The position numbers and the translations under genes are program-made. A stretch of 33,511 nucleotides of DNA from Klenkia sp. PcliD-1-E (GTDB taxonomy: Bacteria; Actinomycetota; Actinomycetes; Mycobacteriales; Geodermatophilaceae), in the NCBI RefSeq assembly GCF_024124375.1, contig NZ_JAMXRZ010000039.1:1-33511 (forward strand), written 5' to 3'. The first letter of the stretch is position 1; the number at the start of each line of letters is the position of its first letter. This document shows positions 1 to 33,511 of this stretch, in pieces. The notes beneath the pieces are model-generated. The model was not told where the DNA came from. It was given only the letters and a program-made list of their open reading frames with translations, and searched no databases.

Positions 1-255
1 GGGCGGGGCCGACCCGCTCGGACCGGACGCGCACGGGTCGGGAGCTCACCACCCGAGGGTGCTGGCCGGGACCCGCGGCGCCGGGGTCCGACACGCGCCC
101 CCGCGCACCGCGCCGCCCCTGCGCCCCCACGCGGCCCACCCGCACACGCCCACCCGCACCCGCACCTGAGCGCACCCGCGGGGAAGGTGCGCCAGCACAC
201 GGCCCACCCACCCGTGACGCCCGCACCCGGGCCCACCTGCGCGGGAGGGGCGCGG
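1..255. other. Non-coding stretch downstream of the first ligase
   Basis: No gene is supported here. The stretch is C-rich on the + strand and contains an 11-base direct repeat, CCCACCCGCAC, at 135-145 and 149-159. Just after the stop codon of the minus-strand ligase, bases 220-245 could form a weak bulged stem (CCC/GGG plus GCA/TGC) that might help end transcription. No T-tract follows it, so a terminator call would be weak. Long open frames cross the area but have the low-complexity Arg/Gly/Pro/His composition of GC-rich shadow frames. Confidence 0.4.
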
Positions 256-1755
256 TCAGGTGAAGCGGCGGCGGAGCTCGTCCTTGCGCACCTTGAGGCT
301 CGCCGTCCGGGGCAGGGTGTCCACGAACTCCACCCGGGCGGGCAGCTTGTAGGACGCCAGCCGGCCACGGCCGAACTCGCGCACCCCGGCCGGGTCCAGG
401 CCCGCCCCCGGCCGCGGCACCACCACCGCGGTGACCGCCTCGCCCCACCGCGCGTCGGGCACGCCGAGCACGGTGACCTCCGCGATGCCCGGGTGCTGGG
501 CCAGCACCCGCTCCACCTCGGCGGGGTAGACGTTCATCCCGCCGCTGACCACCATGTCCTTGGCCCGGTCGGTGACGTAGACGTAGCCCGCCGCGTCGAC
601 CCGGCCGACGTCGCCGGTGCGCAGCCACCCGTCGCGCAGCACCTCGGCGGTGAGGTCGGGGCGGTCCAGGTAGCCGACGGTCATCGTCTCCGAGGCCACC
701 TCCAGCTCACCGGTCGCCCCTGCCGGCAGCGGGGCACCGTCGGGGCCGACGGCGCGCACCGAGGCGATGGTCGCCGGACGCCCGGCCGAGGACAGCACGT
801 CCTCGGCCGCGCAGCCGGGCAGCCAGTCGCCGGGCACGGTGGCGGTCACCGGGGCGCCCGTCTCGGTCATGCCGTAGGTCTCCACGAACCGGCCGCCGAC
901 GACCGCGACCAGCGCGGCCGCGTGCTCGCGCGGCAGCACCGACGCCGAGTGCAGCACGGTCGCCAGCGTGCCCAGCACCTCCGGCCGGGCCCGCAGCGCC
1001 TCGACCAGGTCGGACACCAGCGGGCTGGGCGCGTAGGTGAACGTGGAGCCCTCGACGGCCATCCGGTGCACCCACGCGTCCGCGGGCAGCCCGGCCATGA
1101 ACGACACCACCGACCCCAGCGCCAGGTGCGGCAGCACGACGCCCCAGATGCCGGCGGCGAAGGCCAGCGTGCCGGTGAACGCGCACGAGCCGTAGGGCCG
1201 CAGCCCGTCGTGGGCGGGCATGTGCGCCAGGATCCGGTGCACGCCCTCCTGCGTGTGCACCACACCCTTCGGCGTCCCGGTGGTGCCGCTCGTGGACCCC
1301 ACCAGCGCGGCCGCGGCCGGGTCGACGACGAGGTCGGGCGGGGTGTCGGCGACCGCGTCGCCGGCGTCCAGGTCCACCACCGGCAGGCCGGGCCGGGCGC
1401 CGAGCGCGGCGTCGACGAGGTCGGCCCGGCCGGCGGTGTGCAGCACGACGTCGGCCCGCGCGGTGTCCAGGACGGCGGCCACCTCGGGGGCGGCCCAGCG
1501 GTCGTTGACGTGCAGCGCGGTGGCCCCGCACAGGCCCGCGGCCAGGTAGCCCTCGATGCCCGCGGCGCTGTCCTGCACCACCAGCGCGACCCGTGACCCG
1601 GGCCCGACGCCCTGCTCGGCCAGCTGGTGCGCCAGGCCCGCGGCCCGGCGGGCGACCTGCCGGTGCGTGCGCTCCCCGCCGGCCCAGCGGACCGCGGGGT
1701 GGTCGCCCGCGCGCAGCATCCGGGTGACCACGGGGTGGGCCCAGGTGCGGGTCAT
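256..1755 (-). CDS. Acyl-CoA synthetase, AMP-forming (ligase 1)
   Basis: This is a 499-residue member of the ANL adenylating superfamily. It should activate a carboxylic acid with ATP and then join it to CoA in the cytoplasm; the acid is unknown. The phosphate-binding loop STSGTTGTPKG is at 154-164, ETYGMTE at 292-298, the ATP-ribose Asp in TGD at 380-382, and the hinge-side SGGMNVYPAEVE at 404-415. Lys488 fits the adenylation lysine, but it sits in PRTASLK where the family usually has a Gly before the Lys. The ATG at 1755-1753 overlaps the TGA of the monooxygenase gene by four bases (ATGA), so translation is probably coupled. It is the last gene of a four-gene run. The family is certain, the substrate is not. 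Confidence 0.93.
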   Translation of the reverse strand: MTRTWAHPVVTRMLRAGDHPAVRWAGGERTHRQVARRAAGLAHQLAEQGVGPGSRVALVVQDSAAGIEGYLAAGLCGATALHVNDRWAAPEVAAVLDTARADVVLHTAGRADLVDAALGARPGLPVVDLDAGDAVADTPPDLVVDPAAAALVGSTSGTTGTPKGVVHTQEGVHRILAHMPAHDGLRPYGSCAFTGTLAFAAGIWGVVLPHLALGSVVSFMAGLPADAWVHRMAVEGSTFTYAPSPLVSDLVEALRARPEVLGTLATVLHSASVLPREHAAALVAVVGGRFVETYGMTETGAPVTATVPGDWLPGCAAEDVLSSAGRPATIASVRAVGPDGAPLPAGATGELEVASETMTVGYLDRPDLTAEVLRDGWLRTGDVGRVDAAGYVYVTDRAKDMVVSGGMNVYPAEVERVLAQHPGIAEVTVLGVPDARWGEAVTAVVVPRPGAGLDPAGVREFGRGRLASYKLPARVEFVDTLPRTASLKVRKDELRRRFT

Positions 1756-2729
1756 CCCAGCCCCCGCACCGCGTGCAGCGTGCCGGCACCCGCCGGGTCG
1801 GCGTCGGTGCTGGCCGGCACCAGGACGACGGTGCCCACCCCTGCGGCGGCGTAGGCGGCCAGCGCAGCCCGGGCGTCCTCCGGCGTCCCGACCACGCCGA
1901 CGGAGGCGACCATCGCGTCGGGCACCGCGGCCAGCAGCTCCGCCGGTGCCGCCCCGCCGCGGGCGCGCGCGACGACGTCGCCGTACCCGGCGCGGTCGAA
2001 GGCCTCCGTGTAGCCGGGCGCGGCCAGGTAGGGCACCAGTCCGCGGCGCAGCTGGTCGACCGCGCCGGCGGGCGGGCCGTCCGGGCCGACCGCGGCGGGG
2101 CTCCACACCGCGACCTCGGGCACCGGCCGGTCCAGCTCGGCGGCGATCTCCCCGCAGCGGGTGACCAGCCGGGCGGCGAGGTCGGGGCCGACCAGGTTGA
2201 GCACCAGCTGGTCGGCGTGCAGCACGGCCGCGCGCAGCGCGCGGTCGCCGAAGGCGGCGACCACCAGCCGACCGCCGGGCGGGGCCAGCCGCAGCCGGTA
2301 GCCGCTGGTGGACACCACCTCCCCGGCCAGCTCGCCGCGACCACCGGCCAGCAGGGTGCGCAGCACCTGCGCGGACTCGGCCAGGGCGGTGGCCGAGCCG
2401 CGGCGGGACCGGCCGTGCCACCGCTCGACGACGACGGTGCTGGAGGTGCCCAGCGCGACCGACACCCGCCGGCCTGTCAGGTCGGCCACCGACGCGGCGC
2501 CGACCGCGACCATGGCGGGGTCGCGGACGGTGACCGCCAGCGGCCCGACCACCAGCTCGGCGGGGCCGGGTCCCAGCGCGGTGGCGAGGGCGAAGGCGTC
2601 GTAGGTGGCCATCTCCCCCACCCAGATGCACGGGTAGCCGGCCTGCTCGGCGGCCGCCGCGGTGGCCCGCACCTCGGCCGCTGGCCGGTCCTGCCACAGG
2701 CCGAGGGAGACCTCCAGCCGCACGGTCAC
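1752..2729 (-). CDS. Luciferase-like (LLM) flavin- or F420-dependent oxidoreductase
   Basis: The 325-residue product matches the bacterial luciferase-like TIM-barrel family across its length. Family marks include a start of VRLEVSLGLWQ, GYPCIWVGEMATYDAF around 31-46, a VVGPLAVTVRDPAMVA segment near 61-76, LTGRRVSVALGTS near 83-95, and a C-terminal VGTPEDARAALAAYAAAGVGTVVLVP. In actinobacteria such proteins often use coenzyme F420 rather than FMN and act as monooxygenases or hydride-transfer enzymes on small organic substrates or CoA esters. The sequence alone does not settle the cofactor. The GTG at 2729-2727 overlaps the stop of the upstream gene (GTGA) and an AGGA lies about 12 bases before it. 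It lies between two acyl-CoA ligases, which suggests work in the same acid-degradation route. Confidence 0.88.
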   Translation of the reverse strand: MTVRLEVSLGLWQDRPAAEVRATAAAAEQAGYPCIWVGEMATYDAFALATALGPGPAELVVGPLAVTVRDPAMVAVGAASVADLTGRRVSVALGTSSTVVVERWHGRSRRGSATALAESAQVLRTLLAGGRGELAGEVVSTSGYRLRLAPPGGRLVVAAFGDRALRAAVLHADQLVLNLVGPDLAARLVTRCGEIAAELDRPVPEVAVWSPAAVGPDGPPAGAVDQLRRGLVPYLAAPGYTEAFDRAGYGDVVARARGGAAPAELLAAVPDAMVASVGVVGTPEDARAALAAYAAAGVGTVVLVPASTDADPAGAGTLHAVRGLG

Positions 2730-3136
2730 TCCGCGAAGTCCTGGGTCATCCCCATGCCGGCGAGCAGGGTGGCGCGGTCGTAGTACTCCAGCCACTCGGT
2801 GACGCCCTCGGGCCCGATGGCCAGCACCCCGACCACGGGCACCTCGCCGTGCACGCCGCCGCGGTCGAAGACGTCCCGGCGCTCCACGAAGACCCGCCCC
2901 TCGACCACGCCCATCGCGCGCACCTGCAGCTCGAGGTGGGTGAGGTCCTCGGCGAGCACGGCCAGCCGCTCGGCGATCGCGGCCCGGCCGACCAGCGGGG
3001 TGCTCATCACGCTGTGCAGCACGCCGTCGGGGGCGAACAGGCCGACCACCGCCGCCCAGTCCTGCCGGTCCCAGGCCGCCACCATGTCCCGGACGACGGC
3101 CAGCTTCTCGTCGTCGGTCACGAGGCCGTCGGTCAC
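2726..3136 (-). CDS. Limonene-1,2-epoxide hydrolase-like NTF2-fold protein
   Basis: This is a 136-residue NTF2/SnoaL-fold protein. The segment VFVERRDVF places Arg86 and Asp88 like the catalytic Arg99 and Asp101 of limonene-1,2-epoxide hydrolase, and EWLEYYD places Asp120 like its Asp132, so the Arg-Asp-Asp triad appears intact. Aligning Pro47-Leu48 with the enzyme's Pro57-Leu58 puts Val43 and Ser45 where the enzyme has its water-binding Tyr53 and Asn55. It may therefore be a divergent epoxide hydrolase, or an isomerase or dehydratase of the same fold. The GTG at 3136-3134 is chosen for its AGGTGG Shine-Dalgarno about six bases upstream and its GTGA overlap with the ligase stop. The downstream monooxygenase could make an epoxide for it; that pairing is inference. 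Confidence 0.85.
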   Translation of the reverse strand: MTDGLVTDDEKLAVVRDMVAAWDRQDWAAVVGLFAPDGVLHSVMSTPLVGRAAIAERLAVLAEDLTHLELQVRAMGVVEGRVFVERRDVFDRGGVHGEVPVVGVLAIGPEGVTEWLEYYDRATLLAGMGMTQDFAE

Positions 3137-4869
3137 GGGGCCACCTGCTCGGCACGCAGCTCGCGCTTGAGCACCTTGCCCACCGGGTTGCGCGGCAGCT
3201 CGGTGCGCAGCTCCAGCTTCTCCGGCAGCTTGTAGGAGGCGATGCGCTGCTCGCGCAGGAAGTCCACCAGCTCCTCCAGGGTCAGGGTCGCGCCGGCGCG
3301 GGGGACGACGACGGCGGCCACCCGCTCCCCCAGCACGTCGTCCGGGTAGCCCACGACCGCCACGTCGGCGACCGCGGGGTGCGCCCCGATGAGGCCCTCG
3401 AGCTCGGCCGGGGCGATGTTCATGCCGCCGCGGATGACCAGGTCCTTGGCCCGGTCGACGTAGCGGAGGAACTCCTGCCGCTCACCGGCGATCTCGAAGA
3501 CGTCGCCGGTGCGCAGCGCCCCGGTCTCGTCGAAGGGCGAGGGCCGCCGGTCGCCGTCCAGGTAGCCGGCGAACACGGTCGGCCCGGACAGCCGCAGCTC
3601 CCCCGGCGTCCCCGGTCCGGTCACCTCCTCGCCGGTGGCCGGGTCGACCAGCCGGACGCCGACCCAGTCGGCCACCCGGGTGGTCCAGGTGGTGCCGGGG
3701 GCACCGAAGCGGGGGAAGTAGCGGGCGCGCTGCTCGGGGTCGGGGACGTCGTGCGGGTCCGACAGCAGCGCGACGCCCTCGTTGGAGCCGAAGAAGTTGA
3801 TGATCGCGATGCCGCGGTCGGCCCAGCCCCGGACCATCGTCGGCGACAGCGGGGTGGAGCCCGAGCCGATCCGGGTCAGCGTGGACAGGTCCACCCGCTC
3901 CAGCAGCGCCTCGTCCTGCAGCAGCACGGTCAACAGGGCGGGCGGCGCGACGGTGTAGGTCACGCCCTCGGTGGCGATCTGGCCGAGGAAGACCGGGACG
4001 TCGAAGGGCTGGTGCTGCACCAGCACGGCGCCGGTGCGCAGCCAGGGCAGGAACATGCCGTTGATGCCGGCCATGTTGATCATCGGGAACGGGTTGAGCA
4101 GCACGTCGTCGGCGGTCATCCGCGGCGCGTCGACCGTGGCCCAGCAGATGGCCAGCCAGTCGTAGGCGCAGCGGGGCACGCCCTTGGGCCGGCTCTCGGT
4201 GCCGGAGGTCCAGCAGACGGTGAGGCAGGCATTGGGGTCGGCCGGGTGCGCGGCGACGTGGGCGGCGACGGCGGCCCGGTCGGCGTCCGAGGCCGGGCCG
4301 GTGGGCACCGCCTCGACCCGGTCGGGCAGCTCGGCGGGGTCGGCGTCGGCCGTGGCGGCGGGGTCACCGAGGGCGACCAGGTGGGCCAGGCCGGGCAGCG
4401 CGTCGGCGTAGCCGGCGAGCTCGGCGGCCGGGGACCGGTCGCCCAGGCGGGCGCAGCTGACGAACACCCGGAACCGGGCCTGCTCGGCCAGGTCGCGCAC
4501 CTCGTGCTCGCGGTACTGCACCGGCAGCGGGCTGACCGCGACGCCGATCCGCCACGCGGCGAGGTAGACCTCGACCAGCTCGACGGAGTTGGGCAGCTGC
4601 ACGCCGAGCAGGTCACCGGGGCCCAGGCCGAGGTCGAGGAACCGGGCGGCGAGCGCGGTCACCTCGTCGTCCAGCTCGCCCCAGGTGAGCCGCCGCGGCG
4701 GGCCGCCGGTCAGGGCCGCCTTGTTCGCCGGGTCCACCAGCGCCAGCCGGTCGGGCCGGGCAGCGACCTGGGCGTCGAGCAGGCCCTGCACCGTCTCGTC
4801 GGTCCACCAGCCGCGGGCGCGGAAGTCGGCGACCCGGTCGGCGGGGTGCAGGGCCAGCAGGTCGGTCAT
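3133..4869 (-). CDS. Acyl-CoA synthetase, AMP-forming (ligase 2)
   Basis: The 578-residue adenylating enzyme is longer than the other ligases here and resembles the cyclohexanecarboxylate-CoA ligase / 2,3-dihydroxybenzoate-AMP ligase side of the ANL superfamily. Its phosphate loop reads TSGTESRPKG (221-230), with Glu-Ser where most family members have Thr-Gly. It also has FFGSNEG (359-365), TGD (454-456), IRGGMNIAPAELE (479-491) and the adenylation lysine Lys565 in PVGK. The ATG at 4869-4867 is preceded by GGAGG seven bases upstream. A longer frame extends to 4914 but reads into Pro/Arg-rich noise. It is the first gene after the hairpin that follows the transporter genes, and its stop overlaps the next start. 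Confidence 0.93.
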   Translation of the reverse strand: MTDLLALHPADRVADFRARGWWTDETVQGLLDAQVAARPDRLALVDPANKAALTGGPPRRLTWGELDDEVTALAARFLDLGLGPGDLLGVQLPNSVELVEVYLAAWRIGVAVSPLPVQYREHEVRDLAEQARFRVFVSCARLGDRSPAAELAGYADALPGLAHLVALGDPAATADADPAELPDRVEAVPTGPASDADRAAVAAHVAAHPADPNACLTVCWTSGTESRPKGVPRCAYDWLAICWATVDAPRMTADDVLLNPFPMINMAGINGMFLPWLRTGAVLVQHQPFDVPVFLGQIATEGVTYTVAPPALLTVLLQDEALLERVDLSTLTRIGSGSTPLSPTMVRGWADRGIAIINFFGSNEGVALLSDPHDVPDPEQRARYFPRFGAPGTTWTTRVADWVGVRLVDPATGEEVTGPGTPGELRLSGPTVFAGYLDGDRRPSPFDETGALRTGDVFEIAGERQEFLRYVDRAKDLVIRGGMNIAPAELEGLIGAHPAVADVAVVGYPDDVLGERVAAVVVPRAGATLTLEELVDFLREQRIASYKLPEKLELRTELPRNPVGKVLKRELRAEQVAP

Positions 4870-4893
4870 CGGGTCCCTCCGGGGAGGTCGGGG

Positions 4894-4928
4894 CGCCGGG
4901 TGGCCGGGACGCACCCGGCCACCCGGCG
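4894..4928 (-). terminator. Strong hairpin between transporter and catabolic genes
   Basis: Bases 4894-4908 pair perfectly with 4914-4928 (15 bp, loop ACGCA). The hairpin begins five bases after the TGA of the substrate-binding protein gene and ends about 25 bases before the ligase Shine-Dalgarno. No T-tract follows. It may be a rho-independent-like stop of the kind seen in GC-rich actinobacteria, or a stem that stabilises the 3' end of the transporter mRNA and lets part of the transcription continue. Confidence 0.75.
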
Positions 4929-4933
4929 TCGGG

Positions 4934-6229
4934 TCACTGGTAGCGCGAGGAGATGTCGATGACGTCGCCCGCGGACTCGAACTCCGCGGCTGCGGCGTTC
5001 CAGGTGTAGGGCTCGAAGGCGAGGATCCCGAAGGACTGCGTCGGGCTCATCTGGTAGCTGATGCCGTCGATGAACATGGGCGGCGCGTAGTCCTGGGTGC
5101 GGGCTGCCTGCATGATCGACAGCCGGCTCAATCCGTCCGCGGAGTCCGCGGCCTGGGTGAACACGTCGACCATGAGGTCGGCGATCACCCAGCCGTTGAC
5201 CGTGTAGCTGTTGGTCGGGTCGTCGGCGCCGTTGGCCTGCGCCTGGTCCAGGTACTCCTGCACGTCCGGGTCCTCGGCGAAGGCCGGGTTGGCCGGGTCC
5301 TTGAGCCAGCGCAGGATCTGCTGACCGTCGGCCGCCTCGCCCGCCGGGGCGTAGAGGGTCGCGCCGTCGGCGCAGTTGGAGGGCTGGATGACCGTCTCCG
5401 GTGCCCACCCGACCCGCCCGATGGCGTTGGTCAGCGCCAGGCAGTCGGTGGTGACGCCGGCGTCGACGAGGACCTGCGCTCCGGTGGCCTTCAGCGTGCT
5501 GGCCGCGGTGTTCGGGTCGGTCAGCGGGGCCTCGCCGACCAGCTCGAAGTCGGTGCCGTCGAAGGCCTCGCGGTAGGCGTCGGCGATGCCCTGGCCGGAC
5601 TCGCTCTGGTTGACCGCCATGGCGACGGTGGCGCCGTCGGGGTACTGCTGGGTCAGGTTCTCCACCACCACCTGGGCCTCCACCTCGGCCGAGGGCAGGT
5701 ACTCCGTCGTCCACGGGTACTGCTCGACGTCACGGTAGGCCGGGACGCTGGCCTGGGCGAACAGCAGCGGCACGCAGGCGTCGGTCTGGTCGTCGGCCAT
5801 GGCCGACAGCTGCCCGGAGCCGAAGGTGTCCAGCACGTCGACGCCCTCGCTCTGGATGAGCTCCCCGACGTTGGCCTTGGCCCGCTCGGGGTTGAAGGCG
5901 TCGTCGCGGGTGACGACCTCCAGCTGCACGCCGCCGATGCCGCCCGCGTCGTTGGCCACCGCGAAGCGCGCCTCCATGCCGGCGATGACGTTGCCGACGG
6001 CGTCGGCCAGCGGGCCCGACAGCGGGGCGGACCAGCCGACCTTCAACGTGTCGGTGATCTCGGCGGTGGCGGCGTCGGGGTCGGCGCAGTCGTCGGCGGA
6101 GACCACCGACGCGGCGTCGGCGGTGTCGCCGTCCGCCCCGCTGTCGTCGGAGGCGCCGGTGTTGGTGCCGCAGGCACCCAGCAGCAGCGCGGCGAGGGCG
6201 GCGGTGGCGACCCTGGTCGTCCTTCTCAT
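4934..6229 (-). CDS. LIV-type ABC transporter substrate-binding lipoprotein
   Basis: The 431-residue product starts with a lipoprotein signal: Arg-Arg-Thr-Thr-Arg, a short hydrophobic run and LLGAC with Cys20 as the lipid anchor, followed by a Thr/Ser/Asp-rich linker. From about residue 67, LKVGWSAPLSGPLADAVG begins a periplasmic-binding-protein type I fold of the Leu/Ile/Val-binding family, with GGIGGVQLEVVTRDD and the A/N-rich repeats usual for it. Such proteins capture ligand outside the membrane and pass it to LivHM. The ligand is unknown; many members bind aromatic or aliphatic acids rather than amino acids. The ATG at 6229-6227 overlaps the livM stop (ATGA). It is the last transporter gene and is followed by a strong hairpin. 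Confidence 0.95.
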   Translation of the reverse strand: MRRTTRVATAALAALLLGACGTNTGASDDSGADGDTADAASVVSADDCADPDAATAEITDTLKVGWSAPLSGPLADAVGNVIAGMEARFAVANDAGGIGGVQLEVVTRDDAFNPERAKANVGELIQSEGVDVLDTFGSGQLSAMADDQTDACVPLLFAQASVPAYRDVEQYPWTTEYLPSAEVEAQVVVENLTQQYPDGATVAMAVNQSESGQGIADAYREAFDGTDFELVGEAPLTDPNTAASTLKATGAQVLVDAGVTTDCLALTNAIGRVGWAPETVIQPSNCADGATLYAPAGEAADGQQILRWLKDPANPAFAEDPDVQEYLDQAQANGADDPTNSYTVNGWVIADLMVDVFTQAADSADGLSRLSIMQAARTQDYAPPMFIDGISYQMSPTQSFGILAFEPYTWNAAAAEFESAGDVIDISSRYQ

Positions 6230-7392
6230 CGTGGCTGGTCCTCATCGGTCGAGGGGGGCGGTCCGGGCTGCTGCCCGTCCGGTTCGGGGGGCCCGCCGGG
6301 GTCGCGGGCGGTGCTGGCAAGCGCGGGGTGGTCGGCGTCGACCACGGTCACCACGCGGCGCAGCGCGATCTGCGCGCGGCCGACGACGCCCTCGGGCATC
6401 AGGAAGACCAGTGCGATGAGCAGGACGCCGAAGGCGATGCCCGACACCGGGCCGGGCGCGACCAGCGAGGTCAGGTAGGGCAGGAAGACCACGGCGACGG
6501 CGCCCACCACCGGGCCGAGCAGGGTGGCCGCGCCGCCCAGCACCAGCCCGGTGACCAGCTCGATGGACTTCAGCAGCGTGAACGACCCGTCGGGGGCCAG
6601 TGCCCCGACGTACATGGCGAACAGCGCGCCGGCCAGGCCGGTGATCGCCGCGGACAGGCCGAAGGTGAGGATCTTGACCCGGGCCACGTGCACGCCCTGC
6701 GCCGCGGCGGCCAGTTCGTGGTCGCGGACGGCCCGCATGGCCAGCCCGGCCCGGCTGCGGGTCAGGTTGCGCACCACCAGCAGGACGACGACCAGCGCGA
6801 TCGCCGAGACCCAGAACAGCCAGACGCCGCGCTGGGCCCGGCTGATCCCGGTCCACTCCGGCGGGGTGAGCAGCCGGGCGCGGATGACCAGCCCCGCGGC
6901 GCCGCCGGTGAGGTCGTCGAAGCGCCGCACGATCTCGGGGAACGCGACGCCGACGGCGAGGGTGACCAGCGCCAGGTACAGGCCGTGGATGCGCAGGGAC
7001 GGCAGCCCGACCAGCAGGCCCGCGACGAAGCAGAACCCGATGGCCACCGGCACGGTGAGCATCGCGTCGAAGCCGTACTGCACCACCAGCACACCGGTCG
7101 TGTAGGCACCGAGGCCGAAGAAGGCGGAGTGCCCGATGGAGAGCAGGCCGGTGTAGCCGGTGACCAGGTTGAGCCCGGCGATGGCGATGGCGAGCACGAA
7201 CACGTTGGTCAGCTGGCCCATCCGGAACAGCGGCCAGGTGGAGGCCCACACCAGCAGGGCGACCACCAGCAGCACGCCGGCCACCTGCAGGCCGCGGTGG
7301 GCCAGCGAGCCGCGGACCAGCACCCGGCCCGGTGCGACCGGGCGCCCGCGCGGGGCCGGGGTGGTGGTGGGACGGTCGGCCACGGCGGTCAC
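6226..7392 (-). CDS. livM: LIV-type ABC transporter permease, LivM family
   Basis: The 388-residue membrane protein belongs to the LivM permease family. After a cytoplasmic Pro/Arg-rich N-terminus of about 35 residues it has some ten hydrophobic spans. Family landmarks are GLNLVTGYTGLLSIGHSAFFGLGAY, PSLRIHGLYLALVTLA, RSRAGLAMRAVRDHELAAAAQG and the final LMPEGVVG. The Pro/Gly-rich tail of about 45 residues is longer than needed for transport. It forms the translocation channel together with LivH. The GTG at 7392-7390 overlaps the livH stop (GTGA). The open frame continues upstream, but that part lacks hydrophobic character and lies inside livH in another frame. Confidence 0.95.
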   Translation of the reverse strand: MTAVADRPTTTPAPRGRPVAPGRVLVRGSLAHRGLQVAGVLLVVALLVWASTWPLFRMGQLTNVFVLAIAIAGLNLVTGYTGLLSIGHSAFFGLGAYTTGVLVVQYGFDAMLTVPVAIGFCFVAGLLVGLPSLRIHGLYLALVTLAVGVAFPEIVRRFDDLTGGAAGLVIRARLLTPPEWTGISRAQRGVWLFWVSAIALVVVLLVVRNLTRSRAGLAMRAVRDHELAAAAQGVHVARVKILTFGLSAAITGLAGALFAMYVGALAPDGSFTLLKSIELVTGLVLGGAATLLGPVVGAVAVVFLPYLTSLVAPGPVSGIAFGVLLIALVFLMPEGVVGRAQIALRRVVTVVDADHPALASTARDPGGPPEPDGQQPGPPPSTDEDQPR

Positions 7393-8285
7393 ACGCGCTC
7401 CAGACGTCGGCTGCCGAACAGCCCGGTGGGCCGGACCAGCAGGATGAGGACGATGACCACGAGGACCGTGGTCTGCTGCATGGCCCCGCCCAGCGCCGGC
7501 ACGTAGCCGGTGACCAGGGCCTCCAGGACGCCGATGACCAGCCCGCCGACGATGGCGCCGCCCAGGCTGTCCAGGCCGCCGAACAGCGCGGCGGCCGAGG
7601 CGGCGATGAAGACGGTGAACATCGTGGTGAGGCTCAGCTGCTGGGGGGCCAGGGGCGTCACCAGCACGCCCGCCAGCCCGCCGATCGCCCCGGACAGCCC
7701 CCAGCCCAGGGCCAGCACCCGGCTGGTGGGCACCCCGGCCAGGGCAGCGGACTCGGGGTTGTCGGCCACGGCCCGCATGTGCAGGCCCACCCGGGTGCGC
7801 CGGAACAGCAGCGAGACCAGGCCCACGAGGACCACGAGCACGACCCACACGCCCAGCGCGTCGCCGTAGAGCCGCGCCCCGCCGAGGGGCACGTAGTCGT
7901 CCAGGCCGTTGGGGAAGGGGCTGGGCATCACCTTGGTCTCGGTGCCGAACAGCAGCGCGTCCAGCGCGTTCAGCCCGGTGAACAACCCCAGCGCCACGAT
8001 GAGGACGGCGGTGTCGTTCTTGCGCTGCACCGGCCGGACCAGCAGCCGCTCGATGCCGGCGCCGAGCACGAAGCCCAGCGCGATCGAGGCCAGCACGGCC
8101 AGCCACACCGGGGAGCCCAGGGTGGTCAGCCACCACGCCACGAAGGTGGTGAACAGGGCCAGCTCGCCCTGCGCGAAGTTGATCGTGCCGCTGCCCCGGA
8201 ACACCACCACCAGGGCCAGGGCCAGCAGCGCGTACACCGAGCCGTTCGTCAGCCCGGAGACCAGTCTCTCCAGCAGGAGGTCCAT
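7389..8285 (-). CDS. livH: LIV-type ABC transporter permease, LivH family
   Basis: The 298-residue permease matches LivH throughout. It begins with LLERLVSGLTNGSVYALLALALVVVF, followed by RGSGTINFAQGELALF, then RRTRVGLHMRAVADNPESAALAGV in the cytoplasmic loop that contacts the ATPases, and ends with ILLVRPTGLFG. About eight membrane segments can be counted. It pairs with LivM to form the import channel. The ATG at 8285-8283 is 13 bases beyond the livF stop, and a GAGGGG run lies about 11 bases upstream as a modest ribosome-binding site. Confidence 0.95.
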   Translation of the reverse strand: MDLLLERLVSGLTNGSVYALLALALVVVFRGSGTINFAQGELALFTTFVAWWLTTLGSPVWLAVLASIALGFVLGAGIERLLVRPVQRKNDTAVLIVALGLFTGLNALDALLFGTETKVMPSPFPNGLDDYVPLGGARLYGDALGVWVVLVVLVGLVSLLFRRTRVGLHMRAVADNPESAALAGVPTSRVLALGWGLSGAIGGLAGVLVTPLAPQQLSLTTMFTVFIAASAAALFGGLDSLGGAIVGGLVIGVLEALVTGYVPALGGAMQQTTVLVVIVLILLVRPTGLFGSRRLERV

Positions 8286-8298
8286 GTCGGCGGTCCCC

Positions 8299-9006
8299 TC
8301 AGAAACCCAGGTAGGCGCGCCGGACGGCGTCGTCGCGGCGGAAGTCCTCGGCGGTGCCGGTCGCGGCGACCTCGCCGACCTCGAGCAGGTGCACCCGGTG
8401 CGCCAGGTCCAGCGCCAGCTCGGCGTTCTGCTCCACGACCAGCAGCGCGGTGCCCTGCTCGGCGTTGATCGCGCCGAGGGTGGCGAACAGGCCCTGCACG
8501 ACGATCGGCGCCAGGCCCAGGCTGGGTTCGTCGCACAGCAGCAGCTGCGGCCGGCTCATCAGCGCGCGGGCGACGGCGAGCATCTGCTGCTCCCCGCCCG
8601 ACAGCAGCCCGGCGGCCTGCCCGGACCGCTCGCGCAGCACCGGGAAGGTGCCGAACCAGCGCTCGACGTCCTCGGCGATGCCCTTGCGGTCCGTGCGGGT
8701 GGCCGCGCCGACGTGCAGGTTGTCCAGCACCGAGAGGGTGGCCAGGGTGCCGCGGCCCTGGGGCACCAGGCTCATCCCGGCCGCGACGACCCGGTCGGGC
8801 CGGGTGCCGACCTCGGCGCCGCCCAGCCGGACCTCGCCGCGGCGGGGCAGCATGCCGGCCAGCGCCTTCATCGTGGTGGTCTTGCCGGCGCCGTTGGCGC
8901 CCAGCACGACGGCGACCTCGCCCTCCTCGACGGTGAGGTCGATGCCGTGCAGCACGTCGGCGGCGCCGTAGCCGGCCCGCAGCCCGCGCACCTCCAGCAG
9001 GCTCAC
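8299..9006 (-). CDS. livF: LIV-type ABC transporter ATP-binding protein, LivF family
   Basis: The 235-residue ATPase carries Walker A GANGAGKT (36-43), the signature LSGGEQ (135-140), Walker B LLLCDEP (155-161) and VEQNAELAL just after it, which is characteristic of LivF. It would power import through LivHM as a heterodimer with LivG. The GTG at 9006-9004 overlaps the livG stop by GTGA. The same open frame runs farther upstream, but that part is the out-of-frame shadow of livG. Confidence 0.95.
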   Translation of the reverse strand: MSLLEVRGLRAGYGAADVLHGIDLTVEEGEVAVVLGANGAGKTTTMKALAGMLPRRGEVRLGGAEVGTRPDRVVAAGMSLVPQGRGTLATLSVLDNLHVGAATRTDRKGIAEDVERWFGTFPVLRERSGQAAGLLSGGEQQMLAVARALMSRPQLLLCDEPSLGLAPIVVQGLFATLGAINAEQGTALLVVEQNAELALDLAHRVHLLEVGEVAATGTAEDFRRDDAVRRAYLGF

Positions 9007-9788
9007 GCCGCCCGCCCCAGGTAGGCCGCGACCACCGCGGGGTCGCGGCGGACCTCGTCGGGGCTGCCGGTGGCGATCCGGCGGCCGAAGTCCATGGCCA
9101 CGACCCGGTCGGAGATGCCCATGACCAGACCCATGTGGTGCTCGACGAGCAGCGCGGCGAAGCCGAACCGGTCGCGCAGCGCGACCAGCAGCCCGCCGAG
9201 CTCGTCGACCTCGGCGTGGGTGAGCCCGCCGGCGGGCTCGTCGAGCAGCAGCAGCGTCGGCTCGGCCATCAGCGCCCGGGCCAGCTCCACCCGTTTGCGG
9301 GTGCCGAAGGGCAGCCCGGCGGCCGGCAGCAGGGCCACGTCGAGCAGCTCGAGCTGCTCCACCAGCTCCCACGCCCGGGCCCGCAGCCGGGTGGTGCGAC
9401 GGGTGGCGCCGGGCCAGGCGAGCAGGCCGGGCACGATGCCGGTGCCCGGCTGCGCGGCGGCGCCGGTGAGCACGTTGTCCAGCACGGTCATCGACCCGAA
9501 CAGGGCCAGGTTCTGGAAGGTCCGGGCGATGCCCAGGCCGGCGATGCGGTGCGCGGGGACGGCGAGCAGGTCGCGGCCGGCGAACCGGATCGACCCCTCG
9601 GCCGGTTCGTAGATCCGGGTGATGCAGTTGAACAGCGTGGTCTTGCCCGCGCCGTTGGGGCCGATGAGCCCGCAGATCTCGCCGGGGCGGACGTCGAAGG
9701 ACAGGTCGCGCAGCGCGGTCACGCCGCCGAACCGCACCGCCACGCCGCGCACCTCCAGCAGCGGGTCGTGCTGCTCGCCTCCGGGCAC
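9003..9788 (-). CDS. livG: LIV-type ABC transporter ATP-binding protein, LivG family
   Basis: The 261-residue ATPase has Walker A GPNGAGKT (43-50), TFQNLALFGSMTVLDNV typical of LivG (90-106), a degenerate signature PFGTRKRVELARAL in place of LSGGQ, as is normal for LivG, Walker B LLLLDEP (179-185) and the switch His217 in VEHHMGLVM. It is the first gene of the minus-strand run that reaches to position 256. The GTG at 9788-9786 is chosen because GAGGAGG lies about seven bases upstream. A longer frame reaching 9875 would run through the predicted promoter and adds residues unlike any LivG start. Confidence 0.95.
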   Translation of the reverse strand: MPGGEQHDPLLEVRGVAVRFGGVTALRDLSFDVRPGEICGLIGPNGAGKTTLFNCITRIYEPAEGSIRFAGRDLLAVPAHRIAGLGIARTFQNLALFGSMTVLDNVLTGAAAQPGTGIVPGLLAWPGATRRTTRLRARAWELVEQLELLDVALLPAAGLPFGTRKRVELARALMAEPTLLLLDEPAGGLTHAEVDELGGLLVALRDRFGFAALLVEHHMGLVMGISDRVVAMDFGRRIATGSPDEVRRDPAVVAAYLGRAA

Positions 9789-9846
9789 GGGGCCCCTCCT
9801 CGCTCGTCCGGCCGGACCGATCCCTGCAGTTCCGGTGTGATGGCGA

Positions 9847-9875
9847 TTACTACAGCAGACAGAGCGACCGGTCAA
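9847..9875 (-). promoter_or_regulatory. Predicted promoter of the liv / catabolic run
   Basis: On the minus strand TTGACC (9875-9870) and TAGTAA (9852-9847) are separated by exactly 17 bases, a good match to an actinobacterial housekeeping promoter. Transcription would start near 9840, about 50 bases before the livG start codon. The conserved 16-base motif at 9849-9864 covers most of the spacer and part of the -10 element. Confidence 0.55.
9849..9864 (-). promoter_or_regulatory. Shared 16-bp motif, copy 1 (liv side)
   Basis: On the minus strand it reads CTCTGTCTGCTGTAGT and ends 61 bases before the livG start codon. It differs at one position from the copy at 9958-9973 and at three from the copy at 20237-20252. 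All three copies have the same orientation relative to the gene next to them. Confidence 0.6.
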
Positions 9876-9957
9876 CGAAGTCGACGGTTGTCTGCCGCAA
9901 GGACTGCCGTGGACGCCGTCCCAGGTGGTTCTTGACCCCGGCGTGTGCAGTGGACCA

Positions 9958-9973
9958 CTCTGTCAGCTGTAGT
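9958..9973 (+). promoter_or_regulatory. Shared 16-bp motif, copy 2 (SnoaL-like operon side)
   Basis: It reads CTCTGTCAGCTGTAGT on the + strand and ends 30 bases before the GTG of the SnoaL-like gene. With copy 1 it forms an imperfect inverted pair across the 215-base divergent region (9789-10003). No clear -35 element is found 17 bases before its TAGTGC, so it may be an activator or repressor site rather than a core promoter. Confidence 0.6.
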
Positions 9974-10003
9974 GCTCTGCGCTCGTCGACCCCAGGGAGA
10001 ACC

Positions 10004-10573
10004 GTGACCGACCGCCCCGACCCGACCGCAGCGACCCTGGCCCGGCTGGTCGCCAAGCAGGAGGTCGCGGACCTGCTGGCCCGCTACCTACGGGCCATCG
10101 ACCGGGGCGACGTCGAGGGCCTGCGGGCCTGCTACCTGCCGGGCGCCACCGAGGACCACGGCGGGGTGTTCACCGGCGACGCGCAGGCCTACGTCGACTC
10201 CGTCGCCGCCACCCTCGCCCACCCGCGGGCGGTCGGCACGCACGCGCTGACCAACGTGCTGGTCGAGGTCGACGAGGACGCCACCACCGCGGTGGCCGAG
10301 TCCTACGTGCTGGCCTTCGCCCGGGTGCGGACCCCCGACGGGCCGGTCGCGGACTCCCTGACCGCGGCGCGGATGGTCGACCGGGTGCGCTGCACGGACG
10401 GCCGCTGGGGCATCGAGCACCGCACGCTGCGCTTCGACTGGAACCACGACATGCCCCGCACCGAGGGCTGGCTGTACGGCCTGCTGGCCGGGGACCCGTC
10501 GGTGCTGCGCCGCAGCGGCCGCTTCCCCGACGACCCGGTCTACGCCGCCGCCCCCGCGGGGAGCGCCGCGTGA
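10004..10573 (+). CDS. SnoaL-like NTF2-fold protein
   Basis: The 189-residue product has the SnoaL-like / ring-hydroxylating-dioxygenase-beta-like pattern: LVAKQEVADLLARYLRAIDRGD near 14-35, a variable strand region with THALTNVLVEVD, AESYVLAFARV, and WGIEHRTLRFDWNHDMP toward the C-terminus. Members of this fold act as dehydratases, isomerases or small partner subunits, so the reaction cannot be named. The GTG at 10004 has AGGGAG about six bases upstream; a possible TTG start at 9932 would run through the regulatory motif and is rejected. It is the first gene of a four-gene + strand operon, and its TGA overlaps the next start (GTGA). Confidence 0.85.
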   Translation: MTDRPDPTAATLARLVAKQEVADLLARYLRAIDRGDVEGLRACYLPGATEDHGGVFTGDAQAYVDSVAATLAHPRAVGTHALTNVLVEVDEDATTAVAESYVLAFARVRTPDGPVADSLTAARMVDRVRCTDGRWGIEHRTLRFDWNHDMPRTEGWLYGLLAGDPSVLRRSGRFPDDPVYAAAPAGSAA

Positions 10574-11340
10574 GCGGGACGTCGATCCAGGGCGCCACGG
10601 TGCTGGTCACCGGGGCCAACCGCGGCATCGGCCTGGCCTTCGTGCAGGAGGCGCTGGCCGGCGGCGCGGCGCGGGTGCACGCCGGCGTCCGCGCGCCCGC
10701 GGGCACCGTGCCCGAGAGCCCGGTGCCCGGCGACGACCGGGTGGTGCCGGTGCGGCTGGACGTCACCGACCCCGACCAGGTCGCCGCCGCGGCCGGCGCC
10801 TGCGGCGACACCACCGTCGTGGTCAACAACGCCGGCCTGCACACCGGCACCCGGCTGGTCCGCTGCACCGACCCCGCCGACGCCCGCGCCGAGATGGAGG
10901 TCAACTACTTCGGCGTGCTGCACATGACCCGCGCCTTCGCCGACGTCATCGCCGGCAACGGCGGCGGCGCGTTCGTCAACGTGCTGTCGGTCGCCGGCAT
11001 GGTGCCCGCCCCGTTCATGGGCGGCTACTCCCCCGCCAAGGCCGCCGCGCTGTGGCTGTCCACCATCGCCCGCGCCGAGCTCGCCCGCGACGGCATCGGC
11101 GTCACCGCGCTCGTCGTCGGGTCGGTGGACACCCGGATGGCCGCCCACGTCGACGGCCGCAAGGAGGACCCCCGCGACATCGCCCGCGCCGGCTACAAGG
11201 CACTGCGCCGCGGCGACCACGTGGCCGACACCGACTGGATGGCCGTGGACGCCCGCGCCCGGATGGCCCGCGACCCCGCCGGCTACGAGCGGTCGCTGGC
11301 CAAGCTGCTGGACGTCGCCGAGCTGCGGACCAGCCGGTGA
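10570..11340 (+). CDS. Short-chain dehydrogenase/reductase (SDR)
   Basis: The 256-residue classical SDR has TGANRGIG (14-21) for NAD(P) binding, NNAG (86-89), the helix Asn112, Ser140 and the catalytic Tyr153/Lys157 in YSPAK. It should oxidise an alcohol or reduce a ketone on a pathway intermediate. LDVTD at 63-67 is the usual adenine-contact strand. Start GTG at 10570 overlaps the preceding stop and the stop overlaps the next GTG. Which coenzyme is used is not clear; the Arg at 18 in the glycine-rich loop slightly favours NADP. Confidence 0.93.
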   Translation: MSGTSIQGATVLVTGANRGIGLAFVQEALAGGAARVHAGVRAPAGTVPESPVPGDDRVVPVRLDVTDPDQVAAAAGACGDTTVVVNNAGLHTGTRLVRCTDPADARAEMEVNYFGVLHMTRAFADVIAGNGGGAFVNVLSVAGMVPAPFMGGYSPAKAAALWLSTIARAELARDGIGVTALVVGSVDTRMAAHVDGRKEDPRDIARAGYKALRRGDHVADTDWMAVDARARMARDPAGYERSLAKLLDVAELRTSR

Positions 11341-12407
11341 GGCCGGTCCGGGTCGCGCAGTGGGCCACCGGCGCGATCGGCAAGACCTGCCTGCGCGGGG
11401 TCATCGACCGCCCCGACCTCGAGCTGGTCGGGCTCCACGTCTACTCCGACCGCAAGGCCGGCCGGGACGCCGGGGACATCGCGCGCCGCGGGCACACCGG
11501 CGTCACCGCCACCCGCAGCGTCGACGAGCTGCTGGCCACCGGCCCCGACGTCGTGCTGCACACCCCGCGGCTGCAGGTGCCCTACGAGACCCACGACGCC
11601 GACATCTGCCGGCTGCTGCGCGCCGGCGTCGACGTGGTGACCACCGCAGGGCACCACTTCCCCCGTGCGCACGGCCCCGAGCGGGAGGCGATGTTCCTCG
11701 ACGCCTGCCACGCCGGCGGGTCGACGCTCTACGGCGTCGGCATCAGCCCGGGCGTCGTCGGCGAGCGGCTGGCGCTGGCCCTGACCGGTGTCTCGGTCGA
11801 CCTGGACGCCGTCGAGATCGACGAGGTGCTCGACGCCCGCCGGATGCCTGACCCCGACTTCGTCTTCCGGGTCATGGGCATGGGTGGCCCGGTCGAGGCG
11901 CTCGACACCGGCGGCGAGCTACCGGTGCTCTACGGGAAGCTCTACCGCGAGACGCTGCTGTTCATGGCCGAGCGGATGGGCCTGGTGGTCGAGGACGTGG
12001 TCCCCGACCACCGCGTCGTCCCGGCCAGCCGCGACCTGCAGGTCGCCGCCGGGGAGATCGAGGCCGGCACGGTGGGGTCCACCGAGTGGCGCTGGCACGC
12101 CGTCGTCGGCGGCCGCCGCGTGCTCAGCCTGTCGATCATCTGGACGATGGAGCCCGACCTGCCCGACTACGCCGGGCGGGACGAGTGGACCGTGCGGGTG
12201 CACGGCCGCCCCGGGGTGGTCATGACGCTGAACCTGGTCGAGCCCGAGGACCCCACCAGCCGCACCACTGCCGCGCAGTTCGTCACCGCCGGCCCCGTGC
12301 TGCGCGCCGTCGTCCCCGTGCACGAGGCGCCGCCGGGGATCTTCGAGCCCCCCGTCTTCGGCCCCTACCGACCCGCACCCGCACCCGCCCTGCAGGAGAC
12401 GCCATGA
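11337..12407 (+). CDS. Dihydrodipicolinate reductase-like NAD(P)-dependent oxidoreductase
   Basis: The 356-residue product starts with RVAQWATGAIGKTCLRGVIDRPDLELVG-type sequence, a Rossmann fold with a GxxGxxxxR loop, then GRDAGDIARRGHTGV as in the actinobacterial family annotated as dihydrodipicolinate reductase N-terminal domain or 2,4-diaminopentanoate dehydrogenase-like. True lysine-pathway DapB is about 250 residues and lacks this long C-terminal half, so a role in lysine synthesis is unlikely. Related genes commonly stand in actinobacterial catabolic operons, but their substrates are mostly unknown. GTG 11337 overlaps the SDR stop, and the TGA overlaps the ATG of the following ligase (ATGA). 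Confidence 0.85.
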   Translation: MRPVRVAQWATGAIGKTCLRGVIDRPDLELVGLHVYSDRKAGRDAGDIARRGHTGVTATRSVDELLATGPDVVLHTPRLQVPYETHDADICRLLRAGVDVVTTAGHHFPRAHGPEREAMFLDACHAGGSTLYGVGISPGVVGERLALALTGVSVDLDAVEIDEVLDARRMPDPDFVFRVMGMGGPVEALDTGGELPVLYGKLYRETLLFMAERMGLVVEDVVPDHRVVPASRDLQVAAGEIEAGTVGSTEWRWHAVVGGRRVLSLSIIWTMEPDLPDYAGRDEWTVRVHGRPGVVMTLNLVEPEDPTSRTTAAQFVTAGPVLRAVVPVHEAPPGIFEPPVFGPYRPAPAPALQETP

Positions 12408-14041
12408 CCGTGCAGACCCCAGCCGTACCCTGGACCCCGCCGCCGGTGCCGGTCCCGGACGCCTACCGCGACCCCGACTACGCCCTGCTGCCCGACGGGC
12501 GCCGGGCCGAGCGGCTGGCCGACATGCTGCGCGCCCGCGCCGCGGCCACCCCCGACGTGGACGCCGTGCTCGAGGTGGGGCGCACCACCAGCTGGGCGGA
12601 GCTGGACCGCACCGCCAACCGGGTCGCGCAGGCGCTGGCCCGCGACGGCGTGCGGGCCGGGGACCGGGTGGCCTACGTGGGCGCCAACGCGCCGTCCTTC
12701 CTGGCCGTGCTGTTCGGCGCGGCCAAGCTCGGCGCCGTGCCGGCCCCGCTCAACGCACTGCTCGCCGCGCCCGAGCTCTCGGTGGTGCTGGGCGACGCCC
12801 GGCCCGCGGTGCTGGTGGTCGGCGCGGGCAGCGGGGCCGCGGCCGCCGCCGCGACCGGGTCCACCCGCGTGGTCGCGGTCGACGAGGGCGTGCCGGGCGC
12901 GGTGCACTGGGACACCTGGCTGGACGGCGTCGAGGACACCGACCCCGGCGTGGTCGTCGACCCGGGCGACACGGCGGTGCTGTTCTTCAGCTCCGGCACC
13001 ACCGGCCGGCCCAAGGGCATCGAGCTCACCGGCGCCAACCTCGGCCAGGCGCTGGCCGCGTCGTCCTACCTGCTCGACCTCGACGTGCACGGCGTGGCCA
13101 TGGCACCCATCCCGTTCTTCCACGTCGCCGGCATCGGCCTGGCGCTGGCCGCGGTGCTCGGCGGCACCGCGCTGCTGCTGGAGGCCCCCACCGACCTGGC
13201 CGGCGTCGCGGAGCTGTGGCAGCGGCGCAAGGTCACCCACGCCGTCGCCGTCCCCACGGTGCTGCAGATGCTGCTGCAGCTGCCCGCGGTGCGGGAGGCC
13301 GACTGGTCCACGCTGCAGTACGTCATCTACGGCGCCTCGCCGATCCCGGTGCCGGTGCTCACCGACGCCGCCGAGGTCTTCGGCTGCCGGTTCCTGCAGA
13401 GCTACGGGCTCACCGAGTCCACCGGCGGGATCACCATGCTCATGCCCGAGGACCACCGGCCCGACCCGGCCGACCCGGTCGCGGTGGCCCGGCTGCGGTC
13501 GGTGGGCCGGCCGATGCCCGGGGTGCCGGTGCGCGTGGTCGACCCGGTGACCCTGGAGGACCTGCCGCCCGGGCAGCGCGGCGAGGTGCTCATCGGCGGC
13601 GGGCACGTCATGAAGGGCTACTGGGAGCGGCCCGAGGACACCGCCGCGGCGGTGCTGCCCGGCGGCTGGCTGCGCACCGGGGACGGCGGCTCCTTCGACG
13701 AGGGCGGCTACCTGTTCCTGCACGACCGGCTCAAGGACATGATCATCACCGGTGGGGAGAACGTGTTCCCGGCCGAGGTGGAGAGCGTGCTGACCGGGCA
13801 CCCGGGCGTGGTGGAGGTCGCCGTGGTCGGGGTGCCCTCGCAGCGGTGGGGCGAGTCGCCGCACGCCGTCGTCGTGCCCCGCGACCCGGCGACGTTCGAC
13901 CCCGACCAGCTGCTGACCTGGGCGCGGGAGCGGCTGGCGCACTACAAGTGCCCGGTCGGGGTCACCGTGGTCGGGACCCTGCCGCGCAACGCCTCGGGCA
14001 AGCTGCTCAAGCGCCAGCTGCGCGCCGACCTCGCGGGCTGA
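12404..14041 (+). CDS. Acyl-CoA synthetase, AMP-forming (ligase 3)
   Basis: This 545-residue adenylating enzyme has a canonical motif set: SSGTTGRPKG (196-205), QSYGLTE (332-338), TGD (425-427), TGGENVFPAEVE (449-460) and Lys533 in ASGK. It is closely related to ligase 4 at 14841-16406, with which it shares RWGESP and ERLAHYKCP segments. They look like paralogues split between two operons. The ATG at 12404 overlaps the preceding stop and has GGAG six bases upstream. A perfect hairpin follows three bases after the stop codon and closes the operon. Confidence 0.94.
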   Translation: MTVQTPAVPWTPPPVPVPDAYRDPDYALLPDGRRAERLADMLRARAAATPDVDAVLEVGRTTSWAELDRTANRVAQALARDGVRAGDRVAYVGANAPSFLAVLFGAAKLGAVPAPLNALLAAPELSVVLGDARPAVLVVGAGSGAAAAAATGSTRVVAVDEGVPGAVHWDTWLDGVEDTDPGVVVDPGDTAVLFFSSGTTGRPKGIELTGANLGQALAASSYLLDLDVHGVAMAPIPFFHVAGIGLALAAVLGGTALLLEAPTDLAGVAELWQRRKVTHAVAVPTVLQMLLQLPAVREADWSTLQYVIYGASPIPVPVLTDAAEVFGCRFLQSYGLTESTGGITMLMPEDHRPDPADPVAVARLRSVGRPMPGVPVRVVDPVTLEDLPPGQRGEVLIGGGHVMKGYWERPEDTAAAVLPGGWLRTGDGGSFDEGGYLFLHDRLKDMIITGGENVFPAEVESVLTGHPGVVEVAVVGVPSQRWGESPHAVVVPRDPATFDPDQLLTWARERLAHYKCPVGVTVVGTLPRNASGKLLKRQLRADLAG

Positions 14042-14042
14042 T

Positions 14043-14078
14043 CCGCGGCCCGGCCCCCGGCAGGGGGCCGGGCCGCGG
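14043..14078. terminator. Bidirectional hairpin terminator between convergent operons
   Basis: Bases 14043-14058 pair perfectly with 14063-14078 (16 bp, loop GGCA). It lies two bases after the stop of the + strand ligase and four bases beyond the stop of the minus-strand VOC gene at 14083, so it can end transcription from both sides. No T-tract is present, which is common in very GC-rich actinobacteria. Confidence 0.85.
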
Positions 14079-14082
14079 TGCG

Positions 14083-14844
14083 TCAGACCGTGCGGAACCG
14101 CACCGGCATGCCGCCGAAGGTCAGCGGCTCCGCGGGCGCGGTGGCGCCGTCGCGCAGCGACAGCTCCACCCCGCACAGCCCGCTGCCGTCCGCGGTGAAC
14201 CGCACGGTGCGGCCGGGCCGGCCGGGGGCGGCGAGCACCAGCTGCGGGCAGCCGTCCTCGCCGGTGGTCACCGGGACACCCAGGATCGCGCCCAGGACGG
14301 CGGCGCGGGCCCGCGGGTCGGGACCGCCGACGTCGACGCCGAGCACGTCGTCGACCAGCGCGCCCGAGGACCGGGTCATCGGCACGTCGTCCCAGAACCA
14401 CACGTCGGGGTCGGCAATCCCGTCGAGCTCGACGAGCAGGCCCAGGTCGCCCGGGCGCAGCTGCACGATGCGGTGGCCGTAGACCTCCTGGTCGGCCACC
14501 ACCCGCACGCCGGCCTCGGTGGCGGCGGCCACGCCCGCGGCGACGTCGTCCACCTGGATGGACAGCCCGTACCCGCCGCGACCGCCGACCTTGGTCAGCC
14601 ACCGGGTGAGCGGGACGTCCTCGCGCAGCGGACCGACCAGCTCCAGGAAGGCGCCGCCGCCGGCCGGGCCCTCGTGCGCGGCGCCGATCGGCAGCGACTC
14701 GTCGGCCATCCCGACGGTCTCCAGCACCGGGTCCGGGAACCCCGGCGCCAGCCCGAGCGCGGCCCGCGCGGCGGCGGAGTCGCCCTCGAGGTCGCTGGTG
14801 GCGCTGATGACCTGCCGGAGCTGGGCCCACCGGGTGGCGCTCAC
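14083..14844 (-). CDS. VOC (glyoxalase/dioxygenase) superfamily protein
   Basis: The 253-residue protein appears to hold two beta-alpha-beta-beta-beta modules of the vicinal-oxygen-chelate fold. The first runs from about 8, where LRQVISATSDLEG begins, through GGRGGYGLSIQVDDVAAGVAAATEAGVRVV, YGHRIVQLRPGDLGLLVELDG and the weaker second half after about 150. Members include glyoxalases, epimerases, extradiol dioxygenases and isomerases of CoA esters; a specific reaction cannot be named. The GTG at 14844-14842 overlaps the stop of ligase 4 (GTGA). It is the last gene of a five-gene minus-strand operon. Confidence 0.8.
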   Translation of the reverse strand: MSATRWAQLRQVISATSDLEGDSAAARAALGLAPGFPDPVLETVGMADESLPIGAAHEGPAGGGAFLELVGPLREDVPLTRWLTKVGGRGGYGLSIQVDDVAAGVAAATEAGVRVVADQEVYGHRIVQLRPGDLGLLVELDGIADPDVWFWDDVPMTRSSGALVDDVLGVDVGGPDPRARAAVLGAILGVPVTTGEDGCPQLVLAAPGRPGRTVRFTADGSGLCGVELSLRDGATAPAEPLTFGGMPVRFRTV

Positions 14845-16406
14845 GCGATGCCCCGGTCGTGCCCGGCCCACAGCGGTGCGCGCAGCTCGCGGCGCAGCAC
14901 CTTGCCCGAGGGGTTGCGCGGCAGCGCGCCCACCACCTCGACCCGGCGCGGGCACTTGTAGTGCGCCAGCCGCTCGCGGCAGCCGGCCAGCAGGTCGTCG
15001 GGGTCGAGCTGCGCGCCGGGGACGGCGACCACGAAGGCCACCGGGGACTCGCCCCACCGGTCCGAGGGCTCCCCCACCACCGCGACCTCGGCCACGCCGG
15101 GGTGCGCGGCCAGCGCGTTCTCCACCTCGGCGGGGTACACGTTCTCCCCGCCGCTGACGATGACGTCCTTGATGCGGTCGCGCAGGTAGAGGTAGCCGTC
15201 CGCGTCGAGCTCGCCGACGTCACCCGTGCGCAGCCACCCGCCGGGCAGGAACGCCTCGGCGGTGGCGGCCGGGTTGCGCCAGTAGCCGGTGGTCACCACC
15301 GGGCCGCGGACGACGACCTCGCCGACCTCGCCGGCCTGCAGCGGCACCCCGGCGACGTCGACGACGCCGACCTCCACGCCGGGCACCGCGCGGCCGGCCG
15401 AGCGCAGCCGGTGCACCGTCGCCGGGTCGGGCACGTGGTCGGCGGGCGGCAGCAGGGTGGTGACGCCGAGGGTCTCGGTGAGGCCGTAGCTCTGCGACAG
15501 CTGCGCGCCGAAGAGCTCCTGGGCGCGCCGCATGAGCGTCTCCGAGATCGGGGAGGCGCCGTAGACCACGTGCCGCAGCGAGGAGAAGTCGGCGCGGGCG
15601 GCGGCCGGGTCGGCGCAGAGGATGCCGATGATCACCGGCACCATCGCCGCGTGGGTGGCCCGGTGCGCCGTGATCGCCTCGAGCATCGCGGCCGGCGTGG
15701 GCTCCCGGAACTGCACCAGGGTGCCGCCGGCGGCGAGCGTGATCAGCGACCAGCCACCGGCCGCGATGTGGTAGTAGGGCGTGGGCACCAGGCTGACGGA
15801 GTCCGCGTCCACGTCGATCAGGGCACCGAACGCGTCGACCGCGGCGAGCAGCCCGGCGACGGTGATCTGCACACCCTTGGGCCGGCCGGTGGTGCCGGAG
15901 GAGTACATCAGCGCGGCGAGGGCGTCGCCGTCCCGGTCGCGGTGCGGGTCGGTGGCCGGCTGCTCGGCCAGCCATGCCTCGTAGCCGGTCCGGTCGCCGG
16001 CCGGCCCGTCGAACACCAGGGCGGGGACGGCGAGGTCGGCCGGCAGCAGCGGGGCCAGCTCGGCCTCCACCAGGACGGCGGAGACCTCGGCGTCGGCCAG
16101 GATCCAGGCGACCTCGTCGGCGGCCAGCCGGAAGTTCAGCGGGACGACGACCAGCCCGGCCTTCTGCGTGCCGGCGAAGAGCTCCCAGTACTCGGTGGCG
16201 TTGTGGCCCAGGTAGGCCACCCGGTCGCCGGGCTGCAGGCCCAGTGCCACCAACCCGGCGGCCAGCCGGTCCGAGCGCTCGGCGAGCTCGCCGTGGGTGC
16301 AGGCGCGGCCGGCACCGACCACGGCGGGGTGCTGCGGTGAGCGGGCGGCCGGGGCGCGCAGCAGCGCGGCCAGCGTGGTGGCCCGGCTCTCGATCAGCGT
16401 GGTCAC
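14841..16406 (-). CDS. Acyl-CoA synthetase, AMP-forming (ligase 4)
   Basis: The 521-residue enzyme carries SSGTTGRPKG (169-178), SYGLTE (306-311), TGD (394-396), SGGENVYPAEVE (418-429) and Lys502 in PSGK. It shares with ligase 3 the sequences VYGASPI / VIYGASPI, DRWGESP / QRWGESP and ERLAHYKCP, so the two are probably recent relatives with related substrates. GTG at 16406-16404 overlaps the TGA of the upstream regulator gene (GTGA). Placed after the carotenoid oxygenase, it could activate an acid arising from the cleaved aldehyde, although no aldehyde dehydrogenase gene is seen. Confidence 0.94.
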   Translation of the reverse strand: MTTLIESRATTLAALLRAPAARSPQHPAVVGAGRACTHGELAERSDRLAAGLVALGLQPGDRVAYLGHNATEYWELFAGTQKAGLVVVPLNFRLAADEVAWILADAEVSAVLVEAELAPLLPADLAVPALVFDGPAGDRTGYEAWLAEQPATDPHRDRDGDALAALMYSSGTTGRPKGVQITVAGLLAAVDAFGALIDVDADSVSLVPTPYYHIAAGGWSLITLAAGGTLVQFREPTPAAMLEAITAHRATHAAMVPVIIGILCADPAAARADFSSLRHVVYGASPISETLMRRAQELFGAQLSQSYGLTETLGVTTLLPPADHVPDPATVHRLRSAGRAVPGVEVGVVDVAGVPLQAGEVGEVVVRGPVVTTGYWRNPAATAEAFLPGGWLRTGDVGELDADGYLYLRDRIKDVIVSGGENVYPAEVENALAAHPGVAEVAVVGEPSDRWGESPVAFVVAVPGAQLDPDDLLAGCRERLAHYKCPRRVEVVGALPRNPSGKVLRRELRAPLWAGHDRGIA

Positions 16407-17416
16407 GGGGTCTCCTCGTCCAGGGTCGGCGCCGCGGCGCCCACGATCTCGATGTCGGCGCCGCGCAGCCGGGCCCGGCAGACGTCGCAGGCCAGGCACG
16501 GCTCGAAGGTCTGCCCGCAGCCGCGGTGCACCTGCTCCACCGCGGGGCCCTCGGGGGCGCGGAACCAGTCCTGGCCCCAGCGCAGCGTGGTCTCCACGAC
16601 CGGGAAGAAGGCCCGGCCCTTGTCGGTGAGGTGGTACTGCGCCCAGTCGGCGCGCTCGGGGTCGGGCCGGGTGGCCAGCACGCCGAGGTCGGTGAAGGTG
16701 CGCAACCGGTCGGACACCACCGTCGGCGGGGCACCGAGGAAGGTCTGGAACTCCCCGAACCGGGTGGCGCCGCGGAAGGCCGCACCCAGCAGCGCCGAGG
16801 ACCAGCGGTTGCCGATCAGCGCCATCGTCTCGGGGAACATGCCCGGGCCGTCGGTGACCCCGGCGACCGGCGCGGCGGGGGCGGCCCGGCGGCGGGTGGT
16901 GGCCGCCGGCACCGAGCGCTCCCACGACCCGCTGGGCCCCCAGGCGCCGGCGACGTCGCGCGGGTGCACCACGCCGCCGCACGCCTCGCAGGTCAGCAGC
17001 GCCCGGAACGCCGAGCCGCAGGAGCGGTGCACCTTCTGCGGCAACGCCGCGGCGTGCTCGGGCACCCAGCGGCGCTCCCACTCCCAGATCGAGAGCATGA
17101 CCGGCCACAGCCCGCGACCGCGGGCGGTGAGCAGGTACTCGTGCCGCTCGGGCCGCTCGGAGTACCGGTGGCGCCGGTACACCCCGACCTCGGTGAGCCG
17201 GGTCAGCCGGTTGGTCAGCACCGAGTTGGAGATCGGCAGCCGCGCCTTCCACTCCCCGAACCGGCGGGCACCCAGCAGCGACTGCTGCACCAGCAGCAGG
17301 TTCCACTCGTCGCCGACCAGCGGCAGGGTCGCCCCGATCTGGTTGACCCCGCCGGCCGGCAGCGGGGTCGGGGACTCCCCGGCGTCGGCGTCGGCCGCAC
17401 CCAGCGGGAGGCTCAC
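16403..17416 (-). CDS. Tandem HxlR-type regulator with two Cys/His clusters
   Basis: The 337-residue protein contains two HxlR winged-helix domains in one chain. Domain one spans about 26-120 (ATLPLVGDEWNLLLVQQSLLGARRFGEW, SVLTNRLTRLTEVGVY). Domain two spans about 195-285 (TMALIGNRWSSALLGAAFRGATRFGEF, TVVSDRLRTFTDLGVL, YHLTDKGRAF). Each is followed by His-x2-Cys-x9-Cys-x2-Cys (His130, Cys133, Cys143, Cys146; and His297, Cys300, Cys310, Cys313), plausible metal-binding knuckles. HxlR proteins normally have a single domain near 110 residues and bind DNA as dimers; this one could act as a built-in dimer. GTG at 17416-17414 overlaps the carotenoid oxygenase stop. As the only regulator in the cluster it is the obvious candidate for the operators at 9849, 9958 and 20221-20252. 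Confidence 0.88.
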   Translation of the reverse strand: MSLPLGAADADAGESPTPLPAGGVNQIGATLPLVGDEWNLLLVQQSLLGARRFGEWKARLPISNSVLTNRLTRLTEVGVYRRHRYSERPERHEYLLTARGRGLWPVMLSIWEWERRWVPEHAAALPQKVHRSCGSAFRALLTCEACGGVVHPRDVAGAWGPSGSWERSVPAATTRRRAAPAAPVAGVTDGPGMFPETMALIGNRWSSALLGAAFRGATRFGEFQTFLGAPPTVVSDRLRTFTDLGVLATRPDPERADWAQYHLTDKGRAFFPVVETTLRWGQDWFRAPEGPAVEQVHRGCGQTFEPCLACDVCRARLRGADIEIVGAAAPTLDEETP

Positions 17417-18930
17417 AGGCCCACCGCGGTGGCCGGGTCGTCGCTGGTGGCCCAGCCCGGCAGGGAGTCCCCGGCCGCCCAGGTGGAGTGCGTACCGCTG
17501 GAGATCCGCTCGGGCAGCTGCAGGGTGCACACCGGCCCGTCGGACAACCGCGACGCGTCGAACACCAGGCAGTAGGACGCATCGGTGTTCATGTCGGTGG
17601 TGAGGGTGACCAGGTAGCCGTCGTCCTCGGCGGTCGAGCCCACCCGCGGGGCCATCGCGGTCTCGCTGCCGTAGACGCCCTCGCCGAAGGAGATCCGCTC
17701 CTCCGTGCCGGTCCTCAGGTCGTGCCGGACCAGGCCGTCGAAGAGGAACCAGGCGGGCTTGCCGGTGGCGGCGTAGGCGTAGCGGTAGTCCCGGCCGGCG
17801 TAGGCGCCGTTCATCATCCCGAACTCGGTGACGGTGTCCGAGAGCTGCTCCTCGCGCACCAGGCCGGTGCGCAGGTTCAGCCGCCACCGGTGCAGCCGGG
17901 ACTGCATGCGGTCCAGCGCGAGGAACCGGAAGGCCCGCTCCCACTTGTTGCCCATGCCGTTGTCGGCCGGCTCGGGGTCGCCCTGGAAGAAGCCGTCCAG
18001 GACGATCTCTTCGCCCTCCTCGTAGGCGTTCACCCAGTGCAGCACGTAGGTCGACTCGGCCTCGAACCACCGGATGGACCCCGGGCCGCCGCGGCGCGGG
18101 ATGACCGCGATCCGGGTGGGCAGCTCGGGGTGGAACCGGGCGGCGTAGTGGCCCTGCCCGATCAGCTCGGGGTCCCAGAACAGCGGGCAGTCGTTGAGGA
18201 TCGCGTAGTTCTCGGTGTAGGCCATGTCGTGCGGCAGGCGGGGGCCGGGCAGCTCGACGTCGACGTAGTGCACCAGCTCGTCGTCCGCGTCGACCACGCC
18301 GTAGTGCATGTAGGGCGCCTGCGTGCCGTAGTTGAAGAACAGCAGCTCCCCGGTGCGGTCGTCGGCCTTGGGGTGCGCCGAGACGCCCCAGTCGAACGGG
18401 AAGTCCCCGCCCCAGGTGGCCTTGCCCAGCGTCTCGGCGGTGCGCGGGTCGAGCCGGTACAGGTCACCGCACTGGTAGAAGGTCGTGAGCGCCGTGCCGT
18501 TGTGCACCACGACGTCGGTGCTGGAGGCGTCCTTCATCCGGCCGCGGGCGCCCCAGCCGTCGTCGCGCTTCGCGATCGCCGGCCGCTCGGCGAGCCCGGC
18601 CCACAGCGGGCCGCCCGCCTCGGCCTCGGCGAGCAGGCCGTCGGTGCGCACGAACCGGTTGCGGTAGAAGGCCTTCCCGTCGCGGAAGCCGACGACGTGC
18701 ACCATGCCGTCGCCGTCGAAGGGGTGGTAGTTGCGCAGCGCGGGGTGCACCGGGTTCTCGGTGTTCCGCAGGTACACCCCGTCCAGGTCGGTGGGCACCT
18801 CGCCCTGCACGACGGTGAGGTCGTCGGCCTTGAACTCGGTGGTCTGCGGCCGCCACGGGCCGGTGCGGTAGGGGTGGTCGTCGTCCGCCGGGAGGGTGGA
18901 CAGGACACGACCGACGATCTCGACGTCCAC
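17413..18930 (-). CDS. Carotenoid cleavage oxygenase family protein
   Basis: The 505-residue product belongs to the RPE65 / lignostilbene dioxygenase / carotenoid oxygenase family of iron(II) enzymes that split a C=C bond to two carbonyls. The four iron-binding histidines are present: His186 in SAHPKAD, His234 in LPHDMAYTE, His298 in LHWVNAYE and His481 in GTHSTW. Glu369 in TVTEFG and Glu423 in GSETAMAPR fit the second-shell acids. VYLRNTENP and YHPFDGDGMVH are the usual N-terminal signatures. No signal peptide is visible, so it should be cytoplasmic. The substrate may be a carotenoid, apocarotenoid or stilbene. GTG at 18930-18928 has GAGAGG upstream; the gene begins 28 bases after the thiolase stop. 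Confidence 0.94.
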   Translation of the reverse strand: MDVEIVGRVLSTLPADDDHPYRTGPWRPQTTEFKADDLTVVQGEVPTDLDGVYLRNTENPVHPALRNYHPFDGDGMVHVVGFRDGKAFYRNRFVRTDGLLAEAEAGGPLWAGLAERPAIAKRDDGWGARGRMKDASSTDVVVHNGTALTTFYQCGDLYRLDPRTAETLGKATWGGDFPFDWGVSAHPKADDRTGELLFFNYGTQAPYMHYGVVDADDELVHYVDVELPGPRLPHDMAYTENYAILNDCPLFWDPELIGQGHYAARFHPELPTRIAVIPRRGGPGSIRWFEAESTYVLHWVNAYEEGEEIVLDGFFQGDPEPADNGMGNKWERAFRFLALDRMQSRLHRWRLNLRTGLVREEQLSDTVTEFGMMNGAYAGRDYRYAYAATGKPAWFLFDGLVRHDLRTGTEERISFGEGVYGSETAMAPRVGSTAEDDGYLVTLTTDMNTDASYCLVFDASRLSDGPVCTLQLPERISSGTHSTWAAGDSLPGWATSDDPATAVGL

Positions 18931-18958
18931 GGGTGGTCCTCTCTCGCAGGTCTGGGCG

Positions 18959-20194
18959 TCAGGCGGCGGGGGCCGACCCGACCACGAAGCTCACCGTGGT
19001 CGTGGTGCTGCCGCCGATGTTGAGGGTCATGAAGGTGTCGGCACCCTCGACCTGGTACTCACCGGCGGCGCCGGTGACCTGCTTGGCGGCGTCGACGAGC
19101 ATGCGGACGCCGGTCGCACCGACCGGGTGGCCACCGCCGATGAGCCCGCCGCTGGGGTTGACGGGCAGCCGGCCGCCGGCCTCGATGCTGCCGTCCTCGA
19201 CCGCCTGCCAGTTCTTGCCCGGCTCGGTGAGCCCGACGTGGTCGATGGCCAGGTACTCCGAGGGTGTGAAGCAGTCGTGGGTCTCCAGGCCGTCGACGCC
19301 GTCGAGGGTCACCCCGGCGCGCCCGAAGGCGTCCTGCACGGCCTGCCGCACGTGCGGCAGCAGGTAGGGGTCCTCCGCGGAGCGGTCCAGCTTCTGCTGC
19401 AGGCCCAGGCCCACCGTGCGGTGGCCCCAGCCGAGCATGCGGGCCAGCGGACGGCGGGTGGCCTGCGGGTGCGCGGCCAGCCAGCGGTCGGACACCAGCA
19501 CCACACCGGCCGCGCCGTCGGTGACCTGGCTGCAGTCGTAGCGTCGCATCCGGCCCTCGACGACCGGGTTGTCGGCGCGGTCGGTGGCGGTGCCGACCAG
19601 CTGTCCGACGTCCCACCCGCGGGTCTGCGCGTTGGGGTTGCGCTTGGCGTTGGCGAAGTTGAGCTGCGCGATCGCCTGCAGGTGGACGTCGTCGAGGCCG
19701 TAGCGCTCGTCGTAGGCCTGCGCCACCTTGTCGAACATCCACGGCCACATGAACCGCGCGTCCTGGCCCTCGTGGCCGATCCACGCCGCGGCGCCGAGGT
19801 GGCCGGCGGCCTGGTCGCCGGGGACGGTCTTCTCCAGCTCCACGCCGAGCACCAGGGCGCAGTCGTAGTGCCCGGCCTGCAGGTCGGCCATCGCGGCGAG
19901 GACGGCGATGCTGCCCGAGGCGCAGGCGGCCTCGTGCCGGGCGGCGGGCACGCCCCACAGCGCGGGCTCCACGGTGGCCGGCATGGCCCCCATCTGGCCC
20001 TGGCCGGTGAACAGCTGGCCGAAGGCGTTGCCGACGTGCACCACCTCGACCTGGTCGGGGCCCAGGCCCGCGGACTCCAGCGTGCCGCGCACCACCTCGG
20101 CGGTGAGGTCGGCGCTGTCACCACCCTCGCGGGTCAGGTTGCGGGCGAAGTCGGTCTGGTACCCGCCCGCCACCCAGATGCCGGTGCCGTCCAC
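18959..20194 (-). CDS. Thiolase, SCP2 / archaeal-type acetyl-CoA acetyltransferase family
   Basis: The 411-residue protein is an SCP2-like thiolase. Cys91 in AACASGS is the expected nucleophile, ETHDCF (304-309) replaces the NEAF motif of classical thiolases, and His356 lies in GGHPVGATG. The C-terminal region reads LNIGGS rather than the classical CxG. These features are normal for this subfamily, many of which work on branched or sterol-type side chains, or act with an OB-fold (DUF35) partner that is not seen in this window. The GTG at 20194-20192 has GAGGAGG five bases upstream. It is the first gene of the carotenoid oxygenase operon and diverges from a second thiolase gene 90 bases away. 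Confidence 0.92.
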   Translation of the reverse strand: MDGTGIWVAGGYQTDFARNLTREGGDSADLTAEVVRGTLESAGLGPDQVEVVHVGNAFGQLFTGQGQMGAMPATVEPALWGVPAARHEAACASGSIAVLAAMADLQAGHYDCALVLGVELEKTVPGDQAAGHLGAAAWIGHEGQDARFMWPWMFDKVAQAYDERYGLDDVHLQAIAQLNFANAKRNPNAQTRGWDVGQLVGTATDRADNPVVEGRMRRYDCSQVTDGAAGVVLVSDRWLAAHPQATRRPLARMLGWGHRTVGLGLQQKLDRSAEDPYLLPHVRQAVQDAFGRAGVTLDGVDGLETHDCFTPSEYLAIDHVGLTEPGKNWQAVEDGSIEAGGRLPVNPSGGLIGGGHPVGATGVRMLVDAAKQVTGAAGEYQVEGADTFMTLNIGGSTTTTVSFVVGSAPAA

Positions 20195-20220
20195 GGCGCC
20201 TCCTCGGTCGGTGCTTGCCT

Positions 20221-20238
20221 GTATGACTCAGGTCATAC
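20221..20238. promoter_or_regulatory. Perfect 18-bp palindromic operator
   Basis: GTATGAC (20221-20227) and GTCATAC (20232-20238) are perfect inverted arms around TCAG. It is a typical dimeric repressor site. It lies 26 bases before the minus-strand thiolase start and overlaps the end of shared motif copy 3 at 20237-20252. A possible + strand -35, TTGCCT (20215-20220), abuts it, so a bound repressor could block both divergent promoters. Confidence 0.75.
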
Positions 20239-20252
20239 TACAACTAACAGAG
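20237..20252 (-). promoter_or_regulatory. Shared 16-bp motif, copy 3 (thiolase / carotenoid oxygenase side)
   Basis: On the minus strand it reads CTCTGTTAGTTGTAGT and ends 42 bases before the thiolase start. It is followed by AT, so a -10-like TAGTAT (20240-20235) overlaps its end and the palindrome. It matches copy 2 at 14 of 16 positions and copy 1 at 13 of 16. Confidence 0.6.
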
Positions 20253-20284
20253 CAAGTGGACCAGCACCTCGAGGGAGAACCCAG

Positions 20285-21493
20285 ATGACCGACGCCTACG
20301 TGCTGGACTTCGTGCGCTCGCCGCGCGGGAAGGGCTCCCGCCGCGGCGCGCTGCACGGGCACGGACCGGTCGAGCTGGTCACCGGCCTGCAGCACGCCCT
20401 GGTCGACCGCACGGGCCTGGACGCGGAGCGGGTCGAGGACGTGGTGCTCGGCTGCGCCTCCCAGGTCGACGAGCAGGGCGCCAACCTGGCCCGGACGGCG
20501 ACCCTGCTGGCGGGCTGGGGCGACCGTGTTCCGGGGGTCACCCTCAACCGGTTCTGCGCCTCGGGGGTGGACGCCGTCGCGCAGACCGCCGGCCGGATCC
20601 GCGGCGGCGACCTGGGACTCGCGGTCGCCGGCGGCGTGGAGAGCGTGTCCCGGGTGCCCATGTTCACCGACCGCGGCCCGCTGTGGGCCGACCCCGCCAC
20701 GATCACCGCCATCGGGTCGGTGCACATGGGCATCGCCGCCGACCTCAACGCCACCCTCGACGGCTTCACCCGCGAGCAGCTGGACGCCTACGCCGTGGAG
20801 ACCCACGCCAAGGCCGCCGCCGCCTGGGACGCCGGCCGCTACGCGGGGTCGGTGGTGCCGTTCACCGGCCCGGACGGCCAGCCGGTCACCCGCGACGAGC
20901 TGGTCCGCCCGGGCATCTCCGCCGAGTCGCTGGCCCAGCTGCCCCCGGCCTTCGCCGAGCTCGGCGCGCAGGGGGAGGACGCGATCGTGGCCGCCGCCCA
21001 CCCCGAGGTCGGGCCGCTGCGGCACGAGCACACCGTGGGCACCTCACCCGCCCTGGCCGACGGCGCCGCGCTGCTGCTGCTGGGCTCGCGCGAGGCCTCC
21101 GACGCCGCCGGGCTGCGTCCCCGGGCCCGGGTGCTGGGCTCGGCGACGGCGGCGACCGACCCGGTCGTCATGCTCACCGCCGGCCAGCAGGCCGTGGAGG
21201 CCGTGCTCGCCCGCGCCGGGCTGAGCGCCGACGACGTCGACGTGTTCGAGTTCGCCGAGGCGTTCGCCGCGCTGTGCCTGCGCTTCCGCCGCGACCTCGG
21301 CGCCGGGCCCGACCGGCTCAACCCCGACGGCGGCACCATAGCCATGGGCCACGCCTTCGGCGCCACCGGCGCGATCCTGGTCGGCCAGTGCGTCGCCGAG
21401 CTCGAGGTGCGGGAGGGCCGGTACGGGGTCGCGGCGGTCAGCGGCGCGGCCGGGCTGGGCGTCGCCGTCCTGGTGGAGCGGGTGCCCGCGTGA
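20285..21493 (+). CDS. Thiolase family acyltransferase with altered active-site motifs
   Basis: The 402-residue product is a classical-thiolase homologue (acetyl-CoA C-acyltransferase family). The nucleophile Cys91 is kept in NRFCASGVDAVA and His356 in AMGHAFGATG. Two usual active-site positions differ: NEAF reads AEAF (Ala324), and the CxG cysteine is replaced by Ser386 in AAVSGAAGLG. It may catalyse beta-ketoacyl-CoA cleavage with changed chemistry, or another acyl transfer. ATG at 20285 is preceded by GAGGGAG about eight bases upstream. It leads a five-gene + strand operon and its stop overlaps the GTG of the SDR. Confidence 0.92.
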   Translation: MTDAYVLDFVRSPRGKGSRRGALHGHGPVELVTGLQHALVDRTGLDAERVEDVVLGCASQVDEQGANLARTATLLAGWGDRVPGVTLNRFCASGVDAVAQTAGRIRGGDLGLAVAGGVESVSRVPMFTDRGPLWADPATITAIGSVHMGIAADLNATLDGFTREQLDAYAVETHAKAAAAWDAGRYAGSVVPFTGPDGQPVTRDELVRPGISAESLAQLPPAFAELGAQGEDAIVAAAHPEVGPLRHEHTVGTSPALADGAALLLLGSREASDAAGLRPRARVLGSATAATDPVVMLTAGQQAVEAVLARAGLSADDVDVFEFAEAFAALCLRFRRDLGAGPDRLNPDGGTIAMGHAFGATGAILVGQCVAELEVREGRYGVAAVSGAAGLGVAVLVERVPA

Positions 21494-22404
21494 GCCCCGG
21501 GCTGGCCGGCCGGGTCGTCGTCGTCACCGGTGGTGGCAAGGGGCTGGGCCGGGCGTTCGCGCTGCACCTGGCCGCGGCCGGTGCGCACGTCGTGGTCAAC
21601 AACCGCGACCGGGTGCGCGACGCGCACGGCCGCCGGGCCGCCGACGCCGTCGTCGCCGAGATCGAGGCCGCCGGGGGCACCGCGGTCGCCGAGCACGGCG
21701 AGGTCGAGGACCCGGCCACCGCCGACCGGCTGGTCGCCCTGGCCCTGGACCGGTGGGGGCGGCTGGACGGCTGCCTGACCAGCGCCGGGATCAACCCCCT
21801 CGCCCTGGCCCACCGGGTCGAGCCCGTGGAGTTCGCCCGGGTGCTCGCGGTCAACGTGGCAGGCACCGCGCAGGTCGCCGGGGCGTGCCTGCGGGCGATG
21901 CGGGAGCAGGGCTCGGGCCGGGTGCTGCTGGTCTCCAGCGGGGCCGGCCTGCACGGCGAGCTCGCCGCCGCGGCCTACGCGGCCAGCAAGGGCGCGGTCG
22001 TCGCGCTGGCCCGCACCATGGCGATCGAGGGGCCGCGCAGGGGCGTGGCGGCCAACGTGCTGCTTCCCTACGCCACCACCCAGATGACCGACCAGGGCAT
22101 GGACCGCCGCTACCTCGACGCCATGGCCCCGGAGCTGGTCGCCCCCGTCGCGACCGCGCTGCTGGACCCGGCCTGCCCGCTGAACGGGCAGGTGGTGGTG
22201 GCCGCGGCCGGGGCCGTGCGGGCCACCGACGCCGTGGAGTACGACCCGGTCCGGCTGCCCGACGGCCCGCTGTCGGGCCCCGACCTCGCCGGCCTGCTGG
22301 CCACCAGCCGCGCCGGCGCCCCCCGCACCTTCGCCTCCGCCCAGGAGGCGTTCCTCGACCTCGCGGCCACGGTCGCGCCCACCCCAGCCGGAGGACCCGC
22401 GTGA
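21490..22404 (+). CDS. SDR resembling MFE-2-type 3-hydroxyacyl-CoA dehydrogenase
   Basis: The 304-residue SDR has TGGGKGLG (13-20), Asn122, Ser149/Ser150 and the catalytic Tyr163/Lys167 in YAASK; NNAG is TSAG (97-100). The stretch from VVVNNRDR to AADAVVAEIEAAGGTAVAEHGEVED (about 34-74) is typical of the dehydrogenase domain of peroxisomal multifunctional enzyme 2 and its bacterial relatives, which oxidise 3-hydroxyacyl-CoA esters. Its place right after a thiolase gene supports that reaction. GTG at 21490 overlaps the thiolase stop. The tail after about 230 is Pro/Ala-rich and not clearly assignable. Confidence 0.9.
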   Translation: MSPGLAGRVVVVTGGGKGLGRAFALHLAAAGAHVVVNNRDRVRDAHGRRAADAVVAEIEAAGGTAVAEHGEVEDPATADRLVALALDRWGRLDGCLTSAGINPLALAHRVEPVEFARVLAVNVAGTAQVAGACLRAMREQGSGRVLLVSSGAGLHGELAAAAYAASKGAVVALARTMAIEGPRRGVAANVLLPYATTQMTDQGMDRRYLDAMAPELVAPVATALLDPACPLNGQVVVAAAGAVRATDAVEYDPVRLPDGPLSGPDLAGLLATSRAGAPRTFASAQEAFLDLAATVAPTPAGGPA

Positions 22405-23222
22405 CCGACCTGCCCTGGACCGACGTGGCCGTGAACCTGGCCGGCAGCCTGCTCGCCCTGGTGGTGCTGCTCGGCGCGGTGATGGCGCTGGCCACCGCCA
22501 TCGGCAAGCAGTCGATCATCGACGTGGTCTGGGGGCCCGGGTTCGTCGTCGTCGCCGGGGTCAGCCTGGTGCTGTCGTCGGGGGACGGCGGGGACACCGG
22601 CCGCCGCTGGCTGGTGTTCGCGCTGACCGCGGTCTGGGGGCTGCGGCTGGGGGGCTACATCTTCGCCCGCAACCACGGCAAGCCCGAGGACCGCCGCTAC
22701 GAGGCGCTGATGCGCAAGCGCACCGGGTCGCTGGTGCCCTTCCTCGTCCGGCGGATCTACGGCTACCAGGGCGTGGTGCTGTTCGTGGTGTCGCTGCCGG
22801 TGCAGGTGGCGATGTACGAGTCCGCGCCGCTGGGCTGGCTGGACGCCGTGGCCGTCGCGCTGTGGCTGGTCGGGTTCGTCTTCGAGTCGGTCGGCGACTG
22901 GCAGCTGGCCCGGTTCAAGGGCGACCCGGCCAACGCCGGGCGGATCATGGACCGCGGCCTGTGGGCCTGGACCCGGCACCCGAACTACTTCGGCGACAGC
23001 TGCGTGTGGGTGGCGCTGTTCCTGCTGGCGCTGGGCTCGTGGTGGGGCCTGCTGACCGTGGTCTCGCCGTGGCTGATGGTCCGGATGCTGGTCACGGGGT
23101 CGGGCGCGGCGCTGCTGGAGCGCGGCATGATGCGCCGCCGCGGCGACGCCTACGCCGACTACGTGGCCCGTACCAGCGGCTTCCTGCCCCGCCCGCCGCG
23201 CCGCACCCCGGCGCAGCGGTGA
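22401..23222 (+). CDS. DUF1295 / steroid 5-alpha-reductase-like membrane protein
   Basis: The 273-residue integral membrane protein has about six to seven hydrophobic spans and the family hallmarks SIIDVVWGPGFV (near 34-45), LWGLRL-like VWGLRLGGYIFARNHGKPEDRRYEAL, and WAWTRHPNYFGD close to residue 190. The RHPNYFG motif is shared by steroid 5-alpha-reductases and isoprenylcysteine methyltransferases, where it binds NADPH or S-adenosylmethionine. It may reduce an enone in a lipid-like intermediate; this is inference from family and location. GTG at 22401 overlaps the SDR stop and the TGA overlaps the next GTG. Confidence 0.9.
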   Translation: MTDLPWTDVAVNLAGSLLALVVLLGAVMALATAIGKQSIIDVVWGPGFVVVAGVSLVLSSGDGGDTGRRWLVFALTAVWGLRLGGYIFARNHGKPEDRRYEALMRKRTGSLVPFLVRRIYGYQGVVLFVVSLPVQVAMYESAPLGWLDAVAVALWLVGFVFESVGDWQLARFKGDPANAGRIMDRGLWAWTRHPNYFGDSCVWVALFLLALGSWWGLLTVVSPWLMVRMLVTGSGAALLERGMMRRRGDAYADYVARTSGFLPRPPRRTPAQR

Positions 23223-24118
23223 ACCACGACGTCGCCGACCTGCTGGGCGTCCTCGACCTCGACCCGGCCGGTCCCGACCGGTTCTGCGGCCGCAGCGCGT
23301 CGCTGGCGCTGCCGCAGCTGTTCGGTGGCCAGCTGCTCGCCCAGGCCGTCGTCGCGGCCGGGCGGACGACGGAGCCGGACCGGTCCACGGTGTCGCTGCA
23401 CGCCTCGTTCCTGCGGCCCGGCCGGCCCGAGGTGCCCCTGGACCTCGCGGTCGAGCGGGTGCGCGACGGCCGGTTGCTGTCCACCCGTGAGGTGCGCATC
23501 CGGCAGGGCGGCGCCGAGGTCTGCCGGGTGGTGACGACGGCGGCGGTCGACGGTGCCGGCCCTGGCCACGCGCCGCCGCTGCCCGACGTCCGGCCCCCCG
23601 GGGAGCTGCCGGACCTGGCGACGGCGTCCGTGCCGCACGGCGGGCTGGGTCCGGTGTGGGCCGGGTTCGACGCGGTGGAGGTCCGGCTGCCGGCGCTGCC
23701 CCCGGGCGGCGTCCCGCCGCAGCCGCCGGGGCCCGACGTGGTGGGGGTGGGCGGGGGCACGTCGACGGCGTGGATGCGGGCGGCGGGGCCCCTGCCGCAG
23801 GACCCGCTGCTGCACCGGGCGGTGGTGGCCTACCTGTCGGACCTGCTGCTGATCTCCGCGGCGGTGCAGCCGCACGGCTACCACCTGGGCCACGAGCGCG
23901 CCTTCGACGAGCAGTGGACGGCGGTCTCGCTGGACCACGCGATGTGGTGGCACACCCAGCCGCGGGCCGACGCGTGGCTGCTGTTCGAGCTGGCCTCGCC
24001 GGCGTCGGTGGGCGGCCGGGCGCTGGTCACCGCCCAGGTGTGGGCGCAGGACGGCACCCCGGTGGCCGGGGTGGCCCAGCAGGCGCTGGTGGCGCCGCGG
24101 CTAGCGTCGCCCGCGTGA
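23219..24118 (+). CDS. TesB-like acyl-CoA thioesterase (double hot-dog)
   Basis: The 299-residue product fits acyl-CoA thioesterase II. LPQLFGGQLLAQAVVAA (31-47) and SLHASFLRPG (59-68) mark the first hot-dog domain; AYLSDLLLISAA, SLDHAMWWH and ALVTAQVWAQDGTPVAGVAQQ mark the second. By alignment with E. coli TesB the triad would be Asp208, Ser237 (usually Thr) and Gln287. It hydrolyses acyl-CoA to acid and CoA, perhaps to free CoA or to release dead-end esters. GTG at 23219 overlaps the preceding stop, and the TGA overlaps the GTG of a second thioesterase gene. Confidence 0.9.
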   Translation: MNHDVADLLGVLDLDPAGPDRFCGRSASLALPQLFGGQLLAQAVVAAGRTTEPDRSTVSLHASFLRPGRPEVPLDLAVERVRDGRLLSTREVRIRQGGAEVCRVVTTAAVDGAGPGHAPPLPDVRPPGELPDLATASVPHGGLGPVWAGFDAVEVRLPALPPGGVPPQPPGPDVVGVGGGTSTAWMRAAGPLPQDPLLHRAVVAYLSDLLLISAAVQPHGYHLGHERAFDEQWTAVSLDHAMWWHTQPRADAWLLFELASPASVGGRALVTAQVWAQDGTPVAGVAQQALVAPRLASPA

Positions 24119-24900
24119 GCTCCCCCGAAGCGTTCTACTTGCCGCTCGGCGACGGGCGGTACGCGCCCACGAAGGCCACCGAGAGCCCGTGGGACGGCAC
24201 CGCCCAGCACGGCGGACCGCCCACCGCGCTGCTGGCGCACCTTGCCGGGCAGCAGGCCGCGCAGCAGGCGGGGCAGCAGCCGGTGCGGGTGTCGGTGGAC
24301 TTCCTCGGCGCCATCCCGCGGGAGGAGTGCACCGTCGAGGTGTCGCCGCTGCGGCCGGGCCGGCGGATCGACCTGACCGAGGCCGTGCTGTCGGTGGCCG
24401 GCCGGCCTGCGGTGGTCGCGCGGGTGTGGTCGCTGGCCCCGGGCCCGACGCCGCCCGTGGTGCACCCGCCCGTGGTCCCGCCCCCCGTCGAGGACGCCGT
24501 GCCCTCCCAGGTGCTGCCGCACCTGACCGACTGGGGCTACGGCCAGGCGCTGGAGTGGCGGTACGCCAGCGGCTCGGCCCACGAGCTCGGCGCGGCCGAC
24601 GTGTGGACCCGGCTGCGCATCCCGCTGGTCGCCGGGGTGGAGCCCACCGGGACCGACCGGGTGCTGGTGGCCGCCGACGCCGCCAACGGGATCTCCGCCG
24701 AGCTGCCGCTGGGGCAGTGGTTGTCCATCCCGCCCGGGGTGACGGTGCACCTGACCCGGGAGGCCGAGGGCGAGTGGGTGCACCTGGCCTGCCGGACCCG
24801 CATCGACGCGAACGGGCTGGGTCTGTGCACCGGGACCGTCTCGGACGCCACCGGGGTGGTCGGCGAGGTGGCGCAGCCCCTGCTCGTCCGCAAGCGGTGA
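24115..24900 (+). CDS. Thioesterase family protein (second, TesB-like superfamily)
   Basis: The 261-residue protein has the actinobacterial thioesterase-superfamily pattern: PWDGTAQHGGPPTALLAHLAG near 26-46, VRVSVDFLGAIPREECTVEVSPLRPGRRI near 57-85, and in the second half VAADAANGISAELPLGQW and WVHLACRTRIDANGLGLCTGTVSDATG. It seems to form a double hot-dog from a single chain. The substrate is unknown. GTG at 24115 overlaps the TesB-like stop (GTGA). It is the last gene of the operon that starts with the thiolase at 20285. Confidence 0.85.
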   Translation: MSSPEAFYLPLGDGRYAPTKATESPWDGTAQHGGPPTALLAHLAGQQAAQQAGQQPVRVSVDFLGAIPREECTVEVSPLRPGRRIDLTEAVLSVAGRPAVVARVWSLAPGPTPPVVHPPVVPPPVEDAVPSQVLPHLTDWGYGQALEWRYASGSAHELGAADVWTRLRIPLVAGVEPTGTDRVLVAADAANGISAELPLGQWLSIPPGVTVHLTREAEGEWVHLACRTRIDANGLGLCTGTVSDATGVVGEVAQPLLVRKR

Positions 24901-24934
24901 GGTTCCCGACCGGGCGGGCGGGTAGCGGGGCACG

Positions 24935-25360
24935 ATGACGTCGATCAGCCCCACCCGCAGCGGCCTGCCTGCCCGCAGCCAGCGCCGCGCCCGCACCCGC
25001 GCGCTGTCCGCCGTCCTGGCCACCTCCGGCCTGGCCCTGCTCGTGGCGCCCGAGCGCGTCGTGCGCCTGCTGACGCCCGACGTCCCCGAGCCGCGGGCCT
25101 GGGTGGTGCGGGTGCTCGGCGCCCGGTCCCTGGTCCAGCACGCGGTGATGCTCGTCCGGCCCACCCGCGACATCGCCTACGCCGGTGTCGCGGTCGACGC
25201 CGTGCACGCGGCCAGCATGGTGGTCTTCGCCGCCGCCTGGTCCACGTACCGCCGTCCGGCCCTGGTCAGCGCCGCGCTCGCCACCGCCTCGGCCCTGCTG
25301 GAGGTGGCAGTAGCGCCGCAGTCCGACGACCCGGTGCACGTCCCCGGCGACGTCGACTAG
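24935..25360 (+). CDS. Small hypothetical membrane protein
   Basis: The 141-residue protein has a basic N-terminus (about 23 residues, rich in Arg and Ser) followed by three to four hydrophobic stretches, near 24-42, 56-75, 80-103 and 109-127. I do not recognise the family with confidence; DUF4267-like small membrane proteins have this layout. It begins 34 bases after the thioesterase stop, with only a weak GCGGGG upstream of the ATG, so it may be separate from that operon. Its TAG overlaps the stop of the convergent VOC gene: the four bases CTAG at 25357-25360 supply both stops. Confidence 0.7.
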   Translation: MTSISPTRSGLPARSQRRARTRALSAVLATSGLALLVAPERVVRLLTPDVPEPRAWVVRVLGARSLVQHAVMLVRPTRDIAYAGVAVDAVHAASMVVFAAAWSTYRRPALVSAALATASALLEVAVAPQSDDPVHVPGDVD

Positions 25361-25737
25361 AGCGGCGCGGCGACCTCCCACAGGTGGCCGGCCGGGTCGG
25401 TGAAGGCCGCCGTCCGCACGCCCCACGGCCGGTCCTGCGGGCCGTTGCGCAGCGGCACACCCAGCCGCGCGAGCTCGGCGCACACGGCGTCCACGTCGGG
25501 CACCTCGACGGTGAGCATGACCCGGTGCGGGCCCGGGGCGCCGACCTCACCGGGTTCCACCAGCTCCTGCGCCGAGCCCACCTGCAGCAGGTTGAGGATG
25601 GTGTTGCCGATCGAGATGCCGGTGGACACGTCGTCGGTGAAGACCTCCGTGCCGCCGAAGACGTCGGCGTAGAAGCGGCGGGCGGCGTCGAGGTCCTCGA
25701 CGAACAGGGTGATGGCCATCAGGTCGCGCAGCTGCAC
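25357..25737 (-). CDS. Small VOC (glyoxalase-like) protein
   Basis: The 126-residue protein is a single-chain VOC protein: MAITLFVEDLDAARRFYADVFGG at 8-30, VMLTVEVPDVDAVCAELARLGV in the middle and FTDPAGHLWEVA at the end, with Glu122 in the usual metal-ligand position. Such proteins act as glyoxalases, lyases or resistance proteins; the reaction is unknown. GTG at 25737-25735 is preceded by GAGGAGAG. It starts 55 bases after the stop of the upstream ligase and probably is the last gene of the amylase-ligase-VOC group. Confidence 0.87.
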   Translation of the reverse strand: MQLRDLMAITLFVEDLDAARRFYADVFGGTEVFTDDVSTGISIGNTILNLLQVGSAQELVEPGEVGAPGPHRVMLTVEVPDVDAVCAELARLGVPLRNGPQDRPWGVRTAAFTDPAGHLWEVAAPL

Positions 25738-25792
25738 GGGTGCTCTCCTCGGTCGGGGTCGTCCAGGTCAGGACCGGGCAGGCCCGGAGAAC

Positions 25793-27295
25793 TCATCGGG
25801 GGACCGGCGTCCAGCCCTCCGCCGTCCGCAGCGGGCCCTTGAGCACCTTGCCGCCGGCGTTGCGCGGCAGCGGACCGTCGAGGACCCGCACGAACTGGGG
25901 CACCTTGTAGTCGGCCAGCCGGTGCCGGGCGAAGGCGGCGAACTCGGCGAGGTCCAGCGGTTCCCGGACCAGCAGGACGGCGCCGACCTTCTCCCCCATC
26001 ACGTCGTCGGGCACGCCCACCACCGCGACCTCGAGGACGTCGGGGTGCTCGGCGAGGGCGTTCTCCACCTCGACGGAGTACACGTTCTCCCCGCCGCGGT
26101 TGATCATGTCCTTGGCCCGGTCGACGATGCGGACCAGGCCCTCGGCGTCGATGGTCGCGAGGTCGCCGGTGTGCAGCCAGCCGTGCCGGAACGTCTCCGC
26201 CGTCCGGGCCGGGTCGCCCCAGTAGCCGGTGGCGACGTTCGGCCCGCGGACCAGCAGCTCGCCCACCCCGGTGTCGGGGTCGGGCCGGTCGAGGTCGACG
26301 TCGACCACGGGGGCGGGGAAGCCGACCGAGTCGGCGTGGTCGTCGGTCCAGGCGTCGGGCAGGAAGGTGGCCAGCGCGCTGGTCTCGGACAGGCCGAACC
26401 CGTTGCCGAGCCGGACGCCGGGGAACGCCACGCGCAGCCGGTGCACCAGCTCCGGGGCCATCGGTGCCCCGCCGTAGGACAGCGCGCGCACGCTGGACAG
26501 GTCGGTGGTCGCCAGGTCGGGGTGGCGCAGCACGAGCTCGTAGATGGTGGGGACGCTGGTCAGCAGCGCGACCCGGTGCTCGGCGACCGCGGCCAGGAAG
26601 GCCGCGGGCGAGAACCTCGGCATGAGCACCGTCGTCCCGGCCATCAGCACCTGGGTGACCATCTGGGAGCAGCAGCCGGTGACGTGGAACAGGGGCACCG
26701 AGACGAGCGAGACGTGGTGGGCGTCGCGGTCCAGCTCGCGGCAGCGCTGCACGTTCTCCGCGGAGCTGAGCAGGCACTCCTGGGTGAGCACCGCGCCCTT
26801 GGGCCGCCCGGTGGTCCCCGAGGTGTAGAACAGCGCGGCCACGTCGGTGTGCGCCGGGTCGGCCGGCTCGACCGGGTCGCCGTCGGGCAGGTCGGCGGTG
26901 TCGATCACGACGGCGGCCCCGGAGTCGGCGACCACGAAGTCCCGCTCCCGCGGCGCGAGCCGGGTGTTCAGCGGGACGACGACGGCGCCGGCCAGCTGGG
27001 TGCCCCAGAACGCGAGCATCCAGGCCAGCCCGTTGGGCAGCCCGACCGCGACCCGGTCCCCCGGACCGACGCCGGCCGCCCGCAGACCGCCGGCCACCCG
27101 CGCGGCGCCGTCCCACAGCTCCCGGTAGGTCGCCGTCGGCCCGTCGAGCTCGACGACGGCGGTGCGGTCGGGGTGCGCGGCCACGGCGTCGGCGAACCCG
27201 CGGACGACGTTGCGGGCCAGCCCGGTGTAGCGGGCGACGCCGTCCTCGCCCCGCACGACCCCGCTGTTGTCGAAGACCACCGTTGCATCCTGCAC
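25793..27295 (-). CDS. Acyl-CoA synthetase, AMP-forming (ligase 5)
   Basis: The 500-residue enzyme has YTSGTTGRPKG (157-167), GFGLSE (299-304), TGD (376-378), NRGGENVYSVEVE (399-411) and Lys483 in AGGK. It resembles fatty-acid or long-chain acyl-CoA ligases of the FadD type. GTG at 27295-27293 directly follows the TAG of the GH13 gene with no gap and no strong Shine-Dalgarno, so it is probably translated by ribosomes finishing the upstream gene. Its partnership with a glycoside hydrolase is unusual and may be only positional. Confidence 0.93.
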   Translation of the reverse strand: MQDATVVFDNSGVVRGEDGVARYTGLARNVVRGFADAVAAHPDRTAVVELDGPTATYRELWDGAARVAGGLRAAGVGPGDRVAVGLPNGLAWMLAFWGTQLAGAVVVPLNTRLAPRERDFVVADSGAAVVIDTADLPDGDPVEPADPAHTDVAALFYTSGTTGRPKGAVLTQECLLSSAENVQRCRELDRDAHHVSLVSVPLFHVTGCCSQMVTQVLMAGTTVLMPRFSPAAFLAAVAEHRVALLTSVPTIYELVLRHPDLATTDLSSVRALSYGGAPMAPELVHRLRVAFPGVRLGNGFGLSETSALATFLPDAWTDDHADSVGFPAPVVDVDLDRPDPDTGVGELLVRGPNVATGYWGDPARTAETFRHGWLHTGDLATIDAEGLVRIVDRAKDMINRGGENVYSVEVENALAEHPDVLEVAVVGVPDDVMGEKVGAVLLVREPLDLAEFAAFARHRLADYKVPQFVRVLDGPLPRNAGGKVLKGPLRTAEGWTPVPR

Positions 27296-28540
27296 CTACT
27301 GGCTGAGGACGGCCCAGCCGTGGGCGGGCAGCTCCAGCTCACCGCCGCGGGCCGTCCCCGAGCCCGCCAGCAGCTCCCCCGCCGCCGGGACGGCGGCCGG
27401 GTGGTCGGCGACGTTCAGCGCGACCAGGAGCGACTCCCCGTCGGCCGAGGTCCGGACCACCAGCTGCTCGTTGGTCAGGTGCAGCTGCTCGGTGCGGGCC
27501 CGGTGCAGCCAGCGGTGCCGGCGCCGCAGCCCGATGAGCTCCTGGTGCATCGCGAACACGTCGCCACCCTCGACGGCGAGCGGGTCGGCGGGGAACTCCG
27601 GCCGGATCGCGTCGTCGCCACCGACCCGGTGCTCCTTGATGCCGTGCCAGCCGAACTCGTCACCGGACCACACGGCCGGCGTCCCGCCCGTGGTGAGCAG
27701 CAGGACCAGCGCGTGCGGCAGCAGCTGCTCCCCGACCTGGTCGACGACGCGGGTGACGTCGTGGTTGCCGACGAAGGTCCACGGCACGAAGGAGTCCAGG
27801 AACCCGTCGTGGCGGGCCAGGGCGTGCGCAGTCTCGAACAGGTTGCCCTCGGCCAGGCCGTGCCAGATGCCCTGCCACAGCTCGTACTGGGTGACCGCGT
27901 CCATGCCGGAGGCGGCGACGATCGCCGGGTAGTCGCCGTGGATGACCTCGCCGACGACGTAGACGTCGGGGTGCCGCTCCCGGACGGCGGGCAGCACCCG
28001 CGCCCAGAACTCGGGGGGCACGGCGTAGGCCGCGTCCAGCCGCCACCCGTCGACGCCGCGGTCCGGCCAGGAGCACATGACCTCGACCACGTGGGCCACG
28101 ACGTCGTCCTGCGTGTGGTCGAGCTCGACGAGCAGGTCGTGGCCCTCGAAGGTGCCCGGCCGGTCGCCGTCCCAGCGGATCCAGTGCCGGCGGGCGGGGT
28201 CGGTGACGGCGGGGTGGTCGCGGCCGACGTGGTTGAACACGCCGTCCAGCAGCACCCGCACCCCGCGCTCGTGCGCCGCGGCCACCAGGTCGTCGAAGTC
28301 CTGCTCGTCGCCCAGGCGGGGATCGATGCGCAGGTGGTCGAGGGTGTCGTAACCGTGGGTTGCCGACGCGAAGACCGGCCCGAGCGCCAGGCCGTTGCAG
28401 CCCAGCGCGACCAGGTGGTCCAGCCAGCCGGTGATCCGCGGCAGCCGGTGGGTCACCTGGTCGACCGCCTCCGGCTCGGCACCGACGAACCCCAGCGGGT
28501 GCACCTGCCACCAGATCGCGTCCTGCACCCACTCCGGCAC
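27296..28540 (-). CDS. GH13 alpha-amylase family enzyme
   Basis: The 414-residue protein is a glycoside hydrolase family 13 catalytic barrel. The four conserved regions are DGVFNHVG (99-106), GWRLDAAY with nucleophile Asp169, VVGEVIHG with acid/base Glu198, and FVGNHDVTR with the stabilising Asp261. No signal peptide is present, so it should act in the cytoplasm on maltodextrin, glycogen or a related alpha-glucan; the exact specificity is not visible. The GTG at 28540-28538 has GAAGGAGG about five bases upstream. An upstream GTG at 28564 in the same frame lacks such a site and would turn one arm of an inverted repeat into coding sequence. It is the first gene of the group with ligase 5 and the small VOC gene. 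Confidence 0.9.
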   Translation of the reverse strand: MPEWVQDAIWWQVHPLGFVGAEPEAVDQVTHRLPRITGWLDHLVALGCNGLALGPVFASATHGYDTLDHLRIDPRLGDEQDFDDLVAAAHERGVRVLLDGVFNHVGRDHPAVTDPARRHWIRWDGDRPGTFEGHDLLVELDHTQDDVVAHVVEVMCSWPDRGVDGWRLDAAYAVPPEFWARVLPAVRERHPDVYVVGEVIHGDYPAIVAASGMDAVTQYELWQGIWHGLAEGNLFETAHALARHDGFLDSFVPWTFVGNHDVTRVVDQVGEQLLPHALVLLLTTGGTPAVWSGDEFGWHGIKEHRVGGDDAIRPEFPADPLAVEGGDVFAMHQELIGLRRRHRWLHRARTEQLHLTNEQLVVRTSADGESLLVALNVADHPAAVPAAGELLAGSGTARGGELELPAHGWAVLSQ

Positions 28541-28548
28541 GAGCCCTC

Positions 28549-28620
28549 CTTCGTCGTCGACCACGGTGCGGACACTGCCCCACGGGGGCGCAGCCCATCC
28601 GCGGATGGCCGACGACGAAG
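28549..28620 (-). promoter_or_regulatory. Structured leader ahead of the GH13 gene
   Basis: CTTCGTCGTCG (28549-28559) and CGACGACGAAG (28610-28620) are perfect 11-base inverted arms. The 50 bases between contain a perfect palindrome, CCATCCGCGGATGG (28595-28608), and a small stem GCCCC-CGT-GGGGC. In the minus-strand RNA the closing arm ends in AAG, the first bases of the AAGGAGG ribosome-binding site, so folding could hinder translation of the GH13 gene. It could also act as the end of the preceding Ltp-protein transcript. Confidence 0.5.
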
Positions 28621-28629
28621 CAGGTCAGG

Positions 28630-29322
28630 TCACAACCCGGTCTGGCTGACCCCGTACTCGGCCTCGGCAGGGGTGAAGCCCTCGAAGATCAGCTGGTCGA
28701 TCAACCCCGACCGGGAGAACGAGGTGTAGTCCAGGTAGTCCAGCGCCTTCTCAGCTGCCTGCTGGTTCCAGTCGACCGTGATGGTGTCCACCGCGAAGGT
28801 GGCGTCCTCGGTGGAGTAGCCCTCGTACTCCAGCTGGTCGATGAGCCCGGACCTCGAGAACGACGTGTAGTCCAGGTAGTCCTGGGCCTTGCGGACGGCG
28901 TTCCGCTGGCTCACCGTCAGCTCCGGGGTCGCCGCCGCAGGGGTGGTGACCACCGGTGCTGCGGTGGCGGGGACCGGCGTGGCTGCCTCGTCGACCGCGT
29001 CCTCGACGGCGGGAGGTGGGCTCACCGACGAGATCGGCGCCTTGGCGCTGGTCGAGGAGGCCGCAGCCACCGAGGACCGGTCCGCCGACGACGACCCCCC
29101 GTTCGCGGCCGAGCCGATGATGCCGACCGCCAGGACAGCGGCGGGGATCACGATCCGCTTGCGCTTGAACCACGGACGCGCTGCGGGCGGCACGGGGCCG
29201 GGGGCGACCGGCGGAGCGAACTGCTGGGTCTGGTCCCACTGGCCGGGAGCCGGCTGCGGCGGGCCCCAGGGGCCGGGCGCGCCCGGCTGTCCGGTGGGCG
29301 GCTGGAAGGGCGGCTGGGTCAC
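28630..29322 (-). CDS. Ltp-repeat membrane protein
   Basis: The 230-residue protein starts with about 50 Pro/Gly/Gln-rich residues, then RKR and one membrane span (57-72), a Ser/Ala/Pro/Thr-rich linker, and two C-terminal repeats (about 138-184 and 185-230). Both repeats contain the identical 16 residues YLDYTSFSRSGLIDQL, 47 residues apart. They match the host cell surface-exposed lipoprotein (Ltp) repeat, known from the superinfection-exclusion lipoprotein of Streptococcus phage TP-J34. No lipobox is present, so the protein would be membrane-anchored with the repeats outside. GTG at 29322-29320 has GGGGAG about eight bases upstream. Ltp repeats are also common in non-phage actinobacterial proteins, so function is open. 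Confidence 0.85.
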   Translation of the reverse strand: MTQPPFQPPTGQPGAPGPWGPPQPAPGQWDQTQQFAPPVAPGPVPPAARPWFKRKRIVIPAAVLAVGIIGSAANGGSSSADRSSVAAASSTSAKAPISSVSPPPAVEDAVDEAATPVPATAAPVVTTPAAATPELTVSQRNAVRKAQDYLDYTSFSRSGLIDQLEYEGYSTEDATFAVDTITVDWNQQAAEKALDYLDYTSFSRSGLIDQLIFEGFTPAEAEYGVSQTGL

Positions 29323-29343
29323 GTCGAACTCCCCGTGGTGGTG

Positions 29344-29360
29344 CTGACGACCGTCGTCAG
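29344..29360. promoter_or_regulatory. Palindrome 1 upstream of the Ltp gene
   Basis: CTGACGAC and GTCGTCAG are perfect 8-base arms around a single C. It lies 22 bases before the Ltp start codon, downstream of the predicted -10 element, so it would be in or near the 5' leader. It could be an operator or form a short RNA stem. Confidence 0.55.
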
Positions 29361-29364
29361 TACC

Positions 29365-29380
29365 GAAACCGTACGGTTTC
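29365..29380. promoter_or_regulatory. Palindrome 2: perfect 16-bp operator
   Basis: GAAACCGTACGGTTTC is a perfect palindrome of the size and shape of TetR-family operators. It overlaps the -10 element proposed at 29377-29382, so a bound regulator would block transcription of the Ltp gene. No regulator gene is adjacent. Confidence 0.7.
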
Positions 29381-29404
29381 TAGCCGAATCGTCACGTGCC
29401 GCAA
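29377..29404 (-). promoter_or_regulatory. Predicted promoter of the Ltp gene
   Basis: On the minus strand TTGCGG (29404-29399) and TAGAAA (29382-29377) are 16 bases apart. Transcription would begin near 29370, inside palindrome 2, about 48 bases before the start codon. Confidence 0.45.
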
Positions 29405-29467
29405 TGTGCCCAGATCGGCCTCACATCTTGGCCAGTTCGACCAACCCGACCCCGCCCGACTCGTGCG

Positions 29468-30475
29468 TCACACGACGCCCACGAGCGCCGGCCACGGGTC
29501 GTCGCCGGCGACCGCGGCACCCAGCACCCGTGCCCAGGTGGTCTCGTTGCCGGCGTCGTCGCGCCAGGACCACATGCGGGTGGTCAGGTGGTGCAGCCGG
29601 TGCTCCAGGGTGAACCCGATCGCCCCGTGCACCTGGTGCGCCAGCCGCGCCACGACGTCCACTGCGGCACCGGCCCGCACCTTCGCGGCCGCCGCGGCCA
29701 ACTCCAGCGGCTCGCCGCGGTCCAGCCTCTGCACCGCGGCGTCGACCAGCGCGGAGACGGCGGTGACCTCGCCGGCCATCTGCGCCAGCTGCACCTGGAT
29801 GCCCTGGAACTTCGCCAGCGGCCGGCCGAACTGCACCCGCTCGCCGGCGTACTGCACGGTCCAGGCCAGCACGGTCTCCGCCGCCGCCGACAGCTGCACC
29901 GCCCGGGCGAGGGCGAACCGGGCCCGCAGGTCGCCCACCGGACCCGTCTGCGCCGGAACCCCGTCCAGCACGTAGGACCCACGCGGCTGGCCGGCCAGGT
30001 CCACCGCGTCGCTCGCCTCCAGGTCACCGACGTCGACCAGCGCGAGCACCTCGCCGTCCGGGCCGTCGGCGACCACGACCAGGTGCCGCGCGACCCCGGC
30101 CCAGGGCACGTCGGTCGCCGTCCCGGTCACCCGGCCACCCTCGACCCGCAGCTCCCCCGAGACGCCCACGGTCATCGGCTCCTCCACCGGCGGCAGCGCC
30201 AGCCCGGCGGCCAGCACGGCGGGGCCGGCGACCAGCAGCTGCTCGGCGACCGGCACCGCGCCCGCCCCGGCGGCCAGGGTGGCGACGACGGCGACCGCGT
30301 CGGCCAGTTCCCCGCCGGAGCCGCCGGCCTCCTCGGGCAGCCCCACCCCGGTCAGCCCGGCGTCGGCGAGGTCGGCCCACAGCTCGGCGTCCCACCGCCG
30401 CTCGGCGGTCAGCGGGGTCGGCTCGTGAGCGGCGAGGATCTCCCGGACGGTGGAGACCACCAGGTCCTGGCTCAT
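29468..30475 (-). CDS. Acyl-CoA dehydrogenase, small/partner subunit type
   Basis: The 335-residue protein has an acyl-CoA dehydrogenase C-terminal domain: YAGERVQFGRPLAKFQGIQ (209-227), QVHGAIGFTLEHRLH (281-295) and MWSWRDDAGN. The N-terminal part is short, with a weak middle domain. It looks like the partner chain of actinobacterial alpha2beta2 dehydrogenases such as the FadE28-FadE29 and FadE26-FadE27 type of steroid side-chain degradation, where only one chain carries the catalytic base. ATG at 30475-30473 overlaps the stop of the partner gene (ATGA), which supports a fixed ratio of the two chains. The substrate is unknown. Confidence 0.88.
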   Translation of the reverse strand: MSQDLVVSTVREILAAHEPTPLTAERRWDAELWADLADAGLTGVGLPEEAGGSGGELADAVAVVATLAAGAGAVPVAEQLLVAGPAVLAAGLALPPVEEPMTVGVSGELRVEGGRVTGTATDVPWAGVARHLVVVADGPDGEVLALVDVGDLEASDAVDLAGQPRGSYVLDGVPAQTGPVGDLRARFALARAVQLSAAAETVLAWTVQYAGERVQFGRPLAKFQGIQVQLAQMAGEVTAVSALVDAAVQRLDRGEPLELAAAAAKVRAGAAVDVVARLAHQVHGAIGFTLEHRLHHLTTRMWSWRDDAGNETTWARVLGAAVAGDDPWPALVGVV

Positions 30476-31623
30476 CGCAGGCCCAGCCCACGCGCCACGA
30501 TCCCGCGCAGGATCTCGTTGGTGCCCCCGCGCAGCGTGTAGCCGGGCTGGTGCAGCTGCGCCTCGGCCAGCGCCCGCCCCAGCGGGTCGGGTGAGTCCAG
30601 CGACGCCGGGACGTCGACCACCCGCCGGATCTCCTCGGCGACGTCGGCCTCGAACGTCGTCCCCACGTCCTTGACCAAGGCGGCGGGGATGTCGGGCAGC
30701 TCCCCGCGGTCCAGCGCCGCCGCGATGCGGATCGACAGCTGGCGCAGCGCCAGCAGCCGCGCGCTCAACCGGCCCAGGGTCGCGAGCTCGGCGTCGGTGG
30801 AGGCCCGGCGGGCGAACGCGGCCAGCAACGGGAAGGTCGACAGGATCCGCTCCGGCCCGCTGCGCTCGAACGCCAGCTCGGCGGTGACCTGGTGCCAGCC
30901 CGCGCCCTCCTCGCCCAGCAGCATGTCGCCCGGGACGACCACGGAGTCGAACACCACCTCGTTGAAGTGGTGACCGCCGTCCAGGATGCGGATCGGGTTG
31001 ATGCTGATGCCCGGCAGCGACAGGTCGACCAGCAGCTGGCTCATCCCCGCGTGCCGGGCGGTCGGGTCGGCCGGCGCGGTGCGCACCAGCACGATCGCGT
31101 AGTGGCTGTGGTGGGCGTTCGACGTCCACACCTTGGCGCCGTCGACCACCCAGTCGCCGTCGGCGTTGCGCACCGCCCTCGTGCGGATCGAGGCCAGGTC
31201 GGAGCCGGAATCGGGCTCGCTCATCCCGATGACGAAGAAGCACTCCCCCGCCGCGATCCGCGGCAGGATCTCCTTGCGCTGGGTCTCGGTGCCGTAGCGC
31301 AGCAGGTTCGGCCCGGACTGCCGGTCGGCGATCCAGTGCGCGGCGACCGGTGCACCCGCGGCCAGCAGCTCCTCGGTGACCGCGTAGCGCTCCATCGCGG
31401 TGCGCTCGTGCCCGCCGTACTCCTGGGGCCACGTCATCCCCAGCCAGCCGCGCTCCCCCAGCTTGCGGGAGAACGCCGGGTCCACCCCGGACAGCCAGGT
31501 GTCCACGTGCGTGGTGAAGGTGCCGGCGGCGAGCTCCTCGGCGAGGAACTGCCGGACCTCCAGCCGCACCGCCTCGGCGGCCTCGGACGGCGGAGCGGGG
31601 GCGAGCGTCAGCGTCGACGGCAT
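30472..31623 (-). CDS. Acyl-CoA dehydrogenase, catalytic subunit type
   Basis: The 383-residue flavoprotein carries GMSEPDSGSDLASIRTRA (133-150) and KVWTSNAHHSHYAIVLVRT for FAD and substrate binding, and the end LRGGTNEILRGIVARGLG. Glu253 in AFERSGPER is the likely catalytic base, in the position used by the FadE26-like subunits of heteromeric dehydrogenases. It introduces a 2,3 double bond into an acyl-CoA and passes electrons to an electron-transfer flavoprotein not encoded here. ATG at 31623-31621 lies 18 bases after the P450 stop with only a weak GGGG in front. It probably assembles with the product of the next gene. Confidence 0.92.
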   Translation of the reverse strand: MPSTLTLAPAPPSEAAEAVRLEVRQFLAEELAAGTFTTHVDTWLSGVDPAFSRKLGERGWLGMTWPQEYGGHERTAMERYAVTEELLAAGAPVAAHWIADRQSGPNLLRYGTETQRKEILPRIAAGECFFVIGMSEPDSGSDLASIRTRAVRNADGDWVVDGAKVWTSNAHHSHYAIVLVRTAPADPTARHAGMSQLLVDLSLPGISINPIRILDGGHHFNEVVFDSVVVPGDMLLGEEGAGWHQVTAELAFERSGPERILSTFPLLAAFARRASTDAELATLGRLSARLLALRQLSIRIAAALDRGELPDIPAALVKDVGTTFEADVAEEIRRVVDVPASLDSPDPLGRALAEAQLHQPGYTLRGGTNEILRGIVARGLGLR

Positions 31624-31641
31624 GGCCCCGATGGAACCAGG

Positions 31642-32955
31642 TCAGCGCACCGTCAGCAGCATCGGTCCACGGGGCTTGGGGATGGGGACAGGCCGGATCA
31701 CCACGCCGGCCGCCGGGTCGGCGGTGACCCGCCGGCCGGCCAGCAGCCTGGCGACGATCGCCTTGACCATGACCTCGGCGACGTGGTTGCCGATGCACAG
31801 GTGCGCCCCGCCGCCGAAGGGCACGAACAGGTGGCTGTGCTGCTTGTGCTCCTCGCGGCCGGGGGCGAACCGGTCGGGGTCGAAGGCGTCGGGCCGGGTC
31901 CACCAGTCGGGGTGCCGGTGCAGCGCGAGGCTGGACACGTTGACCCCGTGCCCGGCCGGCACCCGCACGCCGGTGATCTCGACGTCGGCCAGGGCGTGCC
32001 GCGGGGAGAACGGCACCGGGGGGCTCAGCCGCAGCGCCTCCTGCATCGCCCGGGTGGTGTGCTCCAGGCGCGCGTGGTCGGCGGGGGTGACCGGGGCGCC
32101 GTCCAGGGCCCGGACCTCCTCGGCGACCCGGTCCTGCTCGGCGGGGTGCAGGGCGAGCTGCCAGAGCATGACCGCCAGCGTCGAGGTGGTGGTGTCGTGC
32201 GCGGCGAGCATGAGGAAGACCATGTGGTCGACGACGTCGTCGACGGGCAGCAGCTCGCCGTCCTCGGTGGTGGCGTGCGCCAGCCGGGAGAGCAGGTCGC
32301 CGCGCGGCTGCTCGCGCCGACGCTGCGCGACCAGGTCGCCGAAGACCCGGGTGAGCTCGGCCCGGCCCCGCAGGCCGCGGCGGTAGGTCGACCCGGGGAC
32401 GGCGACGCGCAGCGGGGTGATCGAGGCGGCGACGGCGGCCTGGAAGGCCCGGTTGACCCGCTCGGACACAGCACCCAGCGACACCCCCACGAACACCTCG
32501 GCCGCGATGTCCAGGGTCAGCCGCTTCATCAGCACGTACACGTCGACGTCGCCGGGGGGCAGCGCCTGCAGGTGCCGGTCGGTGACGTCGTGGATGGCGT
32601 CGACGTAGCCGGTCAGCGCCGCCCGGCTGAAGGCCTGCTGCATCACCCGGCGGTGCCGGTGGTGGTCGTCGAAGTCGCGCAGCATGAGCCCGTTGCGGAA
32701 CAGCGGGCCGATGGAGCTGGACCAGCCGCGCTCGCTGGAGAGCACCTTGCCCGGGTCCAGGTAGATCTCCCGGGTCGCCTGCGGGGTCAGGAAGGTGACG
32801 CCCTCCCGGCCGAGCACCCGCATGCGGAACACGTCGCCGTGTGCGCGGCGGTGCCGCTCGACGAGCCCGGCGGCGTCGTGCACGAAGGAGAGGGTGTGCC
32901 CCACCAGGGGCCAGCCCCGGTCGCCGGGGACGTGCGCCAGCAGGTCCACGGGCAT
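31642..32955 (-). CDS. Cytochrome P450
   Basis: The 437-residue protein has all P450 landmarks: [10 protein letters not shown] near 10-19, the I-helix AAHDTTTS (251-258), ExxR at Glu306-Arg309, PDAFDPDRF and the heme loop [12 protein letters not shown] with the axial Cys387. No membrane anchor is visible. The start [11 protein letters not shown] and the AAHDTTTS helix are reminiscent of CYP120/CYP26-like enzymes that oxidise retinoids, but I cannot assign the subfamily. ATG at 32955-32953 has GGAGGTGG about eight bases upstream. It leads a three-gene operon with the acyl-CoA dehydrogenase pair and may start side-chain oxidation; no ferredoxin gene accompanies it. Confidence 0.94.
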
Positions 32956-32976
32956 CGTCGACCACCTCCGGCGCCG

Positions 32977-33005
32977 ACCCTAGCCACCCGGGTGACCGCC
33001 GTCAC
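32977..33005 (-). promoter_or_regulatory. Predicted promoter of the P450 operon
   Basis: On the minus strand GTGACG (33005-33000) and TAGGGT (32982-32977) are 17 bases apart, a reasonable housekeeping-type promoter. Transcription would start around 32970, only some 15 bases before the start codon. Confidence 0.45.
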
Positions 33006-33054
33006 GCACCTCGCGACGGCACAGGGACCTCCGAGGACCGTCGTGCCACCCGCC

Positions 33055-33060
33055 TAGGCT
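33055..33060 (+). promoter_or_regulatory. Possible -10 element of ctaD
   Basis: TAGGCT fits the TAnnnT -10 consensus common in actinobacteria and lies 35 bases before the ctaD start. No convincing -35 element is present at the usual spacing, so the call is tentative. Confidence 0.35.
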
Positions 33061-33095
33061 GGCCCCACGCCAGCCGACGACCTGAGGAACACCCC

Positions 33096-33511
33096 GTGAC
33101 GATCGCTCCTGCCCCGATCGTGAGCCGTCCTTCGCCGGTTCACGTGGCCGAGAAGGGTTCGCGGCTGTCGATGCTGCTGCGGACGACGGATCACAAGGTG
33201 ATCGGGTTGATGTACCTGGCCACCTCGTTCACCTGGTTCATGGTGGGCGGGTTGATGGCGATGTTGATGCGTGGTGAGTTGGCGCGTCCGGGTCTGCAGT
33301 TCTTGTCGAACGAGCAGTACAACCAGTTGTTCACCATGCACGGCACGGTGATGTTGTTGTTCTTCGCGACGCCGTTGTTCTTCGCGTTCGCGAACCTGAT
33401 CCTGCCGTTGCAGTTGGGTGCCCCGGATGTGGCGTTCCCGCGGTTGAACGCGTTCTCGTACTGGTTGTTCGCCTTCGGTGGGCTGATCTTGATCTCGGGG
33501 TTCTTCACCCC
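33096..33511 (+). CDS. ctaD: Cytochrome c oxidase subunit I, N-terminal part (cut by window edge)
   Basis: The first 138 residues are present; the gene runs off the right edge. It encodes subunit I of an aa3-type heme-copper oxidase, the terminal enzyme of aerobic respiration, which holds heme a, heme a3 and Cu[17 protein letters not shown] (30-45) and [17 protein letters not shown] (77-93) are family signatures; His82 is the expected heme a ligand. The first three membrane spans are visible. GTG at 33096 has GAGGAA about eight bases upstream. Leucine codons are unusual: TTG is used 14 times out of 22, while neighbouring genes use almost only CTG and CTC; GGT and CGT are also frequent. Confidence 0.96.

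Follow-up and report, generated by a model that had tools for sequence, protein, structure and literature searches.

The locus analysed here, a 33,511-nucleotide stretch of Klenkia sp. PcliD-1-E DNA (the window), raises the question of why one short motif should recur ahead of three operons, and of which protein might read it. A pattern search with CTCTGTYWGYTGTAGT returned three exact copies, at 9849-9864 (minus strand), 9958-9973 (plus) and 20237-20252 (minus), the places and strands given by the first-pass annotation. Read in pairs from the sequence, the copies agree at 15, 14 and 13 of 16 bases, in keeping with the 13 to 15 reported there, and their flanking sequences differ. All three fall within 10.4 kb and face GTG start codons at 9788 (ABC ATPase), 10004 (SnoaL-like) and 20194 (thiolase), across gaps of 60, 30 and 42 bases respectively: the last two figures repeat those of the annotation, whereas the first had been given as 61. 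The copies do lie in both divergent control regions, as claimed, but none is directed at the divergent plus-strand operon starting at 20285.

The presumed target of copy 1, delimited through gene calls, spacing and Pfam matches, is an ABC transporter/ligase operon (256-9788, minus) comprising ABC2, ABC1, two permeases, a binding protein, FadD_b, SnoaL, LLM and FadD_a. Copy 2 precedes a presumed target operon of SnoaL, SDR, DAPDH-like and FadD_c genes (10004-14041, plus), and copy 3 one encoding an SCP2-type thiolase, an RPE65/CCD oxygenase, a tandem HxlR protein, FadD_d and a glyoxalase-like protein (14083-20194, minus). The substrate of the pathway was not found in the literature searched.

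At up to three mismatches the window contains exactly three matches to the motif, compared to a mean of 0.31 in 100 shuffled windows, none of which reached three. Across the Klenkia sp. genome of 4.5 Mb, the only three exact matches are those in the window, followed by none at one mismatch, one at two and 25 at three. The resulting 29 places at up to three mismatches are to be compared with 117 for a reversed-pattern control; since the weak matches are fewer than the control yields, they are taken as background. These 26 background matches reach at most 11.5 bits with the position weight matrix (PWM) described below, which places them beneath the three copies. The first-pass annotation had regarded its proposal as refuted should the motif occur at random coding positions as often as upstream of genes. 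On this point the evidence consists of counts, namely no further exact copy and weak matches below the control; a crude ORF test, run on the 26 background matches, also scored copies 1 and 2 as coding.

Conservation was assessed with a PWM trained on sites from 15 genomes, all outside the genus Klenkia. Applied to the window it recovers the three copies (25.9, 14.1 and 28.0 bits for copies 1, 2 and 3) and nothing else above 5 bits. Test loci were picked by the tandem HxlR protein alone, as the best 80 by similarity among the matches listed, and these contain 100 sites scoring 14 bits or more, spread over 71 loci, compared to 4 in reversed sequence; the remaining 9 of the 80 loci have no 14-bit site. 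Removal of three loci sharing a training site leaves 96 sites in 68 of 77 loci. Downstream of every one of the 100 sites, no more than 400 bases away in the direction of the site, lies a window-gene homologue; for 33 such a gene is present in that direction only, the other 67 lying in divergent regions. In these best 80 loci, 70 sites face a thiolase, 7 precede an orthologous ABC ATPase (one of them in the same-genus record L193) and 4 face SnoaL, these latter being in L193 and three Planotetraspora loci. The motif thus lies ahead of thiolase-oxygenase operons in many genera, ahead of the SnoaL-SDR operon in the three Planotetraspora loci and, in other families, ahead of the transporter operon of Janibacter (L155, L217), Humibacillus (L207, L219), Aeromicrobium (L220), Mumia (L230) and Virgisporangium (L227). 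The regulon proposed in the first-pass annotation is thereby supported beyond the window, and the lack of conservation ahead of orthologous operons that was to have counted against it was not found. Judged from sequence, the motif is a real control site, widely conserved and situated, in many soil actinobacteria, within the promoters of a catabolic pathway.

Matches with a single mismatch were also seen in genomes G005, G041 and G069, with no window-gene homologue near them save for one hit in G005, a 36% acyl-CoA dehydrogenase match about 6 kb off. The G069 match (L035) scores 20.6 bits and is unexplained; the crude ORF test places it within a long ORF.

The full element is longer than 16 bp, reading about GTnACTCTGYTWGTTGTAGTA with the -10 hexamer included. 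The motif occupies the 17-bp spacer plus the -10 hexamer (TAGTA) of a promoter-like sequence. Promoter spacing analysis placed a -35-like hexamer TTGACC (9870-9875, minus) 17 bp ahead of the -10-like TAGTAA of copy 1 (9847-9852, minus). Copy 3 has a -10-like TAGTAT (20235-20240, minus) and a weak -35 slot, TGGTCC, and copy 2 is weak at both, with GCAGTG and TAGTGC. The -35 signal at 17 bp was equalled in none of 1000 shuffles; a standard sigma-70 scan found no promoter in either control region. The overlap with the core promoter that characterises MarR/HxlR operators is thus apparently present, in the 17-bp spacing to the -35 signal and TAGTA at -10; their inverted repeat is not. Around centre 7, which no other centre beats (the runner-up, centre 4, gives 0.62, 0.82 and 0.77), complementarity is confined to pairs 6-8 (0.99, 1.00 and 0.79), and pairs 1-5 stand at 0.26 or lower, ruling out a full palindrome. 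Palindromy is clear only in the outer ACT...AGT, the 11-bp core being non-palindromic. On visual inspection the three copies suggested a 7-bp direct repeat, YTGTnnG-YTGTAGT, but this idea was abandoned: across the wider alignment it is the outer ACT/AGT and the -10 that are conserved.

The proposed binder is the tandem HxlR regulator of the third operon (16403-17416, minus), a single chain with two HxlR domains, picked out by Pfam, a structure model and co-occurrence with the site. It matches Pfam HxlR (PF01638) in two stretches with an E value of 2.3e-33; all 24 members of its alignment (A1) also match that family. The two halves share 31% identity over 124 amino acids, and each HxlR unit is followed by a His/Cys cluster. 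With two domains in the chain, the protein departs from the family pattern of one domain per chain acting as a homodimer. In the model (pLDDT 84.8, pTM 0.84), secondary structure and alignment A1 place presumed recognition helices at residues 64-76 of domain 1 (17189-17227, minus) and residues 231-243 of domain 2 (16688-16726, minus), the latter unlike the former in sequence.

That this protein reads the site, as had been suggested at first pass, is supported by co-occurrence. Even among orthologous thiolase-oxygenase operons the site follows the regulator: of 27 genomes with an orthologous oxygenase, a site is present in 19 of the 20 that have the tandem HxlR and in none of the 7 that lack it, although the latter are not independent because all belong to one genus; the odd one out, G360, has only a degenerate site at the expected place. 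Sites conserved ahead of orthologous operons and their co-occurrence with a factor, as expected of the regulon of one transcription factor, are both found. A different transcription factor, encoded elsewhere, could in principle read the element with the tandem HxlR a mere neighbour: the clusters hold many genes able to travel with the site, and 5 of the 27 relatives (G366, G215, G390, G469 and G386) have more than one tandem HxlR match. The tracking of regulator by site argues against this, as does the position of the site directly 5' of the HxlR gene in G215, G390 and G469, where that gene lies apart from the oxygenase, and we regard such a factor as improbable. The same tracking weighs against the motif being just a core promoter type, without an operator, for an alternative sigma factor. 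The fixed direction, the conserved -10-like end and the -35 signal would suit that reading, but the -35 is weak and the strong conservation sits in the spacer, a region that sigma factors contact little; we consider this reading very improbable. In favour of chance repetition, or of a recent duplication local to this contig, it might be said that there are only three copies so close together; in view of the differing flanks and the conservation at matching places across many genera, either can be given almost no weight. A chance origin of the motif is ruled out by the shuffles, the genome counts and the 100 sites against 4 in the best 80 loci.

We therefore prefer, as likely, a reading in which the motif would serve as the operator in a combined promoter-operator unit, bound by the fused HxlR-HxlR protein as a built-in pseudo-dimer. 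Both heads would contact the outer symmetric ACT...AGT, and we propose that the difference between the two recognition helices accounts for the asymmetry of the inner core and for the fixed direction of the site. The bound protein would cover the promoter and repress the operons of the transporter, the ligases and the oxygenase, including, by autoregulation, the one that encodes the regulator, until released by a pathway intermediate, perhaps a CoA thioester or an oxygenase-derived aldehyde. Repression rather than activation is a family-level guess. The tandem HxlR might instead activate from the same sites, like HxlR and HypR of Bacillus, a possibility we consider unlikely: a position over the -10 and a spacer of normal 17-bp length, such as the site has, is usual for a repressor, whereas activators usually bind upstream of the -35. 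For activation it may be said that PDB entries name HxlR a transcriptional activator, that passages of PMC6943732 describe HypR as activated on thiol modification and that some MarR-family members are activators according to passages of PMC4737184.

Comparison with known systems brings out what would be unusual in the proposed repressor. By profile, the regulator matches the solved chains of the HxlR/DUF24 regulators HxlR, YodB, HypR (YybR) and QsrR. The YodB site has outer symmetry of the TACT...AGTA type. Known HxlR regulators have one such domain per chain and bind inverted repeats as homodimers, unlike the two diverged, fused units and asymmetric site seen here. The closest solved structures by profile and fold, PA1607 and PA1374 (PDB 2f2e and 4gcv), at 146 and 168 residues, are roughly half as long as the tandem HxlR, and the alignment to each spans about half of that protein. 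Another comparison, CouR of Rhodococcus jostii RHA1, is not known to be an HxlR fusion. Passages of PMC4737184 describe MarR regulators in general as homodimers on inverted repeats, and CouR as a MarR-family protein that represses an actinobacterial pathway for aromatic acids; its boxes overlap promoters with -10 TtagtT and -35 TTGAcA, and its DNA binding is abolished by p-coumaroyl-CoA. As described in the same passages, CouR differs in being a homodimer with an inverted-repeat box at the -35. The present system was not found in those parts of the HxlR literature covered by searches on the tandem form, on HxlR with thiolase, dioxygenase, Rhodococcus or carotenoid, and on the motif letters.

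Site and protein together would provide a well-supported regulator-operator pair, on sequence grounds, and a regulon for an uncharacterised oxygenase/thiolase/acyl-CoA pathway present in many soil actinobacteria and mycobacteria. They may also represent a natural case of a duplicated, fused regulator turning a symmetric operator directional. We give an even chance to the fuller version of this idea, in which the heads have each become adapted to a half-site of their own, ACTCTG and TGTAGT, and read a non-palindromic operator of fixed polarity in the promoter spacer, a MarR-superfamily regulator having been made directional while a symmetric, perhaps ancestral, site, ACTAC-N7-GTAGT, is kept in the clusters of relatives. 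No ACT-N11-AGT was present in the 240 bases examined near the weaker HxlR paralogue of L189. The symmetric sister site ACTAC-N7-GTAGT itself was seen in three genomes with tandem-HxlR paralogues, whose control regions hold five copies of it.

The pattern CTCTGTYWGYTGTAGT is matched exactly at three places in the window, 9849-9864 (minus strand; copy 1), 9958-9973 (plus; copy 2) and 20237-20252 (minus; copy 3), as placed and oriented in the first-pass annotation. Nothing else in the window lies within three mismatches; at that tolerance 100 window shuffles gave a mean of 0.31 matches and never three. A scan of the organism's own 4.51 Mb assembly, of which the window is one contig, yielded 29 places at up to three mismatches: the window's three, which are the only exact copies, none at one mismatch, one at two and 25 at three. 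Given this gap, and since the reversed pattern gave 117 places against 29 in the same whole assembly, the three copies are isolated in the genome and the weak matches are background.

Copy 1 faces the GTG at 9788 (minus strand) of an ABC ATPase gene, with a branched-chain-type ABC transporter, then acyl-CoA ligases, SnoaL and a luciferase-like monooxygenase gene downstream. Copy 2 faces the GTG at 10004 (plus) of a SnoaL-like gene, followed by an SDR, a diaminopentanoate-dehydrogenase-like protein and a ligase. Copy 3 points towards the GTG at 20194 (minus) of an SCP2-type thiolase, followed by an RPE65/carotenoid-oxygenase-family enzyme, a tandem HxlR protein, a ligase and a glyoxalase-like protein; the divergent operon from 20285 (thiolase, SDR, DUF1295, thioesterases) has no motif copy of its own. 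The oxygenase scores about equally against the lignostilbene-dioxygenase (224.1 bits) and apocarotenoid-cleaving (223.5 bits) models, both far from reaching their cut-offs of 800 and 675, and its best solved relatives carry the name carotenoid 9,10-dioxygenase. Elsewhere in the window, an alpha-amylase-family gene (27296-28564) sits amid acyl-CoA ligase, acyl-CoA dehydrogenase and P450 genes.

Within the family, the pattern matches at up to one mismatch in five of 112 genomes, and the trio occurs only in the own genome and one of the same genus (G001). These two alone, among 107 family genomes searched, have a full-length match to the tandem HxlR; the next-best of the 107 (E 1.1e-27) covers about one half. 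Matches to the tandem HxlR at 96% come from G001 and a Klenkia brasiliensis DSM 44526 record. In the class, the oxygenase is found at E <= 1e-100 in 29 of 394 genomes, own included, 27 of the others being 68-79% identical. The best motif match near the operon's upstream end, in 29 non-own loci, has at most one mismatch in 15, two in one (L093) and three in three (L070, L072, L076); the remaining ten have no match there within three mismatches. A weight matrix was trained on those 15 sites, one per genome and none from Klenkia, more diverged sites being excluded; 14 precede the thiolase gene, while that of G260, where no thiolase was found, precedes the oxygenase gene. It scored copies 3, 1 and 2 at 28.0, 25.9 and 14.1 bits, respectively, with nothing else in the window above 5 bits. 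In G069, a genome of the same family, one site reaches 20.6 bits (L035:782-797); a crude test placed it within a long ORF, and no window-gene homologue occurs in the 2.3 kb of this locus.

Independent loci were chosen by profile search with the tandem HxlR alignment alone, taking the best 80 of at least 518 confirmed places. At 9 bits or more the matrix found 112 sites in 74 of these 80 loci, against 30 in 27 loci when reversed; at 14 bits or more, 100 sites in 71 loci, against four. Without L206, L217 and L271, which share a training site, 77 loci remain, and 68 of them hold 96 sites. No 14-bit site was found in L197, L238, L240, L241, L253, L254, L262, L269 and L272; the contigs of L240, L254 and L272 break off within the first gene. 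By hand count of record titles, the 71 site-bearing loci represent 23 named genera. Each of the 100 14-bit sites in these best 80 loci is followed, on its own strand and no more than 400 bases away, by the start of a window-gene homologue (thiolase 70, oxygenase 10, ABC ATPase 7, the acyl-CoA ligase FadD_b 6, SnoaL 4, luciferase-like monooxygenase 2, the ligase FadD_d 1), as are 107 of the 112 at 9 bits. Since a gene likewise lies within 400 bases on the opposite side of 67 of the 100, site direction is unqualifiedly informative only for the other 33, all of which face their single gene. Divergently oriented site pairs like copies 1 and 2 are also seen in the three Planotetraspora loci (L196, L198, L203), directed at SnoaL and FadD_b, and in Virgisporangium (L227), directed at a ligase adjoining SnoaL and at the ABC ATPase.

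Among 27 class genomes that have an oxygenase orthologue, 20 encode the tandem HxlR at E < 1e-80. When the fetched 15-20 kb regions were scored, sites of 9 bits or more turned up in 19 of the 20 and in none of the seven lacking the protein (Fisher p = 9e-6, inflated by kinship because all seven negatives belong to one genus, g13, within which the split is 11/11 against 0/7). For G215, G390 and G469 the scored region is that of the closest tandem HxlR, the best match in their oxygenase region having three mismatches. The lone exception, G360, has the protein and, where the site would be expected, a degenerate form of the motif. None of 28 shorter loci (about 3.4 kb), centred on other HxlR matches in the family that span about half of the query, carries the site. 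The matrix from other genera, the independent loci and this co-occurrence support the earlier regulon reading: sequence comparison predicts a new regulon, whose candidate regulator is a novel form of a known type. Literature searches, with most subscription papers outside their reach, found no paper relevant by title for the motif letters and no tandem HxlR of such kind.

The 99 distinct sites from the best 80 of at least 518 loci give a consensus of about GTnACTCTGYTWGTTGTAGTA, with T enriched at -11 and G at -9, which fits a -35 hexamer 17 bp ahead of TAGTA. In 79 non-redundant sites the mean TTGACA match at 17-bp spacing is 2.20/6, against 1.37 (sd 0.11) in shuffles, 0/1000 of which reach 2.20; spacings 10 and 12 outscore 17, yet at those the hexamer runs into the conserved motif. 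The hexamers of copy 1 read TTGACC-17-TAGTAA, copy 3 pairs a weak -35 with TAGTAT, and copy 2 is weak at both positions; a sigma-70 scan requiring a final T found no promoter in either control region. Several relatives, read by eye, have a possible start codon 8-13 bases past TAGT, a distance that would suit leaderless transcripts. About centre 7, pairs 6, 7 and 8 are complementary at 0.99, 1.00 and 0.79 and pairs 1-5 at 0.26, 0.15, 0.03, 0.06 and 0.00 (runner-up centre 4: 0.62, 0.82, 0.77). Because only pairs 6-8 are complementary, the outer ACT-N11-AGT is symmetric and the core asymmetric.

The tandem HxlR (16403..17416, minus) has two Pfam HxlR stretches, its halves being 31% identical over 124 residues. 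Its predicted structure (mean pLDDT 84.8, pTM 0.84) was used for these statistics and secondary structure. Among solved structures the protein is nearest to PA1607 and PA1374, then to HypR, YodB and other MarR-fold chains. The presumed recognition helices are unlike (about SNSVLTNRL in domain 1, PTVVSDRL in domain 2), a contrast kept, by eye, across 24 aligned sequences. Each half has a conserved His/Cys cluster (H130, C133, C143, C146; H297, C310, C313), perhaps a zinc site. The symmetric form ACTAC-N7-GTAGT occurs just five times in 2.29 Mb of loci (L157:17617, L158:6025, L160:18042, L161:6426, L165:11778), in control regions of clusters and never inside a window-gene homologue; in two cases one hit in G215 and one in G390 represent a single site, leaving two or three independent. 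Other spacings (2-6, 8-15) give 0 to 2 each. The genomes concerned, G215, G390 and G469, each have several tandem HxlR matches, and their symmetric site suggests that, of the two half-sites, the right one, GTAGT, is the older and the left one was altered.

We propose that the tandem HxlR, as a built-in pseudo-dimer, would cover the spacer and -10 and so repress three operons, its own included. As to the sign of control, the chief alternative is activation by the same protein. The working analogue for the proposed control is CouR of Rhodococcus, whose boxes overlap promoters with -10 TtagtT, and whose binding a CoA thioester abolishes (PMC4737184). Immediately 3' of copy 3, and overlapping its -10, lies an inverted repeat, GTATGAC-TCAG-GTCATAC (20221-20238), which may serve a second regulator as its operator. 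It is absent from the other relatives displayed in the upstream-region comparison; the comparison with the same-genus locus L186 covers the four bases past the motif, which are identical to those of copy 3. Two same-direction sites 54-100 bp apart occur in the divergent thiolase/thiolase region of L194, L205, L208, L212, L213, L218 and L227, the upstream one scoring lower in five of the seven. In L235, L244 and L247, two same-direction sites lie exactly 23 bp (about two helix turns) apart before a thiolase or oxygenase gene, where cooperative binding is possible.
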